Assembly (NCBI RefSeq): GCF_038592985.1
Contig: NZ_CP151951.1
Span: 4,517,001-4,581,000 of the forward strand
DNA length: 64,000 nt
Direction: 5' to 3'
From: Paenibacillus sp. FSL R10-2782
GTDB lineage: Bacteria > Bacillota > Bacilli > Paenibacillales > Paenibacillaceae
In this document: in pieces, positions 1 through 64,000 of the stretch
Layout: each line of letters begins with the position of its first letter
How positions within the stretch are numbered: position 1 is the first letter of the stretch
Program-made: the position numbers and the translations under genes
Notes under the pieces: generated by a model
The model's input: the letters and a program-made list of their open reading frames with translations, nothing else
Told to the model about the DNA's origin: nothing
The model's database searches: none

Positions 1-42
1 ATTCTATAAATTTTATATTTTATTTCAGGTTTTGCAAATTCC

Positions 43-1761
43 TCATTTACTTATTTCTTTTAAAGTATCCCAAGCGGCTTCATCCGCAAAGGTTCGGTTC
101 CAAACACCGATTCCTCCAAGCTTCAATGACTTGGCGAGTTGCACCCTCGCTTTCAGGGATATACGATCCTCCAGCCAAATCTTTTTTACAACGCCATCCT
201 CATTATACTCGACATAGTTCTGGCCTTCTGACGCTCTGAATTTAGGTTTCAGCTTAAATTTCTCGATAATCGCTGCTGTCGACTCCATACCAAGTGATTT
301 AGAGCTAACCTTGATGCTGTCCCCTTTGGATGTTTCAGACCATACACGAGTGTATAGCGGAATGCCTAAGACAACTTTTTGAGATGGTACTTCATCCTCC
401 TGAATGATTCGCTTGATCGACGCTTCCACCCACGGCAGCGAGGCGACAGAACCAGCCTTCGGGCTGGCTGCCCAATGCTCATCATAGGCCATAACCATGA
501 GATAATCCGTAATGGAACCCAATGATTTTCGATCCAGAAAAGCAGACCACATTTCACTTTGAGACTTAGGTGTCACATCTATAGACAATATCAAATCATG
601 TTCACGAGCCATCGGCTTAAGCTCTCGCAAAAATTGGGTGACATTGGGTCCATCCTTCGTATGAACATTTTCAAAGTCAATATTGATACCGTCCAGACCA
701 TTTTCCTCGGCAAGTGTAATTATCTGATCTATAATCGACTTTCGTCGTTCAAAGCTAGACAAGGCCTCTGTCGTTAATTCAGGATTAAAGCTGTTGCTCA
801 ACAAGCCCCATACTTCCATCCCCTTGCGATGCGCCCAACTGACATAGGCAGGATCCGCTTTGCTTTGTACGGTGCCCTCATTATCTATGACACTGAACCA
901 GGTGGGGCTTACCACATTCACTCCAGGCATAGGGCCAAATTTGGAAGGATCGGGTTTACGATTGTAAACAGCCTCCCAGGCGAGGTTCACAGGTCTCCCC
1001 TCCCAGTGCTTCTCGGAGATAGATGGAGTATCTTTAGCCGGAGCAACCGCAAGCTCTTCTCCTTCAAAGACATTGGCTGCCTGCACATATCCAGCGTAGC
1101 CGTTATCCAGTTGAACAAAATACCAATCAGCCTGCTTGGACCAAATACGCACCTTCGTTTGTTGAGGTATATCCGTCAAAATAAAAGACAGGCTGGAGGC
1201 TTCTTTACGCAAAGCAATTTTGGCATCCTGTCGTCCATCCTTCTTCTCCACGTTCCCCAGTCTGACTTTCTCTCCGGCTTTCATCAGGATAACTGCACCC
1301 GTCACTGTGTCTTCATGAACGGATACACCATACACTTCACGGACAGCTTGCATAGGTATATAAACTGATCCACTAATAATCTGGGGAGCTGCGCTGAGCG
1401 TATATGATGTTCCATTCAATTCCCCTTGGGGCTTTGAAACGGTCATATGCAGCAAATTTTGCCTCGTAGCCAAAATAATAGTTTGGCTGTCGCCCTCATA
1501 ACGGATCGCAGGATCAATTTTACTTTGCACAAATTTGAGCGGTACCAGCATGTTCTTGCCTGAGTTTTGGGCTTCATACCCGGTCAGCTTTCCCTGGATA
1601 AAAATAGGACGGACACTGCTTTGCCAATCGGGTTTTTCATGCAGTGGATTACCGAACCATACGACAGTAATTGCGCAGATGATCGCTGCGAACAATAGCA
1701 AGCTTGCTGCCCCTTTGAAACGTGAACGTTTACGGCGGCGTCTGGAATGATTTCTGGCCAA
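43..1761 (-). CDS. Membrane-anchored GH18 glycoside hydrolase with stalk and SH3 domains
   Basis: Probable cell-wall or spore-cortex glycosidase of family GH18 (YaaH/YvbX-like), 572 residues. A very basic N terminus (residues 1-16) precedes one transmembrane segment (about 18-36), so the enzyme is anchored and faces outward. Residues 50-160 resemble the copper-amine-oxidase N-terminal stalk domain, and 165-235 an SH3-like domain. The GH18 barrel runs from about 265 to 570. Its catalytic motif is D357-G-I-N-I-D-F-E364, with E364 as the expected acid. The start is TTG, chosen because GGAGGTTG lies just upstream. It is transcribed alone, away from perR. The substrate (peptidoglycan or chitin-like glycan) cannot be told from sequence. 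Confidence 0.85.
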   Translation of the reverse strand: MARNHSRRRRKRSRFKGAASLLLFAAIICAITVVWFGNPLHEKPDWQSSVRPIFIQGKLTGYEAQNSGKNMLVPLKFVQSKIDPAIRYEGDSQTIILATRQNLLHMTVSKPQGELNGTSYTLSAAPQIISGSVYIPMQAVREVYGVSVHEDTVTGAVILMKAGEKVRLGNVEKKDGRQDAKIALRKEASSLSFILTDIPQQTKVRIWSKQADWYFVQLDNGYAGYVQAANVFEGEELAVAPAKDTPSISEKHWEGRPVNLAWEAVYNRKPDPSKFGPMPGVNVVSPTWFSVIDNEGTVQSKADPAYVSWAHRKGMEVWGLLSNSFNPELTTEALSSFERRKSIIDQIITLAEENGLDGINIDFENVHTKDGPNVTQFLRELKPMAREHDLILSIDVTPKSQSEMWSAFLDRKSLGSITDYLMVMAYDEHWAASPKAGSVASLPWVEASIKRIIQEDEVPSQKVVLGIPLYTRVWSETSKGDSIKVSSKSLGMESTAAIIEKFKLKPKFRASEGQNYVEYNEDGVVKKIWLEDRISLKARVQLAKSLKLGGIGVWNRTFADEAAWDTLKEISK

Positions 1762-1840
1762 TATTCAACCTCCATTGTCGGAACTTTGAATTACAGGATA
1801 ACGTAAACTGAACTGGTTACTTAAACAAAAGTTATTTAAA

Positions 1841-1864
1841 CAAAAAAACGCGGTAAATCCCCGC
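1841..1864 (-). terminator. Terminator after perR
   Basis: On the minus strand a short GCGG/CCGC stem is followed by seven T. A second overlapping hairpin (TTCCCC/GGGGAA) lies just upstream, so two foldings are possible. Confidence 0.5.
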
Positions 1865-1927
1865 TTGTGGGGAATTTCTCACGTTTCCAACCCATTACAA
1901 TATATACATATCGTACCAAAAAAAAAT

Positions 1928-2374
1928 CTATTCCTTGTTTCGCTGAATTTCCTTGTTCATACAAGCTTTGCACACTCCGTATAACTCCATACGATGTCCA
2001 TGCACTTCGAAACCTGTCTCCAACGAGGCATGGTGTTCCACATCAGCCAAGTACGGATAGCTGAAATCCTCAATCTTTCCGCATTTTTCACAAATGATAT
2101 GATAGTGCTCCGAAACATTGGCATCATAACGACTGGCGTTATCTCCATAGGTCAACTCATGTACCATACCCGCTTCTATAAACATCTTTAAGTTATTGTA
2201 AACCGTAGCCACACTCATGCTTGGAAACTTGGATTCGAGCGCACGATATATTTCATCTGCGGTCGGATGCCCCATAGATTCCATCAAATAGTTTAATATG
2301 GCATGGCGCTGGGGTGTTATGCGTACACCTGTCTTCTTTAGAAGTTCCAAAGCATGCTGGACGCGAGCTGCCAT
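1928..2374 (-). CDS. perR: Peroxide-responsive repressor PerR (Fur family)
   Basis: Metal-dependent repressor that senses hydrogen peroxide by iron-catalysed oxidation of its own histidines and controls catalase, alkyl hydroperoxide reductase and similar genes. The 148 residues align with B. subtilis PerR almost without gaps. The regulatory site is intact: H36, D84, H90, H92 and D103, each one position before the B. subtilis number. The structural zinc site is C95-C98 and C135-C138. The aspartate at 103, rather than glutamate, is typical of PerR and argues against Fur or Zur. The helix-turn-helix lies at about 37-65. It is transcribed alone, and a possible PerR box lies 40 bp upstream, suggesting autoregulation. 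Confidence 0.95.
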
Positions 2375-2414
2375 ATATGTCCACCGCCTTATCCCTTACT
2401 TACTATTCGCTTTA

Positions 2415-2429
2415 TTACAACCATTTTAC
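2415..2429. promoter_or_regulatory. Candidate PerR box
   Basis: The 15-bp sequence TTACAACCATTTTAC matches the PerR-box consensus TTATAATNATTATAA at 10 or 11 of 14 defined positions. It lies about 40 bp before the perR start, a sensible place for autoregulation. This is a match by eye only. Confidence 0.4.
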
Positions 2430-2484
2430 ATTCTATTCATGTTATAAGGTCTATCCACATTGTACGGTCAATTCAAGTTTCTTG

Positions 2485-3882
2485 TCAACGCACTGCATTA
2501 TCGTTGGATGTCTCGTTGGAGGCCCCGGTAGCGGGAGATTCAGCCGAAGGCGTTTTTGATGCATCAGGTATATTCGGTCCTACTGACTCGTCCAAGCCAG
2601 GTAGCGATGGCATCAGTAGCCTTTTGATCGTTAAATTACTGTTGCCTTCCACGTTGACCGTATACTTACCTGTCCCATTTTGGCCTGAGATACTTTTACT
2701 GTCTATTTTAAAAGGGAAGTCTGATCGAAGGTTACCGTAACTGCTGGACCCCTCCAACTGAAAGTCACCATTCGACGGAAGGTCCAATGCAATATCACCG
2801 ACGGCACTGTATATTTTCCAATCTCCGCCTACCTGCTCGCTATGAACTTTGATCCCACCATTAAGCGAATTTGCATTCAGCTTTGCTGTGGGATTCAGAA
2901 CGTTCATGTCACCGTTTTGAGTATCAACCGTAATATCACCTTCCGAGCGGGCAAGCTGGATGTCGCCTATCATCGTGCGCAGCGCAACTGTTCCTTCAAT
3001 ATCCCCTGCCTGCATATCGCCGCGATTGGTTCGAATATCTACATCTCCAGTGATACGATGCAGTTTGACCTGACCGTTCAAGGTGACTCCTTTGACATTG
3101 CCGATAGCACCATTAACCGTGAGATTCCCATTTCCGCTCTCAAGCCGGATGCTGTCGATGGCATCTACTCCGTTCAGGGTAATATCCCCGTTGGAGGTTC
3201 TGATCTGCATATTAAATCGCCGATCCTCCGGCACTGTAATTAGCATATTCGTACGGGGCTGACGTCTGCTCGATGCTCCGTATGACTGTACCTCCGGACG
3301 AATCTGAATGGTCTTGCCATCTGTAGAAGTCAGCGAGGAGGCTTGAGCAATCTTGTCCGCTTCGGCAGCAGGCGCTTGATCCACCCACAAGGTCGCACGT
3401 ACCTCTACATTGGATACAGGTCGTCTGATCAGCGTTACATCGCCATTGACCGAATCAACTATCAAATCGGACGTCTGCATCGTTACAGGCACCAGGACGC
3501 CGCCCATATCATATCGGTTTCCCTTCGCCTGACTAAAATCCATGGACGCCGTGGTCAGATTCAAACTAACCTGGTTCCACAGGTACATATAATGATTTTG
3601 TTGGGTCATGGTAAAAACAGCAGCAGTCACTACCAATGCGGAGACAATTCCCTTCAGATCAGGTCTGAAACGCCGTCCGTTGTCGGGCTTGCCCTCCTTG
3701 CGGTAGTAAACCCCAAAAAAAACCAGATACTCCAGTCCCCACAGCACAAAAATAACGGGCCACCATACGAGGAGCAAAAGCATATATTCGGTATGCTGGA
3801 CAACATCCAGGATAAGCAGAACACCTACAGCCATCACCAGAAGCGAAGAGGTGTAGCGCCCGACTCTTATTTTGCGGTGCAA
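2485..3882 (-). CDS. Membrane protein with DUF4097 beta-helix domain
   Basis: 465 residues. Three hydrophobic segments (about 11-28, 33-57, 72-92) resemble the LiaI/LiaF-type membrane module. A long outer domain (about 110-430) is made of short repeated strands with recurring N-G-D-(I/V)-T and N-G-N motifs, as in the DUF4097 'putative adhesin' beta-helix family. The C-terminal 35 residues are low-complexity Ser/Pro/Asn. DUF4097 proteins often sit with envelope-stress regulators such as LiaRS or PspC, but none is next to it here. It starts 7 bp after the stop of the upstream membrane gene, so the two are surely cotranscribed. Function unknown; an envelope-stress role is inference. Confidence 0.75.
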   Translation of the reverse strand: MHRKIRVGRYTSSLLVMAVGVLLILDVVQHTEYMLLLLVWWPVIFVLWGLEYLVFFGVYYRKEGKPDNGRRFRPDLKGIVSALVVTAAVFTMTQQNHYMYLWNQVSLNLTTASMDFSQAKGNRYDMGGVLVPVTMQTSDLIVDSVNGDVTLIRRPVSNVEVRATLWVDQAPAAEADKIAQASSLTSTDGKTIQIRPEVQSYGASSRRQPRTNMLITVPEDRRFNMQIRTSNGDITLNGVDAIDSIRLESGNGNLTVNGAIGNVKGVTLNGQVKLHRITGDVDIRTNRGDMQAGDIEGTVALRTMIGDIQLARSEGDITVDTQNGDMNVLNPTAKLNANSLNGGIKVHSEQVGGDWKIYSAVGDIALDLPSNGDFQLEGSSSYGNLRSDFPFKIDSKSISGQNGTGKYTVNVEGNSNLTIKRLLMPSLPGLDESVGPNIPDASKTPSAESPATGASNETSNDNAVR

Positions 3883-3889
3883 GCCAGCT

Positions 3890-4519
3890 TCACCCTCTTT
3901 CTTTTACCTTTTTATGCTTGACCGACAAGCCGACTTCTCGCAAAAAGGCTAATAGTCCGATCAGCATTAATAAAATAGCTAGCGTCAAAAAGCCATAATC
4001 CTCGAAAAAGTTGCCCAGCCAGCGTGGTTTCATACGAAACAGAATCATAAGTCCGCCACCCACCACGAGCAGCACGGCAAAAAACAAGCCTTTCTCCCAA
4101 GCATAAAATGGACTGCTTCGCTGTCCTCGTGCATCCATCTGTGCATTACGATCTGGCTTACGGCGATAGCGAACCATATAATCCGCTGATTGTAACACGT
4201 CATATACATTATAAAAATATAAAACAGGAATGAACAAGCCGAGCAAAATAAGCAACGGAATGTTAATCCTCAAGCCGTCAGAAACAACATACAGCATCGC
4301 AAAAGTATCTAACAAAAGCAATACGATAAAAGTAAGCCCTCTAATGAATAGCCCCAAAAAGAGATGCCCCATTCCGGGTAACAATGCTGCCATTATAATA
4401 GAAATACCTTTGCGAAATTTAGCGTATTTAAAACGTTTACCCTGTTTGGGATGTTCCTGCTGTTCCGGCTCCGGTGACTGTTGTCCCTCTCCAGACAGTA
4501 TCGGTTGTTCCGAGTCCAT
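3890..4519 (-). CDS. Multi-pass membrane protein, first gene of DUF4097 operon
   Basis: 209 residues. I take the ATG at 4519 because AAGGGGGAGGA sits at the right distance; an in-frame ATG at 4597 lacks a binding site and lies in poorly conserved-looking sequence. The N terminus (1-35) is charged and cytoplasmic. About four transmembrane helices follow (40-62, 64-110 as two, 150-170, 180-200). The L-P-G-M-G-H-L-F-L-G stretch near residue 48 resembles the glycine-rich turn of TM2-type domains. It is coupled to the DUF4097 gene by a 7-bp gap, so the two probably form one envelope function. I do not recognise a named family beyond this. Confidence 0.7.
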   Translation of the reverse strand: MDSEQPILSGEGQQSPEPEQQEHPKQGKRFKYAKFRKGISIIMAALLPGMGHLFLGLFIRGLTFIVLLLLDTFAMLYVVSDGLRINIPLLILLGLFIPVLYFYNVYDVLQSADYMVRYRRKPDRNAQMDARGQRSSPFYAWEKGLFFAVLLVVGGGLMILFRMKPRWLGNFFEDYGFLTLAILLMLIGLLAFLREVGLSVKHKKVKERG

Positions 4520-4625
4520 GCCATCCTCCCCCTTGAATTCCATGCGTGATCCGCAGCAAATCCTCCAATGGTTAGATAGTACCCCAATCGGATTCAAGAG
4601 TAACTGGAAAAATTATGTTAAACCC

Positions 4626-5339
4626 TCATTCCACGGAAACTGCCGCTACATCCTCCCACTGCCTGAGATCGGCAGCAATACGCACCGGATTAAATTCGCG
4701 GCGAACCAGCACTTCCAAGGAAACCTCCATGCTTTGCCGATTTGGATGCAGTTCGTGAAAAGGGACATTCTCATGCTCTTTAATCACTATTTTACGTATT
4801 TCCACTTTTTCTTGCTCTAAATAAGTCGAAATTTGCTCCAGCAATTGATGGGATGACAATCCGTACAATGTTATAAGATGAGCTTGTCGTCCACGCATAT
4901 ACCGCAATTCAACTTTGTTAAACACCCATAAGTTTAGAAATACAAGTACAGTCGCCGCAATAGATGGAAAATAAAAACCTGCCCCGACTCCAAGGCCAAT
5001 GGCTGCTACGACCCAGATAGAGGCTGCTGTCGTTAAACCAGTGATGGACTTGCCTGTAAATATAATAGTTCCAGCGCCTAAAAAACCCACTCCCGTAATC
5101 ACAGCCGTAGCCAAGCGAGCCGGATCAATACGTACATTTGCTTCCTTGATAAAATCGGCAAAGCCGTAAATGGAGAGCAGCATAATAAGCGTCGAGCCGA
5201 GACTGACCATAATATGAGTCCTCAAACCAGCCGCATGCTTTGAACGCTCGCGCTCAAAGCCAATGCATCCACCGAGGAGCATGGACAGCAAAAGCCGTAA
5301 AATGATATGCGAATTGTCTATAACCCAAGGATTATCCAT
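4626..5339 (-). CDS. MgtC/SapB family membrane protein
   Basis: 237 residues. The N-terminal 140 residues form four or five transmembrane helices with the MgtC signature: G-C-I-G-F-E-R-E near residue 23, then H-A-A-G-L-R-T-H, and the glycine-rich G-V-G-F-L-G-A-G-T-I. The C-terminal 90 residues look like the soluble ACT-like domain found in longer members. MgtC proteins matter for growth at low magnesium and act on F-type ATP synthase in Salmonella; for Gram-positive chromosomal members the role is open. It stands alone, with no M-box visible in the short upstream gap. Confidence 0.85.
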   Translation of the reverse strand: MDNPWVIDNSHIILRLLLSMLLGGCIGFERERSKHAAGLRTHIMVSLGSTLIMLLSIYGFADFIKEANVRIDPARLATAVITGVGFLGAGTIIFTGKSITGLTTAASIWVVAAIGLGVGAGFYFPSIAATVLVFLNLWVFNKVELRYMRGRQAHLITLYGLSSHQLLEQISTYLEQEKVEIRKIVIKEHENVPFHELHPNRQSMEVSLEVLVRREFNPVRIAADLRQWEDVAAVSVE

Positions 5340-5415
5340 AAAGCTCCCTTCTCCGGTTATGTTGTACTTCCCTCGCCGGGTTCGTGGTTTCTGTGCTAGT
5401 AAGGCTATTTGAGTG

Positions 5416-5877
5416 CTATTTCACGTTATGCAGGTGGTATGTGGTTAACTCCACGCCCGGAGCCACCTCCACCGCCGATACGGGGCGACAACCATGTTTT
5501 CGATAAAGGGCCACTGCAGGAGCATTTAAAGTTCCTGTAGTTACGATAAACAGCGGTATATGATGATATTCATTCAAAACATGCTTCATTAAGGAGTCGG
5601 CAATCCCTTTGCGAAAATGATCGGGATGAACCATCATACGTGTAAGAGTGAGCGAGTCGGGTGACTCAGACTGCACCGCCAGCGCCCCTAACAGGTCGCC
5701 CTCCTCAATCCAGCCATAAAATGTCTCTCCGCAGCTTCGCAGCGTATCAAACGTATCCAAAAGGGGTGGTATTGCATCAAAACCGATCCGCTCAGCCTCC
5801 AGCCTGTAGGCGATATGCTGAAGACGCCATATCTGACTGACCATTTCATCATCTTCCAATGGACATATGCTAATCAT
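5416..5877 (-). CDS. GNAT-family N-acetyltransferase
   Basis: 153 residues, the usual length for a single GNAT domain. The acetyl-CoA loop appears as M-V-H-P-D-H-F-R-K-G-I-A-D-S-L near residues 82-97, close to the Q/RxxGxG/A motif, and A-V-A-L-Y-R-K-H-G-C near 126 is the usual fourth motif. An AAAAGGAGG site precedes the ATG at the right spacing. Monocistronic. The substrate cannot be deduced. Confidence 0.85.
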   Translation of the reverse strand: MISICPLEDDEMVSQIWRLQHIAYRLEAERIGFDAIPPLLDTFDTLRSCGETFYGWIEEGDLLGALAVQSESPDSLTLTRMMVHPDHFRKGIADSLMKHVLNEYHHIPLFIVTTGTLNAPAVALYRKHGCRPVSAVEVAPGVELTTYHLHNVK

Positions 5878-5992
5878 GCTGTATCCCTCCTTTTATTCAA
5901 CAGGGCAGCTATATTACTGTTTTCTATAGGAAAACTCGTAGCATGTCATTGCGCTTCCAAATTCCATACAGCAACTCTAACAGGGCCTATAC

Positions 5993-6011
5993 AAAAAGGG
6001 ACCTGTCCCTA
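5993..6011 (-). terminator. Possible terminator after gatB
   Basis: On the minus strand AGGGA and TCCCT form a 5-bp stem with a 4-base loop, followed by five T, about 30 bp after the gatB stop. The stem is short, so this is tentative. Confidence 0.35.
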
Positions 6012-6041
6012 TTAAGACAAGCCCCTTTCAAATCTATGCCA

Positions 6042-7487
6042 TTAGCGGTTTAACACTTCGGTCAGCAGCTTGTTGGCGAGGCCAGGATTTGCTTTGCCCT
6101 TGCTCTCCTTCATTACTTGACCAACCAGGAATCCGATGGCCTTCTGCTTGCCAGCTTTGTAATCCTCAACCGACTGCGGGTTAGCCGCTACAACCTGCTC
6201 TACGATCGTCAGGATCGCACCCTCGTCGCTGATTTGCACAAGCCCTTTTTCTTCAACAATTTGCTGTGGCAGTTTATCACTCTCCAGCATTTCCTTGAAG
6301 ACTGTTTTAGCAATTTTACTATTGATCGTTCCCTTCTCCAACAGCCCGATCATTTCACCCAAGCCCCGACCTGTCAGTTTAACCTGTGACAGCTCCACAC
6401 CGACACTGTTTAAATAGCCGAGCAAATCCCCCATAATCCAGTTGGATACTGCTTTGGCATCCTTCGTGTATTGAAGACTATCCTCGAACAAATCCGCCAG
6501 TGGCTTGGAAGACGTAATGACCTGTGCATCATACTCAGGCAAACCATATTCCGAGGTGTAGCGTGCTTTACGTTGGTCAGGCAATTCAGGAATCGAAGCA
6601 CGAATGCGTTCTTTCCATTCTGTATCAATATGCAGCGTAACAAGATCCGGGTCCGGGAAATAACGATAGTCATGCGCCTGTTCCTTACCGCGCATGGACA
6701 GGGTTTTGCCTTGAGCTTCATCCCAACGGCGTGTCTCCTGTACAATCGTTCCGCCTTCCTCCAGCGTCTGCTCCTGGCGGAACTGCTCATACTCCAATCC
6801 GCGCTGTACGCCACGGAAGGAGTTCATGTTTTTCAGCTCTGCTTTAGTACCCAACTCTTGCTGTCCATGCGGACGAAGGCTGATGTTCGCGTCGCAGCGA
6901 AGCGAGCCTTCCTCCATCTTCACATCGGATACGTCACAATACTGCATAATGGCACGTATCTTTTCCAAGTAAGCCTTGGCTTCCTCCGGTGAAGATATTT
7001 CCGGTTCCGAAACGATCTCGACCAACGGTGTACCGACACGGTTAAAATCAACCAAAGACGCATAGCCGCCATCGACGTGTGTTAATTTGCCTGCGTCCTC
7101 TTCCAGATGCAGTCGGGTAATACCGATACGCTTTGTCTCACCGTTCACTTCAATATCAATCCAGCCATGCTCGCCGATCGGCTGATCGTATTGCGAGATT
7201 TGGTAGGCCTTGGGTGAATCGGGGTAAAAATAGTTTTTGCGGTCAAACTTGCTCACATCAGCAATCGTACAATTAAGCGCCATCGCCGCTTTCATCGCAT
7301 AATCAACGGCCTGACGGTTTAATACCGGCAGTACCCCCGGATGTCCAAGACAAATGGGACATGTGTGCGAGTTTGGCGGTGCTCCGAAGGATGTCGAGCA
7401 TCCGCAAAATATTTTAGACTTCGTATGCAGTTCCACATGGACTTCCAGTCCGATGACCGTCTCATATTTGGATGTAGTTGTAGACAT
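6042..7487 (-). CDS. gatB: Aspartyl/glutamyl-tRNA(Asn/Gln) amidotransferase subunit B
   Basis: Kinase-like subunit of GatCAB, which converts Glu-tRNA(Gln) and Asp-tRNA(Asn) to the correct amide forms using glutamine. 481 residues, normal length. Seen: the start [12 protein letters not shown], the zinc-binding C-G-C-S and C-P-I-C-L-G-H-P-G motifs near residues 28-50, and the C-terminal YqeY-like tail domain ending in K-G-K-A-N-P. AAGGAGG lies 10 bp before the ATG. It is the last gene of gatC-gatA-gatB, 26 bp after gatA. Confidence 0.98.
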
Positions 7488-7513
7488 AAATAGGTTCCCT
7501 CCTTTTCGGCAAA

Positions 7514-8971
7514 TTACAGCTGCGGACGCTGCTTGTGAAATTCGGTATTTTGTTCAAATGCATGCGCTACACGCAGCACGGAAGACTCGTCAAAGGCTTT
7601 TCCGATAATTTGCAGTCCAACCGGCAATCCATCTGCAAGACCACAAGGGATGCTGATGGCTGGCACTCCAGCCAAGCTCACCGGAATCGTCAAGATATCG
7701 TTTAAATACATCGTTAATGGATCATCCACTTGCGAACCGATTTTAAAAGCCGTGGTCGGCGCAGTAGGTCCAATAATGACATCATATTGTTCAAACACAC
7801 GATCAAAATCCTGTTTGATCAGTGTACGCACTTTTTGAGCTTTCAAGTAGTAAGCATCATAGTACCCGGAACTCAGCGCATAGGTGCCCAGCATAATCCG
7901 GCGCTTCACCTCGGGGCCAAAGCCCTGCGTGCGGGATTGATGGTACAAATCCAGCAGGTTGTCTGGATTGTCTGCACGTACGCCATAGCGTACACCGTCA
8001 AAACGGGCCAGATTGGACGATGCTTCGGATGAAGCCAGCAGATAGTATGTGGCTACCGCATATTCGGTGTGCGGAAGAGAAACTTCTTCCCATACCGCGC
8101 CCAGTCCTTCCAGCGTTTTCAGTGCGTCCAGCACCTTTTCCTTGACCTGTGGATCGACACCCTCACCCAGATACTCCTTAGGTACAGCAATACGAAGCCC
8201 TTTTACATCTCCAGTCAAAGCGTTCAAGTAATCAGGAACGTCTACCTTCGCAGAAGTGGAGTCCTTCTGATCATAGCCTGCAATGGCTTGCAGGACGTAC
8301 GCCGAATCCTGAACATTTTTCGTAATCGGTCCAATTTGGTCCAAAGAGGAAGCAAAGGCTACCAGGCCAAAACGTGATACCAGACCATAGGTTGGCTTCA
8401 AGCCCACTACGCCACAATAGGACGCAGGCTGGCGAATGGATCCACCTGTATCCGAGCCGAGAGTGAAATAAGCCTCGCCCGCGGCTACAGCCGCAGCCGA
8501 GCCGCCACTGGAGCCGCCGGGAACGCGTTCCAGATCCCAAGGATTTCGTGCCGGGAAGAAGCTAGAGTTCTCGTTAGAGCCGCCCATGGCGAATTCGTCC
8601 ATGTTCATTTTGCCCAGTGTCACGGTTTGCGCCGTACGCAATTTGCCAACTACCGTTGCATCGTATACAGGATTAAAATTCTTCAAAAACTGACTGCCGC
8701 ATGTTGTACGCAGCCCTTCTGTCACGATGTTATCCTTAATGCCGACTGGCAGGCCAAACAGCAACCCTCGTTCCTCTCCCGAGATCAGATGATCGTCCAG
8801 CTGACGTGCGGACGCACGTGCCTGCTCCTCGTCAATCGTAATGTAGGCCTTGATCTTGTCTTCCCGCGCACCAATCGTCTCCAGAGCGTGACCCACCAGG
8901 TCACTCACGGAAATTTCCTTTTGATGCAGCTTGTTATGTATTTCCGGCAATGTATGATCAAACAAGCTCAA
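7514..8971 (-). CDS. gatA: Glutamyl-tRNA(Gln) amidotransferase subunit A
   Basis: Amidase subunit of GatCAB that frees ammonia from glutamine. The Ser-cisSer-Lys triad is visible: V-G-I-K-D-N-I near residue 75, then P-G-G-S-S-G-G-S, then [11 protein letters not shown]. The start is TTG at 8971: AAAGGAGG ends 7 bp before it. The in-frame ATG at 8989 overlaps this ribosome binding site and is ruled out by it. The protein is then 485 residues, the usual length. It follows gatC by 27 bp. Confidence 0.97.
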
Positions 8972-8998
8972 TTTGCATCCTCCTTTCAAATGTGAAAT

Positions 8999-9286
8999 CT
9001 ATTCCAGAACAGCAGGAACTTTAAACTGTCCGTCTTCTTCTTCAGGCGCATTGCGCATCACTTGCTCGTGTGTCAAACTTTCGCGAACTTCGTCGTCCCG
9101 CATGACATTGCTGACGTGCAGCACATGAGTGGTCGGTTTTACCTCTTCCGTATCCAACTCATTCAGCTTCTCCGCATAATGGAGAATGGCGTTCAATTGC
9201 CCTGTCATCGTGTCTTCCTCGGCTGCGGTCAGATTCAACCGGGACAGCTTGGCTACGTGACGGACATCTTCCGTGGAAATGTTCAT
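8999..9286 (-). CDS. gatC: Glutamyl-tRNA(Gln) amidotransferase subunit C
   Basis: 95-residue clamp subunit that holds GatA and GatB together. It begins M-N-I-S-T-E-D-V-R-H-V-A-K-L-S-R-L, typical of GatC. The ATG at 9286 has GAGGAGG upstream; an upstream in-frame start at 9334 lies inside a hairpin and would give an odd N-terminal extension. It is the first gene of the gatCAB operon. Confidence 0.96.
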   Translation of the reverse strand: MNISTEDVRHVAKLSRLNLTAAEEDTMTGQLNAILHYAEKLNELDTEEVKPTTHVLHVSNVMRDDEVRESLTHEQVMRNAPEEEDGQFKVPAVLE

Positions 9287-9307
9287 ACAAAAACCTCCTC
9301 GTGTATA

Positions 9308-9340
9308 AGAGGATTTTGCAAAAAAATTTTGCAAAATCCT
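9308..9340 (-). other. Hairpin in the gatC leader
   Basis: An inverted repeat of 10 bp (AGGATTTTGC / GCAAAATCCT) with an 11-base A/T-rich loop ends about 20 bp before the gatC ribosome binding site. It may affect messenger stability or translation of gatCAB. No T-box motif is visible. Confidence 0.5.
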
Positions 9341-9472
9341 GATATCAAAAATGCTGCACCGAACTTTGAAATAACGTTTTTAATTATAGGATAGAACCCT
9401 TTACAATTCAATCTTTGACGCGGTACAGAATCAAACTGTACAACCAAGCGGTAAATGTTGCTAAATGTATAT

Positions 9473-9495
9473 AAAAAAAGCACCTCTCGGTGCTC
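9473..9495 (-). terminator. Terminator between the 128-residue protein gene and gatC
   Basis: On the minus strand AGCACC-GAGA-GGTGCT is followed by seven T. It ends the transcript of the gene at 9567-9953. Confidence 0.85.
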
Positions 9496-9566
9496 TTTCG
9501 AAAAGCGATAGGAGCTAAGAACGTGCTAATTATATATTCTTAAAAAGAGTGGGCATTAGCCTCCAC

Positions 9567-9953
9567 CTATATCCAAGCACGTAAATTGACTTGTCTAATA
9601 AAATCAGCCTGTGATAACAACTCTGTCGCGGTTTCTTCTTCCTCAGCCTCAACCGAATCAAGACCACCATTCATCACATGTCTGAACAGCTTCTCATTAT
9701 GAGTAGCAAGGGCGTAATCTATCAGCGCTTCACGCTCAATTCGCTCGGCTTCCAGCTTCAAAATACTTTCTTCCAGCTCGATGTCCCCGGATGGTACAAA
9801 AAAGTTGCGATTCACCTTCGGGACGCGAATGACATAGTCAAAAGCATTGTCCGCATTACGGTCGTAAGCAATGATATAACCATGTTCGCCCACAGGAAGA
9901 TTCTGCTCAAAAGCATCCGCGACGATCATAATTCTAGTTCCTAAATGATGCAT
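9567..9953 (-). CDS. Conserved hypothetical protein, possible IDEAL-like segment
   Basis: 128 residues, no signal peptide or membrane segment. The first 60 residues read as a small beta-rich domain (I-M-I-V-A-D-A ... Y-I-I-A-Y-D-R). The part from about 75 to 105, with A-L-I-D-Y-A-L followed by charged residues and L-F, is reminiscent of the IDEAL motif of Bacillus proteins such as YpiB, but this is weak. The ATG is preceded by a run of seven G, a plausible Shine-Dalgarno. It is followed by a clear terminator, so it is transcribed alone. I do not know its function. Confidence 0.6.
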   Translation of the reverse strand: MHHLGTRIMIVADAFEQNLPVGEHGYIIAYDRNADNAFDYVIRVPKVNRNFFVPSGDIELEESILKLEAERIEREALIDYALATHNEKLFRHVMNGGLDSVEAEEEETATELLSQADFIRQVNLRAWI

Positions 9954-10033
9954 CGTTAGCCCCCCCGTTTGTCTGAACTTATCTGCTAAGTCTACTAAAA
10001 AAAAAGTAGCTTGTCTATATCATCTATGTATCT

Positions 10034-10243
10034 TCAAAATTGTCCGTCACCACGTCCCAGCCTGTACTCATTCAGCCTTGCGTGCCAATTCTGTGCGATG
10101 GTTCCATCCTGTTTTGTTACCTTTGTCCAAGTTATTATCTTCGCTTCAGAAGCCTGTACAGAAGCTCCATCTTCTTTCTTTATGGAAAAATGGCGGCTAT
10201 CTCCATTCTCACGATGCAACCCAGATATATACTTCCTTTTCAT
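10034..10243 (-). CDS. Small hypothetical protein, 69 residues
   Basis: A basic, soluble 69-residue protein with no recognised domain. I call it real because AAGGGGGAGC lies 4 bp before the ATG. The two Trp residues and the Q-N-W-H sequence near residue 52 suggest a small folded beta domain, but I cannot name a family. It sits alone between the 128-residue protein gene and the terminator of the MBL-hydrolase operon. Confidence 0.5.
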   Translation of the reverse strand: MKRKYISGLHRENGDSRHFSIKKEDGASVQASEAKIITWTKVTKQDGTIAQNWHARLNEYRLGRGDGQF

Positions 10244-10298
10244 TGATGCTCCCCCTTGTGATCTGACGGCAAATGCCTCTTTATCCTCTTAATGGGCA

Positions 10299-10340
10299 AA
10301 AAAAAGAACGCAAACCGGGATTCATCCACAGCTTGCGTGC
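10299..10340 (-). terminator. Terminator of dedA / thioredoxin / MBL operon
   Basis: On the minus strand ACGCAA and TTGCGT pair across an 18-base loop that can itself fold, followed by C and eight T. About 150 bp lie between the MBL gene stop and this site; I see nothing else in that stretch. Confidence 0.7.
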
Positions 10341-10486
10341 TTCGCGAGTTTAGTATGTAACTTCAATATGTATATGTTAACAAAAATAAAAACCTTTGTC
10401 TATACACTATTTATAATTTGTTGTCGAAATGGGGCAAAACCTGTCACAACCTCGATTATACCCCAGTTGAAAACATTCATCACTTT

Positions 10487-11116
10487 TTATCGTATATACG
10501 GATTGTTGGCTTTCTCATAACCGATGAACGTTTTGGGACCGTGACCGGAATACACCGTAACGTCATCTCCAAGCGGGAACAATTTGTTCTGAATGGAATC
10601 GTACAAGTCTCGTTCTCGCCCGCCTATCAAGTCTGTGCGGCCGACACCCTGACGGAATAATACATCGCCAGAGAACAAGTCCTTACCACACAAAAAGCTG
10701 ACGCTTCCGGGTGAGTGCCCAGGTGTATGGAACACCTTGAATGTATGCCCAATCAGGTTCAATTGCTGACCTTCCGCCAAATCATATTCGGCAGGCTCCG
10801 TCGAGATCGGCGGGGATGCCTCGGGCCACATCAAAGAGCCGTTTAATTTAGGGGATGTAAGCCAGTCCTGCTCCAAAGGATGCAGATAAACCGGACAACC
10901 CTTCGCTTTGCGAATCTCATCCACTCCACCGATATGATCAAAATGAGCATGGGTCAGCAAGATGGCTTCAATCTTCAGTGACTCAATGGCTCTCAGCAAA
11001 GGACCCGGATTCATGCCAGGATCAATGATAACGGCACGCTGCGGGTCATCCCCCTGAAGCAAATAGGCATTCGTTTGGAGCGGGCCCAGATTAAAGCTGC
11101 GAATAGACAACGTCAT
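10487..11116 (-). CDS. MBL-fold metal-dependent hydrolase (YqgX/glyoxalase-II type)
   Basis: 209 residues, one metallo-beta-lactamase domain. The metal motif T-H-A-H-F-D-H-I-G-G is at residues 55-64; the second histidine is in H-T-P-G-H-S-P-G, the aspartate in F-S-G-D-V-L-F, and the last histidine in Y-S-G-H-G. This set and length match the YqgX / hydroxyacylglutathione hydrolase-like group, which in Bacillales may act on bacillithiol or persulfide substrates. It is the third gene of an operon with dedA and the thioredoxin-like gene; only 3 bp separate it from the latter. Confidence 0.85.
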   Translation of the reverse strand: MTLSIRSFNLGPLQTNAYLLQGDDPQRAVIIDPGMNPGPLLRAIESLKIEAILLTHAHFDHIGGVDEIRKAKGCPVYLHPLEQDWLTSPKLNGSLMWPEASPPISTEPAEYDLAEGQQLNLIGHTFKVFHTPGHSPGSVSFLCGKDLFSGDVLFRQGVGRTDLIGGRERDLYDSIQNKLFPLGDDVTVYSGHGPKTFIGYEKANNPYIR

Positions 11117-11119
11117 ATT

Positions 11120-11689
11120 TTAAAATCCCGAGATGAGCTCGCGCAATTCCTGAACAATCACAGGATGAACCTCGGTTCCCTCCCCATATTTCTCAGCCAT
11201 TTCTTTACGGGCCACCGCAATTTTTTCTTGATAATCATCGGCTTCCCGATCTGGATTTTCACGTTTGAACCCGATCATAATTTGTTGAACATGTGCAGGA
11301 CGCGGCCCCCAGTGACCCAGTACATGGCCCCCTGTATCGGCAAAAATAACAATCGGCACAGCACGTCCGCCCATCGTCAGAAAGTCATCCATCAGCGCTT
11401 GATGATTTTCCAAAATCAATACTTCAGTCGGAATCCCGCTATTCTCCAGCGCACGGAATACGACCGGCACGTTACGTACTACATCTCCACACCAGTCGGC
11501 GGCCAAAATGAGTACACGCAGGTCATCCCGATGGTTCAGGCTTTCAAAATACTCACGGTCCTCTTCACGGTTCCACACAAACTGATCATACCCGGAGCGG
11601 AAGGCTTCCTTGTTCTTTTCCATCCCCTCCATAAATTGTTCGGGGCTCAGACCTTTTCCAAAATATTGCGACACGTTAGTACGACTCAT
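11120..11689 (-). CDS. Thioredoxin-like protein with a single active-site cysteine
   Basis: 189 residues. The start at 11689 is chosen because AAAGGAAG lies 8 bp upstream. The fold looks like a thioredoxin (Thioredoxin_9 group): strand R-V-L-I-L-A-A-D, then W-C-G-D-V where thioredoxin has W-C-G-P-C, then the cis-proline region G-R-A-V-P-I-V-I-F near residue 115. The second active-site cysteine is absent, so it cannot work as a normal dithiol reductase; a monothiol or thiol-binding role is possible. It starts 1 bp before the dedA stop is complete, so it is translationally tied to dedA, and is followed by the MBL hydrolase. Confidence 0.8.
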   Translation of the reverse strand: MSRTNVSQYFGKGLSPEQFMEGMEKNKEAFRSGYDQFVWNREEDREYFESLNHRDDLRVLILAADWCGDVVRNVPVVFRALENSGIPTEVLILENHQALMDDFLTMGGRAVPIVIFADTGGHVLGHWGPRPAHVQQIMIGFKRENPDREADDYQEKIAVARKEMAEKYGEGTEVHPVIVQELRELISGF

Positions 11690-11690
11690 G

Positions 11691-12305
11691 TTACACACTT
11701 CCTTTCTTCTTTTTGGACATAATCCATTTGATAACAAAATAAATGATCAAGAGCGCAAGAGCAACCAGCAAAATCGGTTTGATATAAGGTGCTGCCACTT
11801 CGTCAATCTGCTCCCACTTGTCTCCAAGCAGCATTCCTAAATATATAAACAGAACAGACCAAGGTATAACTGCCAGCGTCGTCAAAATAATAAAACGCCA
11901 TACACTCATGCGAGCCAGCCCGGCAGGGATTGAGATCGCGTGACGCACAACAGGAATAAAGCGGGCTGTGAAAATGACCCCTGTTCCGTATTTGTTAAAC
12001 CAGGCTTCGGCGTGGTCGACATGGCTTTTTTTGATGAGTATGTATTTTCCGTACTTATCCAATACCGGTCTGCCACCATAGCGTCCAATCCAGTAAATAA
12101 ACAGTTGTGCCAGCACTCCGCCAATGGTTCCAAACACGACCGCACCAAAAAAATTAATGTGACCTGAGGAAACTAAAAAGCCGCCATAAGCGAGGACAAT
12201 TTCACTTGGAATGACCTCAACCATCAGGCCTAGCATAATACCAAAATACCCAAGACTACGAATGATCTCAAACAAATAATTAATGATACTAGATATATAG
12301 TCCAT
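11691..12305 (-). CDS. DedA-family membrane protein (VTT domain)
   Basis: 204 residues from the ATG at 12305, which has GGGAG and GGAAG upstream; longer in-frame starts give an unlikely Cys-rich extension. DedA proteins move undecaprenyl phosphate or other lipids across the membrane and support envelope homeostasis. Seen: V-I-P-S-E near residue 27, the re-entrant glycine-rich region, and F-T-A-R-F-I-P-V-V-R-H ... G, the conserved R and G of the family, near residue 115. There are about five hydrophobic segments with a basic C terminus. It is the first gene of a three-gene operon. Confidence 0.9.
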   Translation of the reverse strand: MDYISSIINYLFEIIRSLGYFGIMLGLMVEVIPSEIVLAYGGFLVSSGHINFFGAVVFGTIGGVLAQLFIYWIGRYGGRPVLDKYGKYILIKKSHVDHAEAWFNKYGTGVIFTARFIPVVRHAISIPAGLARMSVWRFIILTTLAVIPWSVLFIYLGMLLGDKWEQIDEVAAPYIKPILLVALALLIIYFVIKWIMSKKKKGSV

Positions 12306-12448
12306 TTTCTTCCCACTCCCTGCTTGTTTCTCTATTTTCATTAGTGTATCACAGCGGCAGAACAAGTCGCCACTTCGCCCAAACAGGGAGGTCAGTGACC
12401 CTCGCTCTTCTGCCCGCATAAGTTGTGAGAGAGAGGAGGGGATATGAT

Positions 12449-12772
12449 ATGCCTCCCGGCAAAATCCCCAAACATAACAATCCGCAATCCCGTTTACCCA
12501 CGGCTCGTGGTATCCGGCGTGCATGCAGCAAAGAACTGTACCGAGCCTGCAAGCGTCTGCCTGTTCACATCGCCCCCGATCTGGTCAAGCAGGGCGAGGA
12601 GCTGTACTGCCGCAAGGTCGTCGGACACCTCATCTGGATCGCCGAAAACCACAGCAATCGCAGACTACTGTGCGACTGGTGGGATGAGGATGTCAGTGAG
12701 GAGCTCGCGGCATTGTGGAAGGTTGATCGCACCGTTTTGTGCACTGCCTTCAGAAGTGCCTATGGCGGGTAG
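12449..12772 (+). CDS. Conserved Paenibacillaceae protein of unknown function
   Basis: 107 residues starting M-P-P-G-K-I-P; GAGGAGGGG lies 7 bp before this ATG, while the in-frame GTG at 12425 overlaps that site. The body is basic at the N terminus and has K-E-L-Y-R-A-C-K-R-L, then W-I-A-E-N ... W-W-D-E-D-V, and ends A-F-R-S-A-Y-G-G. From memory, similar small proteins occur throughout Paenibacillus, sometimes labelled 'dehydrogenase' without support. No cofactor motif is visible. It converges with the methyltransferase gene at a shared terminator. Confidence 0.65.
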   Translation: MPPGKIPKHNNPQSRLPTARGIRRACSKELYRACKRLPVHIAPDLVKQGEELYCRKVVGHLIWIAENHSNRRLLCDWWDEDVSEELAALWKVDRTVLCTAFRSAYGG

Positions 12773-12837
12773 TTCTGCGTATCCAAGAATAGGCAAGGGA
12801 AGCAACCTAAAGCAGCAAACTGTAAACTGTGATTTAC

Positions 12838-12874
12838 AAAAAAGTGGAGCCACACCGCAGTGGCCCCACTTTTG
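12838..12874. terminator. Bidirectional terminator
   Basis: AAAAGTGG-GCCAC pairs with GTGGCCCCACTTTT across a six-base loop, with A and T runs on both sides. It serves both the plus-strand small gene and the minus-strand methyltransferase. Confidence 0.8.
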
Positions 12875-12882
12875 CTATTTCC

Positions 12883-14097
12883 CTATCCCTGCTTTTTCGT
12901 TTGCCCTGCTCCCTCGGGAAGCAAATCTGCACAAGCACGCTCCAAATAAGGATCAGCATGGATAAAATCCCGAAATGCCGAGTATTCACGCCATAAAACA
13001 GAACGTTCCCCGGCTTGGCCTTTGACAGCACGTATCAAAATATTTTTAGGCGTATGCTCCATGTCGATAAATTCCAGCAGCTGTGTCCGGTATCCCATCA
13101 TGTCCAGCAGCTTGGCCCGGATACCGTCTGTCGCCAGCGCTGAAAAGCGCTCCTTCAAAATACCATGGGAAAGCAGCGGCTCCAGTACCGGATTTTCCAG
13201 CTGGCTGAACAGCTCATGCTGACAGCACGGAACCGACAAAATGACAGATGCATCCCAACGAACTGCCTTCTCCAACGCGGCATCCGTTGCGGTATCACAG
13301 GCATGCAAAGTCACAACCATATCCACCTGCTCCAGCTCGTTATAGTCCGCGATGTCACCGACCAAAAACTCCAATTGGCGGTATTGCAGCTTTTGAGCCA
13401 GAAGATTACAGGTTTCAATAACATCTGCCTTCAAATCCAGACCGACGACCTGCAAAGGTCGTTTTTGCTGTACTGCCAAGTAATGATACAGTGCAAAGGT
13501 CAAATATGATTTGCCGCAGCCAAAATCCACAATGGTTAACGGGCGGCCTACGGGCAGGTTAGGCAGTACATCCTGCACCATTTCGAGAAAACGATTGATT
13601 TGGCGGAACTTATCATACTTGCGGGCCAGTACCTTGCCGTCCTCATTCATGATCCCAAGCTCAATCAGGAAAGGAATCCGTTCCCCTTCCTCCAGCACAT
13701 ATTGCTTTTTGCGGTTATGAGACAGGTCGGCTGTACTTTTGCTCGGTGATTTTGTCAAAATAGACACTTTATATTTTTTACTGATCAGCACCTGATAGTC
13801 CGCATTCTTCGCACACAAGATTCCTTGACGGAACGTGTCCTCAAACAAGGCGGTCATGCGCTCGTTAGCTTCGTCAGGGGGCAGGTTTTCATGAATGACC
13901 TTGTTGCTATAATGAAAAGCAAACTGGTAATGCAGCTTGTTCTTCAATTCCACAGGCTTGATTTGCACTTTAGTAAAGGAAGCATCCTCCCGTTTGCGAA
14001 GCTGGCTCAGCGTCGCGGTTATGAGGGATCCTCCTGTAGTTAGTTGGTATATAAGTTCACGCAGTGAATCCAAAAGGTACATCTCACTTTCTTTCAT
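12883..14097 (-). CDS. SAM-dependent methyltransferase (Methyltransf_32 / METTL25-like)
   Basis: 404 residues. The SAM motif I is I-V-D-F-G-C-G-K-S-Y-L near residue 192, followed by G-L-D-L-K-A-D (motif II) and V-T-L-H-A-C-D-T-A-T-D (motif IV). The last, with S-V-P-C-C-Q-H-E-L, is characteristic of the Methyltransf_32 family that includes eukaryotic METTL25/RRNAD1 and many uncharacterised bacterial proteins. The N-terminal 150 residues are a separate alpha/beta domain. The substrate is unknown. Its start overlaps the end of the upstream DUF6483-like gene by 14 bp, so the pair is translationally coupled. Confidence 0.8.
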   Translation of the reverse strand: MKESEMYLLDSLRELIYQLTTGGSLITATLSQLRKREDASFTKVQIKPVELKNKLHYQFAFHYSNKVIHENLPPDEANERMTALFEDTFRQGILCAKNADYQVLISKKYKVSILTKSPSKSTADLSHNRKKQYVLEEGERIPFLIELGIMNEDGKVLARKYDKFRQINRFLEMVQDVLPNLPVGRPLTIVDFGCGKSYLTFALYHYLAVQQKRPLQVVGLDLKADVIETCNLLAQKLQYRQLEFLVGDIADYNELEQVDMVVTLHACDTATDAALEKAVRWDASVILSVPCCQHELFSQLENPVLEPLLSHGILKERFSALATDGIRAKLLDMMGYRTQLLEFIDMEHTPKNILIRAVKGQAGERSVLWREYSAFRDFIHADPYLERACADLLPEGAGQTKKQG

Positions 14098-14740
14098 GTA
14101 GTTGGGTAATCTCGACCAGACCCTCGGTTACTTCCCGGCGTGAAAGTCCACCCTGTTGAAGCTCCGCATCAGTCTTATTCAGCAATTGAGTATAAAATGC
14201 CTCTGCTTCCGGCAGCAGCTCCGACTGCTCCCATGCCAGTCCAAACCAGACATCAGCAGCCTCGTCCAATCTGTTCTCTCGCTCGTAATGGGCAGCCAGC
14301 AGCTTGCTTGTATCGACTGGCAGCTCATATTCCCGAACCAGATTGACAATACACACAATTCGCTCAGGCAGCACCTGAATGTCACGGGTTGCGCCATTCA
14401 AATCACTGTACAAATATAGATGAAGGGATTTAATCAAGATTCGTATGCCCTCGTTTGTTCTGTCGGTTTCCAGGTAAATAGCGGCTTCTTCTTCCAAAAT
14501 GCGAGCCACCTGCTGAAGCTTGTCTGCTTCAATACCGGGACCCAATCGAAAAAGCTCTATAATTTGTTCCGGCGGCAATCGTCTGAGCAAATCTGAACGA
14601 AGACGAAACTGCTTGTTAAGCAGGTCATCCAGTTGTTTCAGCGCTTCGACGTGTTTATTTTCACGCCTTAGACCGAGCACCGATGCCACTGCGGATGTCA
14701 TTTCTTCCATCATACTGAGCAAATAATCTTTTCTGAGCAA
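14084..14740 (-). CDS. DUF6483-like helical repeat protein
   Basis: 218 residues, almost entirely alpha-helical, with weak TPR-like periodicity (about 25-55, 70-115, 145-200). It starts M-L-R-K-D-Y-L-L-S-M-M-E-E-M, matching the DUF6483 proteins as I recall them. No enzyme motif or signal peptide is seen. The 14-bp overlap with the methyltransferase suggests the two products act together, perhaps with this one as a docking partner; that is inference. Confidence 0.65.
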   Translation of the reverse strand: MLRKDYLLSMMEEMTSAVASVLGLRRENKHVEALKQLDDLLNKQFRLRSDLLRRLPPEQIIELFRLGPGIEADKLQQVARILEEEAAIYLETDRTNEGIRILIKSLHLYLYSDLNGATRDIQVLPERIVCIVNLVREYELPVDTSKLLAAHYERENRLDEAADVWFGLAWEQSELLPEAEAFYTQLLNKTDAELQQGGLSRREVTEGLVEITQLHERK

Positions 14741-14880
14741 GCCGTTCGCTTCCTTTCATCCCGATGCCTCGACAACCAGGAGCCATTACACTTCTGATTG
14801 TAAGTCATCCTTGTACAAAAGCCAAATAGCTCAGTCGAGGCGGAATCCGGTTTGTAACAACCAAAATCAATTTAGAACGC

Positions 14881-14928
14881 AAAAAAGCCGGAGACCCTCT
14901 GTATTTGCACCAGATGGTTCCGGTTTTT
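14881..14928 (-). terminator. Terminator of alpha/beta-hydrolase gene
   Basis: On the minus strand ACCGGA...TCCGGCTTTTTT forms a stem with a partly paired interior. It lies 20 bp after the hydrolase stop. Confidence 0.8.
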
Positions 14929-14945
14929 GGCTTTGCTGCTCGGGC

Positions 14946-15740
14946 TTACTGCTGGATGTTTTGTTGTAAAAATGTCAAAATGGCATGTGCCAATTGTTCC
15001 GGCGCTTCGAACAGGCTCATATGACCAACTTTAGATATTGTGACCTGAGTGACCCCGGCCCGATCTGTCGTAAACGTCCGGGCGGGAGGAACCGCCTGAT
15101 CCTGCTCACCCGCCACTAACAGAGTTGGCAAGGTGGAGGCTGACAGAACGTCGCGGCGGTCAGAACGCTCACGCATAGCCAAAGATGTGCCTACGGCTCC
15201 TTGCGGCGGCGTTTTATAACCGATTTCTTTGACCTTGAGTACCTGATCCGATAAGGACTCTACATGTTCTGGAGCAAATAGTCCGGGGACGAGTCCATCT
15301 ACAAATGTGGTAATTCCCTCTGTTTGAATAGCGGATACGGCCTTGTTCCGTTTTTCCTTTCCTTCCTCCGTATCCGCATAGGCGGTGGAGTGAATCAGCC
15401 CGAAGGCTGTAAGCCGCTCGGGATGGCGCTGTACCGCAGAAAGCGTCAAATAGCCCCCGAGGGAATGACCGAACCAGGCAGCCTGTGGGATGTCCAGTTG
15501 CTCTTGAAGCTTAAGCACATCGTTTGCCATTTGATCAATCGTGTAGGCTCCAAGCGGAGCATCGCTACGTCCATGACCACGCAAGTCTGGAACAATGCAG
15601 CGATAGCTTTGGGACAGCAATGGAACAACCTCATCCCAATAGGAAGAGCTTCCACAAAATCCGTGTAACAGGATGATGGGCTCTCCTTTTCCCTGTTCGG
15701 CATAGCAGATCGTCGTTCCTTCACATAGTACCTTTTCCAT
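14946..15740 (-). CDS. Alpha/beta-fold hydrolase
   Basis: 264 residues. The oxyanion turn L-L-H-G-F-C-G is at 25-31, the nucleophile elbow G-H-S-L-G-G places the catalytic serine at S93, the acid is in A-G-E-Q-D-Q-A-V-P-P near 218, and the histidine is in K-V-G-H-M-S near 240. The layout fits the esterase / haloperoxidase-like group (BioH, MenH, YtxM relatives). AAGGAAGGG precedes the ATG. Monocistronic; substrate unknown. Confidence 0.85.
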   Translation of the reverse strand: MEKVLCEGTTICYAEQGKGEPIILLHGFCGSSSYWDEVVPLLSQSYRCIVPDLRGHGRSDAPLGAYTIDQMANDVLKLQEQLDIPQAAWFGHSLGGYLTLSAVQRHPERLTAFGLIHSTAYADTEEGKEKRNKAVSAIQTEGITTFVDGLVPGLFAPEHVESLSDQVLKVKEIGYKTPPQGAVGTSLAMRERSDRRDVLSASTLPTLLVAGEQDQAVPPARTFTTDRAGVTQVTISKVGHMSLFEAPEQLAHAILTFLQQNIQQ

Positions 15741-15826
15741 GTGGAACCCTTCCTTCTCTGTATATAATCTATTGGAGCGAATATATTATGATTAGAACAT
15801 GCTGATGTATATTATTAAGCAGACCA

Positions 15827-16417
15827 TCAATATCTGAAACGGTAGCCCTCTGGAAATTCTTGCGAATCTGCTCTTAAACCAAACCCACAAGATGCAGCAT
15901 GGGCGATGTGTGCAGCCATCGTCATGACGAGATGTAGTGATGTCATTTGCAATGTCCAGTAGGGTTTGGGACTACGCTCATTCACAATAGCTGCGACGCT
16001 GTAATCTCCGACAGACGGCAGCGCCAGTCCGACCGAACGCGCCGGAGTTAACGGCTCACGGGCAACCAGAAACATCCCCGCCGATCCTTGCTGCCCCAGA
16101 CAAGCGTCTATGGCAATCACATGATGGTCTTGGGGAATACGCTCCAAATACGAAACCAGATGATCCGCGTCGCACGGCTCAGTCATTGTGCCGATCACGT
16201 GCGGAAAGCCCTGTCCCATAAGCATGGTGCCGACCAGCGGTCCCAGTGAATCGCCTGACGAACGATCCGTGCCGATACAAACAAAGGTCAGCTTATTCAT
16301 CTCATGCTGAGAATGAATTTCCCGAAAAAACGGTACGAGCCCTTCGCGATCTGTTTTTTCCGCATTACTGTCTATAGGAGAGCGCCCAGATACGGAAGCC
16401 CGATTATACAAAGACAC
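15827..16417 (-). CDS. yyaC: Spore protease-like protein YyaC (DUF1256)
   Basis: 196 residues from a GTG at 16417, preceded by AAGGAGG; longer in-frame reading to 16504 lacks a site. The family resembles the germination protease GPR and is sporulation-linked in Bacillus. Seen: F-V-C-I-G-T-D-R-S-S-G-D-S-L-G-P near residue 45, I-A-I-D-A-C-L-G near 101, and L-P-S-V-G-D-Y-S-V near 134, all hallmark YyaC sequences. Whether it is an active peptidase is not established. It is divergent from the DUF1128 gene. Confidence 0.88.
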   Translation of the reverse strand: MSLYNRASVSGRSPIDSNAEKTDREGLVPFFREIHSQHEMNKLTFVCIGTDRSSGDSLGPLVGTMLMGQGFPHVIGTMTEPCDADHLVSYLERIPQDHHVIAIDACLGQQGSAGMFLVAREPLTPARSVGLALPSVGDYSVAAIVNERSPKPYWTLQMTSLHLVMTMAAHIAHAASCGFGLRADSQEFPEGYRFRY

Positions 16418-16537
16418 CTTCGTCCATCCTCCTTGATCCGGCCATTGACCGATAATCTGACTTTCAGTACATTCTACAATAAAAACATGATACAATACAG
16501 GCAACTTCCCCTGATATGAAAGGATGGAACATTAACG

Positions 16538-16765
16538 ATGGATTTGTCTGTACCGTCTCATGCCAACATTGAACATATGATTGAAGGCATCAAAACCAAG
16601 CTTCGTATGGCGAGTGGCGCTGCTATGCAGTCCTCCGCTTTCTCTCTGGAGCAATACGAGGATCTCCGTGATGTCTATGATATGGTGATAAACAAGCCTA
16701 ATCTGAGTATTTCAGAAGTCGAGGCCATCGTCTCCGAGCTGGGAAGATTACGTAATCCCTCCTAA
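16538..16765 (+). CDS. DUF1128 family small protein
   Basis: 75-residue helical protein starting M-D-L-S-V-P-S with the family sequence L-E-Q-Y-E-D-L-R-D-V-Y-D-M-V near 41 and a C-terminal S-E-V-E-A-I-V. This matches DUF1128, conserved in Bacillales and of unknown function. AAAGGA lies upstream. It is followed by a strong terminator. Confidence 0.85.
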   Translation: MDLSVPSHANIEHMIEGIKTKLRMASGAAMQSSAFSLEQYEDLRDVYDMVINKPNLSISEVEAIVSELGRLRNPS

Positions 16766-16848
16766 TCAGAAGACAGATGCACGCCGTTTATCATACTTGC
16801 AGCCTATCATCTTGGGTGACACTGTTCATAGTAGCGGCCTGTGCCCGT

Positions 16849-16910
16849 AAATAAAGCTCGTATCTCCGTTCGCATCAACAGACGCGCAACGGGATAGGAG
16901 CTTTATTTTT
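16849..16910 (+). terminator. Terminator after DUF1128 gene
   Basis: AATAAAGCTC and GAGCTTTATT form a 10-bp outer stem with further pairing inside (TCTCCGTT with AACGGGATA), ending in TTTTT. Confidence 0.85.
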
Positions 16911-16917
16911 TATCATT

Positions 16918-17221
16918 CTCTTCTGGATTTCTTCGCGGATGTCTTTCCTCCTTCCTTGCGTACTTGGCGCGCTTTTGATTCTCCCGATTGGGCTAAGCCG
17001 TATCTATCTGGGGGTTCACTGTCCAACCGACATCGTGGGCGGTTATATTGCCTGAATCATTTGGCTCGTGTTAACCGTTCCTGTTATCTATAGGCGACCA
17101 CGGCTGCGGGGTCCTCTGCCTATTTCTGCCCCCTCCCGTAAGCGGTTCGAGGCGCTTTCTTGTTTCACACGGAGTCACGGCGTTTATATACGAAGTAAGC
17201 GAGACAATGCAGCACTCTAAA
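16918..17221 (+). pseudogene. Decayed C-terminal part of a PAP2-type phosphatase
   Basis: In the frame through 16939, the translation gives a hydrophobic helix and then L-S-R-I-Y-L-G-V-H-C-P-T-D-I-V-G-G-Y. This is the third PAP2 phosphatase motif (S-R-x-Y-x-G-x-H-x-x-x-D) with the catalytic His and Asp. A TGA stop at 17053-17055 interrupts the next helix; beyond it the same frame continues I-I-W-L-V-L-T-V-P-V-I-Y-R-R and a basic tail to a stop at 17219-17221. The first two PAP2 motifs are missing, since a terminator occupies the space upstream. It is a remnant, with no start or ribosome binding site. The rest of this 530-bp gap holds only the terminator. Confidence 0.65.
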
Positions 17222-17299
17222 CTCACCACTCACAAAAAGCGTTATGATTCTGTTAAACAGACGTTTCTGCTAAACTAAAGGATAAAGGAGGCGATCCTT

Positions 17300-17557
17300 G
17301 TGTGGGGAATAGTATTAAGTATTGTAATGGCTATTATTATCGGATTGATTGGCGACGCGCTCGCTGGCCATGAAATGCCCGGTGGCATTGCAGGCTCTAT
17401 GATCGCCGGATTTGTAGGAGCTTGGCTCGGTGTCACGCTGTTGGGAAACTGGGGTCCGGTCATCGGTGATTTTGCAGTCATTCCCGCCATACTCGGAACC
17501 GCATTATTTGTGTTCCTGCTCGGACTTGTGTCCAGGCTTTTAAGAAGGGCTACCTAA
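17300..17557 (+). CDS. GlsB/YeaQ/YmgE family stress membrane protein
   Basis: 85 residues, three transmembrane helices, with glycine-rich G-L-I-G-D-A-L-A-G and G-G-I-A-G-S-M-I-A-G-F-V-G-A-W-L-G typical of the 'transglycosylase-associated' (YeaQ) family. The name is historical; no enzyme activity is known. The start is GTG, with AAGGAGG 8 bp before it. It lies 41 bp before the ytxH-like gene, so they may share a transcript. Such proteins are usually stress-induced, which fits the nearby sigB cluster. Confidence 0.85.
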   Translation: MWGIVLSIVMAIIIGLIGDALAGHEMPGGIAGSMIAGFVGAWLGVTLLGNWGPVIGDFAVIPAILGTALFVFLLGLVSRLLRRAT

Positions 17558-17598
17558 CATTTATATATTTTTTTATTCTATACGAGGAGTGATATGAC

Positions 17599-18003
17599 AT
17601 GAGTAACATTGATAATCAAAATACAGTAGGTAATACTTCAAGCTTTGCAAAAGGTTTATTTATCGGAGGTTTGATTGGTGCTGCGGCAGCCCTGCTGTTC
17701 GCTCCTAAACCGGGTCGAGATTTGCGCAGCGATTTGTCTGATAAAATTACAGTGGTTGCCGATAAAACAAAAGACGTTGCATCTGTAGTCAGCAACAAAG
17801 CAACGGATCTGGCTAAAACGGTTTCCACTAAAACAGGAGATGTAGCTAAAACCGCATCCGGTAGCAAAGACATTATTTTATCCAGCGTAGCCAGAGCCTC
17901 TGCCGATGTTGCTGATGAAGCAGTCAAGGCTGATCAAGAAATTAAGGATGCAGCGGCCCAAGCTGCCAAGGAAACGCAAAAACAATTAAACACTACTTCC
18001 TAA
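17599..18003 (+). CDS. YtxH-domain general stress protein
   Basis: 134 residues. A glycine-rich membrane segment at about 15-36 (L-F-I-G-G-L-I-G-A-A-A-A-L-L-F-A-P) followed by K-P-G-R-D-L-R marks the YtxH family. The rest is a long amphipathic helix with repeated V-A-D-K-T-K-D-V / V-S-N-K-A-T-D-L units, like apolipoprotein or LEA repeats. B. subtilis YtxH is in the sigma-B regulon. ACGAGGAG precedes the ATG. Confidence 0.85.
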   Translation: MSNIDNQNTVGNTSSFAKGLFIGGLIGAAAALLFAPKPGRDLRSDLSDKITVVADKTKDVASVVSNKATDLAKTVSTKTGDVAKTASGSKDIILSSVARASADVADEAVKADQEIKDAAAQAAKETQKQLNTTS

Positions 18004-18048
18004 TGACAGGAAATTCTGTGTACAACAAGAATAGACCTTAAAACACTG

Positions 18049-18081
18049 AACAGCCAGCATGCACGAAGCTGGCTGTTTTTT
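18049..18081 (+). terminator. Terminator after ytxH-like gene
   Basis: AACAGCCAGC and GCTGGCTGTT form a 10-bp stem followed by T residues. Confidence 0.9.
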
Positions 18082-18107
18082 AGATGACAGAAAGGCAGGG
18101 ATGACGG

Positions 18108-18515
18108 ATGAGCAAGCCCAGCTCGTATGGAGATGACCTTAGCGTAAACAACAAACGGACCTTTCATCCCCCGCAGGATCAAGATCAAACCAGGGATTTT
18201 GATGTGAATGAGCACCCTTTTGAGCTGCGTCATGAGGTGAAGCGGCTTAATAAGCGCTTAGATCAAATAGCCGACATGCTGGAAAGAGTAGAATTTCGCA
18301 ATGTATTGGAAACCTATTCCAACCCCAAAAAAAGGATCATCAGTAATCTGACAGCAGGCATTGCAAGGGGGCTTGGCCTTACGCTGGGTACGGTCGTCAT
18401 ACTCGCTCTGCTCGCTTGGCTGCTCAGCTTCCTTGTACAACTGAATCTTCCAATCATCGGAGATTTTATTGCCGAGCTGCTGGGCTATATTAAAATGAGC
18501 CAAGGTGGAAATTAG
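18108..18515 (+). CDS. DUF5665-like membrane protein
   Basis: 135 residues. The N-terminal half is charged and includes a short coiled coil (about 45-62: H-E-V-K-R-L-N-K-R-L-D-Q). The segment F-R-N-V-L-E-T-Y near 64 and G-I-A-R-G-L-G-L-T-L-G-T near 85 precede a hydrophobic region (about 90-110), matching DUF5665 as I recall it. Function unknown. AGAAAGGCAGGGATG lies before the ATG. It converges on the CorA-like gene. Confidence 0.7.
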   Translation: MSKPSSYGDDLSVNNKRTFHPPQDQDQTRDFDVNEHPFELRHEVKRLNKRLDQIADMLERVEFRNVLETYSNPKKRIISNLTAGIARGLGLTLGTVVILALLAWLLSFLVQLNLPIIGDFIAELLGYIKMSQGGN

Positions 18516-18518
18516 ACA

Positions 18519-18583
18519 GCAAACGATCCATAGTAACCAGAGGTTCGTGTGTACACGTAGCCCATTACCATGGATCGCTTTTA
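18519..18583. terminator. Bidirectional terminator
   Basis: AACGATCCATAGTAA pairs imperfectly with TTACCATGGATCGCTT across a 27-base loop that contains a GTGTACAC palindrome. It lies between two convergent genes and has a T run on the plus side. Confidence 0.65.
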
Positions 18584-18606
18584 TCTGTACATTTGGGATG
18601 GCTCAA

Positions 18607-19575
18607 CTAAAGTTTGTTGCGCTTGTTCGTTTTCAGCAAATCTCCTGTCCATCCCTTCATCATCAGCCAGCCGTACATACCTACCATACTTAACAGGGTC
18701 GCCGCAATCACGGCGGTAAAGCCCCACCCTGTTTTGATCCAGGGCAGATTCTCGAAGTTCATGCCCCAAATAGCGCCCACTACGGTTGCAGGCGTAAATA
18801 CGGCTGTTACAATGGTGAGTGTCTTCGTAATTTCATTTCCCCTAAATGCAGAAATGGCATCGTCAATGGAGATCAGCGTGTCAATTTCCTTTTCATAATG
18901 CCGAAACAGTCCTTCCATTCGATTGACACGGTGAAGCAACTGCTTAAAAAAGCGATTTTCCTCCAGCTCATCCAGATACGCTTCCCGGGAAGCCGTTACC
19001 AGTTCTGAAAATGGAATGAACATATTACTCCAATACAACAGCTCAAAACGCGCATTCAATATGGAGTCCATTAGCGTACGGGCATTTCTTTTCTCCATAG
19101 TCTCTTCCAGTTTTCTCAGGTTAATCTCGAATTTGTCCATCCCCGTATGAAAATAATGAAGAACGGCCCTTGCCAGTACAAACATGCCATCAGATGCATT
19201 TTCACATCGGTCGAGCATTTTTTGACGCTCGGCCGTATGCATAATTTCGCGGGTATTTTGATCCAGGTTTAAGGTCACTAATCTCTGGCCCAGGACCAGG
19301 AAATAGAACTTGTTACCATCGCGTTGGCTGTCGATTTCCTCCTGAATGGAATAGATCAGCGATCCGCATATCAAGGGTAAAATTCCATCCAGAAAGCGCA
19401 CAGAAATAAAACTGGATGGGATGTCCTCTACCTTGTCCAGCCATTCCCGGGCCTCTGGAAGTTTCTCTTTCAACTCTTGTATAATGGGGTCGTGCCAGTC
19501 TGTAGCGCCGATGTCCCACCATTCCCACCCTCCGCGAAAGGAGGAAATCTGTTCAAATGCTGCCGTAGATTTCAC
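18607..19575 (-). CDS. CorA-family divalent cation transporter
   Basis: 322 residues. The signature G-M-N appears in I-W-G-M-N-F-E-N-L-P at about 270, right after the first of two C-terminal transmembrane helices (about 250-270 and 283-303). The N-terminal domain and long stalk helix match CorA. The sequence after GMN (F-E-N-L-P) is normal for Mg2+ transporters. The start is GTG at 19575, with AAAGGAGGGGAGG just before it. An in-frame GTG at 19611 lies inside the 3' arm of the sigB-operon terminator and cannot be the main start. It ends in K-R-N-K-L. Confidence 0.9.
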   Translation of the reverse strand: MKSTAAFEQISSFRGGWEWWDIGATDWHDPIIQELKEKLPEAREWLDKVEDIPSSFISVRFLDGILPLICGSLIYSIQEEIDSQRDGNKFYFLVLGQRLVTLNLDQNTREIMHTAERQKMLDRCENASDGMFVLARAVLHYFHTGMDKFEINLRKLEETMEKRNARTLMDSILNARFELLYWSNMFIPFSELVTASREAYLDELEENRFFKQLLHRVNRMEGLFRHYEKEIDTLISIDDAISAFRGNEITKTLTIVTAVFTPATVVGAIWGMNFENLPWIKTGWGFTAVIAATLLSMVGMYGWLMMKGWTGDLLKTNKRNKL

Positions 19576-19599
19576 CCTTCCTCCCCTCCTTTTCCGCTT

Positions 19600-19638
19600 A
19601 AAAAAGGACACGCTTCCCTTATGGAATGGCGTGTCCTA
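19600..19638 (-). terminator. Terminator of the rsbV-rsbW-sigB transcript
   Basis: AGGACACGC and GCGTGTCCT form a 9-bp stem, followed by six T on the minus strand, 45 bp after the sigB stop and just upstream of the corA ribosome binding site. Confidence 0.9.
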
Positions 19639-19682
19639 TTATGTGACGTCCAGTAATCGAAACCATGAAGTTCGTCTTCCTC

Positions 19683-20456
19683 TCATGAGATAGAAGAATT
19701 AGACATGATCTGCTTCAGCTTCTCGGTCGCCCGCTTCTGGATGCGGGATACGCTCATCTGCGATACGCCCAAGGTCTGCGCAATCGCACGTTGAGATTGA
19801 CCATCCTGAAATGCCAGAAGGAGCACCTTCTGTTCCTGCTCTTTCAGCTGGCTTAAGGCTTGCTGCAAATCCATTCGTTTTTCCACAGTGTCGTAGTCGT
19901 TGGCATCCGAACTGATAAGCTCGCCTAACGTAGCCGCACTCTCCTCCTGGGATAAAGGGGAGTCCAGTGACACATAATGGTAGCACTCACGGCCTGCGAG
20001 CACTTCGATCGTTTCCTCTACGGTAAGGTCCAAATACTCCGCGATCTCGTTCACATTCGGCGAACGTTCCAGCTTAACGGTCAGTTCGTCGATGGCATGC
20101 TGAACGAGCGCACCCTTTTCCTTAATGCGGCGTGGAACCTGAATGTACCAGGATTTGTCGCGCAAATAATTTTTCATATGTCCCAGCATACTTTTCATAG
20201 CATACGGTTCAAAGGGGATACCCAAGCTGATATCGTATTGCTGAAGCAGACGTATCAATGCCATCTGACCGGTTTGATATAAATCCTCGTATAAGTCCGG
20301 ACGGTTACGGGAGATTTTCCCGGCAGCCATCTTGACCATCGGCTCATACTTGCGGATCAGTACGGTAGCAATCTCGTTATCTTTGGTTTGCTGGTACTCC
20401 CAGATTAGACCAACGGCTTCATCCATCGACTCCGGGGGAGTTACCTTTTCATTCAT
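19683..20456 (-). CDS. sigB: RNA polymerase general stress sigma factor SigB
   Basis: Alternative sigma factor of the general stress response, 257 residues. Region 2 contains R-P-D-L-Y-E-D-L-Y-Q-T-G-Q-M-A-L near 54; region 3 contains I-Q-V-P-R-R-I-K-E near 105; region 4 ends in the helix-turn-helix S-Q-R-A-I-A-Q-T-L-G-V-S-Q-M-S-V-S-R near 224. It overlaps the rsbW stop by 4 bp (ATGA), the usual tight coupling of antisigma and sigma factors. No rsbX follows; the transcript ends at a strong terminator. Confidence 0.95.
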   Translation of the reverse strand: MNEKVTPPESMDEAVGLIWEYQQTKDNEIATVLIRKYEPMVKMAAGKISRNRPDLYEDLYQTGQMALIRLLQQYDISLGIPFEPYAMKSMLGHMKNYLRDKSWYIQVPRRIKEKGALVQHAIDELTVKLERSPNVNEIAEYLDLTVEETIEVLAGRECYHYVSLDSPLSQEESAATLGELISSDANDYDTVEKRMDLQQALSQLKEQEQKVLLLAFQDGQSQRAIAQTLGVSQMSVSRIQKRATEKLKQIMSNSSIS

Positions 20457-20905
20457 ACTTTTTCCTCGCTTCTGACCAGACGCTTTACAAGCACGACTTC
20501 CGTGCCTTTTCCAGTCTCATTCAAGATATGGACATCGTCCATAAGCGCCTGCATGAGATAGAAGCCCAGTCCGCCTACCTGTGCATCATTCAGCTCTTTG
20601 TCATGCAAGGATGCAAGTCGGGACGGGTTCTCCATTCGTTCAAAGCTCTCCCCTTCATCTTTGACACGGATGGACAACGAAGCTTCGTCAAATTCGAATG
20701 TTACTTCTACCACTCCGCCTTCATGACCGTAAGCATAAAGGACAGAGTTATTACAGGCTTCAGATACAGCCACTTTCATGTCTTCTATATCCTCGTAAGA
20801 GAATCCCATTTTCACGGCAATTCCGTACAAATTTAATCTTACAATATCGACAAAGTCAGCAGTTGCCGGCAAGTTAAGAACTACTTTTTGAATTTGAGCG
20901 TTCAT
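20453..20905 (-). CDS. rsbW: Anti-sigma-B factor / RsbV kinase RsbW
   Basis: 150-residue GHKL-type kinase that binds SigB and phosphorylates RsbV. The N box is E-A-C-N-N-S-V near 48, the G1 box is V-K-D-E-G-E-S-F near 80, and the G2 region is V-G-G-L-G-F-Y-L-M-Q near 111. It sits between rsbV and sigB as in Bacillus. Confidence 0.95.
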   Translation of the reverse strand: MNAQIQKVVLNLPATADFVDIVRLNLYGIAVKMGFSYEDIEDMKVAVSEACNNSVLYAYGHEGGVVEVTFEFDEASLSIRVKDEGESFERMENPSRLASLHDKELNDAQVGGLGFYLMQALMDDVHILNETGKGTEVVLVKRLVRSEEKV

Positions 20906-20923
20906 TTCTTTTTCTTTCCTTTC

Positions 20924-21262
20924 CTATTGGGAATTCTCCTGGGGGACAAAGAATTTGGCAATACCGGTCATATCGAACAGTTTTTGAATTTGAGGGGGTA
21001 CCTCCTGAACGGCAAACCGGGACTCCATCCCATGCCTTGCCTTCAAAATAGATAACAAAATACCGATACCTGTACTGTCAATGTATTTAAGTTCTTTTAA
21101 GTTAATAATCAAGTCTTGGGCGGATTCCCCCACCAAAGACTCCATCACCAGACGAAAATCAGGTGCCACCGAAAGATCCAGCTCTCCGCTAAGATACACG
21201 GTATTTACTCCATCGTTTGTTTCAGTAATCGCATTGAACTTCTCATTTTTATTAGTATTCAT
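20924..21262 (-). CDS. rsbV: Anti-anti-sigma factor RsbV
   Basis: 112-residue STAS-domain protein. The phosphorylation site is in K-Y-I-D-S-T-G-I-G, where the serine is about residue 57. Unphosphorylated RsbV takes RsbW away from SigB; a PP2C phosphatase such as the one at 27651 restores it. It is the first gene of rsbV-rsbW-sigB. Confidence 0.95.
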   Translation of the reverse strand: MNTNKNEKFNAITETNDGVNTVYLSGELDLSVAPDFRLVMESLVGESAQDLIINLKELKYIDSTGIGILLSILKARHGMESRFAVQEVPPQIQKLFDMTGIAKFFVPQENSQ

Positions 21263-21298
21263 AGGCCAACTCTCCCGAAAAAAGATTTCCTTACATAC

Positions 21299-21324
21299 TA
21301 ACCCATTATACGAACGCTTGAATC
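21299..21324 (-). promoter_or_regulatory. Candidate sigma-B promoter of rsbV-rsbW-sigB
   Basis: On the minus strand GATTCA - 14 bp - GGGTTA resembles the sigma-B consensus GTTTAA / GGGTAT (four of six in each box). It lies 37 bp before rsbV, where autoregulation is expected. Tentative. Confidence 0.4.
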
Positions 21325-21373
21325 ACCGCATGATGCTTTCTGCACCTCCAAATGTCACCATCTACACATCAGG

Positions 21374-23044
21374 CTACGCCTCGTGAATTTGGTCTTTGCC
21401 TGATTGCATTGGAAAATGATCCGGAGAATGCCGCAGTAGAGCCTGTTTTACACTGCTGATTTTCACGGGCTTGCTAATATAATCGTTCATTCCGGCTTCA
21501 ATACATCGGGGCTGAATACCATCCATCACATTCGCTGTCATGGCGATAATAGCAGGCTGTGACCTTCCCGCCAATTGTTCACGCACCTTGCCCGTACACT
21601 CTAATCCGTCCATCACAGGCATTTGCAGGTCCATGAAGATATAGTCATAATCCTGGTTAGCCATGACCATATCAAGCGCCTGCTGCCCGTCTGCTGCCAC
21701 ATCCGAAGCCAAACCGAGCTTATCCAGTATATTGACCATCAGCTTCTGGTTGATTGGATGGTCATCTACGACCAATACGGGTTTACGGCTTAAGGAGTTC
21801 TGATGGGGAATTTCCCATTCGTAACTGGACTCTCCCTCCAGTTCATTGTCCTGAGCACAGCCAAGCTTCGTTGTAAAATGGAATGTTACCCCCTGCTCTC
21901 CACTTGGATCCACACCGATATCTCCGCCCATCATGTTCACCAATGTTTTGCAAATAGCGAGTCCTAAACCGGTTCCACCATATTTGCGCGTCATCGAGGA
22001 ATCAAGCTGGGAAAAGGGTTGAAACAGCCTTCCAACCTTGGCTGGCTCAATACCAATGCCTGTATCCTTTACGGAAAATTCGACAGTAAGTCCTTCGGCG
22101 CTACGCTCTTTGACCGATGCAAAGACATATACACCACCACGATCTGTAAATTTGACGGCATTGGATACCAGATTAATGAGAACCTGACGCAGTCTTCCCA
22201 TATCACCGTATAATACTGGAGGTAGCTGTTCATCCAGAAAATAATCCATCTCCAGATTCTTTCGATTTACTTCCACTGTAAACAGGCTGAAAACTTCCTT
22301 GATACAGGAAACCAGATCGAACGGATATTCCTCTACCTCCATTTTGCCTGACTCCAGCTTGGTAAAGTCCAAAATATCATTAATGACCGCTACGAGCGCA
22401 TCTGCACTGCGGCGGATGATATCGGCATACTCCTGCTGATCGCTGTGCAGCTCTGTTTCCATCAACAGGTCAATCATGCCAATCACACCGTTCATAGGAG
22501 TCCGAATTTCATGGCTCATCATAGCCAGGAACTCCGTCTTGGCATTAGCCGCGATTTCGGCTGCCTCCTTGGCGGCAATCAGTTCGCTATTCATCTTCTC
22601 CAGCTCATGTGTCTTCTGATGAAGCAGCATGGACTGTGTTTTCAGGCGTTTGTTGGTCAGATACATCTGCACAAAGCCTTCAATTTTGGACTTGAGAATT
22701 TGAGGGATGAATGGCTTCACCATATAATCAATACCACCCGCTGAATAACCGGCAAACAAATGCTCCGCTTCTTTACTGTTAGCGGAAATGAAGATAATCG
22801 GAATATCTTTCGTTTTCTCTCTGGCCTTAATCAGCTTTGCGGTCTCAATTCCATCCATACCCGGCATTTGTACATCGAGGACTACCAGTGCGAATTCATC
22901 TTTTAACAGACATCGCAGCGCTTCTTCCCCAGACGTAGCCTTTACCAAATTATATTGTTCACTCTCCAGCACCGCTTCAAGAGCGAGCAGGTTCTCAGGT
23001 CTGTCATCTACCAGCAGTATATGAATCGGTTCATGAAGCCCCAT
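21374..23044 (-). CDS. Hybrid histidine kinase, REC-HisKA-HATPase-REC
   Basis: 556 residues, soluble. REC1 spans 8-125 with phospho-acceptor D57 in V-V-L-D-V-Q-M-P. A coiled coil (130-165) leads to HisKA with H178 in M-M-S-H-E-I-R-T-P, an HATPase domain (about 285-395) with D-T-G-I-G and G-G-T-G-L-G-L, and a second REC (about 422-540) with an aspartate in I-F-M-D-L-Q-M-P. A kinase with a receiver at each end and no sensor domain needs input from another kinase or methyl-type signal. It lies between sigB and the cheR-like gene in the same orientation, 110 bp upstream of rsbV, so it may feed the same stress circuit. Confidence 0.9.
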
Positions 23045-23063
23045 GGAATCCTCCTAAGCATCT

Positions 23064-23933
23064 CTATTTAATCTTCCGGTATATTTTTTCTATCCGGTCC
23101 AGCGGCTCGTAGGAATCACTATAATCGGTAAAATGTATGGATTCCTTGGCCCCCAGCACCAACACGCCAAAATGACTCAAGCTATCATAAAACAACCCAT
23201 GTACATGGTTGCGAAGTTCATCGTTAAAATAAATCATGACATTCCGGCAAAAAATAACGTTGAACTCGTTAAAGGACCGGTCTGTCGCCAAGTTGTGCTC
23301 CGCAAAAATAATGTTTTTACGTAAAAAAGGATGAAGCATGACTGAATCATACTTGGCTGTATAATATTCGGAGAACGATTGCGTGCCTCCTGACTCCAAA
23401 TAATTTTTGGTATACAGCTTCATTCGATCAATTCCGTATACGCCTTCCTTCGCCTGCTGTAAAGACAGGTTATTCATATCCGTCGCATAAATACGGGCTT
23501 TATCATATAAGCCTTCTTCATGCAGCATGATCGCCATCGAGTATACTTCCTCACCTGTCGAGCAACCTGCATGCCATATTCGAATGTACGGATATGTCCG
23601 TAAAATCGGTATTATTTTCCGCCTGAAATTCTGAAACAGCTCAGGATCACGGAACATCTCGGTCACTGGAATCGAAAGGCTTTGCACCAGTCTGTCGAAG
23701 GCGCTGCGATCATGCAGCACCTTCTCCTGAAGCCCTGATATCGTGCTAACCTTCTCGGACTGTGCATGATAATAAATACGCCGCTTGATCGAAGGCAGAG
23801 CATAGTTACGAAAATCGTAGCCGTACAGCCGATGAATTCCTTCCAGCAACAGCTCTATTTCAATCATTTCCCGCTCAGCTTCATTCGATTTCAGTTCAAT
23901 AGCAGCATTATCCGCCGCATCCTTTGATGTCAT
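23064..23933 (-). CDS. CheR-type methyltransferase, RsbM-like
   Basis: 289 residues from the ATG at 23933, which has GGAGAGA upstream. It holds the CheR N-terminal helical domain (G-I-H-R-L-Y-G-Y-D-F-R-N-Y near 33) and the SAM domain with W-H-A-G-C-S-T-G-E-E-V-Y-S near 120, Y-A-T-D-M-N near 150, and F-C-R-N-V-M-I-Y-F near 243. No chemoreceptor, CheB or flagellar gene is near; it sits between two hybrid kinases and downstream of a PP2C gene. This is the context of RsbM of the B. cereus group, which methylates the kinase RsbK and damps sigma-B. The assignment to RsbM is from context. Confidence 0.85.
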   Translation of the reverse strand: MTSKDAADNAAIELKSNEAEREMIEIELLLEGIHRLYGYDFRNYALPSIKRRIYYHAQSEKVSTISGLQEKVLHDRSAFDRLVQSLSIPVTEMFRDPELFQNFRRKIIPILRTYPYIRIWHAGCSTGEEVYSMAIMLHEEGLYDKARIYATDMNNLSLQQAKEGVYGIDRMKLYTKNYLESGGTQSFSEYYTAKYDSVMLHPFLRKNIIFAEHNLATDRSFNEFNVIFCRNVMIYFNDELRNHVHGLFYDSLSHFGVLVLGAKESIHFTDYSDSYEPLDRIEKIYRKIK

Positions 23934-24010
23934 AATCTCTCTCCAATTCCTGAGGTTTTGCCAGTACCGCCCCAATTCCTGTGTTGATTTATATTACCCA
24001 TTTTTTCAAG

Positions 24011-27000
24011 CTACGAATACAGCCATACCCGCATTAATGACAAAAGCTGTTCGGTTTGAATCGGCTTTTTCACATAATCAGAAGCGCCTGCCTCAATACA
24101 CTTGGAACGATCATCCTTCATAGCCTTGGCTGTGAGCGCAATGATAGGCAGCTTCTCGAATTGTGGCAACAGCCGGATTCGCCGCATGGCTTCATATCCG
24201 TCCATTTCCGGCATCATCATATCCATCAGCACCAGATCAAAATCAGGTGTCTGTTCCAGCATTTCCAGCGCTTCTCTACCATTTTCCGCAAAAGTAACCT
24301 CCATACGGTAACCTTCCAGCACGCTGGACAGAGCGAATACGTTCCGAATATCATCATCCACTAACAATATTTTTTTACCTTCAAACAATTCTTCCTTGTT
24401 ATATAGCTTCTGCAAAATTTTACGTTTGTCCTCAGGAAGATTCGCCTCAACACGATGCAGGAACAGGGTCGTTTCATCCAAAAGCCGTTCCGGCGATTTA
24501 ACATCCTTAATAATAATGGACTCCGCAAATTTGCGCAGTTGCGTTTCTTCTTTGCTGTCCAGATCTTTACCCGTATAAATAATAATCGGCAAATCGGTCA
24601 GTTGCTCATTGTCCTGAATGCGGTCGAGCAATTCAAAGCCTGTCATATCGTTCAGCATAAGATCCAGCACCATACAGTCATACCGCTGTACCCCCAGCTC
24701 ATTCAGTGCTTCTTGCCCGGTGGACACCGCCGTAATAGCAACATCGTCATGGTCAATCAGTTCAATAATGGATTTACGCTGATTCTCATCGTCCTCGACC
24801 ACGAGAAGACGTTTCACCATTTTATCTGTATATGATTTAATATGTGAAAATGCCTTATCCAGACTTTCCTTTGAAGATGGCTTTTTGAGATAGGCAATCG
24901 CGCCCATCATCAAGCCTTGCTTCACATCGTCGATGACCGAAATAACATGTACCGGAATATGCCGCGTCGATGAATTTCCTTTCAGCTCGCCCAAAATGGA
25001 CCAGCCATCCATTACAGGCAATTGAATATCCAGAATAATGGCGTCCGGCAAATAGGATCTGGCCATGTCCAGCCCATCGTCTCCCTGTAGAGCGATAAGT
25101 GCCTTAAAGTCACGGCTACGAGCCATATCGTACAGGATTTTAGCGAATTTAACATCGTCCTCTATGATCAGTAATACCTTATCCTTCGAGGCAATCTCGT
25201 TCCGGTCGTCGCCCGGGTGCACGATGTCCTCCGATTTTTCCTTTGAAGGCATCTGATACATAGGTAACTGCTCAGCGGGAACAAGCATAGGAGAATTCGA
25301 CTCTGCGGATGCTGCGACGCCACCCATATCCAGTTCCGCACCCGATTGCGACTCCGCACTCTCTGTTGTTTGCGTTTGTTCCGGCAGATACAACGTGAAG
25401 CAACTGCCCTGCCCCGGCTCAGATTCTACCGTAATGACACCGCCCAGCAATCTGGAAAGCTCGCGGCTGATCGACAAACCAAGTCCAGTTCCGCCGTATT
25501 TACGGCTGGTTGTTCCATCTACCTGCTGGAATGCCTCGAAAATCAGATCCGTTTTATCCGAAGCAATGCCGATGCCTGTATCACGTACAGACAAGGCCAA
25601 ATAAGATTTATGCGGATTTAGAAAACCGGGAAGCTGGTCACTGGTTGCCCTTGATACACTAAAACGAACAGATCCCTCTGTCGTAAACTTGAATGCATTG
25701 GACAGTAAATTCCGTAAAATTTGTTTGAGACGATAACCGTCACTGATAATGGCTTCTGGCAAGCTCTCTTCTATCTCGGTATGGAGTTGAAGCTCACGTT
25801 TGGCTGCGACCGGAGCAAAATTTTGCTCCACAAACATCTCCAGCTCTTTCAGATTGACGACTTCGTGGTTAATATCCATTTTCCCGGCGTCCACTTTGGA
25901 TAAATCCAGAATTTCATCAATCATTTTCAGTAAATCCGCGCCTGACATATAAATGGTTTGTGCATACTCAACCTGCTTGGGCTTGAGATTGCCATCCTTG
26001 TTCTCAGACAGAAGCTGAGAAAGAATGAGCAAGCTATTCAGCGGAGTACGCAGCTCATGAGACATGTTGGCCAAAAACTCGGATTTGTATTTGCTGGTGA
26101 TGCCCAACTGCATCGCCTGCTGCTCCAACTGGGCACGCGCACGTTCGATCTCGTCGTTCTTTTCTTCCACTTCCCGAACCTGCTCTTCCAGCGCTCTCGT
26201 TTTGGCAATCAGCTCGGTGTTAAAATGCTCCAGTTCCTCCTGCTGACGCTGTAACAGCTCTTCAGAGCGTTTAAGCTCCTCTTGCTGGGTTTGAAGCTCT
26301 TCGGACTGGCACTGCAATTCCTCAGTCAACGCCTGCGATTCGCGCAGCAGTTGCTCTACCCGCACCCGTCCCTTGATGTTGTTCAAAATGATCCCCAAGC
26401 TCTCGACTAATTGAGCAAATAGCTTCGTCTCCAGATCACTAAAGCGGTCCAGCGACGCTACTTCCACAGCACCGATACAATCGTCCTCGAACAAAATAGG
26501 GAAAATCATAATTCCCACCGGCTTACTCGCCCCCAATGCGGAGCCGATGGACAAGTATCCATCAGGAGCTTCTGTAATCAGGATCGGCTTACGATCCTGA
26601 ACACTTTGTCCAAGCAAGCCTTCGCCAACATGGATAACGTCCTTGATCGAATCTTCACCAGACTCCTTCGCGTAGGAGCCGTACAGCTTAAATTGGGCAT
26701 CCTCCACTTCCTTGCCTTGCAAATAAATCGCTCCGTAGCTGCCTCCCAAAATGGGCGTAAACTCACTGATAAACATCTGTGCGACCTGCTCCAGTGAATT
26801 CACGCCTCGGAACAGCTCTGTTACTCGTGCCGTATTGGCATTAAGCCAGGCTTGATCCTTCTGCGTCTGAAGAACGGAATGCTCAAATTTGCGTTTTTCC
26901 TCCAGGTCTCCAGCCATTTGTTGAAATACGCGGGCAACCTCCCCAATCTCGTCCCTGGAGGCTACATTCATTCGGCTGATCGCCCTGTATTTTCCTTTGC

Positions 27001-27667
27001 CAAAGCCGTTGATCATGAGGTTAACGATATTCAGGCCCTTCGCAATACTTGGAAGCACCCACAAAATAACCAATAACCCCATAAGCAGACCCGCGACCAT
27101 CAGAATCGTGGTAATCTGTACAGATTCCTGATAAGCCTGATTGGCTTGCTCCATATCATGATCAATTTCCCGATCCTGAAAAACGGCAAGTGTAGAAACA
27201 CTGTCCAGCGCCTCCTGTTGAGCAGGTAACCCCGTACTATTACGGAAAGCATTTGCTTCCTCAATACGATCTTGACTCAACAAGGAAATCAGCCTTTGCT
27301 CATAGCTCAGGAAGTCCTTCCAGGCGGCCGCTACCCGATCCACTTGCTGCTGTTCCTCACTGGTACCGGAATCGGATTCCAGTTGGTCCAGCACTTCATT
27401 CCCGGAAGCGGTAATACGATCAAGGTCGCGTTTGGCCTCACTGACAGAGGAACCGGGATTCAGAATCAAATTGGCCATAACCTTCGCCATATCATTCACC
27501 TGACCGCGAATGGCCGTTGTTTTTCGGACCTTCATATAGCGGTCCTGATAAACCTGATTTAGCTGCTCATTCAGACTCCCCATTCGATCATAGCTGATTA
27601 GTGTCAGCACAAGGAGGATCGCCATAAGCGACCCGAAGCCGATCAGCAGTTTATTTCTGATTTTCAT
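24011..27667 (-). CDS. Membrane hybrid histidine kinase with three receivers, RsbK-like
   Basis: 1218 residues. Transmembrane helices at about 8-25 and 187-206 flank an outer four-helix (CHASE3-like) sensor; HAMP is at 207-262, GAF at 285-430, a long Gln/Glu-rich coiled coil at 433-522, HisKA with H537 in N-M-S-H-E-L-R-T-P, HATPase with N656, D-T-G-I-G and G-G-T-G-L-G-L, and three REC domains with D880, D1002 and D1149. In the B. cereus group, RsbK (CHASE3-GAF-kinase-REC) activates the phosphatase RsbY by phosphorylation. Here the PP2C gene lies directly upstream with a 17-bp overlap, giving the same pairing. The three receivers are more than I recall for RsbK. The coiled coil is a plausible target for methylation by the CheR-like protein. 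Confidence 0.9.
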   Translation of the reverse strand: MKIRNKLLIGFGSLMAILLVLTLISYDRMGSLNEQLNQVYQDRYMKVRKTTAIRGQVNDMAKVMANLILNPGSSVSEAKRDLDRITASGNEVLDQLESDSGTSEEQQQVDRVAAAWKDFLSYEQRLISLLSQDRIEEANAFRNSTGLPAQQEALDSVSTLAVFQDREIDHDMEQANQAYQESVQITTILMVAGLLMGLLVILWVLPSIAKGLNIVNLMINGFGKGKYRAISRMNVASRDEIGEVARVFQQMAGDLEEKRKFEHSVLQTQKDQAWLNANTARVTELFRGVNSLEQVAQMFISEFTPILGGSYGAIYLQGKEVEDAQFKLYGSYAKESGEDSIKDVIHVGEGLLGQSVQDRKPILITEAPDGYLSIGSALGASKPVGIMIFPILFEDDCIGAVEVASLDRFSDLETKLFAQLVESLGIILNNIKGRVRVEQLLRESQALTEELQCQSEELQTQQEELKRSEELLQRQQEELEHFNTELIAKTRALEEQVREVEEKNDEIERARAQLEQQAMQLGITSKYKSEFLANMSHELRTPLNSLLILSQLLSENKDGNLKPKQVEYAQTIYMSGADLLKMIDEILDLSKVDAGKMDINHEVVNLKELEMFVEQNFAPVAAKRELQLHTEIEESLPEAIISDGYRLKQILRNLLSNAFKFTTEGSVRFSVSRATSDQLPGFLNPHKSYLALSVRDTGIGIASDKTDLIFEAFQQVDGTTSRKYGGTGLGLSISRELSRLLGGVITVESEPGQGSCFTLYLPEQTQTTESAESQSGAELDMGGVAASAESNSPMLVPAEQLPMYQMPSKEKSEDIVHPGDDRNEIASKDKVLLIIEDDVKFAKILYDMARSRDFKALIALQGDDGLDMARSYLPDAIILDIQLPVMDGWSILGELKGNSSTRHIPVHVISVIDDVKQGLMMGAIAYLKKPSSKESLDKAFSHIKSYTDKMVKRLLVVEDDENQRKSIIELIDHDDVAITAVSTGQEALNELGVQRYDCMVLDLMLNDMTGFELLDRIQDNEQLTDLPIIIYTGKDLDSKEETQLRKFAESIIIKDVKSPERLLDETTLFLHRVEANLPEDKRKILQKLYNKEELFEGKKILLVDDDIRNVFALSSVLEGYRMEVTFAENGREALEMLEQTPDFDLVLMDMMMPEMDGYEAMRRIRLLPQFEKLPIIALTAKAMKDDRSKCIEAGASDYVKKPIQTEQLLSLMRVWLYS

Positions 27668-28832
27668 GCAAGCCCTCTCCCTCTTTCAATGAAATCCAGA
27701 TCAGGCACTTATCATCATCGCGATCCTGCGGTGCTTCTTTACGAAAAAAAGCATCCAGCATCGCTTCTTCATTCCATTCCTCATGCTGGCGCAGACACGC
27801 AGTCAAATATTCCAGTTGTTCCTCATATTCGCCCTCTACGGCCTCCAGCAAGCCATCGGTATACAAAGCGATATGCCCCGATCCTTCATAATGGATCGTG
27901 TGCATTTCCGCATCAATTTTATCAAACAAGCCTACCGGACTGCACGCACGGTCAAATTTGGTGATGCTGCCGTCCTGACTGAACAGCAAGCCGGGCGGAT
28001 GCCCCGCATTCACATAATCAATCCGCCGAGAACGGGTATCAATGACCATATAGATCGCCGTAAAATAATACTGCACGAGCTGCTTGCCCAGATCCAGTTG
28101 ATTAAAGCGACGATTCAGCTCCTGAATTACCTTTTCGGGCTCTACGTACGTGGTCACGGTATCCTTGAGTACAGAAGCAATGAACATGCAGAACAGTGAA
28201 GAAGAGATGCCATGACCCATCATATCCAGCAAAATGATGGCATATCTTCCTTCCCCGAGTGAATACCAGGAATACAAATCTCCCGCCAGTTCAAAGGAGG
28301 GCTGATACAGGGCATTGACTTGCAGCGCCGGGTCTTGAATGGCAGGACTAAGCACCGCCTGCTGTACCATCGCGGCCAGCTTTAGTTCGTCTTGAATCCG
28401 CTGGTCCCGGTCTTTATGCCAATCCTTTTCCTGTTTGAGACGCAAGGCAAGCCGTATTCTGGCCATTAACTCTACCTTATTAATAGGCTTGGTGACGTAA
28501 TCGACGGCCCCTACGTCCAGTGCCTCTGCCAGTTTCTTGGAATCGCCTACAGCAGTTACCATGATGATGGGTATATCTTTCAGATGCTCGTATTCCTGTA
28601 CGATGCTGCAAGCTTCGATACCATCCATTTCAGGCATCATCATATCCAGCAGAACCAAATCAATATCGGAAGGTCGGGGGCGCAGACTAATGGTACGGTC
28701 GCCGATCCCCAAATGCTCCAACATTTCTGCGGCTGAGCTGGCAGAGATAACATCCCTATAATTTTCTTTCTTTAATATTTCACGAATAATAATGACATTG
28801 GTCGGATTATCGTCAACAATTAGGATTCTCAT
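27651..28832 (-). CDS. REC-PP2C phosphatase, RsbY/RsbU-like
   Basis: 393 residues. A receiver domain (1-130, phospho-acceptor D63 in L-L-D-M-M-M-P) is joined by a short helix to a SpoIIE-type PP2C phosphatase (about 160-385) with the metal-binding acids in L-A-G-D-L-Y-S and L-L-D-M-M-G-H-G, then N-A-G-H-P-P, Y-T-D-G-L-L-E and the final D-D-D-K-C. Such proteins dephosphorylate RsbV and so free SigB. Its stop overlaps the start of the large hybrid kinase by 17 bp. It is the first gene of the signalling operon. Confidence 0.9.
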   Translation of the reverse strand: MRILIVDDNPTNVIIIREILKKENYRDVISASSAAEMLEHLGIGDRTISLRPRPSDIDLVLLDMMMPEMDGIEACSIVQEYEHLKDIPIIMVTAVGDSKKLAEALDVGAVDYVTKPINKVELMARIRLALRLKQEKDWHKDRDQRIQDELKLAAMVQQAVLSPAIQDPALQVNALYQPSFELAGDLYSWYSLGEGRYAIILLDMMGHGISSSLFCMFIASVLKDTVTTYVEPEKVIQELNRRFNQLDLGKQLVQYYFTAIYMVIDTRSRRIDYVNAGHPPGLLFSQDGSITKFDRACSPVGLFDKIDAEMHTIHYEGSGHIALYTDGLLEAVEGEYEEQLEYLTACLRQHEEWNEEAMLDAFFRKEAPQDRDDDKCLIWISLKEGEGLHENQK

Positions 28833-28859
28833 TTCTCTCTCCTTATCTGTAACCCATGT

Positions 28860-28886
28860 ATTATACTATACCTGTTTAAGCGGCAA
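28860..28886 (-). promoter_or_regulatory. Candidate sigma-A promoter of the REC-PP2C / kinase operon
   Basis: On the minus strand TTGCCG - 15 bp - TATAAT, with a GTATAG extension before the -10 box, lies 30 bp before the ATG. The perfect -10 offsets the short spacer. I saw no good sigma-B match here. Confidence 0.45.
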
Positions 28887-28932
28887 CCCTTATGGATCTG
28901 AAGCTGAAATAGCGTCTCCATAAGAAGGCATT

Positions 28933-28988
28933 CCAAAAACATAGATAAGGAATGAGGCCCTCGCCCCATTCCTTATCTATGTTTTTGG
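28933..28988. terminator. Strong 22-bp hairpin terminator
   Basis: A perfect 22-bp inverted repeat beginning CCAAAAACATAG and closing CTATGTTTTTGG with a 12-base loop. It has A and T runs on both flanks and ends the yflT-like transcript ahead of the signalling operon. Confidence 0.85.
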
Positions 28989-29072
28989 AGGACCCGCGAA
29001 GCACTTGTGCGGCGGTCAACATCCTCTTTTGCAGCTCTAATGCCAGTCTATTTTCCTGCTCAACCGACGTTA

Positions 29073-29414
29073 TCAAGCTTTTTTGGCAATGACTAGAACT
29101 TTGCCCTGATCCAGTTCTTTTTCGTAAAAATCAGCTTCCGTATCTGTAAATCCCAAGGAAGTAATTTTAGCGCGAAGCTCGTCGCCACGGGAACGGAACA
29201 GATTGGCTAATGAGTCAAAAACGCCCTCTTCCTTCATCCCGATTTCCTTGGCATCCACCGTATCTGCAATACGATCCGTCCGGTCCTGATCATGAGCGAG
29301 CACGAACACATCCTCATAACGATAGCCCGTGTTGCGCAATTCATTCACCGCTTCGACGGCTTGTACACCGTTCTCTACCACTTTGGCATAAGATTTATGA
29401 TGGGTCTGATTCAT
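29073..29414 (-). CDS. YflT-type general stress protein
   Basis: 113 residues from the ATG at 29414, with AAGGAG upstream. The sequence A-V-E-A-V-N-E-L-R-N-T-G-Y near 19 and V-F-V-L-A-H-D near 36 are typical of the YflT heat/general stress domain. B. subtilis YflT is controlled by sigma-B, and a sigma-B-like promoter lies 40 bp upstream here. Molecular role unknown. Confidence 0.85.
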   Translation of the reverse strand: MNQTHHKSYAKVVENGVQAVEAVNELRNTGYRYEDVFVLAHDQDRTDRIADTVDAKEIGMKEEGVFDSLANLFRSRGDELRAKITSLGFTDTEADFYEKELDQGKVLVIAKKA

Positions 29415-29453
29415 GTTTCTCACGCTCCTTATTAGGATTGACTTCTCTGACTA

Positions 29454-29479
29454 TTACACGCTGTACATTCGTTTGAAAC
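29454..29479 (-). promoter_or_regulatory. Candidate sigma-B promoter of yflT-like gene
   Basis: On the minus strand GTTTCA - 14 bp - GTGTAA resembles GTTTAA / GGGTAT. The predicted start gives a leader of about 33 bases before the ribosome binding site and ATG. Confidence 0.5.
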
Positions 29480-29514
29480 TTCCATGTTATGTCATGCTCT
29501 TAAAATTAAAGATA

Positions 29515-30042
29515 TTACCATTCTGCTTCGTCAAAAAACTCGACATATTTGGGCTTATCGGACGCCTCATCCATAAACACTTTGATCGCACGCTGTCCAC
29601 GAACGTATACCTCGCCATCCTCCGCTGTAAATTGCGAGCCACCCAGCGCTTTATCCAGCGTCTGCCGTTTCAGCGGCAGCCACTCATCATTGACCTTGAT
29701 CCGTCCAGCAGCGGGATCTACATGCACATAAGAAACCATATCACCTCGCATACCAACCACGACGTCAGGATATTGATATTCCGTAGAAAGCAGCAGCGTA
29801 TCCTCCTTCACTCGAAGGGGCTTGCCCCGTTTTTTCAATACATCCGCACGCGTATCGTCCAAAGATATGCCGTTTAGCGTATGAAAATCAGCCGGTACGG
29901 CATTTTTGGCGGGAATCGTCTGCACAGCCCTTACTACATGCCCCGCCGTATGCGGGGAAACGGCTTGCTGAACCGTATCCTGTCCGGAAAAGGGAGTGAG
30001 CAAACCAGCAGCTAGCCATAAAATCTTCATCATAATTCTCAC
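29515..30042 (-). CDS. Exported protein of unknown function
   Basis: 175 residues. A basic N terminus and short hydrophobic stretch (4-18) look like a signal peptide or anchor. The rest reads as two related beta-rich halves: N-G-I-S-L-D-D-T-R-A-D-V-L-K-K-R-G-K-P-L near 58 with a tail of strands, and L-K-R-Q-T-L-D-K-A-L-G-G-S near 124 with a similar tail. This duplication is like SmpA/CAP-associated small domains. I do not recognise the family with certainty. Confidence 0.6.
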   Translation of the reverse strand: MRIMMKILWLAAGLLTPFSGQDTVQQAVSPHTAGHVVRAVQTIPAKNAVPADFHTLNGISLDDTRADVLKKRGKPLRVKEDTLLLSTEYQYPDVVVGMRGDMVSYVHVDPAAGRIKVNDEWLPLKRQTLDKALGGSQFTAEDGEVYVRGQRAIKVFMDEASDKPKYVEFFDEAEW

Positions 30043-30084
30043 CCTTTCAATGAATTTCCTATAGTTTACGGTTCAGTCGCTATG

Positions 30085-30606
30085 CTACTGACGCATTTTT
30101 TGCCACACCCCGGCAGCGATATCTACATAACCCAACCAGTTTTTGGCCGGCTTTGCCGCAGGCTCCTCGTAGGTCTCATTGTAGCTCTGAACCGTCCGTT
30201 CCGTTGAAGTTAACGGCCTGTTCGAAGAAGCTGACTTGATCGCGGTTTCCGTACCTGTCTTTTTATCCACTGTATGATGCGGCTTCTGAAACCGGGTGAT
30301 TAATGCCGCTGAAGCCTGCTTCGCAGCCAGAGTGACTTCGTTAAGCACCTCGCCCAAGTTTTTTACCGATTCCATCACAGGCTCCACCTGCTTCAATTTA
30401 TGATCAACATCAGCGGTAATATCATTGGCATGTCGAACCGTTTGCTTTAATTCATAGCTCAGTTCATCTACCGTTTTTTGTACATCCTGGAGAGTCTGAG
30501 TTACCTTTTCCAGAGAGCCTTGTGCTGCTTTGAGTGTTTTAATGAGGAAAATAACGAGAATTGCAAATGCGATAGCGATAATAAAAATACTGACCTGTGT
30601 TAACAT
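30085..30606 (-). CDS. DUF948 protein, YtxG-like general stress protein
   Basis: 173 residues. A single N-terminal transmembrane helix (5-24) is followed by a long heptad-rich helix (30-105), the DUF948 / YtxG pattern. B. subtilis ytxG is cotranscribed with ytxH and depends on sigma-B. Here the two are 12 kb apart, on either side of sigB. A good sigma-B-like promoter lies upstream. GAAAGAGAGG precedes the ATG. Confidence 0.8.
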   Translation of the reverse strand: MLTQVSIFIIAIAFAILVIFLIKTLKAAQGSLEKVTQTLQDVQKTVDELSYELKQTVRHANDITADVDHKLKQVEPVMESVKNLGEVLNEVTLAAKQASAALITRFQKPHHTVDKKTGTETAIKSASSNRPLTSTERTVQSYNETYEEPAAKPAKNWLGYVDIAAGVWQKMRQ

Positions 30607-30658
30607 GGCCTAACCTCTCTTTCGTTTTTCACGATGATGTTTATGATTACTGCATAGT

Positions 30659-30684
30659 TACCCCTTACATTCAGACACGAAACA
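30659..30684 (-). promoter_or_regulatory. Candidate sigma-B promoter of ytxG-like gene
   Basis: On the minus strand GTTTCG - 14 bp - GGGTAA matches the sigma-B consensus GTTTAA / GGGTAT at four and five of six positions with correct spacing. This is the best sigma-B match in the window. Confidence 0.6.
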
Positions 30685-30865
30685 ACGTTACAGCTTGCTT
30701 TTCCCCCACTCCTGACGCTATGTTTCAAGGATTCGGGCACGGTTTAAAACAACATATAACGATGGCAGAGCCACGAAAGATTCAATGATTCAGCCGTTAT
30801 TCGCAGCCACGCTCTATCGGGCGTGAGTATGCCACATTATATACAATTGAAGGAGGATGCAGAAC

Positions 30866-31033
30866 ATGCTGAAATGGTCCGCTTTATTTTTAGTTTTTGC
30901 CTTGATCGCCGGGATTTTAGGTTTTTTTGGTATCGTTGTATCCATAGCTGCTACAATCGCCAAAATATTGTTTGTGTTATTTCTGGTGTTGTTCGTCATT
31001 TCACTCTTTACCGGAAGAAGACGAGCGTCATAG
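30866..31033 (+). CDS. DUF1328 (YtjA-type) small membrane protein
   Basis: A 55-residue protein in a frame easily missed. It begins [12 protein letters not shown], continues with G-I-L-G-F-F-G-I-V, and has I-A-A-T-I-A-K-I-L before a second hydrophobic helix and a basic end. This is the DUF1328 / YtjA family, two helices, usually stress-linked. GAAGGAGG lies 9 bp before the ATG. It is divergent from the ytxG-like gene and ends before a bidirectional terminator. Confidence 0.88.
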
Positions 31034-31093
31034 GCGTAATAGAAGAAGTCTGAAACAAGTGTAGTGAAGATACATCATTATATAGCTTTAAAA

Positions 31094-31141
31094 ATAGGAT
31101 GTTCCCGCCCCAATTACAGGGTTGTGGAACATCCTTTTTTT
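31094..31141. terminator. Bidirectional terminator
   Basis: AGGATGTTCC and GGAACATCCT pair across a 20-base loop, with A and T runs on either side, between the DUF1328 gene and the convergent NlpC/P60 gene. Confidence 0.9.
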
Positions 31142-31172
31142 GATGCGTAATTTTTTAAGGCTAATGATGCTT

Positions 31173-32342
31173 TTATTGGATTACGCTACCACCGAACAGG
31201 AAACGATCCTGCCAAGGCTTGCTGAAATCCGTAACTTTCACACCGCCACCCGCTACAGAAAACGTATGAAGAAGCTTGTTGTCTCCCAGATATACAGCTA
31301 CGTGTGTAATCGTTTGGGAGGAATTATCCAAGGACGTATACGCCCCTGAAGACGCGTTGTAATTAGTAAAGAAAAGCAGATCGCCACGCTTCAACGTGGT
31401 CATGTCTGTGTTTGGCTGACTATTTTGCTTGATCCACTCACCCTGTGAACGTGAATCCGCCGGAAGCTGAATACCTGCAGCCTGACGGAAAATTTGACGG
31501 GTAAATGCCGAGCAATCAAAAGTAGCGGTACTGCTACGATCGGAACCATATTCATACGGAGTACCGAGATAAGTCATCCCTGTGTTAATAACCTGTTCAA
31601 TGGCAGCCACTGCGTCACCAGAAGGCAAGTTTATGGCTTCCGCAGGTGTTGCTACAGCAGGAATCGCGGTGGTGTCAGGAGCAGACGTCACCGGGGCAGC
31701 CACTGGCTGCTGTACAAGAACGCCCTCTCCAATACGGATATACTGTGGAGACGAGCTGACATAGCCCACCGTGCCATCAGCACTGGTAATCTTGAACCAA
31801 TAAGCGTTGCTTGGATCGGTAATCGTCACGATATCTCCGGCATTCATATAGCCCAAAACCTCGGATGAAGTGGATGCCTCCGCCCGTAAACGAACGGACG
31901 TTTGAATCGTAGCTTTCGTTTGACCGGCAGAACTATTCACTGAGGCTGGAGCCTCTTTGGCTGAACTGTTAGTTTTAAGCGATTCTTTGGCTTCCGGCTT
32001 ACGGACGGCAGGCTCGGTGACAGCAGCAGCGACGCTGGTAGCGCCTACTTTTATGTACTTGTCGGAGCTGCTTGTGTATCCAGTTACCCCACCAGACGTC
32101 TTGATCTTATACCAATAGCTGTTTGTTTTCTCCAATACCGTTACGGCCTCTCCCTGCTTCATAAAGCTGACTACATCTCCCGTAGTAGAAGGGCCGGATC
32201 TAAGCTTTACAGCCGCCTGAATAACCGCCTTCTGTCCCGTAGATGCTGTCGATGCCGCTGCGTCAACCTGACCCGGCGCCATATGAATTGCTGCCAACAG
32301 CACGGCTGACGTCATGAGCATTTCCATCACGCGTCTTCTCAA
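31173..32342 (-). CDS. Secreted SH3-SH3-NlpC/P60 peptidoglycan endopeptidase
   Basis: 389 residues. A signal peptide (1-29) ends near V-D-A-A. Two bacterial SH3 domains (about 36-97 and 140-200, both with the Y-W-(Y/F)-K-I and G-Y-x-S-S pattern) bind the wall, and a linker leads to an NlpC/P60 domain (about 245-389). The catalytic cysteine is in F-D-C-S-A-F-T near 277 and the histidine in T-H-V-A-V-Y-L near 350. It should cut peptide cross-links during wall turnover. The start is TTG, with AGGAGG 7 bp upstream. I looked for a cyclic-di-AMP (ydaO) riboswitch in the 190-bp leader and saw none. Confidence 0.92.
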   Translation of the reverse strand: MRRRVMEMLMTSAVLLAAIHMAPGQVDAAASTASTGQKAVIQAAVKLRSGPSTTGDVVSFMKQGEAVTVLEKTNSYWYKIKTSGGVTGYTSSSDKYIKVGATSVAAAVTEPAVRKPEAKESLKTNSSAKEAPASVNSSAGQTKATIQTSVRLRAEASTSSEVLGYMNAGDIVTITDPSNAYWFKITSADGTVGYVSSSPQYIRIGEGVLVQQPVAAPVTSAPDTTAIPAVATPAEAINLPSGDAVAAIEQVINTGMTYLGTPYEYGSDRSSTATFDCSAFTRQIFRQAAGIQLPADSRSQGEWIKQNSQPNTDMTTLKRGDLLFFTNYNASSGAYTSLDNSSQTITHVAVYLGDNKLLHTFSVAGGGVKVTDFSKPWQDRFLFGGSVIQ

Positions 32343-32533
32343 TGTTGCACCTCCTGGCTGTTTTTACGAATTTGAAGAGCAAGTCCAATTCCGACGAATG
32401 TAGCCGGACATGCTTTCATTATAGTAAAAGCAACAGGAAGAGAGATATAATCCAAACGTCACAAAAGGCAGCGCATACACCTTTTATGCATAGGTCTAAA
32501 GTCATTTTTACCACTAATTATTAAATAAATAAT

Positions 32534-33403
32534 CTATAATTTGGGTTCCACATGGACATGAACATGCATCGTATTATGAACCTCTTGCAGGCGTTCCTCA
32601 ATCCTGTCGCTGATCCGATGTCCTTCAATCAGGCTGAGTTGCGGATTCACCTCTATGACAACATCCACCAAAGCATGATTGCCGTGTACCCGTGCCTTGA
32701 CATCACGAATCCCCTCTACACCGGGTATATGAGCAATCGTGCTACGTAAGTCTGACAGCTCCTGCTCATCAAAACCATCCGTCAGGCTGTGTGTAGAGTC
32801 CTTGAAAATATCCCACGCCGTTTTACAGATTATAAATCCTACCGCTATCGCTGCAACCGTATCCAGCCATGGCAATCCAAACTGTGCCCCGATAATACCA
32901 ACCGCTGCACCGATGCTGACAAGCGCATCTGACAGGTTATCCTTGGCAGCCGCCAGTAACGCCTTGTTGTTAATTTTCCGCGCCAGTCTGTTGTTGTACA
33001 TATATACTCCCAGCATAATGACCGCACATATTACCGCTACTCCTGCGGAAGTAACATCAGGCGTCTGCTTGCCCCCTCTGAAAATACTTCCGATCCCGTC
33101 AATAAGCACCTGAAGACCGACGACAGCCATAATAAAGGATGCCAGCAATGCCGCTATTGTTTCTGCCCGAAAATGTCCATAGGCGTGGTCGGAGTCCGGC
33201 GGTTTTTGAGATATTCGCAGACCGATCAGTACGGCAACGGACACCACAATATCGGTGACATTGTTAAATCCATCAGCCAGCAACGCACTGGAAGCAAATA
33301 TATATCCGCTAATCAGCTTAAAGGCGGATAGAAAAAGGTAGGCGATAATGCTCACCCATGCCCCACGTTCACCTTTTCGTATTTCATCATACACATTCAC
33401 CAC
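32534..33403 (-). CDS. Cation diffusion facilitator (CDF) metal exporter
   Basis: About 289 residues. Six transmembrane helices and a C-terminal cytoplasmic domain (about 205-285). The metal-site motifs are A-L-L-A-D-G-F-N-N-V-T-D near 40 and A-A-K-D-N-L-S-D near 150; D-G-F-x-x-x-x-D and D-N-x-x-D rather than H-x-x-x-D are more usual of the iron/manganese-type CDF (YdfM/MntE side). The start is uncertain: AAGGAG is followed by in-frame GTG codons at 33415 and 33403, and spacing favours 33403. Confidence 0.88.
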   Translation of the reverse strand: MVNVYDEIRKGERGAWVSIIAYLFLSAFKLISGYIFASSALLADGFNNVTDIVVSVAVLIGLRISQKPPDSDHAYGHFRAETIAALLASFIMAVVGLQVLIDGIGSIFRGGKQTPDVTSAGVAVICAVIMLGVYMYNNRLARKINNKALLAAAKDNLSDALVSIGAAVGIIGAQFGLPWLDTVAAIAVGFIICKTAWDIFKDSTHSLTDGFDEQELSDLRSTIAHIPGVEGIRDVKARVHGNHALVDVVIEVNPQLSLIEGHRISDRIEERLQEVHNTMHVHVHVEPKL

Positions 33404-33570
33404 AACGGGGGACACTCCTTCAAAAATAGAGTTTCCGACAGAACGTTCTCACCCTAATAATCACGGGAAAGCCATAAAGTCAGGATAAGCTTTTATACCA
33501 TTTCATGCTGCGTCCAGCCCAAAAAACTTTGTAAACCTAAAAAACTTTGCAAACCTAAAAAATAAAAATA

Positions 33571-33659
33571 GCAGCTTAGCTGCCCTGAAAAATAACCTCC
33601 AACCATGCAGCATAGCTGCCCTATGCAATGACCTTCCAATCAAGCAGCTTAGCTACCCT
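33571..33659. repeat. Three tandem copies of a 36-37-bp unit with palindromic core
   Basis: Copies start at 33571, 33607 and 33644. Each begins GCAGCTTAGCTGCCCT with one or two changes, followed by a looser AATAACCTTCCAA-like part. The core GCAGC-TTA-GCTGC is itself an inverted repeat. Confidence 0.65.
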
Positions 33660-33699
33660 GACAATAACCATTTGCCGTTGGGTAATGGTTATTGTCAGG
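33657..33699. repeat. Perfect 16-bp inverted repeat
   Basis: CCTGACAATAACCATT and its exact complement are separated by 11 bases. It starts inside the third tandem repeat. No T run follows and both neighbours read away from it, so it is not an ordinary terminator. Confidence 0.6.
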
Positions 33700-33984
33700 A
33701 TAACAGACCATGTTTGTGTGGGTCTAGAGAAACAGTCTTTCCGCTCCGCATCGCTGTAGGAACAACGAAAAAGTATTGCCAAGCCCCATCCCTGTGGGGT
33801 TTATAAAACATTTTTTCCTTTATGCAAAAAATAGGCTTCCCCTCTTCCGGTTCGCCCCGTTGTCATGTTATCATTGTTACCCTTGTCCCATCTTTTAAAA
33901 ACGTATAAAATGGGGACACAGCCGCGTTTTCCTTCAATCCAGCATGATTGACTTGAATTTGGCGGCAACAGGAGGAATTTATTT

Positions 33985-34170
33985 ATGAGCGATGCTAATG
34001 AACCACGTAAAGTTAATCTCGCAGATGCCATTCGAGAAAAGCTGGCACAAAAAAAACAGCAGTCCGGCGCTTCACAGCAGGGCGGCTTTCAAGGCGGTTC
34101 CGCCAAAACACTGAAAAGCCAAAATACGAAGAAGCCGAACAACCAACGTCGTCGTACAGGCGGATCATAA
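33985..34170 (+). CDS. Small basic Gln/Gly-rich protein
   Basis: 61 residues. It starts M-S-D-A-N-E-P-R-K-V-N-L-A-D-A-I-R-E-K-L and becomes Gln-, Gly-, Lys- and Arg-rich with no hydrophobic core, so probably disordered beyond residue 20. CAGGAGG lies before the ATG and a strong terminator follows, so I take it as a real gene. A nucleic-acid-binding role is possible from composition only. Confidence 0.6.
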   Translation: MSDANEPRKVNLADAIREKLAQKKQQSGASQQGGFQGGSAKTLKSQNTKKPNNQRRRTGGS

Positions 34171-34260
34171 GCCAACCCATTAGGCTATACCGCACCGGAC
34201 TCAGGCAGAATTAATTCGCCTGTAGCCCTGACGGTGTAGCCATGGGTAATGGCCCAAACG

Positions 34261-34315
34261 AAAAAGAGGAGTCTCCCCGCCATCATCAATGGCCTGAAGG
34301 AGCTCCTCTTTTTTG
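34261..34315. terminator. Bidirectional terminator
   Basis: AAAAAGAGGAG-CTCC pairs with GGAG-CTCCTCTTTTTT across an interior loop, between the small basic gene and the convergent ABC-F gene. Confidence 0.85.
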
Positions 34316-34344
34316 TTTATCGATTTACTGAAGGTTAGCTGGTT

Positions 34345-35973
34345 TTAGACGTTTTCTACTGGATACATACTTTCACGCAATTTCGTGATTTCATCGTTTT
34401 CCAAGTATTCATCATAGCTCATCGTACGGTCGATTACACCGTTCGGCGTAATTTCCACGATGCGGTTTGCAATGGTTTGAATGAACTGATGGTCATGCGA
34501 TGTGAACAATAGGGTACCGTCAAAGTCGATCAGACCATTGTTCAGCGCTGTAATGGATTCCAGATCCAAGTGATTGGTCGGTTCATCCAGCAGCAGCACA
34601 TTGGCGCCATTCAGCATCATCTTGGCCAGCATACAGCGAACCTTCTCGCCCCCGGACAGCACGCTTGCTTTTTTGAGCGCTTCTTCACCTGAGAAAAGCA
34701 TACGTCCCAGGAAGCCACGCAGGAACGTTTCGTCCTGATCCTTGGAATATTGGCGCAGCCATTCCACGAGATTCATATCCACACCTTCAAAATAGGTGGA
34801 ATTGTCTTTCGGGAAATAAGCCTGAGTGGTGGTAATCCCCCAAGAGAATTCACCGCTATCCGCTTCAGTTTCGTTCATCAATACCTGAAAGAGCGTTGAT
34901 TTAGGCAAGCCGTTCGGGCCGACAAACGCGATTTTATCGCCTTTGTTCACAACCAGACTGAACTCATTCAGCACTTGCTCGCCTTCAATGGATTTGCTGA
35001 GACGGTCTACCGTCAACAGCTGTTTGCCCGCTTCGCGTTCGGGCTTGAAGTTCAGGAACGGATATTTACGGTTCGACGGACGAATATCGTCCAGCGTAAT
35101 TTTATCCAATTGTTTTTTACGTGAAGTAGCCTGTTTGGACTTGGAAGCATTCGCGGAAAAGCGCTGAATAAAGGCTTGCAGTTCCTTGATCTTCTCTTCC
35201 TTTTTCTTGTTGGCATCACGAGTCAAGGCAAGCGCAAGCTGGCTGGACTCATACCAGAAGTCGTAGTTGCCGACGTACATCTGGATTTTGCCAAAATCAA
35301 TATCCGCAATATGTGTACATACCTTGTTCAGGAAGTGACGATCATGGGATACGACGATGACGGTGCCTTCATAGTCCATCAAGAAATTTTCCAGCCATTG
35401 AATGGATTCGAGGTCCAAATGGTTGGTAGGCTCATCGAGCAGCAAGTTGTTCGGACGACCAAACAACGCTTGAGCCAGCAAAACACGTACCTTGTCATTA
35501 CCGCTCAGCTCAGACATGTTCTTGTCATGCAGATCACGCGGAATACCAAGACCGATCAGCAAGGAAGCCGCATCTGGCTCGGCATCCCATCCGTTCAGCT
35601 CCGCAAATTCACCTTCAAGCTCGCCGGCACGCAGGCCGTCTGCCTCTGTGAATTCCGATTTAGCGTACAGTGTATCTTTTTCCTTCATGATTTCATACAG
35701 ACGCGTATGGCCCATAATAACGGTTTCCAGAACCGGAAATTCATCGTATTCGTAATGGTTCTGCTTGAGCACTGCCATCCGTTCGCCCGGTGTCATGTGA
35801 ACCTCGCCTGAATTGGCTTCGATTTCACCGGAAAGAATTTTCAAAAAGGTAGATTTGCCCGCGCCATTCGCCCCAATCAGGCCGTAGCAGTTCCCAGGAG
35901 TAAATTTGATATTTACGTCTTCAAAAAGTGGGCGTTTACCATAACGAAGCGTTACGCCGCTTGTACTGATCAT
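34345..35973 (-). CDS. ABC-F family ATPase (YkpA/YbiT type)
   Basis: 542 residues, soluble, two ABC domains joined by a charged helical linker (about 245-320), so a ribosome-associated ABC-F factor rather than a transporter. ABC1 has Walker A G-A-N-G-A-G-K-S-T and a signature L-S-G-N-D-K in place of LSGGQ; D-E-P-T-N-H-L-D is intact. ABC2 has L-S-G-G-E-K and D-E-P-T-N-H-L-D, but its Walker A reads G-P-N-G-L-P-K-S-T, with proline where glycine is expected. From memory, YkpA-type relatives also carry altered second Walker A loops. Monocistronic. Confidence 0.9.
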   Translation of the reverse strand: MISTSGVTLRYGKRPLFEDVNIKFTPGNCYGLIGANGAGKSTFLKILSGEIEANSGEVHMTPGERMAVLKQNHYEYDEFPVLETVIMGHTRLYEIMKEKDTLYAKSEFTEADGLRAGELEGEFAELNGWDAEPDAASLLIGLGIPRDLHDKNMSELSGNDKVRVLLAQALFGRPNNLLLDEPTNHLDLESIQWLENFLMDYEGTVIVVSHDRHFLNKVCTHIADIDFGKIQMYVGNYDFWYESSQLALALTRDANKKKEEKIKELQAFIQRFSANASKSKQATSRKKQLDKITLDDIRPSNRKYPFLNFKPEREAGKQLLTVDRLSKSIEGEQVLNEFSLVVNKGDKIAFVGPNGLPKSTLFQVLMNETEADSGEFSWGITTTQAYFPKDNSTYFEGVDMNLVEWLRQYSKDQDETFLRGFLGRMLFSGEEALKKASVLSGGEKVRCMLAKMMLNGANVLLLDEPTNHLDLESITALNNGLIDFDGTLLFTSHDHQFIQTIANRIVEITPNGVIDRTMSYDEYLENDEITKLRESMYPVENV

Positions 35974-36231
35974 ATGAGCATACCATCCTTATCATTAGTA
36001 AAGTGCTAATCACAAAATTACCGACGGCAATAGTATAACACACAACGGATCGGATTCGAACCGTGTGTCAACCGAACAACCCTGAAACCTCCGTCAATAT
36101 TCTGAAAATAAAATAAAAAATGCTTCCGTCCCCACGATTGTCTCCTGACAAAAACGCGGGTCAGAACCATTTTTTCTTGTTTCCAAATTCGATGCCACCA
36201 GGAGACAGACGAGCTATTCAGCAGACAATAT

Positions 36232-37047
36232 CTACACTCCCTGTGCTGGTAAACGTATGGAAGAATCTGCGGAAGCTCCCACACCAATCGGAATAAGATA
36301 CATCCCCGCCTCAGCGTCATGTCTTACGGCTACTTCCACGCCATAGACTGCCTGAATCATATCGGATGTGACGACCTCGGCGGGCGGACCGTTCGTTATA
36401 ATGCGCCCTTCCTTCATGGCAATCATAACGTCGCTATAACGAATAGCCTGATTGATATCATGCAGCACCATTACGATCGTCAGACCGTGTTCCTGATTTA
36501 ACTGCCGGATGAGTTCCAAAATTTCAAGCTGGTAGTACATATCCAGATAGGTGGTCGGCTCATCTAAAAATAAAATCGGCGTCCGTTGTGCCAAGGCCAT
36601 TGCAATCCATACACGTTGCCGTTCTCCCCCCGATAACTGGTCCAGTGTACGTGTTCTGCGTTCCTCCAGATTCGTACAGGCTATCGCCCATTCGACCGCT
36701 TGCTCGTCCTCCTCACGTCTCGCTGTGAACATGTTCTTATGAGGAAGCCTTCCAAAGCTGACTAGCTTTTCTACGGTCAGGTCAGAGGGTGCCTCATTCT
36801 GCTGATGAACCACCGCCAGTTGACGGGCCAGTTCCTTGGGCTTGTATCGGGCAATCTCTTTACCGTCCAAAATCACCTGACCCAGGCGGGGAGTTGCATT
36901 GTTCGACATGACGCTAAGCAGCGTCGATTTACCACAGCCATTGGGACCAATGATGGTTGTAATTCGTCCCGGCTCAATGACAGCATTGATGGCGTGAAGA
37001 CGATCTGTTTTCCGGTCATATGAAAAGGTAATATCCTTAATGTCCAT
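36232..37047 (-). CDS. Heme/siderophore ABC transporter ATP-binding protein
   Basis: 271 residues of the FecE/FhuC class. Walker A is G-P-N-G-C-G-K-S-T at about 34, the signature is L-S-G-G-E-R-Q-R near 139, Walker B is I-L-F-L-D-E-P-T-T-Y-L-D near 157, and the switch histidine is in M-V-L-H-D-I-N-Q. The last 30 residues are a family-atypical tail. It overlaps the permease gene by 11 bp and is the last gene of the minus-strand heme operon. It should energise IsdEF uptake. Confidence 0.92.
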   Translation of the reverse strand: MDIKDITFSYDRKTDRLHAINAVIEPGRITTIIGPNGCGKSTLLSVMSNNATPRLGQVILDGKEIARYKPKELARQLAVVHQQNEAPSDLTVEKLVSFGRLPHKNMFTARREEDEQAVEWAIACTNLEERRTRTLDQLSGGERQRVWIAMALAQRTPILFLDEPTTYLDMYYQLEILELIRQLNQEHGLTIVMVLHDINQAIRYSDVMIAMKEGRIITNGPPAEVVTSDMIQAVYGVEVAVRHDAEAGMYLIPIGVGASADSSIRLPAQGV

Positions 37048-38020
37048 AGGTGCGATCCGCCTTTCTGATCAGGAATATCAGGAACGGCCCGCCAATGACG
37101 GCCATAATAATGGAAGCCGGAATTTCATTGGGAGCAAGCACCGTCCGGCCCAGCGTATCCGCGAGCAGTAGCAACAAACCGCCGCACAATGCGGAAAACG
37201 GAATCAGCCATTTGTGATCCGAACCAACCAAGTAGCGGGCACAATGCGGAACGAGCAGGCCAATAAATGCAATAACTCCAGCAATGGCTGTAGCCGTTGC
37301 TGCAAGCAGCACAGCAATAACAGAAATTAAAAGACGCGCACGCGTCACATTGAATCCCAGGTTTTTAGCTGTTTTATCTTGCAGCGACAAAAAATTGCAC
37401 CAGGAAAACACGAGCATGGCTAAAATCAGCCCAATCCCGCCATAGGTCACAATAACCTCGACATCGACCCATTTTTTCATGGACAAGGTTGAGGTTGTAA
37501 CCTGATTAATGCTGGTGACTGCGTAACTGCCCCGATAGTTAAACGATTGCCCGAGACCCGAAAAAATCGCATTCACAGCGACCCCGATCAAGATCAAACG
37601 GATCGGATGCAGGCCGGATTTCCATGAAAATCCGTAAACCATGAGACAGGCCAGCGCTCCACCGATAAAAGAAAAGAAGGGCATCCAGAAATAGAGTGCC
37701 GGAAAGATCGTAACCGCAATCAGCGAAACCAAAGCTGCCCCCGAAGAAATACCGATAACCCCGGCATCAGCCAGCGGGTTTTTCATCACGGCTTGCAGTA
37801 AAACACCCGCCACCGCAAGCGTGGCTCCCGCCATCACGGCTACGATAATTCTCGGTAGTCTCAGATCCTTGACCACATTCACCTGATCATCCGTCCCTGT
37901 CCACAATCCGGTCACCAATTGACTCAAATTCACCTTGAGACTGCCTGTCATCGCTGAATAGAGAATGACGCTGATGAGCAAGGCGATTACAACGATAAAG
38001 CTCCAACCTTTTTTCGACAT
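37037..38020 (-). CDS. isdF: Heme ABC transporter permease (FecCD family), IsdF-like
   Basis: 327 residues, about ten transmembrane helices. FecCD marks are seen: L-R-L-P-R-I-I-V-A-V-M-A-G-A near 49, L-L-Q-A-V-M-K-N-P-L-A-D-A-G near 73, and G-L-L-V-P-H-C-A-R near 245. It lies 14 bp after isdE and overlaps the ATPase gene. Named IsdF from its tie to isdE. Confidence 0.9.
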   Translation of the reverse strand: MSKKGWSFIVVIALLISVILYSAMTGSLKVNLSQLVTGLWTGTDDQVNVVKDLRLPRIIVAVMAGATLAVAGVLLQAVMKNPLADAGVIGISSGAALVSLIAVTIFPALYFWMPFFSFIGGALACLMVYGFSWKSGLHPIRLILIGVAVNAIFSGLGQSFNYRGSYAVTSINQVTTSTLSMKKWVDVEVIVTYGGIGLILAMLVFSWCNFLSLQDKTAKNLGFNVTRARLLISVIAVLLAATATAIAGVIAFIGLLVPHCARYLVGSDHKWLIPFSALCGGLLLLLADTLGRTVLAPNEIPASIIMAVIGGPFLIFLIRKADRTYGH

Positions 38021-38034
38021 GTCTTCAGCTTCCT

Positions 38035-38970
38035 CTAATTCGTAGGATACAACATTTTTACTAGCTCATCCAGCGCCGAGTTTACCGCCAAATTTCCTGT
38101 TGTTCCAAACAGCGGCTCCGGCAAATCATAGACGTGTCCGTTTTTCACAGCGTTAAAATGTTTCCAAATATCGTTAGTTTTGAACTCTTCGTCGAACATT
38201 TTGACCACTTCATCCGGCATCCCGTGTGCAGCACGCAAAATAATATCCGGATTGGACTGTTGCAAAGCTTCTGTATTGTGGGCAATAAATTCAACCTTCT
38301 CACCCTGGACTACGTTCGTCCCGCCTGCAATTTTAACCAGATCCCCAATGTAGGAATGCTCGGTAGCCACCAGATAGCTTCCCGGTACTCCCAGCAAGAT
38401 CAATACTTTAGGGGATTTCTTCCCTTTGATCTTTTGTTGAATCTCGGCTACTTTAGCGTCCAAAGCTCCATTAATCTCCTTTGCCTTTTCGGCTTTGCCG
38501 AACGTATCTCCCAGCTTTTGAATTTCTTTTTGCATGTTGGCTAGACTTTCAAAATTCAAAAATTCGGCATTGATCTTCAAATCTTTAAATTTAGGCTCCA
38601 GATCATATTTTAGTGTCGTAACCGACAGTACGTCTGTCGGCTTCAACGACATCACCTTTTCCATATCAGGACTCATCGGATTGCCCACATCAGGGACATC
38701 CTTATAACGATCAGGCAGCACTTTCGTGCTTGTCGGCTTGCCTGCCAAATCCAGACCCAGCGCATCCGTAATTTCCGTAATGGCTACCGTTGTAGCAACA
38801 ATACGTGATTGTGCTTTATCGCCGGACGTTGCCACTGATTTCGCACCTTCATGATCGTTCTGTTCGGCCGTCGCCCCTCCCGAGCATCCGGCGAGCAACA
38901 AAACCACCAGACCCATCAGCATATAAAAGCAGAACGATTTCCCTTGTACCAAAGCTGTATATCGTTTCAT
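38035..38970 (-). CDS. isdE: Heme-binding lipoprotein IsdE
   Basis: 311 residues. The lipobox L-L-A-G-C places the lipid cysteine at 29. From residue 57 it follows S. aureus IsdE closely: G-K-P-T-S near 77, R-Y-K-D-V-P, then G-N-P-M-S-P with the methionine that in IsdE is one axial heme ligand, G-V-P-G-S-Y-L-V-A-T near 194, I-G-D-L-V-K-I-A-G-G, and A-A-H-G-M-P-D with the histidine that is the other ligand. The match is good enough to predict heme binding directly. It passes heme from NEAT proteins to IsdF. It lies 158 bp after the nine-NEAT gene. Confidence 0.93.
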   Translation of the reverse strand: MKRYTALVQGKSFCFYMLMGLVVLLLAGCSGGATAEQNDHEGAKSVATSGDKAQSRIVATTVAITEITDALGLDLAGKPTSTKVLPDRYKDVPDVGNPMSPDMEKVMSLKPTDVLSVTTLKYDLEPKFKDLKINAEFLNFESLANMQKEIQKLGDTFGKAEKAKEINGALDAKVAEIQQKIKGKKSPKVLILLGVPGSYLVATEHSYIGDLVKIAGGTNVVQGEKVEFIAHNTEALQQSNPDIILRAAHGMPDEVVKMFDEEFKTNDIWKHFNAVKNGHVYDLPEPLFGTTGNLAVNSALDELVKMLYPTN

Positions 38971-39040
38971 GAAAGCTAAATCACCTCAATTCAAAATATA
39001 GAAGCAGCCTGAGCCTCAACTTTTCGGGTAATGAAATGCT

Positions 39041-39077
39041 GACAAGTCTTGATGCCAGGGCACCAAGACTTGCTTGC
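39041..39077 (-). other. Intercistronic hairpin between nine-NEAT gene and isdE
   Basis: CAAGTCTTG and CAAGACTTG, with more pairing inside (GTGCC / GGCAT), form a stable stem. No T run follows on the minus strand, so it looks more like a processing or stability element that separates the secreted and transporter parts of the operon. Confidence 0.5.
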
Positions 39078-39128
39078 ATACAAGCTATTCTGTTATTGGA
39101 GCAGGTTTGATGCTACTGCGACCTGATA

Positions 39129-42100
39129 TTATTTTGCTTTCAGACTCGCTTCATCAAACTGGAATTGAACTGTATACCAGTGATCATATGGCACGCCGCC
39201 AAGAACTAAACCAGGTACAATGACGTGTGTGTAGGCACTGATTTTCTGAGACAAGTCCCCTGCTTCAAATTGAACGACACGCGTATCGCCAGATGTCGAG
39301 ATGACCTCTACATCTTTCAGGCTACCATTCTGCTCCACTTGTAGAACAGGCATCCAGGAGCTATTTTTCAAAGTAACTTGAATATAACGCTTGTCTCCCT
39401 TTTCAATCAATGTAGCAGGCTTGTCGAGGTACCCATCCATGACGGAAGCTTCGCTTGTTTTATCTTTAAAAACGTTGTAATTGATCGTGTATTGCTTCTC
39501 GGAAGTGACTGTTTGAGCTGTTTGCTCCACTACAGGTTCCGTTTCAGCCACAGGTGTTGGCGCTTCTGCTGTCTGCTCAGTAGCTGGTGCGGTTGTAGCT
39601 GCATTGACTCCCTCACCTTTAAGCGATGCACGGTCAAATTGAATTTGTCCGCCGAACTTCTCATTCACAATAAATTTCTCAGGCAAGTATACCTGTGTGT
39701 ACACGCTCAGCTTTTGATCCAGATCAGGCACTTCAAAAGCGATGGTGCGCGTGTCACCTTTCGTGTCGGAACCAACAACGGTCGGATTGGCATAACGGCC
39801 TTCAAAGTCCGTTTGGAACAACTTCAAAGCCTGATTGTCCGTCACGGTGAGATGAGCCTGCACCTTACCATTCTTCACAATCAGCTTCGCCAGACTCTGT
39901 ACAAAAGGAGCCACAAGAGAGTCCTTGTCCGTTCCATTCGCCAGCACACGGAAGTTCGCTGTGTACTCTCCATCGGCTAAATTATTTTTCCCTTGTTCTA
40001 CTTTGTCTGTCTTTTTATCTTTGTAATATGTTACATCGCTAGTATCGAATTTGAATTCAAAATCATATACCTTCTCCACTCGATCCTCAGCCTTGAAGAC
40101 CATCGGAGCAGCACTCGCTACCTTCGGAGCTTCGTAAACAACCAATTGGCCTTCTACGTTGTTCTTAAAGTCGCTTACGCTAAAACGAACGTTCCTTGTA
40201 TTACTTGCTGCATCTTCCTGGGTCACTTCTGCGTCTTTGTAGCCTCCGCTTGCCGTATCCCAAATGCGCAATGCCTTCACTTCGTTACTGTTTTGCAGCT
40301 TCAGACCTACAAACCGTTTGTCGCCTTCCACGACCAATTGCGCTGGTTCATTGGCAATAAAGCGTTGAGCCGGAGAATTCTCTCCTGTTGTTCCATCCGC
40401 TAAAACAATACTGAATTTCAAAACATATTTACCATTAACGAGCTTGTCAAAATCCAATTTCACAATTGGATCTGCGGCTCCAGTAGAGGACGGTTCGACA
40501 TAGCTGCGAATGGTAGCAGGCTCGAATTGATACTGCACATCATATACGTGGTCATAAGGGATGCCACCCAGTTCCAGACCCGGTACAATGACATGCGTAT
40601 TTACTGTAACTTTATCCGATAAATCTGCGACTTCAAATTGGACGGTTCTTGTATCTGCCGAGGTCGATTGATCAATAACCTGAGCCTCTGCACCGTTTAC
40701 CTTGAACGTTTTAATCCAGCTGCTCTTGTCCATTTTGATCTGGATCAAATTTTTGCCGGATTGCTTCAACAGAGTGGCTGGCTTTTGCATATAGCCATCC
40801 ATTACAGATATTTCATTGCTTCCATTTTTGAGTACGGAGAAATCAATGCTATATTTGCCGTTCTCAGTCCCAGGAGTTGTACCGCCATCCGTTCCTTTCA
40901 CTGCAATGCTGCTACGATCAAATTGAAGACGAATCTTATGGTCCATCTCATAAACGGTTCCGTTATAGCTGGTACTTACATGAACTTGCGCATTCAGAAT
41001 AGCGTCCAAGTCTGCCACTTTGAACTTTACAACACGAGTGTCCGCTTTCTTGTCCACATTTACGACATCTGAATCCGTCAACGTTCCGTTTTGTTCCGTT
41101 TTAAACTCCGTCACCGTGGCGCTGTCTTTGATCGTAAAGGAAGCTTCATACTTACCCTTTGATACCGTCAGCGTTGCTGGAGACAACAAATATTGCGCCA
41201 TTGATGATTTTTGATCTTTCGTTGCATGCAATGCATCGAAGTTGATGGAGTATGTGCCGTCCGCCAAAGTCGATGGTGTACCTGGATTTGTTGGTGTCGA
41301 ATCTTTAAGTGCTACACTATTTCTATCAAATTTGAGACGGATCGTATGGTCCATTTCATAAGGGGTTCCGTTGTAGCTGGTACTAACATGAACCTGCGCA
41401 TTTAAAATGGCATCCACATCAGCCAATGGGAACTTCACCATGCGAGTATCGGATGCTTTATCCTCACTCACAATGTCCACGTCCGTTAATGTTCCGTTTT
41501 GTTCGGTTTTGAACTTTGTAATCGTTGCGCTATCCTTGATCTGGAAGGACACTTCATACTTACCTTTCGTCGCTGTCAGTGTTGCTGGCGACACCAAGTA
41601 CCGTGCCATCGAAGAGACTTGATCCTTGGTTGCGTGCAGCGCATCAAAGTTAATGGAATACGTACCATCTACCAAAGTCGAAGGTGTACCCGGATCAGGG
41701 GTAACATTGCCGTTAAATTGAATTTGAACATTGTACCAATGATCGTATGGTACTCCGCCCAATTCCAAACCAGGTACGATAACGTGAGTATAAGCATTTA
41801 CTTTGTTAGACAGACTTCTTATTTCAAACTCCACTATGCGTTGGTCACCCTCAGTGGATACCGTAGCCGCTTCTTCATATTTTCCATTCTGCTCTGTTTG
41901 GAAGGAAGGAATCCAACTGCTGTTTTTAATCGTCAGTTGAACATACCATTTGTTTCCTTTTTGGACCACTTTAGCTGGCTTTAGAGTATAGCCGTCCATA
42001 ACGGACATATCTTGCGACTTATCCTTTAAAACAGAGAAGTCAATACTTCCCAATTGCAGAGAAGAACCCGGATCAGGGGTAACACTGCCGTTAAACTGGA

Positions 42101-43121
42101 TTTGAACATTGTACCAATGATCGTATGGTACTCCGCCCAATTCCAACCCAGGCACGATAATGTGGGCATAAGCATTTACTTTGTTAGACAGATTGCCTAC
42201 TTCAAACTCGATTGTACGTTGGTCACCCTCAGTGGATACCGTAGTCGTTTCTTCATATTTTCCATTCTGTTCTGTTTGGAAAGATGGAATCCAACTGCTG
42301 TTTTTAATCGTCAGTTGAACATACCATTTGTTCGCTTTTTGAACCAGTTTAGCTGGTTTTACAACATAGCCGTCCATAACGGAAACATTTTGCGATTTAT
42401 CTGTCAAAATCGTGAAGTCGAGGCTTCCTGGTTGTAAAGGAACTTCGGGTTCTGGCGATGTTACAGGCGGAGTCGTCTCCTCTGCAACCTTTATTGTAGA
42501 TGGATCAAATTCAATCGAGTTTTCTCTTTTTATATTTTTGAAATTAAAATCCACATCAATTTTCTGAGTTAAATCATACACGTCAAATGTTACAGATCTT
42601 TGATTATACTTGTCTCCTGTTTGGATCAAATCTGAAACATGAGCAGAAATACCTTCTCCATTTTGTTTCAATTCAAAATCTGTTAATAATGGTTCTGTTG
42701 GATTATCAATATTCAAAGAAACATGATACGTAGCTTGTCCGACTGACGCATTATACTCTACTTTAAAAGTAGCTGGTTTCACAAAATAGAGAGCTTGTGG
42801 TGAATTGTTGCCTGTTTTTCTGTTCTTCACTGCATATTCAATTGAATATTTATTGGAGTCCTGAACGACGCTGGGGCTCTGTACCTCTGCAACTGAAACC
42901 ACACCTACCGATGGTGCCGTTTCGTTCTCTGTCAGGGTTGTTTCCGCCATACTTGGTTCTGTCGAATATACATCCTCACTCACAGAAGTAGCAGACGCAC
43001 CAGATTCAGTTGATGTGACAGTATCTTCGGCAGATACAACTGGTGCAGACGGGAACACAACCGAAAGCAGCATGGCAAAGGTCGCTAACATTATTAAGTA
43101 TTTTCTAAATTGCCTCTTCAA
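39129..43121 (-). CDS. Secreted heme-binding protein with nine NEAT domains
   Basis: 1330 residues, TTG start after GTAGGGGGA. Signal peptide 1-31, a Ser/Thr/Glu-rich spacer to 88, then NEAT domains at about 91-212, 232-345, 358-470, 485-606, 621-742, 754-872, 886-1033, 1049-1169 and 1208-1329. NEAT2, 3, 6 and 9 have both heme marks: S-V-M-D-G-Y in the lip helix and Y-D-H-(W/V)-Y in strand 8 (Y333/Y337, Y459/Y463, Y856/Y860, Y1312/Y1316). NEAT4 and 5 have S-M-x-x-Y and Y-E-M-D-H (Y588/H592, Y724/H728). NEAT1, 7 and 8 lack the ligand tyrosine. The chain ends three residues after NEAT9: no LPXTG, no SLH repeats, no membrane tail. NEAT2/3 and NEAT4/5 are recent tandem copies. It should be a large secreted or loosely held hemophore, feeding IsdE. 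Confidence 0.93.
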   Translation of the reverse strand: MKRQFRKYLIMLATFAMLLSVVFPSAPVVSAEDTVTSTESGASATSVSEDVYSTEPSMAETTLTENETAPSVGVVSVAEVQSPSVVQDSNKYSIEYAVKNRKTGNNSPQALYFVKPATFKVEYNASVGQATYHVSLNIDNPTEPLLTDFELKQNGEGISAHVSDLIQTGDKYNQRSVTFDVYDLTQKIDVDFNFKNIKRENSIEFDPSTIKVAEETTPPVTSPEPEVPLQPGSLDFTILTDKSQNVSVMDGYVVKPAKLVQKANKWYVQLTIKNSSWIPSFQTEQNGKYEETTTVSTEGDQRTIEFEVGNLSNKVNAYAHIIVPGLELGGVPYDHWYNVQIQFNGSVTPDPGSSLQLGSIDFSVLKDKSQDMSVMDGYTLKPAKVVQKGNKWYVQLTIKNSSWIPSFQTEQNGKYEEAATVSTEGDQRIVEFEIRSLSNKVNAYTHVIVPGLELGGVPYDHWYNVQIQFNGNVTPDPGTPSTLVDGTYSINFDALHATKDQVSSMARYLVSPATLTATKGKYEVSFQIKDSATITKFKTEQNGTLTDVDIVSEDKASDTRMVKFPLADVDAILNAQVHVSTSYNGTPYEMDHTIRLKFDRNSVALKDSTPTNPGTPSTLADGTYSINFDALHATKDQKSSMAQYLLSPATLTVSKGKYEASFTIKDSATVTEFKTEQNGTLTDSDVVNVDKKADTRVVKFKVADLDAILNAQVHVSTSYNGTVYEMDHKIRLQFDRSSIAVKGTDGGTTPGTENGKYSIDFSVLKNGSNEISVMDGYMQKPATLLKQSGKNLIQIKMDKSSWIKTFKVNGAEAQVIDQSTSADTRTVQFEVADLSDKVTVNTHVIVPGLELGGIPYDHVYDVQYQFEPATIRSYVEPSSTGAADPIVKLDFDKLVNGKYVLKFSIVLADGTTGENSPAQRFIANEPAQLVVEGDKRFVGLKLQNSNEVKALRIWDTASGGYKDAEVTQEDAASNTRNVRFSVSDFKNNVEGQLVVYEAPKVASAAPMVFKAEDRVEKVYDFEFKFDTSDVTYYKDKKTDKVEQGKNNLADGEYTANFRVLANGTDKDSLVAPFVQSLAKLIVKNGKVQAHLTVTDNQALKLFQTDFEGRYANPTVVGSDTKGDTRTIAFEVPDLDQKLSVYTQVYLPEKFIVNEKFGGQIQFDRASLKGEGVNAATTAPATEQTAEAPTPVAETEPVVEQTAQTVTSEKQYTINYNVFKDKTSEASVMDGYLDKPATLIEKGDKRYIQVTLKNSSWMPVLQVEQNGSLKDVEVISTSGDTRVVQFEAGDLSQKISAYTHVIVPGLVLGGVPYDHWYTVQFQFDEASLKAK
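39135..42851 (-). repeat. Nine tandem NEAT-coding units
   Basis: Units on DNA at about 42851-42486, 42428-42087, 42050-41712, 41669-41304, 41261-40896, 40862-40506, 40466-40023, 39977-39615 and 39500-39135. Units 2 and 3 repeat with a 378-bp period and units 4 and 5 with a 408-bp period, with long identical runs that could recombine. Confidence 0.85.
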
Positions 43122-43208
43122 GTGTATTAATCCCCCTACTTAAAATATACTCATTTGAAGCTCTCCCGAGCTTCAAATGAGTATTCAAATCAATACAATG
43201 TCTCTGTA

Positions 43209-43700
43209 CTAATTAATCGTATCCTCATCAAAACCAAATTGAACGATGTAATCGTGATCGTATGGCACACCGCCAGTATATTCTTTCGGCACGCTTACGT
43301 GAAGTTTAGCGTTCAATAGCGCGGACAAATCGCTCACCGGAAACTCAACCACTCTAGTATCACCGGATGTGCTGACTACAGTTGCATTCACATATTGACC
43401 ATTTTGTTGTGTTTTGAATTCAGTGACCCAAGCGCTTTTGGTAATCGTCACTCTAACCTTGTACTGACCATTAGCAGCAATCAAGGTAGCTGGCTTCGCC
43501 ACATAACCGCCTGTATCCATGTAGGAAGGTGAAGTTGTACCATCTTTGTACACTGTGTAATCAATGGTATACGTACCATTAGGCAAAGCAGCATTCGCTT
43601 TATTTGCAGAAAACGGAGCTAGTACAACAAATACCAAAGCAGCCATCAATACAGTAAGCATTACTTTTTTCAAATTCATACGGTTCATGATCATGTTCAT
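43209..43700 (-). CDS. Secreted single-NEAT hemophore
   Basis: 163 residues. Signal peptide 1-38 ending A-N-K-A-N-A-A; one NEAT domain from 40 to the end. The lip helix reads S-P-S-Y-M-D-T-G-G-Y and strand 8 Y-D-H-D-Y, so both heme tyrosines are present. No anchor follows (it ends F-D-E-D-T-I-N), so the mature 125-residue protein should be free, like IsdX1 of B. anthracis. AAAAGGAG precedes the ATG. It lies 87 bp upstream of the nine-NEAT gene and 32 bp after the next NEAT gene. Confidence 0.9.
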   Translation of the reverse strand: MNMIMNRMNLKKVMLTVLMAALVFVVLAPFSANKANAALPNGTYTIDYTVYKDGTTSPSYMDTGGYVAKPATLIAANGQYKVRVTITKSAWVTEFKTQQNGQYVNATVVSTSGDTRVVEFPVSDLSALLNAKLHVSVPKEYTGGVPYDHDYIVQFGFDEDTIN

Positions 43701-43732
43701 GTTCTCAGTCTCCTTTTACGTTTTATTGTGGA

Positions 43733-44200
43733 TTAGATTTCGTCGAATTGCAGTTGTACATCATACTTGCCTGTGTAACCAATGACTGGAATCGTGATTT
43801 CAGCATAAGCGTTAACTTTGGCATTCAGGTCAGCAACTTCGAATTCCACTACGCGAGTGTTGCTGGCAGTATCAGTGCTTACCACAGTCGCATCTTGCAG
43901 TACACCGTTTTGTTCCACTTTGAACGTTGTGATCAGATTGCTGCTTTTCACAGTCAAACGAACAACATTTTTGCCATTAGCTACAATAACCTGAGCTGGT
44001 TTCGTTAAATAGCTATCCAGACGGGAGGTTTCATTCGTTTGATCTTTCAGAACGGTATAGTCTACTGCATACGTGCCGTCGGCTGCTGCCGCTTTAGCAG
44101 AGAACGGAGCAATAACTGCAAAAACAAGTGCTGTCATGATCAATGCAACGAGTACCTTTTTGAAAGAAAACTGCTCAAAGCGATTCATTACCATATTCAT
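43733..44200 (-). CDS. Secreted single-NEAT protein
   Basis: 155 residues from the ATG at 44200; GGAGGAG lies upstream, and an in-frame GTG at 44212 is too near it. Signal peptide to about residue 37 (S-A-K-A-A-A), then one NEAT domain to the end. The lip helix is S-R-L-D-S-Y and strand 8 has Y-T-G-K-Y, keeping the two tyrosines but losing the D-H found in its neighbours. The loop before strand 8 is short (P-V-I-G). Probably a heme carrier with different exchange behaviour; that is inference. Confidence 0.87.
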   Translation of the reverse strand: MNMVMNRFEQFSFKKVLVALIMTALVFAVIAPFSAKAAAADGTYAVDYTVLKDQTNETSRLDSYLTKPAQVIVANGKNVVRLTVKSSNLITTFKVEQNGVLQDATVVSTDTASNTRVVEFEVADLNAKVNAYAEITIPVIGYTGKYDVQLQFDEI

Positions 44201-44271
44201 ATCTACACACACTCCTCCATTTTTTATGCTTGAATTTATGTTGATTTCATGAACAATAAGATTGCTTGAAT

Positions 44272-44787
44272 TTACTTCTTAGAAGATTTGGTTGATTTCG
44301 TTGACTGGACGGCCGCTACTTTTTTGACACTTTTGGAATCAAAAGCGAAGCGAATGGTATAGTCATGATCGTAGTTATACGCAGGGACGGTAACATGAAT
44401 TTTAGAAATCAGCGGGCTGTTCACAGTTGTAATTGGAAATTGTACAGTACGGGTATCGGTTTTGGTGTCCTTGTGAATGACCTTTGTGTCGATAATTTTG
44501 CCTTTGTAATCCACTTTAAACCCGGTTGTCCATTCGCTGTGATTCAGCTTAATTTGCATGGTCATTTGGCCTTTTTTCACATACAGCTTGGCTGGCTTCT
44601 CAAAATAATCATTAGCCATGGATACAGAATCGTTTTCGGCCTTGAGAATATTGTATTTAAGCGTGTATGTACCATCCGCCAATTTTGTAGAAGCCATAGC
44701 GGCTACCACAGATGATGAAGTTGGCCAAAAGCTCAGCACACTGACCAGCAGAAACACAGCAATCATTGCAGAATAACCCTTCTTCAT
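44272..44787 (-). CDS. Secreted single-NEAT protein with basic C-terminal tail
   Basis: 171 residues. Signal peptide 1-30; NEAT domain about 36-155 with S-M-A-N-D-Y in the lip helix and Y-D-H-D-Y in strand 8. The last 18 residues (V-K-K-V-A-A-V-Q then S-T-K repeats, ending K-K) are basic and flexible and could hold the protein to teichoic acids or the wall surface. GGGAGGGA lies 11 bp before the ATG. It is the first gene of the minus-strand heme operon, directly behind a Fur-controlled promoter. Confidence 0.88.
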   Translation of the reverse strand: MKKGYSAMIAVFLLVSVLSFWPTSSSVVAAMASTKLADGTYTLKYNILKAENDSVSMANDYFEKPAKLYVKKGQMTMQIKLNHSEWTTGFKVDYKGKIIDTKVIHKDTKTDTRTVQFPITTVNSPLISKIHVTVPAYNYDHDYTIRFAFDSKSVKKVAAVQSTKSTKSSKK

Positions 44788-44812
44788 TTTGACAGCAGTC
44801 CCTCCCCACGAG

Positions 44813-44841
44813 AATATAAGTTAATTGATTATCATTCTCAA
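44813..44841 (-). promoter_or_regulatory. Promoter of the minus-strand NEAT-isd operon
   Basis: On the minus strand TTGAGA - 17 bp - TATATT. The Fur box covers the -35 box and the spacer, so bound Fur would block RNA polymerase. Confidence 0.75.
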
Positions 44842-44843
44842 TT
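44825..44843. promoter_or_regulatory. Fur box of NEAT-isd operon
   Basis: TTGATTATCATTCTCAATT matches the Fur-box core (TGATAAT-N-ATTATCA type), with the typical ATTATCATT in the middle. Confidence 0.8.
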
Positions 44844-45091
44844 GAATTTTTAAAAAAATAGCTCTTCCTGAGCTTTTCCTCCCCACCTTCCCATCCAGAA
44901 ATTCGCAAAACCAAGTGAACCCATCACCAATATATCTTACACTTTTCGAAAATGTCAATATGTATTTTCGTGTACATAACCCCTTGATATATGCTATTTT
45001 TTAAGAAAAATTTAGGATACCTTCCTCTATACCATGAATCCCATCTACTCCATTTCAGTAAAAAAATTATTTAAAATTTTGGTTTTTTCAA

Positions 45092-45125
45092 TTGACAATT
45101 CCTATTGATATTCATTATCATTCTC
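45092..45125 (+). promoter_or_regulatory. Promoter with Fur box for the plus-strand heme transporter operon
   Basis: TTGACA at 45092-45097, 18-bp spacer, TATCAT at 45116-45121. A Fur-box-like sequence TGATATTCATTATCATTCTC at 45106-45125 overlaps the -10 box. Confidence 0.7.
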
Positions 45126-45136
45126 TTATGCATAAA

Positions 45137-45157
45137 TGAAAATGATTATCATTATTA
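45137..45157. promoter_or_regulatory. Second, near-consensus Fur box
   Basis: GAAAATGATTATCATTAT is close to the classical 19-bp Fur box GATAATGATTATCATTATC. It lies just downstream of the promoter and 30 bp before the lipoprotein start. Confidence 0.88.
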
Positions 45158-45186
45158 TTTAACTTAAAAATCGCAGGAGGAATGAC

Positions 45187-46167
45187 ATGAAATCTTATGT
45201 GTTGTGGTCATCCGCAGCGCTTTTATTGGCAGTTACCGGATGTAGTAATGGTACTCCGGCCGCAGATCACAAACCAACCACTGCATCTGTAACTACCACT
45301 TCCGGCACAACAAGCGATGCGACAATTCAGGTTACTGATTTTTCAAAACGGACGTTGGCGTTCCAAGATGTCCCTCAACATATCATTGCGCTCAGCAATG
45401 GCGATCTGGATATCATATATGCTTTGGGCGGGACAGCCGTTGGCAGACCCAACTCGAATGGACCTTCCGTCGTACCTGCTGCTGAAAACGTTCAACAAGT
45501 AGGCTCTACTCATGAGGTCGATCTGGAGAAAATTACGATGCTCAAACCGGATGTCGTATTAGGCAATTACCCTATGAATGAGAAAGATATTCCAGCTATT
45601 GAAGGTGTCGGTTCGCAGTTGCTGCTGACAGGGGCCAATTCAGTCCAAGATATTCAGTCGCAAATTACACTCTTCGGGCAATTATTGCACAAGCAGGCTC
45701 CGGCCGTGAAGCTGAATCAGCAAATTGACCAACAGGTAGCCACATTACAAAAGGAAACAGCCTCTACCTCCAAACCTAAAGTGCTGCTTGTTTACGGAGC
45801 CCCGGCCACATATATGGCGGCATTGCCGAATTCATTAGGGGGAAATATTCTGGAAATGGCTGGTGGTGCTAATATTGCCGCTGATTTTCCGGGGCTGCAA
45901 AATTTCCCGCAATACGCGCAGCTAAATACGGAACGCATCGTACAGGCCGATCCTGACTACATCCTGATTATGACCCACGGCAATACGGAAGAGGTCAAAG
46001 CCGCATTTATCAAGGAAATGCAGGAAAATGCAGCTTGGAGCGGAATCAAGGCGGTCAAAAACAATCAGGTCGAGGTATTACCCTCCGATCTGTTCGGAAC
46101 CAATCCGGGCACACGGGTTACTGAGGCACTGGATTTGATGCACCAAAAGCTGTATCCGGCGAAATAA
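45187..46167 (+). CDS. Iron/heme ABC transporter substrate-binding lipoprotein
   Basis: 326 residues. The lipobox L-A-V-T-G-C places the lipid cysteine at 19, followed by a Thr/Ser linker to 45. The PF01497-type binding fold follows: R-T-L-A-F-Q-D-V-P-Q-H-I-I-A-L near 56, G-G-T-A-V-G-R-P near 80, and T-H-G-N-T-E-E near 266. The histidine in I-M-T-H-G-N corresponds to the heme-ligand histidine of IsdE, and V-Y-G-A-P-A-T-Y-M-A-A matches its G-V-P-G-S-Y-L-V-A. Its place with isdG and NEAT genes makes heme the likely cargo, but it is not a close IsdE copy. CAGGAGG precedes the ATG. Confidence 0.87.
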   Translation: MKSYVLWSSAALLLAVTGCSNGTPAADHKPTTASVTTTSGTTSDATIQVTDFSKRTLAFQDVPQHIIALSNGDLDIIYALGGTAVGRPNSNGPSVVPAAENVQQVGSTHEVDLEKITMLKPDVVLGNYPMNEKDIPAIEGVGSQLLLTGANSVQDIQSQITLFGQLLHKQAPAVKLNQQIDQQVATLQKETASTSKPKVLLVYGAPATYMAALPNSLGGNILEMAGGANIAADFPGLQNFPQYAQLNTERIVQADPDYILIMTHGNTEEVKAAFIKEMQENAAWSGIKAVKNNQVEVLPSDLFGTNPGTRVTEALDLMHQKLYPAK

Positions 46168-46170
46168 GCG

Positions 46171-47169
46171 ATGAACAAACTACAACGCGCCAGAAGACGC
46201 ACCATCGCCTGGATTACGCTTCCGATCCTGCTGATAGCTGTATCCGTGTACGGCCTGGCTTACGGATCGGTGTCGATTCCACTACGAGAAATCAATCAGG
46301 TTTTGCTACATCATGATGACTCCACCTATCGCACGATCCTAATGGATCTCCGGCTGCCCAGAGTATTAGTGGGTCTGCTCGTAGGAGCCTGTCTGGCAGC
46401 TGCGGGAGCACTTCTTCAAGGAGTCATGAAAAATCCACTGGCTGATCCTGGCATTATTGGTGTATCGGCTGGTGGTGGACTCGCTGCGGTCATCACGATG
46501 GTCATGCTTCCACAGCTTAGCTACCTTCTTCCGGTAACTGCCTTTTCGGGAGCCTTCCTGACTGCTGTTGCAATTTACCTGCTGGCTTGGGATCGGGGAG
46601 CCTCTCCCGTCAAAATCGTATTAGCGGGTGTTGCGATCAACGCACTGCTGGGCGCGGTCATGAACGGCGTGATGGTCATGTACAGCGACCGCGTGCAAGC
46701 GGTTCTCCCTTGGCTATCCGGCGGATTGAACGGACGAAGCTGGCATCATCTGGAGTTCATGGCGCCTTACGCCATCATTGGCTTAATCGCCTCCCTGTTT
46801 GCGATCAAGCCTGCCAATTTGCTGCTGCTGGGCGACGATTCAGCGCAACTGCTCGGACAGCGTGTAGAGCTTCAGCGGCTGCTCATTATCTTGCTCTCTG
46901 CCCTGCTCGCCGGTACGGCAGTCAGTGTAGCGGGGCTGATCGGTTTTGTAGGACTGGTCGTTCCTCATGTTATCCGCCTGCTGATCGGGGAGGATTATCG
47001 CTTCCTCCTTCCCCTTTCCATTCTGGGCGGCGGGACACTGGTCGTACTGGCGGATACGGTGGCACGGTCCTGGTTTGATCCGATTGAACTGCCTGTAGGT
47101 ATTTTGCTGGCCGTCATCGGAGCGCCGTTCTTCTTAATCCTGCTCAAGAAACGGGGGAATTTCGGATGA
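46171..47169 (+). CDS. Heme/iron ABC transporter permease (FecCD family)
   Basis: 332 residues, nine or ten transmembrane helices, with L-R-L-P-R-V-L-V-G-L-L-V-G-A near 57, L-L-Q-G-V-M-K-N-P-L-A-D-P-G near 80 and G-L-V-V-P-H-V-I-R near 258. It begins 3 bp after the lipoprotein stop and overlaps the ATPase start by 4 bp. Second heme-type permease of the locus, paralogous to the one at 37037. Confidence 0.92.
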   Translation: MNKLQRARRRTIAWITLPILLIAVSVYGLAYGSVSIPLREINQVLLHHDDSTYRTILMDLRLPRVLVGLLVGACLAAAGALLQGVMKNPLADPGIIGVSAGGGLAAVITMVMLPQLSYLLPVTAFSGAFLTAVAIYLLAWDRGASPVKIVLAGVAINALLGAVMNGVMVMYSDRVQAVLPWLSGGLNGRSWHHLEFMAPYAIIGLIASLFAIKPANLLLLGDDSAQLLGQRVELQRLLIILLSALLAGTAVSVAGLIGFVGLVVPHVIRLLIGEDYRFLLPLSILGGGTLVVLADTVARSWFDPIELPVGILLAVIGAPFFLILLKKRGNFG

Positions 47170-47957
47170 CAGCCATTCAGGGTGAGCATATCTCCTTGCA
47201 GCGCGGGTATTTCAAGCTGGACGATGTAAACATTACCTTACCCACCGGACAGCTCACCGCAATTGTCGGGCCCAACGGTTCGGGCAAATCCACGCTTTTG
47301 CGGATTATTACACGGCTGCTCAGGCAGGATCAGGGACAGGTTTCTGTACTGGGCAAGCCCGTGCAGGAGTACAGGCGGCGTGATTTTGCCCAAACGATTA
47401 CAATGCTGCCGCAAATGAAGGATATGCTGCCGTTATTAACGGTTCGTGAGCTGGTCGCTTACGGAAGATCCCCTCATGCCAAAGGCTTGAGGACACGGCA
47501 TACCGGACAGGATCATCATATTGTGGACCATGTCATGGAAATCACAGGCATGAAGCCCTATGCGGATCGGATGTTCCATACTCTATCGGGAGGTGAACAA
47601 CAAAAAGCGCGAATTGCAATGGCTTTGGCCCAACAAACGGGCATTCTTTTGCTCGATGAACCTACCACTTTTCTGGATATCGCCCATCAATTTGAGGTTA
47701 TGGATATGCTGAGGCGTATTAATCACGAGTCCGGCTTAACGATTGTTATGGTACTGCATGATTTGCAGCAAGCTGCGGCCTATTGTCATCATATGATTGC
47801 GCTTAAAAGGGGACGAATCGCCATGGCTGGCGAACCCCGTCAGATTTTGACGTCTGCTTTTCTTCGCGACATTTATGAAATGAACGCTACTATCAAATTT
47901 GAGGATGGCTATCCGGTCATTATACCGACCATACCACATCATTCAGGAGGAATTTAA
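47166..47957 (+). CDS. Heme/iron ABC transporter ATP-binding protein
   Basis: 263 residues. Walker [10 protein letters not shown] near 36, signature L-S-G-G-E-Q-Q-K near 140, Walker [13 protein letters not shown] near 159, and H-loop V-L-H-D-L-Q. Same class as the ATPase at 36232 but only distantly similar outside motifs. ATGA overlap with the permease; the isdG-like gene starts 1 bp after its stop. Confidence 0.92.
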
Positions 47958-47958
47958 T

Positions 47959-48315
47959 ATGATTATTGTTACAAACACATCTAAAATCACCCCGGGCAAT
48001 GCCCACCTGCTCATCGAACGCTTTAACAAAGAAGGTAAAGTGGAAAAAATGGAAGGCTTCCTCGGTCTGGAGGTACTGCTCACTGAAAACACAAAAGATT
48101 ATGAGGAAGTAACGATTAGCACACGCTGGAAGGAAAAAGAAAACTTCCAAGGCTGGACCAAAAGCGAGGCCTTCCGTGAATCACACAGCCACCGCCAAAT
48201 TCCGGACTATATTTTAGAAAATAAAATTACATTTTATGAAGTCAAAATCGTGCGGCATCCCATTACCAACACCGATTCCGATTCCTTTCTGGTGAACGAT
48301 ACCGAAGCGGTCTAA
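47959..48315 (+). CDS. isdG: IsdG-family heme-degrading monooxygenase
   Basis: 118 residues. It opens heme inside the cell and releases iron. The catalytic Asn-Trp-His set of IsdG (N7, W67, H77 in S. aureus) is present at N6, W66 and H76, in [16 protein letters not shown] and E-S-H-S-H. The ATG at 47959 has CAGGAGG upstream. It is the last gene of the plus-strand operon, as IsdG ends the S. aureus isd operon. Confidence 0.93.
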
Positions 48316-48373
48316 ACCTGTAACACAGCGACAGACTTGTCTGCCCGCACCTTGTCACTCATTCAAACCAACC

Positions 48374-48419
48374 ATAAAAAGCGACTCCGCAGACCATTGT
48401 CCGCAGAGTCGCTTTTTAT
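48374..48419. terminator. Bidirectional terminator
   Basis: AAAAAGCGACTC and GAGTCGCTTTTT form the stem, with partial pairing inside. It separates the isdG-like gene from the convergent MBL-hydrolase gene. Confidence 0.9.
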
Positions 48420-48428
48420 ATGGAATTC

Positions 48429-49439
48429 TCAGATTGCAGTTGAACAGCGGCTTTGAATTTTCAGCGTCTCACCGTGTCCCAGTATATGAATGCGCTCCTT
48501 GGCGATGCCCAAGCGTTCACGCTCCGCTTCGAGACGATCCAGCGCCTCTCTCGGCGTATCATCCGCCAGCTTAAAGGCTCCGTAATGCATCGGGATCATC
48601 TGATCCGCGCCGCAATCCACGAACCCCTGCAACGCCTCCTCCGGTGTCACATGCTGCGAGGTCATGAACCATTCCGGCTCATACGCGCCAATCGGCATAA
48701 AGGTCAGGTCAATGTCAAAGCGCTCGCCAATCTCCTTGAAGCCGCGGAAATACCCGGTATCTCCCACAAAGTACAACGTCGGTGCAGCTGCTGTATCTGA
48801 AATAGAATTAGTATGCGATTCGGTGACGGACGTGGCAGAGCCGATCACCTGCTGCTCACTTTGCAGCACATATCCACCCCAATGCGAAGTATTCGTATCA
48901 AACGGCGTACGCCGCGTCCAATGCTGAGCCGGGACAAACGTGAACCGCACCCCGCCTACCGTAACATGCTCCCACCATTTCAGCTCATGGCAGTTACGGA
49001 AGCCTTTGCGGACCATTTTCGACTTTAACCCCGAAGGTACGAGCATCAGCGTATCTGCACGATACAATTTGCGCAACGAATCCATATGCAAATGATCATA
49101 ATGCGAATGAGACAGCAGAATGATGTCCAACGGCGGTACATCCTGAATGCGGATGCCGGGCGGAGCCAGTCTTTTGTCCAAAGCCATACGCTCAGCCCAC
49201 ACCGGATCCGTAACGATGTTCAGTCCGAGATATTGAATGAAAAAGGTTGAATGCCCTACCCAGGTCGCCGTCGTCGTGTCCCGGTTACTGTGCAAAAATT
49301 CCAGCTCCGGGGGATGGTTCGGAACAACGAACGTATAATCCTTCGTTTTGCTGCGGCGCTCCTGCCGCCATTGTCTGAATTGCTTGAGAGTTTTATCCGT
49401 ATTGACATGATCCATGTTGTTAAAACGAACTTTGGGCAT
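48429..49439 (-). CDS. MBL-fold hydrolase, NAPE-PLD/UlaG-like
   Basis: 336 residues from the ATG at 49439, which has GGGGAGGAG 7 bp upstream. The metal motif is S-H-S-H-Y-D-H-L near 120, with further histidines in P-A-Q-H-W-T near 184 and M-H-Y-G-A-F-K near 284, and V-G-D-T-G-Y-F near 233. This is the NAPE-hydrolysing phospholipase D-like branch of the family. In bacteria such proteins are probable phospholipid or phosphodiester hydrolases; the substrate is unknown. Confidence 0.85.
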   Translation of the reverse strand: MPKVRFNNMDHVNTDKTLKQFRQWRQERRSKTKDYTFVVPNHPPELEFLHSNRDTTTATWVGHSTFFIQYLGLNIVTDPVWAERMALDKRLAPPGIRIQDVPPLDIILLSHSHYDHLHMDSLRKLYRADTLMLVPSGLKSKMVRKGFRNCHELKWWEHVTVGGVRFTFVPAQHWTRRTPFDTNTSHWGGYVLQSEQQVIGSATSVTESHTNSISDTAAAPTLYFVGDTGYFRGFKEIGERFDIDLTFMPIGAYEPEWFMTSQHVTPEEALQGFVDCGADQMIPMHYGAFKLADDTPREALDRLEAERERLGIAKERIHILGHGETLKIQSRCSTAI

Positions 49440-49632
49440 GATGTAACTCCTCCCCTGATGGACCCGTTCTCCAAAAAGCTCGAAGCGGCTCAATTCATTT
49501 ATATATTACACGTGAGTGTGAACATCCAATGATGCAACATGCTGGTGTATGTAAAGTATAATTCAATCCGCCTTTTACATGCAAAAATGGACCCTCCCCA
49601 TCAATCAGGAAGGGCCATCTCAGATGCTGCTG

Positions 49633-49743
49633 TCAGTCCTGTGGATTTTTAAAGCGTGCCGAGTACATAAACAGAAACACAATCGCCACCACAATAATAA
49701 TAGGCGACTCATACATGATCGTAAAATGCTCGAAAGCAGCCAT
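49633..49743 (-). CDS. cydS: CydS-like small subunit of cytochrome bd oxidase
   Basis: A 36-residue protein with one transmembrane helix: M-A-A-F-E-H-F-T-I-M-Y-E-S-P, then a run of I and V, then M-Y-S-A-R-F-K-N-P-Q-D. It starts 6 bp after cydB ends, with GAAAGGG upstream. Length, position and the F-x-I-M-Y-x-x-P start resemble CydS of the Geobacillus bd oxidase, which fills a gap on CydA. I infer the same role. Confidence 0.8.
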   Translation of the reverse strand: MAAFEHFTIMYESPIIIVVAIVFLFMYSARFKNPQD

Positions 49744-49749
49744 TTGTAC

Positions 49750-50781
49750 TCACCCTTTCTTCCCCGCTTGTCCTCGCACATAATCCGCATCGAACAGGAA
49801 CAGTCTCAAGATCAGGATCAGTGACGGGATGAGCACCAGCAGCCCCGCACTAAACGCCGTAATCAATGCATACGCCATGGCGGAGTTCGTAAAGCTGTGA
49901 TGCACATTAATGTAGGGATACAAAACATACGGCAAATGCGAGCGACCATAACCATACCAAGCAAATGCAAATTGCAGCATGACCAGAATAAAGGAGGTTC
50001 CGAGATAACGCCGCCGCCATACCAGATAGACAGCTCCGACAAAGCAGACGAAGGAGGCGACAAACATCCATGCCATATTCAGCATATTGGCGAAATGGTC
50101 TGGATTTTGTTTGTTAATCTGAAAAAATGCGAGCAGACTCGCCACAATCGTAGGACCGCTCCAGAATAGCGCGTACCCGCGCACGATTTCAAAAGCAACC
50201 TTGTCTCCTGCCCTTTTGGCATAATAGGACAGAAACATCGCCGAGATATACAGCACACTCACCAGCGCCAGGAAAATAACCGCCCACGTATAGGAGTTGC
50301 TTAATAACTCACCCCATCGCAGATGAACACCTGTGCTGTTCTCCACAATAATACCGCCTTCCGAAATGGCGAGAACCGTCGACAGCGCCGCCGGAATGAG
50401 CAGCCCTGTCGCGCCGTACAATGCCATGTAGACGATATTATTTGTACCGGAATGCCCATACGTGTTGTACGCATAGTACACCCCGCGGATCGCGAGAAGC
50501 ACAATGGCAATACTGCCGGGAACGAGCAACGCTGTGCCATAGTAATAAGCCGCATCCGGGAAGAAACCATTCAGTCCCACCACGAAAAAAATGAGAAATA
50601 CGTTCGTTACCTCCCACACCGGCGATAAATACCGCTGTATAATGTTGTGGATTTTGTTCTGGTGACCTGTCAGCACACTGTAAAAGCTGAAAAAGCCTGC
50701 GCCAAAATCAATAGATGCCACAATCAAATAACCGAACAGGAAGGTCCACAAAATGGCGATACCGACAATTTCATAGCTCAC
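49750..50781 (-). CDS. cydB: Cytochrome bd ubiquinol oxidase subunit II
   Basis: 343 residues, about nine transmembrane helices. It starts I-L-W-T-F-L-F-G-Y-L-I-V-A-S-I-D-F-G-A-G and has S-P-V-W-E-V-T-N-V-F near 53, typical of CydB (the W-E-x-N motif). Overlaps the cydA stop by 4 bp. Confidence 0.95.
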   Translation of the reverse strand: MSYEIVGIAILWTFLFGYLIVASIDFGAGFFSFYSVLTGHQNKIHNIIQRYLSPVWEVTNVFLIFFVVGLNGFFPDAAYYYGTALLVPGSIAIVLLAIRGVYYAYNTYGHSGTNNIVYMALYGATGLLIPAALSTVLAISEGGIIVENSTGVHLRWGELLSNSYTWAVIFLALVSVLYISAMFLSYYAKRAGDKVAFEIVRGYALFWSGPTIVASLLAFFQINKQNPDHFANMLNMAWMFVASFVCFVGAVYLVWRRRYLGTSFILVMLQFAFAWYGYGRSHLPYVLYPYINVHHSFTNSAMAYALITAFSAGLLVLIPSLILILRLFLFDADYVRGQAGKKG

Positions 50782-52124
50782 TTCCCTTCAACCCCTTCCA
50801 GACCCAGCTGCTTTAGTTCTTCCACTGCATCTTTATTTCGGAACAGCTTGCTGAGAACCTTAATGGCTGAGAAGCACAACACGAGATACAAAATGATAAA
50901 CATCACGAGCATCCATCCCACACTGGTGGAGGTGGTCGCTGCTTCGGACACCTTCATATAGCCGCGCAAAATCCACGGCTGCCTGCCAACCTCCGCGAAC
51001 ATCCAGCCCAGCTCAATGGCTACCATAGCCATCGGCCCCACCAGAATGAGCGCCAGCAGCAGCCATTTGGGGTATGGTTTACGACCTGGCAGACGCTTGC
51101 GAATCAGATACAACAGTGGAATGACGAGAATCAGCACCCCGGTGGTGATTTTGAGATCGAACATATAGTGGATAGACAACGGCGGTCGCTGATCCACAGG
51201 ATAATCATTCAAACCCTTAACTTCTGTACTGGGCAGATTCCCGGCCAAAACACTAAGCGCATAAGGCACTTTCAAGGCGTACTTGATGTCTCCGTTCTTG
51301 TCCATATAACCGCCATATACGAAAGGAGCGTGCGTCATTGTATCAAAATGCCATTCGGCAGCAGCCAGCTTTTCCGGCTGATATTTGGCCAGAAATTTAC
51401 CGGAAGCGTCTCCGATCATCACGGTGCTGATGGCAAATACAATGGTGCAGGTGGCGGTCAGCTTCAGCGCTTTTTTGAAATACGGGTGGTTGCGCCCCCG
51501 CAGCATACTATAGGCAGCTAATCCCATCAGCAGCCCAGCACTCAACGTATACGAGGAAGCCAGCACATGAGAAACTTTGGTCGGCGTGGCCGGATTCAGC
51601 ATGGCCTGGATGGGATGAATATCTGTCATGACTCCATTTTTAAGTGTAAAGCCTTGAGGCTGGTTCATGAACGAGTTCACAGTTGTAATAAAAACCGCTG
51701 ATGCAGATGAGGCAATCGCTACCGGAATAAGCAGCATCAGGTGAAAATATTTGCTTTTAAACCGATCCCAGGTGTACAAGTAGATACCCAGAAAAATGGC
51801 TTCAATGAAAAAAGCAAACGTCTCCAAAAACAGGGGCAGCGCAATCGCTTGTCCAGCCACCCTCATAAAGGTAGGCCAAAGCAAGCTGAGTTGCAATCCA
51901 ATGGAAGTACCTGTGACGACACCTACGGCAACGGTGATGACAAACCCCCGCGCCCACCGTCGGGCCAACAGCGTATAGTGCGGATCACCAGTTCGCAGCC
52001 CGCGCCATTCCGCGAGCGCAATCATCAAAGGTACGCCAACGCCAATGGATGCAAATACAATATGAACAAACAGGGTAATTCCGGTCAACATCCGGCTTAG
52101 TAATACGGGGTCCAGTGAAGACAA
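50778..52124 (-). CDS. cydA: Cytochrome bd ubiquinol oxidase subunit I
   Basis: 448 residues, the short-Q-loop form. It reduces oxygen with quinol using hemes b558, b595 and d; it supports growth at low oxygen. Seen: the N-terminal heme-ligand histidine in F-V-H-I-V-F-A near 21, F-L-E-T-F-A-F-F-I-E-A-I-F near 98-110 with the two conserved glutamates of the proton path, and V-G-R-Q-P-W near 386. cydA-cydB-cydS are tightly packed. Confidence 0.95.
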   Translation of the reverse strand: MSSLDPVLLSRMLTGITLFVHIVFASIGVGVPLMIALAEWRGLRTGDPHYTLLARRWARGFVITVAVGVVTGTSIGLQLSLLWPTFMRVAGQAIALPLFLETFAFFIEAIFLGIYLYTWDRFKSKYFHLMLLIPVAIASSASAVFITTVNSFMNQPQGFTLKNGVMTDIHPIQAMLNPATPTKVSHVLASSYTLSAGLLMGLAAYSMLRGRNHPYFKKALKLTATCTIVFAISTVMIGDASGKFLAKYQPEKLAAAEWHFDTMTHAPFVYGGYMDKNGDIKYALKVPYALSVLAGNLPSTEVKGLNDYPVDQRPPLSIHYMFDLKITTGVLILVIPLLYLIRKRLPGRKPYPKWLLLALILVGPMAMVAIELGWMFAEVGRQPWILRGYMKVSEAATTSTSVGWMLVMFIILYLVLCFSAIKVLSKLFRNKDAVEELKQLGLEGVEGK

Positions 52125-52192
52125 ATGGTACTCACTCCTTCATTTCACATTTTAAACAGAAAACACCTGCATATATTCCTTTGGATTATGAT

Positions 52193-52294
52193 CTAGGGAG
52201 TCAGGCGGGCTATACTTTTAATGACTGCGTACAGCATAATAGCCGCTATCACAATACACACAATAATGAGCGTCCTTTCCTGCTTGCGGAACAT
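52193..52294 (-). CDS. Unknown 33-residue membrane protein ahead of cydA
   Basis: M-F-R-K-Q-E-R-T-L then one hydrophobic helix and a basic end S-I-A-R-L-T-P. AAAGGAGG sits 7 bp before the ATG, as strong as any site in the window, which is why I call it a gene. It lies 70 bp upstream of cydA and probably in the same transcript. I know no family; it could be another accessory subunit of the bd oxidase. Confidence 0.65.
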   Translation of the reverse strand: MFRKQERTLIIVCIVIAAIMLYAVIKSIARLTP

Positions 52295-52588
52295 GGGAAC
52301 GCCTCCTTTACTCGTCGTTTGGAGCATGGGGAGAACACATCTTAGTCTAGCTAAATTTTGTTATTTTTAACCATGCTGCCGTTATAAATTTAGCAGGATT
52401 CCATTTTGGATATTGCTATGTGCAGTCCAATCGTTCTGGGCAGCTACTTTTTAGCCTCATTAGTGTGAGATTTATCATTGTATTTTCATCAAAATGACGA
52501 ACTCTCTCTTTGGAGACATTCGTGGAATGAGGTACAATACAGATAAGCTATATATGGAGAACTTTTGAATAGGAGGCTGTACCGCGCT

Positions 52589-53722
52589 ATGAAAATAACA
52601 TCTATCGAGCCAACTCCCAGTCCGAACACCATGATGCTGCATCTGGATGAACGGCTGGAAGCGGGCATTCGCAGAACATATACACGGGATAATGAACGCT
52701 CCGCTCCCCCCTTTATCCGGCGTATGCTGGGCATTGAAGGAGTCAAAAGCGTGTTTCATACGACGGATTTTGTAGCCCTTGACCGCAAAGGGAACGCAGA
52801 TTGGTCCACCATTCTGGGTCAGGTTCGGGACCAGCTAGGCGAGGAAGGCGCAGACGCCAATTGGGAATTGCCGGAGGAAACCTCCGGGGAAGCGTTTGGT
52901 GAGGCACAGGTGTTTGTGCAATTTTTCCGGGGCATTCCGATGCAAATCCGGGTCAAGGCGGGCCAGCAGGAGGAACGGATTTCCTTGTCCGACCGTTTCG
53001 TGCAGGCCGTAACCCGGGTAGCCAGCGCGACGCTGATCAAGGAGCGCAAGCTGAGCGATTACGGCGTCCGCTATGGAGAGCTACCGGATATCGCGCGCGA
53101 GGTGGAGCAGGAGCTGGAGGCAGCCTTTCCGCAGGAGCGGCTGGAGCAGATTATCCAGCAGGCGATTGCCCACGGCGCGGACAACAGCGAATTCGTGGAG
53201 GAACGCCGCGAATGGAGTGATGCCGAGCTGGAGCAGGCCCTACAGCACGAGGATTGGCGTACCCGCTACGCCGCGCTGGATCGGCTGGAGCCGACGCCCG
53301 AGCATTTGCCACTCATCCGCCAAGCGCTGCATGACGACAAAATGCAGCTACGGCGGCTGGGGGTCGTCTATTTGGGCGATCTGCGCACACCGGAGGCGAT
53401 GGAGCTGCTGTTTGAGGCGCTGCGTGATCCTTCAGCGGCCGTACGCCGTACGGCGGGCGATACGCTGTCGGATATCGGCGACCCGGCGGCTACCGGAGCT
53501 ATGATCGGAGCCTTGTCGGATAACAGCAAGCTGGTTCGCTGGCGGGCTGCCCGTTTTTTGTACGAGGTCGGCACCGAGGACGCGCGTGACGCGCTGGAGA
53601 AGGCTGTAGATGACCCCGAATTCGAGGTCAGTCTACAGGCCAAAATGGCGCTGGAGCGCATTGAGTCAGGCGAGCAAGCCGCAGGTACGGTTTGGCAGCA
53701 GATGGCCAAACGCAACTCTTGA
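52589..53722 (+). CDS. Nfu-N / HEAT-repeat protein, conserved virulence factor C family
   Basis: 377 residues. The first 85 residues (I-E-P-T-P-S-P-N-T-M-M ... G-V-K-S-V-F) are an Nfu N-terminal domain; a middle region (about 90-215) is followed by HEAT-like repeats to 360 (D-W-R-T-R-Y-A-A-L, D-P-S-A-A-V-R-R-T-A-G-D-T-L, R-W-R-A-A-R-F-L). This architecture is that of CvfC, found widely in Bacillales including non-pathogens, so the 'virulence' name may mislead. No iron-sulfur cysteines are present. AGGAGG lies 12 bp before the ATG, rather far; a TTG at 52565 is possible. Confidence 0.85.
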   Translation: MKITSIEPTPSPNTMMLHLDERLEAGIRRTYTRDNERSAPPFIRRMLGIEGVKSVFHTTDFVALDRKGNADWSTILGQVRDQLGEEGADANWELPEETSGEAFGEAQVFVQFFRGIPMQIRVKAGQQEERISLSDRFVQAVTRVASATLIKERKLSDYGVRYGELPDIAREVEQELEAAFPQERLEQIIQQAIAHGADNSEFVEERREWSDAELEQALQHEDWRTRYAALDRLEPTPEHLPLIRQALHDDKMQLRRLGVVYLGDLRTPEAMELLFEALRDPSAAVRRTAGDTLSDIGDPAATGAMIGALSDNSKLVRWRAARFLYEVGTEDARDALEKAVDDPEFEVSLQAKMALERIESGEQAAGTVWQQMAKRNS

Positions 53723-53845
53723 TTTATGATTTTAGGACTGGACCTTCAAAAAATTGTCGATTGTCAGAAGATGTACAGGTACGCTATACTTTAGTTTGCT
53801 ATACAATAACATATCATGTCATACACCTCATCAACCCTGTTTTAT
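53723..53845. promoter_or_regulatory. Promoter region of the lysine riboswitch transcript
   Basis: No gene. The -10-like TATACT at 53785-53790 or TATACAAT near 53803 would place transcription start shortly before the riboswitch; I cannot choose between them. Open frames across 53816-54110 are not proteins but riboswitch sequence. Confidence 0.4.
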
Positions 53846-54016
53846 GATGAGGTAGAGGTCGCGGATGTAATCAGTACACCGGAGGAGACGCCAAGAGCCG
53901 TCTGTGATTCCTGTGGAAAGGTACACCCGCCGAAGTATGCGGAGCCGACTCTTTGTAATACTCCGAATGCTGGGGCTGCTGACCGAAAGGAGCAGAACTG
54001 TCACGCGATGTCCTAA
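53846..54016 (+). promoter_or_regulatory. Lysine riboswitch (L box)
   Basis: About 170 bases with the L-box conserved elements in order: GAGGTAGAGGTCGCG, ATCAGTA, GGAGGAGACGCC, GTGATTCCTGTGGAAAGG, CCGCCGAAG, GCTGGGGCTGCTGACCGAAAGG and ACTGTCACGCG. A terminator follows at 54080 and then lysP. High lysine should stabilise the aptamer and allow the terminator to form, lowering lysP expression. The boundaries of stem P1 are approximate. Confidence 0.92.
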
Positions 54017-54079
54017 CACAGACACGTGTGTTGAGCTATCTTGTTATAGAAGAAGGTATGGTGCGGAATGCATAGACAA

Positions 54080-54107
54080 GTCCGCAGGCGTATTCCCTGC
54101 GGTCTTT
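54080..54107 (+). terminator. Riboswitch-controlled terminator before lysP
   Basis: CCGCAGG and CCTGCGG form the stem, followed by TCTTTTG. The stretch 54017-54079 (with ACACGTGTGT and CTATCTTGTTATAG) can supply the competing antiterminator pairings. Confidence 0.75.
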
Positions 54108-54180
54108 TGACGTTTGTAATCCCCCTCCTTCAGGCTCTTGCCCTGACATGAAATACCATTTCATGAAGGAGTGTTTGAAC

Positions 54181-55647
54181 GTGCAACACAAAGCAACACC
54201 TGCCGCAACCTTGCGGAAAAGTCTCAAAGCCCGGCATATGACGATGATCGCCCTCGGGGGCTCCATCGGAACAGGCCTGTTCCTCGCCAGTGGAGGCGCG
54301 GTTGCAGAAGCCGGACCCGGAGGGGCCTTGCTGGCTTATGCAGCGGTCGGCCTCATGGTTTACTTCCTGATGACCAGCCTCGGTGAGTTGGCTACGTTTA
54401 TGCCTGAATCCGGCTCTTTTAATACCTATGCTGGCCGCTTCGTCGATCCGGCCTTTGGTTTCGCCATGGGCTGGAACTTCTGGTACAACTGGGCCGTGAC
54501 AATTGCCGCCGAGTTGGCAGCAGCGACCGTGCTGATCAAATACTGGTTTCCCGAAAGTCACTCCGCCTGGTGGAGTTTGTTATTTCTAGCCGTGATCTTC
54601 GCGCTGAACGCGCTGACGGTCAAAGGCTACGGTGAATCCGAATACTGGTTCGCCATGATTAAAATTGTGACCGTGGTTATCTTCCTGACCGTGGGTGTGC
54701 TGATGATCTTCGGCATTATGGGAGGTCCAGCGATTGGCTTCGCTAACTTTACTGTGGGCGATGCCCCGTTCCACGGCGGATTTTTCGCTGTATTGGGTGT
54801 GTTCATGGCCGCAGGCTTTTCCTTCCAGGGAACCGAACTGATCGGGGTAGCCGCCGGAGAGAGTGAAAATCCGCGTGAAAATGTGCCGCGCGCCATCCGT
54901 CAAATCTTTTGGCGTATCCTGTTCTTTTATATTCTGGCGATTCTCGTCATTGGCTTGATTATTCCGTACACCAATCCGAATTTGCTGCGGGGAGATATCA
55001 GTGACATCGGGGTCAGCCCGTTCACACTGGTATTTGAAAAAGCGGGGCTTGCCATTGCCGCCTCCGTCATGAACGCCGTTATTTTAACTTCTGTATTGTC
55101 GGCAGGTAATTCCGGAATGTACGCGGCAACACGTGTACTGTACGCTTTGGCACGGGAAGGCAAAGCCCCCCGTTTCCTCGGACGTATCAATCGGCGCGGC
55201 ATTCCCATGAATGCACTACTGATCACGACCGCTGTCGGTATGCTGGCCTTCCTCGCCTCCCTGTATGGGGACGGTGTGGTCTACAACTGGCTGCTAAACG
55301 CTTCCGGGATGTGCGGATTTATTACATGGGTTGGTATTGCTGTCAGCCATTATCGTTTCCGCCGTGCCTTTACAGCACAGGGTCGCAGTCTGAGTGAGCT
55401 TCCGTACAAAGCCCGCTGGTTCCCGTTTGGTCCCTTGTTTGCCTTCGCACTGTGTATCATCGTGATTATCGGGCAAGGTGCCGATGCCTTTACCGGGCAA
55501 GCCATTGACTGGAAAACGATGATCGCTACGTATATGAGTGTGCCGCTGTTCCTTCTTCTGTGGCTCGGCTACAAATGGATCAAGCGTACCAAAATCGTTC
55601 CACTCAACGAGTGTGATTTGGACCCGGATGCGTCTTCCGGTAAATAA
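54181..55647 (+). CDS. lysP: Lysine-specific permease LysP
   Basis: 488 residues from a GTG at 54181 that follows AAGGAG by 10 bp; an in-frame ATG at 54148 lacks a site. Twelve transmembrane helices of the APC superfamily. It follows E. coli LysP closely: L-K-A-R-H-M-T-M-I-A-L-G-G-S-I-G-T-G-L-F near 17, W-Y-N-W-A-V-T-I-A near 111, G-F-S-F-Q-G-T-E-L-I-G near 212, and S-A-G-N-S-G-M-Y-A near 300. The lysine riboswitch upstream supports the substrate. Monocistronic. Confidence 0.93.
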   Translation: MQHKATPAATLRKSLKARHMTMIALGGSIGTGLFLASGGAVAEAGPGGALLAYAAVGLMVYFLMTSLGELATFMPESGSFNTYAGRFVDPAFGFAMGWNFWYNWAVTIAAELAAATVLIKYWFPESHSAWWSLLFLAVIFALNALTVKGYGESEYWFAMIKIVTVVIFLTVGVLMIFGIMGGPAIGFANFTVGDAPFHGGFFAVLGVFMAAGFSFQGTELIGVAAGESENPRENVPRAIRQIFWRILFFYILAILVIGLIIPYTNPNLLRGDISDIGVSPFTLVFEKAGLAIAASVMNAVILTSVLSAGNSGMYAATRVLYALAREGKAPRFLGRINRRGIPMNALLITTAVGMLAFLASLYGDGVVYNWLLNASGMCGFITWVGIAVSHYRFRRAFTAQGRSLSELPYKARWFPFGPLFAFALCIIVIIGQGADAFTGQAIDWKTMIATYMSVPLFLLLWLGYKWIKRTKIVPLNECDLDPDASSGK

Positions 55648-55655
55648 ACAATAGT

Positions 55656-55765
55656 AAAAAAGCCCGTCTCCGGGCATATACAGGTGGAAATTCGGATGAA
55701 CGGTCCTATGGATCGGATCAGGTTCATCAGCATCTTCTACCTGATATGTGGAGACGGGCTTTTTT
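55656..55765. terminator. Large nested hairpin between convergent genes
   Basis: AAAAAAGCCCGTCTCC and its exact complement enclose about 80 bases that fold again: ACAGGTGGAA with TTCTACCTG, then GATGAAC with GTTCATC. The A and T runs make it a terminator in both directions. See findings for the unusual interior. Confidence 0.8.
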
Positions 55766-55768
55766 CTG

Positions 55769-57109
55769 TTATTCGGAAGAAGAAGCTACCGGAGCTGTCA
55801 AAGACATAGACAAGGCACGACGGCTTAAAATGCCATAAATCACAGCAATCAACGTCAGCAGTGCAGAAAACAAATACAAATTAACGATGCCCAGATGATC
55901 TGCAATCCAGCCCATTAGCAATAGTGATATGCAGAACGTCATGCTCGTTAGTGTAGCCTGTGCGGACAGCACCTTGGGTAAATCGTGTACAGATACGCTC
56001 ATTTGCATCATCGTGCGGCGGGATACGACGGACATTTCCGCAGGCAATCCCATCAACAGCACGATCAGCAGCGTCAGCGGCGGTAATGTGTTAAGCGCAT
56101 ACCAAGCCGTTAACAGTCCATAGCAAGCCATCCCTGCCAGCATCGCGGGCAGCAGTCTGCGCTGCAAATACTTGACACTAGCGAGAACAATGATCCCGCC
56201 GCCAATCGCGCCTGCAAAATACGCCGCATTAATGTATCCCCACCATGCCTCGCTTTTGTGCAACACCTGCTGAGCGAAGGCAAGCGTGAATGCTCCTACC
56301 CAAACCGAACCACCCAGCAGGTCGATCATATCCATAAAAATAAGAGCCTTGAGCCTTCGGCTGGCTCCGATGAGGCTCCAGCCTTCACGCAATATTTCCT
56401 TTTTGCGCTTGGGAGGTAACACCGGACTCTCCGACTCCGGGCCATACAGTGTATCTTCCAACTGTGCGGGGGATGTTGAAGCCAGTACGTCTCCGCTTTG
56501 CACCCGAGTTCCGGGTTGCAGTAAATAATGGGCTTTACCCTCTAGCGGATCACGGATCAAGCTGGTAAAGATCAGGGCCACCAAATATAGCCCACAAGCC
56601 ACCAGCAGTGTTTTTTCCGAGCCTATCATGGCTACCAGTACACCGCTAAGCCCCCATCCAGCCAATTGCACGGTCTGATCGCTGACCGATACGAGACTGT
56701 TTGCCCGCATCAGCCCTTCCCCGGACGCAAGGCGCGGAATCAGCGCATTACGTGCAGGTGTGGTCCAACCGTCCAGAAAGGACATCGCTGCTACCAGTGT
56801 AAACACAAGCACCCATACCGGGTTTGTGCCCGCTGACCACAAATGCCCCAACAGGAGAGCGAAGAAAGCCAGTTGGCCAAATTGGGAAACGAACAGAATA
56901 AATGGAAGCTGGAACCGGGCCAATATCAGCGGTGCTAAAAAGCCGCTAATCATCTGTGCGGCCATTCGCAACAACGGAACGAGAACAGAGGAAAAAATCG
57001 AATCCGTTTCATGAAACACCAGAGAAACCAGTGCCATGATATAAAGAATATCTGCCGCATTCGACATCGTCTGCGTGCCGAGCAGATAAGTAAAGGAACG
57101 CTTATGCAT
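55769..57109 (-). CDS. MFS transporter
   Basis: 446 residues, about 12 transmembrane helices, with a central cytoplasmic loop (about 195-240) rich in Pro, Ser and Lys. The overall pattern, starting with Y-L-L-G-T-Q-T-M-S-N-A-A-D, resembles the MFS_3 / macrolide-efflux-like group. A-R-N-A-L-I-P-R near 120 is the typical loop. Substrate not predictable. AAGGGAG lies 12 bp before the ATG. Confidence 0.85.
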   Translation of the reverse strand: MHKRSFTYLLGTQTMSNAADILYIMALVSLVFHETDSIFSSVLVPLLRMAAQMISGFLAPLILARFQLPFILFVSQFGQLAFFALLLGHLWSAGTNPVWVLVFTLVAAMSFLDGWTTPARNALIPRLASGEGLMRANSLVSVSDQTVQLAGWGLSGVLVAMIGSEKTLLVACGLYLVALIFTSLIRDPLEGKAHYLLQPGTRVQSGDVLASTSPAQLEDTLYGPESESPVLPPKRKKEILREGWSLIGASRRLKALIFMDMIDLLGGSVWVGAFTLAFAQQVLHKSEAWWGYINAAYFAGAIGGGIIVLASVKYLQRRLLPAMLAGMACYGLLTAWYALNTLPPLTLLIVLLMGLPAEMSVVSRRTMMQMSVSVHDLPKVLSAQATLTSMTFCISLLLMGWIADHLGIVNLYLFSALLTLIAVIYGILSRRALSMSLTAPVASSSE

Positions 57110-57161
57110 ATGAATAAAATACTCCCTTATAAATGTAGCTTTTTATATTGCAGCAAAATGA

Positions 57162-58289
57162 TCAGGTCCATTTCAGAGTTACACGGAGATTTCCGGTGCT
57201 GCCTAAATCCGTGATCTGATAGGAGATGGTTTTTAACCCGAGCTGATACAACGATTGTAAATCTTCTTTGAGACTTCGCTCTGTCCCTTGATAGCCAAAG
57301 GTAAGCGTGGCCCCTCCCTTATTGATCTCTTTGCGAACCTGCTCCTTGATTTCGGCGGATGATTTAACCAGACCCTTGCCATCTTGCAGCGTATATTCCA
57401 GGTTATTGTACAGCTTTTGGTACACAGCAGCCTTGGGTCCGCCCGCAGCGACCAATCCCGACAATGTCTGCCGATACGATGTGTTCGCCTGAGGATACTG
57501 TTTAACCCAGGAGTGATCCCGGCGCATTTCGGCATCAGTCAGCAGATAATACGAAGTGCTTACCTCGTTGCCACGATCCGGGGTCGGATCATCCCATGTC
57601 GTATCCATGTGGTACCAATGTCCATCCAGTAAAACAAGATTCCATGCATGCAACTGGCCCCCTGCTCTTCCCTCTACAATCTGGTTGGTAATCCCGGAGC
57701 GTTCTAGCATTTTGTAGGCCAGCAAGGAATAGCCCTGACACACCGTGCTCCCGGTTTTCAGGCCATCGTATGCCGTGTACTTTTGCTGGGTTTCATCATA
57801 TTTCAAACGAACCACGATCCAGTCATGAATGGCCTTCACCTTCTCATGATCCGTCATCCCCTTCGTAATGATGTCCCCCAGCACAGCTTTAACCGTGTTA
57901 TCCACATATGCGGTCTGCTCCTTCGTCTCCCGGTAACTCAGACGAATCGTAACCTCGGCAGACGTGGTTGTGCCTGTATAGCTGAATGCGTAGCTTTTGA
58001 TCGTATAATTCACATACGGATCACTCTCCATCGCCTGCTTGATGGCTGTCTGTAGCTGCTGCTTGAGACCGTTCACCCGCCCTTGATATGTAAAGGTCAG
58101 CGTTTCACTCCGCGTAGCCATTGCCTGTAAGAGCTTATTTTGAAGCTGCTGTGACGAAACGGATGGAGCTGGCTTGACCGACGCAGCATATACATTGTTC
58201 CCCCACTCCACAGCATGTGGCAGCAACACAGCCAGCACTGCACCTGCCGCCAGGCATTTTATAAGCCTAACCCCGATTTTTCTGTTCAT
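57162..58289 (-). CDS. Secreted transglutaminase-like protein, copy 1
   Basis: 375 residues from the ATG at 58289. Signal peptide (M-N-R-K-I-G-V-R ... A-A). The first domain (about 45-135) is a beta-rich unit of a type repeated at the C terminus (about 305-375), both with T-F-x-Y-Q-G-(R/T). Between them lies a transglutaminase-like fold with C in G-S-T-V-C-Q-G-Y near 190, H in L-H-A-W-N-L-V near 220 and D in H-M-D-T-T-W-D-D near 235, the full Cys-His-Asp set. It may be a wall-acting peptidase or a cross-linking enzyme. A close paralog lies at 61147, on the other side of feoAB. Confidence 0.85.
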   Translation of the reverse strand: MNRKIGVRLIKCLAAGAVLAVLLPHAVEWGNNVYAASVKPAPSVSSQQLQNKLLQAMATRSETLTFTYQGRVNGLKQQLQTAIKQAMESDPYVNYTIKSYAFSYTGTTTSAEVTIRLSYRETKEQTAYVDNTVKAVLGDIITKGMTDHEKVKAIHDWIVVRLKYDETQQKYTAYDGLKTGSTVCQGYSLLAYKMLERSGITNQIVEGRAGGQLHAWNLVLLDGHWYHMDTTWDDPTPDRGNEVSTSYYLLTDAEMRRDHSWVKQYPQANTSYRQTLSGLVAAGGPKAAVYQKLYNNLEYTLQDGKGLVKSSAEIKEQVRKEINKGGATLTFGYQGTERSLKEDLQSLYQLGLKTISYQITDLGSTGNLRVTLKWT

Positions 58290-58524
58290 ACAGAGCGTTC
58301 CTGCCCTTCTTAGCATAATTGTAAACAGCTCTATCTTACCATAAAAACAGCTGATCCAAGCGCTCTAGTTTTGTCGGTTACAGGCGGGCAAGAATCTGGA
58401 TAAAGACAGGTTTTGACACAATGCTTATCTCCCCGGCTGAATAGGCAACAGACAGGCTATACCGTTCACAGAGAATTTTATCACAGCAGCTTGGCACTCC
58501 TTATGATATGGTACTGGCATCGGA

Positions 58525-58547
58525 AATCATTGATATTGATTCTCATT
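58525..58547. promoter_or_regulatory. Fur box of feo operon
   Basis: ATCATTGATATTGATTCTCA, with overlapping Fur-box halves (TGATATTGATTCTCATT), lies 25-45 bp before the feoA ATG. The rest of the 280-bp gap up to 58289 shows no other motif. Confidence 0.75.
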
Positions 58548-58570
58548 CTATATTAGAAAGGCTGAGCACC

Positions 58571-58816
58571 ATGCCAGAATGTATCTCGCTCCTTCGTACT
58601 CCACCGGGTCAACCCGTGCGGCTGCAATCCCTTGCCTCTCTTCACCCCTCATTGCGCCGACGCTTAACGGACATGGGGATTGACGAAGGTTCCATTATAC
58701 GGTTAAAAAAAATCAGTCTGTTGGGCGGCCCTATTGTCATTGAATGCAACGGTCAACTGGTCGGCCTCCGTCAAAATCAGGTAAAACAACTGGAGGTCGC
58801 TCCTTCATGGACATGA
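58571..58816 (+). CDS. feoA: Ferrous iron transport protein FeoA
   Basis: 81-residue SH3-like cytoplasmic partner of FeoB. The start at 58571 follows AGAAAGG; reading from 58508 would run through the Fur box. Seen: L-T-D-M-G-I-D-E-G-S near 36 and G-G-P-I-V-I-E-C-N-G near 56. Its stop overlaps the feoB start by 10 bp. Confidence 0.93.
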   Translation: MPECISLLRTPPGQPVRLQSLASLHPSLRRRLTDMGIDEGSIIRLKKISLLGGPIVIECNGQLVGLRQNQVKQLEVAPSWT

Positions 58817-60816
58817 TCGCTCTATTCGGTAATCCCAACACGGGGAAAACCTCTTTATTCAACAAGCTGACTCGTACGTATGCAGAGGTAGGGAACTGGT
58901 CCGGGGTTACGGTGGAAAAGAAAACAGGTCTGCTGCGCGACAAGTCTGCCGTTTTGGTGGATTTGCCAGGGGCCTATTCCTTGCTTCCACTTTCGCTGGA
59001 TGAAGGTATCGCTACCCGTTATTTGCTGGAAGAACCGCCTGCGGCTTTGATTAACATCGTGGATGCCTCCCAGCTCCAGCGTAATCTGTACCTGACTGTA
59101 CAACTGCTGGAATATGGCCGTCCGCTCGTACTTGGCTTAAATATGACCGACGTAGCCGATGCCACGGGCCTTCTAGTGAACAAGGAATTGCTGGCTGATC
59201 AATTGAACGTTCCCATCATTCCCATGGTGGCACGCACGGGCAGCGGCAGTAAGCAAATGCTCGCATCACTTCGAGAGGTACGACGCTCGCCAAATTCCTT
59301 CCAGTTGGATTACGGCCCTGCCGTCGAAGCCGCCATCGCAGATATTTGCAGCTTGCTGACGAATACATCTGTGCCAAACCCTCGGTGGGTAGCTCTACAG
59401 TGTCTGGAAAACAATCCTGTCGTTATGGAATGGATGACAAATGAGGTACAGCGTGAAAAAGTAACGGATCGCATCCAGCGTTGCGAGAAAGAACTTCTCC
59501 GTGAAGGCTATTCGGCTACTCCCGCTCAGCATATCCGTTCTGTACGTACAGCGTGGATCGCTGATCTGTGTACAAAGGCGCTCGACACGTCCAAACTCAA
59601 ACCGCACAGTCTGACAGACAAGCTGGACGCACTGCTAACCCATCGGTATCTGGGGATTCCGATCTTTTTGCTGCTGATGTACGCTACCTTCAAGTTCACC
59701 TTCGATTGGGCCGGTACTGTTCTTTCAGATATGCTGGACGGATTTTTTTCAGGGACACTAAGCAGTTGGATTTCTGAAGTGCTCGTTCACTTGAACGCGT
59801 CCGCTTTTACGCAAAGTCTAGTCGTGGACGGCATCGTGGCGGGAGTCGGGGGCGTGCTCGTTTTTCTGCCTCAGATCGCTATTTTATTCCTTATTATTTC
59901 GCTAATTGAAGACTCCGGGTATATGGCACGGGTCACGATATTAATGGATCGTCTCATGCAAGCTGTGGGCTTGAACGGGAAAAGCTTCATCCCCTTTATT
60001 ATCGGCTTTGGCTGTAATGTTCCAGCCATTATGGCAGCACGCACGATTGAACAGCCTAGAGAACGCCTCATTACGACGTTGCTGGTACCCTTCATGTCCT
60101 GCTCTGCCCGCCTGCCAGTCTATGCCTTGTTCTCAGGTGTATTTTTCCCAACACACGCGGCAAGCATCATCATGCTAATGTACGTGCTAGGAATCACCGT
60201 GTCGCTCATACTAGCCAAAATTTTTTCCAAAGTATCCATTCTGTCGGGTGAGCCTTCCCTCTTCATCGTGGAGCTTCCCCCTTATCGAGTGCCGCAAGCT
60301 CTTACACTGTTTCGCAGCACGTGGGAAAAGGTCAAGGGCTTCGTCCGCAAAGCTGGAACCATTATTCTCGCAGGGTCCGTCGGCATCTGGCTTTTGTCCA
60401 ATTTTGGTCCGCAGGGCTTCGGTGCAGAAATGAATGACAGCCTGCTCGCCACTATTGGAGGATGGTTTGCTCCACTGCTGGCCCCTCTCGGCTTTGGCAC
60501 CTGGCAAGCAGGTGCGTCCCTGCTCACAGGCTTTATGGCGAAAGAAGTCGTCGTATCAACGATGAATATCATTTACCACGTTCCCGATATGCAGGGACTG
60601 GAACTGCAAGTCAGCCATGCCTTTACGCCATTGGCCTCTTTTAGCTTCATGGTGTTCATTCTGTTGTATGTGCCATGTTTGGCTACGGTAGCGGTCATTC
60701 GTAAAGAAACCCTTTCGTGGCGCTGGACCGGATTCTCCGTGATCTATCCTTTGACCGTTGCGTATCTCATTGCCGTTGTCATCTATCAGTGTGGCAGATT
60801 ATTAGGTTGGGGTTAA
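58807..60816 (+). CDS. feoB: Ferrous iron transporter FeoB
   Basis: 669 residues from the ATG at 58807 after GGAGG. The G domain has G1 G-N-P-N-T-G-K-T-S, G3 D-L-P-G-A-Y-S and G4 N-M-T-D; the helical regulatory domain spans about 165-265; the membrane part has the two Gate motifs, with G-F-G-C-N-V-P-A near 400 and the matching second half near 560. It imports Fe(II). Second gene of the Fur-controlled operon. Confidence 0.96.
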   Translation: MDMIALFGNPNTGKTSLFNKLTRTYAEVGNWSGVTVEKKTGLLRDKSAVLVDLPGAYSLLPLSLDEGIATRYLLEEPPAALINIVDASQLQRNLYLTVQLLEYGRPLVLGLNMTDVADATGLLVNKELLADQLNVPIIPMVARTGSGSKQMLASLREVRRSPNSFQLDYGPAVEAAIADICSLLTNTSVPNPRWVALQCLENNPVVMEWMTNEVQREKVTDRIQRCEKELLREGYSATPAQHIRSVRTAWIADLCTKALDTSKLKPHSLTDKLDALLTHRYLGIPIFLLLMYATFKFTFDWAGTVLSDMLDGFFSGTLSSWISEVLVHLNASAFTQSLVVDGIVAGVGGVLVFLPQIAILFLIISLIEDSGYMARVTILMDRLMQAVGLNGKSFIPFIIGFGCNVPAIMAARTIEQPRERLITTLLVPFMSCSARLPVYALFSGVFFPTHAASIIMLMYVLGITVSLILAKIFSKVSILSGEPSLFIVELPPYRVPQALTLFRSTWEKVKGFVRKAGTIILAGSVGIWLLSNFGPQGFGAEMNDSLLATIGGWFAPLLAPLGFGTWQAGASLLTGFMAKEVVVSTMNIIYHVPDMQGLELQVSHAFTPLASFSFMVFILLYVPCLATVAVIRKETLSWRWTGFSVIYPLTVAYLIAVVIYQCGRLLGWG

Positions 60817-60853
60817 GTTAGAGACTTATGAAAATAGAAGGAAGGTGGATTCC

Positions 60854-61030
60854 GTGATCAATATCATCATTTTACTGGTGATTCTCGGTTATAGCGCGTG
60901 GGTGTTGGTACGCTTTTTGCGAAAAAGCCGTCAAGGTGCCTGTGCGGGGTGCTCATCAAGTAAGTCATGTCCGGGCTGTACCGGAAGTTCTATGAATGAG
61001 GATCATACGAAAATCAAAAAAAATATCTAA
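60854..61030 (+). CDS. FeoB-associated Cys-rich membrane protein
   Basis: 58 residues from a GTG at 60854; AAGGAAGGTGG upstream overlaps the other candidate GTG at 60845. One transmembrane helix (3-22), then a basic stretch and a cysteine cluster C-A-G-C-S-S-S-K-S-C-P-G-C. Such proteins commonly end feo operons in Firmicutes and may help iron insertion or FeoB assembly. Confidence 0.9.
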   Translation: MINIIILLVILGYSAWVLVRFLRKSRQGACAGCSSSKSCPGCTGSSMNEDHTKIKKNI

Positions 61031-61049
61031 TCCCAACCCACATCAAATA

Positions 61050-61093
61050 TAAAAGCTGCTTCGGATCATCCTGCAACCGAAGCAGCTTTTTTA
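61050..61093. terminator. Bidirectional terminator after feo operon
   Basis: AAAAGCTGCTTCGG and CCGAAGCAGCTTTTTT form a 14-bp stem across a 12-base loop. Confidence 0.92.
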
Positions 61094-61146
61094 TATTTTA
61101 TATCAGATAAAAGTAATATAATTCTTCGTTCTTGATATGCCCCTTC

Positions 61147-62271
61147 TTATCGTGTCCAAGTTATACTTACACGCAAGTTCCGTGTGCTTGGCACTACGGT
61201 ATATTGATAATTCAGATTTCTGATACCTAGCTGATACAGTGGAGTCAAATCCTGTACTAATTTTCTTTCCGTCCCCTGATAGAGAAAGGATATCGTGGAT
61301 TGCTCATTGAAGATAGCCTGTCGGGTCAATTCCAAAATCTCACGCGCAGATTTAGGGGCGCTATCACCAGACGATGCATATTTCAGGTCATCATACAGTT
61401 TTTGATACGCATCCGTCCTGCTACCACCCTCCGCGATCAGTCCTGCCAAGGTCTGCTGGTACGATGTGTTAGCGGCTGGATATTTGTGAACCCATATATG
61501 ATCCTGACTCAATTCATCATCCGTCACCAAGTAGTAAGACGTATTTACCACATTAGCGCGATCTGGCACAGGATCATCCCAAGTCGTATCCAGATGGTAC
61601 CACTGACCATCAAGTAAAACCAGATTCCATGTATGGTCCTGTCCACCTGCAACCCCTTGCACTATACGGTTCTCAATTCCTGCGCGCTCCAGCATTCTGT
61701 ATGTGAGCAGCGAATAACCCTGACAAACCGTACTGCCGGTGGTCAACCCTTCGTAAGCTGTGTACTTTTGCTGTGGAACATCATATTTTAAATTTAAAAC
61801 AAGCCAGTCATGAATAGCCTTCACCTTCTCATGATCAGTCATGTCATTCGTAATAATGTTACTGAGAACGTCCTGAACCGTATTGTCCACATAATCCGAC
61901 TGCGCTTTGGACTCCCGGAAGTTCATACGTAGGGTCACATCAACGCCTGTAGATGTACCCGTATAATTGAATGTGTAGGTTTTGAGTATAAAATTTACAT
62001 ATGGGTCACTTTCCATCGCCCGATTGATCGTATTTTGTAATTGCTCTTGGAAGTCTCTCATGTCACCGGTGTATGTAAAAGTAAGTAATTCATTACGCGC
62101 AAGCATAGCTTGCAAGATTGTGCCCTCCAACTGCTGTACTGACGACGCTTGTTCGGCCTTGACCGAAGCTGCGGATACACTTTCCCAAATCATAGTCTGT
62201 GGCAGTGCGGTAGCCAGAGCGGCTCCAACAACCAGACATTTCACTACCTTAACCCCTATTTTCCTGTTCAT
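61147..62271 (-). CDS. Secreted transglutaminase-like protein, copy 2
   Basis: 374 residues from the ATG at 62271, with AAAGGA upstream; the longer in-frame reading to 62358 has no site. Same plan as copy 1: signal peptide M-N-R-K-I-G-V-K-V-V-K-C, N-terminal T-F-T-Y-T-G-D unit, transglutaminase core with C in G-S-T-V-C-Q-G-Y, H in D-H-T-W-N-L-V and D in H-L-D-T-T-W-D-D, and a C-terminal F-L-Y-Q-G-T-E-R-K unit. The two copies agree over their full length with only 1 residue difference in size. Confidence 0.85.
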   Translation of the reverse strand: MNRKIGVKVVKCLVVGAALATALPQTMIWESVSAASVKAEQASSVQQLEGTILQAMLARNELLTFTYTGDMRDFQEQLQNTINRAMESDPYVNFILKTYTFNYTGTSTGVDVTLRMNFRESKAQSDYVDNTVQDVLSNIITNDMTDHEKVKAIHDWLVLNLKYDVPQQKYTAYEGLTTGSTVCQGYSLLTYRMLERAGIENRIVQGVAGGQDHTWNLVLLDGQWYHLDTTWDDPVPDRANVVNTSYYLVTDDELSQDHIWVHKYPAANTSYQQTLAGLIAEGGSRTDAYQKLYDDLKYASSGDSAPKSAREILELTRQAIFNEQSTISFLYQGTERKLVQDLTPLYQLGIRNLNYQYTVVPSTRNLRVSITWTR

Positions 62272-62385
62272 ATAAAATGTCCTTTCTATTCTATTTAAAG
62301 TTATAAACAGGTATATATTACCACGAATGACCATTTGATAAAAAACACTATTTTCCAATTTTAAAAGAAAGATACGTTTAAAATG

Positions 62386-62429
62386 AAAAAGCGGCTTGGG
62401 GTCTATCCTGCACCCGAAGCCGCTTTTTC
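62386..62429. terminator. Bidirectional terminator after xylB
   Basis: AAAAAGCGGCTTGGG and CCCGAAGCCGCTTTTT form the stem across a 12-base loop. It resembles the terminator at 61050 in loop sequence (ATCCTGCA), as if copied. Confidence 0.9.
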
Positions 62430-62463
62430 ATTTCATATGAAGTTTGTGAGAGGTTTGCAGTAT

Positions 62464-63987
62464 TCAGCGATATTCCGCCAAACGTTCATTTAGCTCCCTC
62501 GTGTGCAGGTAAACTTCTCGATACAGCTCATACAGACCTTCATATCGAGCCACACGTTCCGGGTCTGGCGAGTATCTGGCTGCTTCACGGAGAAAAGCTT
62601 CCGCGCATGCTTGCAGGGATTCAAACCAGCCGCTACCGTAAGCAGCCAGCATCGCCGCACCCAAGGCAGGCCCTTGCTCGCTTTCCAGCTTGATGATATC
62701 CGCGTTAAAAATGTCTGCCTGCATTTGCAGCCACGCCTCATTACGCGCACCGCCGCCGATGGATATGACCTCGTTCACCGCTTTGCCCGTTCCTCGGAGA
62801 ATATCAATGGATTCCTTGAGCGAAAATGTAATTCCCTCCAGCACCGCCCTTGTAAAATGCGCGAGCTTATGCCCCGCATCCATCCCGATAAAGCTGCCTC
62901 GAATGGTGGCATCCGGATGAGGGGTACGTTCACCGACAATATAAGGCGTAAACAACAGCCCTCGGCTACCCGGCTCAATCGAATTGACATCCTCCAATAG
63001 CGCATCAAAAGAATGCTCCGGCGCAAAGGTATCCTTAAACCACGTCAGGCTGTACCCGGCTGCGAGTGTAACTCCCATGATATAATAAGCATCCTGCTCA
63101 CTATGATTAAAAAAATGCGCCCGACCCTGCACATCAATATCCTTACGTTCCTCATAGGAAAGCACAACACCTGAGGTGCCGATGCTGCACAAGGTGCGAC
63201 CTTCGCTCAAAATGCCTGCGCCAATCGCACCACATGCGTTGTCTGCGCCCCCCGCATATACCTTCGTTGCAGGCGAAAGTCCGCTCTGCTCCGCGATCTC
63301 CGGCAGCAGCGTACCTGTCTGGTCAAAGGATTCCACCAGCGGCGGGAGCAGAGACGACGGCAGTTCAAAAGCAGCAGCGATCTCCTGACTCCACTGCTTT
63401 TGAGCAACATCCAGCAGCAGCGTGCCCGCAGCATCCGAATACTCCATCGCCAGCTTTCCTGTCAGACGGAGCCTTACATAATCCTTCGGCAGCATAAAAT
63501 GGGCTGCACGAGCCAGCACGCCCGGCTCATGCTCCTGCACCCACAGCAGCTTAGGCAGTGTGAAGCCCTCCAGCGCGCGATTGCGTGCGACGCTCAGCAG
63601 CACTGGTCCGAGCTTTTCTTCAATGCGACGACATTGTTCCGTTGTGCGCGTGTCATTCCACAGAATAGCCGGACGAAGCACCTGGCCGTCCTTGTCAGTC
63701 AGCACAAGCCCGTGCATCTGTCCCGAAAAGCTAATGCCGTCCACGGCATCTGCATCGCTGATTCCGGCCTTCTCAACTAGCTGCTTCAGTGCTGTTAGCG
63801 TACCACGAACCCAGTCCTCAGGATGCTGCTCGCTGTACCCTGCCTTGGGCTGATGGAGTGGATAAGACTGGGAGGTTTCATAAGCTACCTGGCCCTTGCG
63901 ATTGACCAGCACTGTTTTGACTGCGCTGGTACCCAAGTCCACGCCGATGACATAGCGCTCCTGCCCCTGTTTCTGCATTTCCTGCAT
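62464..63987 (-). CDS. xylB: Xylulokinase
   Basis: 507 residues, FGGY carbohydrate kinase. It phosphorylates D-xylulose in xylose use. N-terminal ATP/sugar motif G-V-D-L-G-T-S-A-V-K-T near 15, G-I-S-F-S-G-Q-M-H-G-L near 85 (XylB-type Q-M-H-G), W-N-D-T-R near 110, the FGGY signature region near 365-395 (G-I-T-F-S-L-K), and G-G-G-A-R-N near 405. AGGAGG lies 7 bp before the ATG near the window end. A xylA gene, if adjacent, lies outside the window. Confidence 0.95.
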   Translation of the reverse strand: MQEMQKQGQERYVIGVDLGTSAVKTVLVNRKGQVAYETSQSYPLHQPKAGYSEQHPEDWVRGTLTALKQLVEKAGISDADAVDGISFSGQMHGLVLTDKDGQVLRPAILWNDTRTTEQCRRIEEKLGPVLLSVARNRALEGFTLPKLLWVQEHEPGVLARAAHFMLPKDYVRLRLTGKLAMEYSDAAGTLLLDVAQKQWSQEIAAAFELPSSLLPPLVESFDQTGTLLPEIAEQSGLSPATKVYAGGADNACGAIGAGILSEGRTLCSIGTSGVVLSYEERKDIDVQGRAHFFNHSEQDAYYIMGVTLAAGYSLTWFKDTFAPEHSFDALLEDVNSIEPGSRGLLFTPYIVGERTPHPDATIRGSFIGMDAGHKLAHFTRAVLEGITFSLKESIDILRGTGKAVNEVISIGGGARNEAWLQMQADIFNADIIKLESEQGPALGAAMLAAYGSGWFESLQACAEAFLREAARYSPDPERVARYEGLYELYREVYLHTRELNERLAEYR

Positions 63988-64000
63988 CGAAGTTCCTCCT

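Follow-up and report, generated by a model that had tools for sequence, protein, structure and literature searches.

A secreted nine-NEAT protein within a predicted anchor-free Isd-type heme-uptake locus of Paenibacillus

Analysis of a 64,000-nucleotide stretch of the genome of Paenibacillus sp. FSL R10-2782 (hereafter the window) revealed a gene for a protein with nine NEAT domains, which is probably a secreted, IsdX2-like multi-heme hemophore and the scavenging arm of a Fur-controlled, anchor-free Isd locus. The protein seems to be of a known kind, the secreted multi-NEAT hemophore, with nine domains, the anchor-free locus and a swapped front end as its variant features. The components of the locus are listed in Table 1.

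Table 1. Features of the nine-NEAT gene and its surroundings (positions within the window).
Feature	Position	Strand	Remarks
ABC ATPase	36232..37047	-	
Permease	37037..38020	-	FecCD type
IsdE	38035..38970	-	Heme-binding protein of ABC transporter
Nine-NEAT secreted protein	39129..43121	-	1330 aa; TTG start; signal peptide
N9	39150..39506	-	NEAT; SVMDGY + YDHWY; final domain, then stop
N8	39633..39986	-	NEAT; no ligand tyrosines
N7	40041..40445	-	NEAT; no YxxxY; long insert ahead of last strand
N6	40521..40868	-	NEAT; SVMDGY + YDHVY
N5	40917..41270	-	NEAT; SSMAQY + YEMDH; cassette border approximately here
N4	41325..41678	-	NEAT; SSMARY + YEMDH
N3	41712..42047	-	NEAT; SVMDGY + YDHWY
N2	42090..42425	-	NEAT; SVMDGY + YDHWY
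N1	42498..42866	-	Divergent NEAT; no ligand tyrosines; one allele class out of three
Signal peptide and Thr/Glu-rich leader	42867..43121	-	Putative part of swapped cassette
Hairpin	43147..43184	-	17-18 pairs; between S1 and nine-NEAT genes, immediately ahead of the latter's ribosome-binding site
S1	43209..43700	-	Single-NEAT secreted protein; YDHDY
S2	43733..44212	-	Single-NEAT secreted protein; YTGKY
IsdC-like protein	44272..44787	-	Single NEAT; no membrane tail; Lys-rich end
Four Fur-box-like matches	44826..45157	.	Two overlapping; common promoter region of both divergent operons
Second substrate-binding protein	45187..46167	+	IsdE-like but under cut-off
Second permease	46171..47169	+	FecCD type
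Second ABC ATPase	47166..47957	+	
Heme oxygenase	47959..48315	+	IsdG/HmoB kind; start set at beginning of profile match

A sequence-only reading of this DNA had counted nine NEAT domains in 1330 residues and described the protein as secreted and devoid of a surface anchor. Both statements are borne out: a search with the PF05031 profile returned nine significant matches, all above the curated cut-off of 32.8 bits, and a signal peptide, assigned by eye, is present at the N-terminus, while LPXTG motif, SLH repeats and membrane tail are all absent. Furthermore, no wall-binding module was found in Pfam, nor any other sorting motif or hydrophobic tail. The gene is a single open frame, which rules out a frameshift or two separate genes. 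The domains are joined by linkers of 11-41 residues, and some of them are close copies of their neighbours, N2 and N3 being 82% identical in amino acids (87% in nucleotides) and N4 and N5 81% (75%).

The same reading had credited six domains with heme-binding residues. A full YxxxY motif, in each case accompanied by SxxxxY, is carried by four of the nine (N2, N3, N6, and N9); the other two, N4 and N5, possess only YxxxH, so that six is an upper bound, and neither form occurs in N1, N7 or N8. The YxxxH of N5 is the form seen in IsdX2 NEAT2, a domain that does not bind heme. Removal of heme from hemoglobin by IsdX2 domains has been reported to require an amide residue immediately ahead of the helix tyrosine (according to the text of a published survey, PMC4143258). 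Here this residue is Gly in N2, N3, N6, and N9 and Arg in N4; among the six candidate domains, an amide is found only in N5, which lacks the second tyrosine. The nine-NEAT protein, which is predicted from these motifs to bind heme, may therefore take free heme, or heme from proteins other than hemoglobin. Inspection of N1, N7, and N8 by eye for the aromatic motif of staphylococcal hemoglobin receptors revealed no instance.

The gene is, as judged from its neighbours, part of an Isd-type heme-uptake locus. The IsdE and IsdC models were both passed (TIGR03659, 423.7 against a cut-off of 298.65; TIGR03656, 179.5 against 155.85, the latter match covering only profile positions 7-159 of 219), as was the heme oxygenase model (NF009839, 180 against 115). 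The second ABC transporter and the heme oxygenase run divergently from the NEAT/IsdE operon. The Staphylococcus aureus and Bacillus anthracis Isd system comprises IsdC, IsdE, a permease, SrtB, and IsdG. Counterparts of IsdC, IsdE, permease, ATPase, and heme oxygenase are shared with the present locus, as are Fur-box-like sites; in contrast, the Paenibacillus locus has no NEAT sorting signal and no class B sortase, and a second ABC transporter is linked to it. Heme binding has been demonstrated for an IsdC-like NEAT of P. polymyxa, a species for which the text of the survey speaks of 20 NEAT domains (PMC4143258).

The closest likeness is to IsdX2 of Bacillus, itself a secreted, unanchored chain (of five or six NEATs) in an Isd locus. 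The best matches among solved structures are IsdX2 NEAT5 (4h8p), Listeria Hbp2 N2 (4myp), and IsdX1 (3sik). The IsdX2 model NF058656, however, was not passed, with 619.6 bits against a cut-off of 1400, and the protein differs from IsdX2 in possessing nine domains (7-11 in orthologues), three of them ligand-free, an amide beside the helix tyrosine in N5 only, and an IsdC-like partner that is unanchored too.

Candidate sites for regulation by iron lie in the shared promoter region, where four of the eight matches to the Fur-box consensus in the window (≤3 mismatches) fall within 332 bases; the window total of eight was reached in 4 of 100 shuffles. At least one such site (≤2 mismatches) is present in all 26 related promoter regions examined, a count without shuffle control. 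The locus may be under Fur control. The hairpin upstream of the nine-NEAT gene covaries in relatives, its pairs having been counted from the 3' arm since MAFFT placed the loops wrongly in alignment A1. The number of pairs exceeds that of simple shuffles in some relatives but not all (18 in the window against a maximum of 16; 14 in the g17 rows against 13-16), and the case for the hairpin rests on its position, covariation, and dinucleotide shuffles. Nine outgroup loci have different best stems of 7-16 pairs, that of L045 likewise lying just before a ribosome-binding site. Rfam at gathering score returned no match between positions 36000 and 48500, and the reading of the hairpin as a known RNA family was dropped.

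In the pathway that we propose, the nine-NEAT protein would be released into the medium, where extracellular heme would be captured by the SxxxxY/YxxxY domains N2, N3, N6, and N9, and perhaps by N4 and N5. In the presumed order of transfer, the single-NEAT carriers and the IsdC-like protein would receive this heme next, followed by IsdE and the permease/ATPase, after which the linked heme oxygenase would open it inside the cell. N1, N7, and N8, lacking heme ligands, may serve as spacers or for docking.

None of the NEAT proteins encoded here carries an anchor, and this extends to the IsdC-like protein, whose Lys-rich tail holds no sorting signal. The genome encodes three sortases, none of them at the locus, and the class-B-like one scores 148.2, below the cut-off of 153.75. 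Related loci do have anchors. In other Paenibacillaceae (L024, L027, L036, L043-L048), multi-NEAT proteins with 3-8 NEATs by a profile built in this analysis occupy the same locus position among the same neighbours but, unlike the nine-NEAT protein, are anchored by SLH domains or by NPxT and a membrane tail. In three congeners (L024, L027, and L036) a class B sortase ends the operon (TIGR03064, 273-278 against 153.75), and the long protein, like the IsdC-like one, terminates in NPxT plus a membrane tail; a scan of six SLH-type loci detected SLH at five. In a tree of the transporters from the window and 26 further loci, the 18 anchor-free rows, the lineage from which anchors are absent, are separated from the other rows by a branch of bootstrap 100. 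A locus sortase was found in none of eight anchor-free genomes examined. Its loss as a demonstrated event was dropped, since none of the five SLH-type genomes examined has one either; acquisition by the three congeners is as possible as loss from the present lineage.

A protein without a sorting signal might nonetheless stay in the wall, as a long heme bridge held by weak contacts along which heme passes from domain to domain to IsdE. Nine chained domains with their linkers are long enough in principle, and the basic IsdC-like partner (mature pI 9.7, net +11, with the cleavage site placed by eye) could sit on the anionic wall. The long protein itself, however, is acidic (pI 4.93, net -46) and has no Pfam wall-binding module; where its counterpart in relatives is anchored, this is by NPxT or SLH, neither of which is present here. 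We consider such a bridge unlikely, and retain the secreted hemophore as the preferred reading.

The sequence-only reading had set nine NEATs against one to five in the family members that it named, implying rarity. Among 18 complete orthologues, the window protein included, 15 have at least nine NEATs, with a range of 7-11 by the profile built here, and hence rarity is rejected inside the family. Published proteins also exceed five: the survey mentions five or six NEATs for IsdX2-type proteins and seven for two proteins from clostridia (PMC4143258). The clostridial proteins resemble ours in having many NEATs per chain; as described in the text of that survey, however, most carry LPXTG and none YxxxY (PMC4143258), whereas here the chain is unanchored and YxxxY is found in four domains. 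Nine-NEAT proteins are thus common in two Paenibacillaceae lineages, which in part bears out a refuting case named by the sequence-only reading, the existence of many known nine-NEAT proteins, although none is among the titles and abstracts listed by literature searches. Outside these lineages, no ORF with nine NEATs above cut-off is among the matches listed, in large scans that score 10-11 candidates per genome; a 4407-residue ORF (G1108) has seven. The split frame of L010/L021 is due to N runs in that draft.

Within the orthologues the ends of the array are fixed and the middle is variable, with 2-6 domains. The front end varies in another manner: three allele classes of N1 are only 21-38% alike, while nucleotide similarity reaches 88-99% in the flanks, to which the gene's own 3' half belongs. 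Tree tests speak against a common history of the two regions: monophyly of the terrae complex is rejected by N1 (p-AU 0.0003), whereas the L035+L023 pairing found in N1 is rejected by the 3' half (p-AU 1e-38). Leader and N1 together look like a recombining cassette swapped between related bacteria, in a comparison of one genome per species. A reading of array length and N1 variation as functionless slippage and drift can point to this sampling and to the tandem similar domains, which invite unequal recombination. However, such divergence between flanks so much more alike, together with the tree tests, requires exchange of long-diverged alleles rather than drift in place, and we regard neutral variation as quite unlikely. 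Exchange does not on its own show selection. A single-sequence model of N1 was discarded (pLDDT 38), and Foldseek with an aligned model gave no match at E ≤0.001, NEATs appearing among many Ig-like folds.

As a tentative extension, well short of probable, leader and N1 could be a specificity cassette kept as long-diverged alleles and traded between strains. N1 might then pick a docking hemoprotein, surface or partner, or help evade phages, bacteriocins or heme thieves. Delivery of heme to the cell's own IsdC/IsdE would fall to the fixed rear (N6-N9), and the middle array would set heme capacity, the whole forming a modular public scavenger. That the protein binds other tetrapyrroles, such as chlorophyll breakdown products, or is mainly a sink against heme toxicity would suit the life of the P. 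polymyxa group in soil and around roots, a large possible heme capacity, and an earlier proposal of chlorophyll as ligand, for which binding could not be demonstrated (as given in PMC4143258), but is improbable given that the linked IsdE, ABC transporters, heme oxygenase, and Fur-box-like sites point to iron from heme.

Most knowledge of NEAT-based heme uptake comes from animal pathogens, in which the majority of carriers are attached to the wall. In the present lineage, associated with soil and roots, the same relay seems to operate without any anchored NEAT carrier. Its natural arrays of 7-11 domains, with their swapped front domain, offer a series for asking whether domain number sets heme capacity, and the same series could show whether heme transfer needs wall anchoring and what ligand-free NEATs recognise.

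A Pfam scan of the whole genome (a single 5.6 Mb contig, closest among named relatives to P. terrae PIC167 at 96%) revealed twelve NEAT domains above cut-off, all within the heme locus: three in the upstream single-NEAT genes and nine (N1 to N9, from the N-terminus) in the long secreted protein. Each of these nine passes the cut-off individually, from 36.5 bits for N1 to 132.8 bits for N9, which bears out the count proposed in the sequence-only reading. The N-terminus of the long protein was judged by eye to be a signal peptide. PMC4143258 describes two signs of heme binding, a helix SxxxxY and a last-strand YxxxY. Both are present in N2, N3, N6 and N9, while N4 and N5 carry SxxxxY with YEMDH on the last strand, and N1, N7 and N8 are without the tyrosine pair. 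The same source gives the residue preceding the helix tyrosine as an amide in the hemoglobin-stripping IsdX2 domains; here N2, N3, N6 and N9 have Gly at this position, N4 has Arg and N5 has Gln. Judging from these motifs, four to six domains are likely to bind heme, and for most of them no ability to strip hemoglobin is predicted.

Upstream of the long gene lie the genes of S1 and S2, both single-NEAT secreted proteins, and of an IsdC-like protein, and downstream those of IsdE, a permease and an ATPase. Divergent from this NEAT operon run the genes of a second transporter set (substrate-binding protein, permease and ATPase), together with that of a heme oxygenase. Of the window's eight Fur-box-like matches, four, including an overlapping pair, fall in the promoter region common to both operons. 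Since eight or more matches, against 4.09 expected per 64 kb, were also reached in 4 of 100 shuffles, the signal lies in the clustering of the sites and not in their total number. At least one such site, with up to two mismatches, occurs in all 26 related promoter regions surveyed (L022 and L025 left out; no shuffle control). The small ORF overlapping the end of the ATPase gene had no match in Pfam or NCBIfam.

Coordinates of features in the window and in relatives' sequences
Feature	Location	Strand	Remark
Long gene	39129-43121	minus	TTG start, 1330 aa
17-pair hairpin	43147-43184		between S1 and long gene, just before ribosome-binding site
Second heme/siderophore-type ABC transporter with heme oxygenase	45187-48315	divergent from NEAT operon	promoter region with Fur-box-like sites shared
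Small ORF	36018-36320	minus	100 aa, overlaps ATPase end
Cytochrome bd oxidase subunits I and II	49750-52124		heme enzymes near the heme locus
SLH triplet protein, L043	5942-10423
SLH triplet protein, L044	5509-9093
Decayed locus copy, L022 (P. brasilensis)	4500-11700		isdE split over two frames, long gene fragmented
4407-aa ORF, G1108:C1	~1491306-1499627		seven NEATs above cut-off; another genome of the phylum

In an ungapped search the hairpin, which is conserved and covarying, was found ahead of the corresponding ribosome-binding site in 18 of the 19 anchor-free rows (loci whose NEAT proteins have neither sorting signal nor SLH); the 19th, L031, has it with a bulge. Its fold, set against dinucleotide shuffles, gave z values of -7.65 in the window and -5.50, -4.93, -2.73, -4.60 and -3.12 in five other rows, and both sides have changed at 8 of 17 pair positions across 17 rows, whose relatedness makes the events not independent. 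The hairpin could make the long gene less strongly expressed than the small carriers, or shield the mRNA upstream of it.

NEAT domains were found in 19 of 75 genomes of the genus (17 above cut-off; 56 without a match), 82 of 394 of the family (80), 24 of 398 of the class (23) and 13 of 398 of the phylum (9), these sets overlapping. In 28 relatives' loci, domains were counted with a profile made from the window's own 12 NEAT domains. Complete anchor-free long genes number 18, counting the window's and setting aside L021 (N runs) and L022 (broken). They hold seven domains in two cases, eight in one, nine in nine, ten in four and eleven in two, hence nine or more in 15, with N1 of several rows of g17, another genus carrying such loci, scoring just 18-36 bits. 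With Pfam at E 0.001, totals were unchanged in 10 of 12 genus genomes and one domain lower in G013 and G062. The first place and the last four are constant, and the middle comprises two to six domains, which in the rows of the genus follow either an alternating or a doubled pattern. The set of small NEAT carriers seems to vary among loci; no S2-like gene was found in the L023 locus and no S1-like gene in that of L042. The stretch of L022 examined showed no single-NEAT genes, no second binding protein and no second permease.

Compared with L033-L035 in 180-base tiles, the window retains 88-99% identity over 36300-40980 and 92-99% over 43860-47460, drops to 0-77% over 12 tiles at 41160-43140, and shows 73-85% in two inner S1 tiles. 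L021 (N runs excepted) and L025 remain high across leader and N1; L025 falls at N5, the place of its shorter array. N1 sequences (12 rows, with L021 added from a separate analysis) form three classes: the window with L021 and L025, L035 with L023, and the remaining eight. Members of one class are 89-99% alike, members of different classes 21-38%. The N1 tree, which carries a long-branch warning, rejects as a clade the terrae complex (window, L021, L025, L033, L034 and L035), a group defined after the N1 identities were seen (p-AU 0.000289), whereas the last four domains do not (p-AU 0.43). Conversely, N1 supports pairing L035 with L023 at 99/96, and the last four domains reject it (p-AU 1e-38). 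Since L023 combines a class II N1 with middle domains closest to class III rows, N1 and the array can recombine separately. We take the leader/N1 pattern as a probable exchange of long-diverged alleles, in a sample of one genome per species.

Of the outgroup loci, L024, L027 and L036, of the same genus, encode IsdC-like and long proteins that both end in NPxT and a membrane tail, with a class B sortase gene placed after that of the ATPase. Pfam marks an SLH triplet in the long protein of five of the six other outgroup loci (L043, L044, L045, L046 and L048); the sixth, L047, was assigned by likeness to L046. In L043 and L044 the triplet stands inside the chain, before the last NEAT, an unusual anchor place. 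Wherever an outgroup locus has a separate IsdC-like gene (eight loci), its product carries a membrane tail. Among 71 NEAT ORFs of 18 anchor-free relatives' loci, the last 60 residues contain no sorting motif and no 18-mer above 1.61 (Kyte-Doolittle); maxima reach 1.38 in the window's four NEAT ORFs and 1.71-2.97 in 11 tail-bearing controls, a separation with a small margin for L040 and L041. The window genome has SLH proteins (35 matches) and, away from the heme locus, three sortases; no locus sortase was found in eight anchor-free or five SLH-type genomes examined.

A tree built from five transporter proteins of 27 rows, which do not include L022 and L025, separates the 18 anchor-free rows from the rest by a branch of bootstrap 100. 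Given the chosen root, loss in the anchor-free lineage is the best explanation for its missing membrane tails and SLH. The locus sortase may have been lost there or gained in the sortase-type congeners, since the five SLH-type genomes examined are also without one. In this tree the P. polymyxa-group isd locus groups with g17 instead of with the sortase-type congeners, and may therefore have moved between genera.

We consider it probable that the long protein is a secreted, IsdX2-like multi-heme hemophore of a putatively Fur-controlled, anchor-free Isd heme-uptake locus, our confidence being slightly lowered because SLH-type loci likewise have no locus sortase. By analogy with the families, this released carrier would collect heme outside the cell. 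From there the heme would reach IsdE by way of the small NEAT proteins and the IsdC-like protein, whose pI of 9.7 marks it as basic beside the long protein's 4.93 (cleavage sites set by eye). N1 might be a docking or evasion domain. Among the open-access literature matches listed, Paenibacillus NEAT proteins are treated only in PMC4143258. The long protein is a further NEAT/hemophore protein; the novelty lies in the anchor-free locus with its variable array and apparently swapped front.
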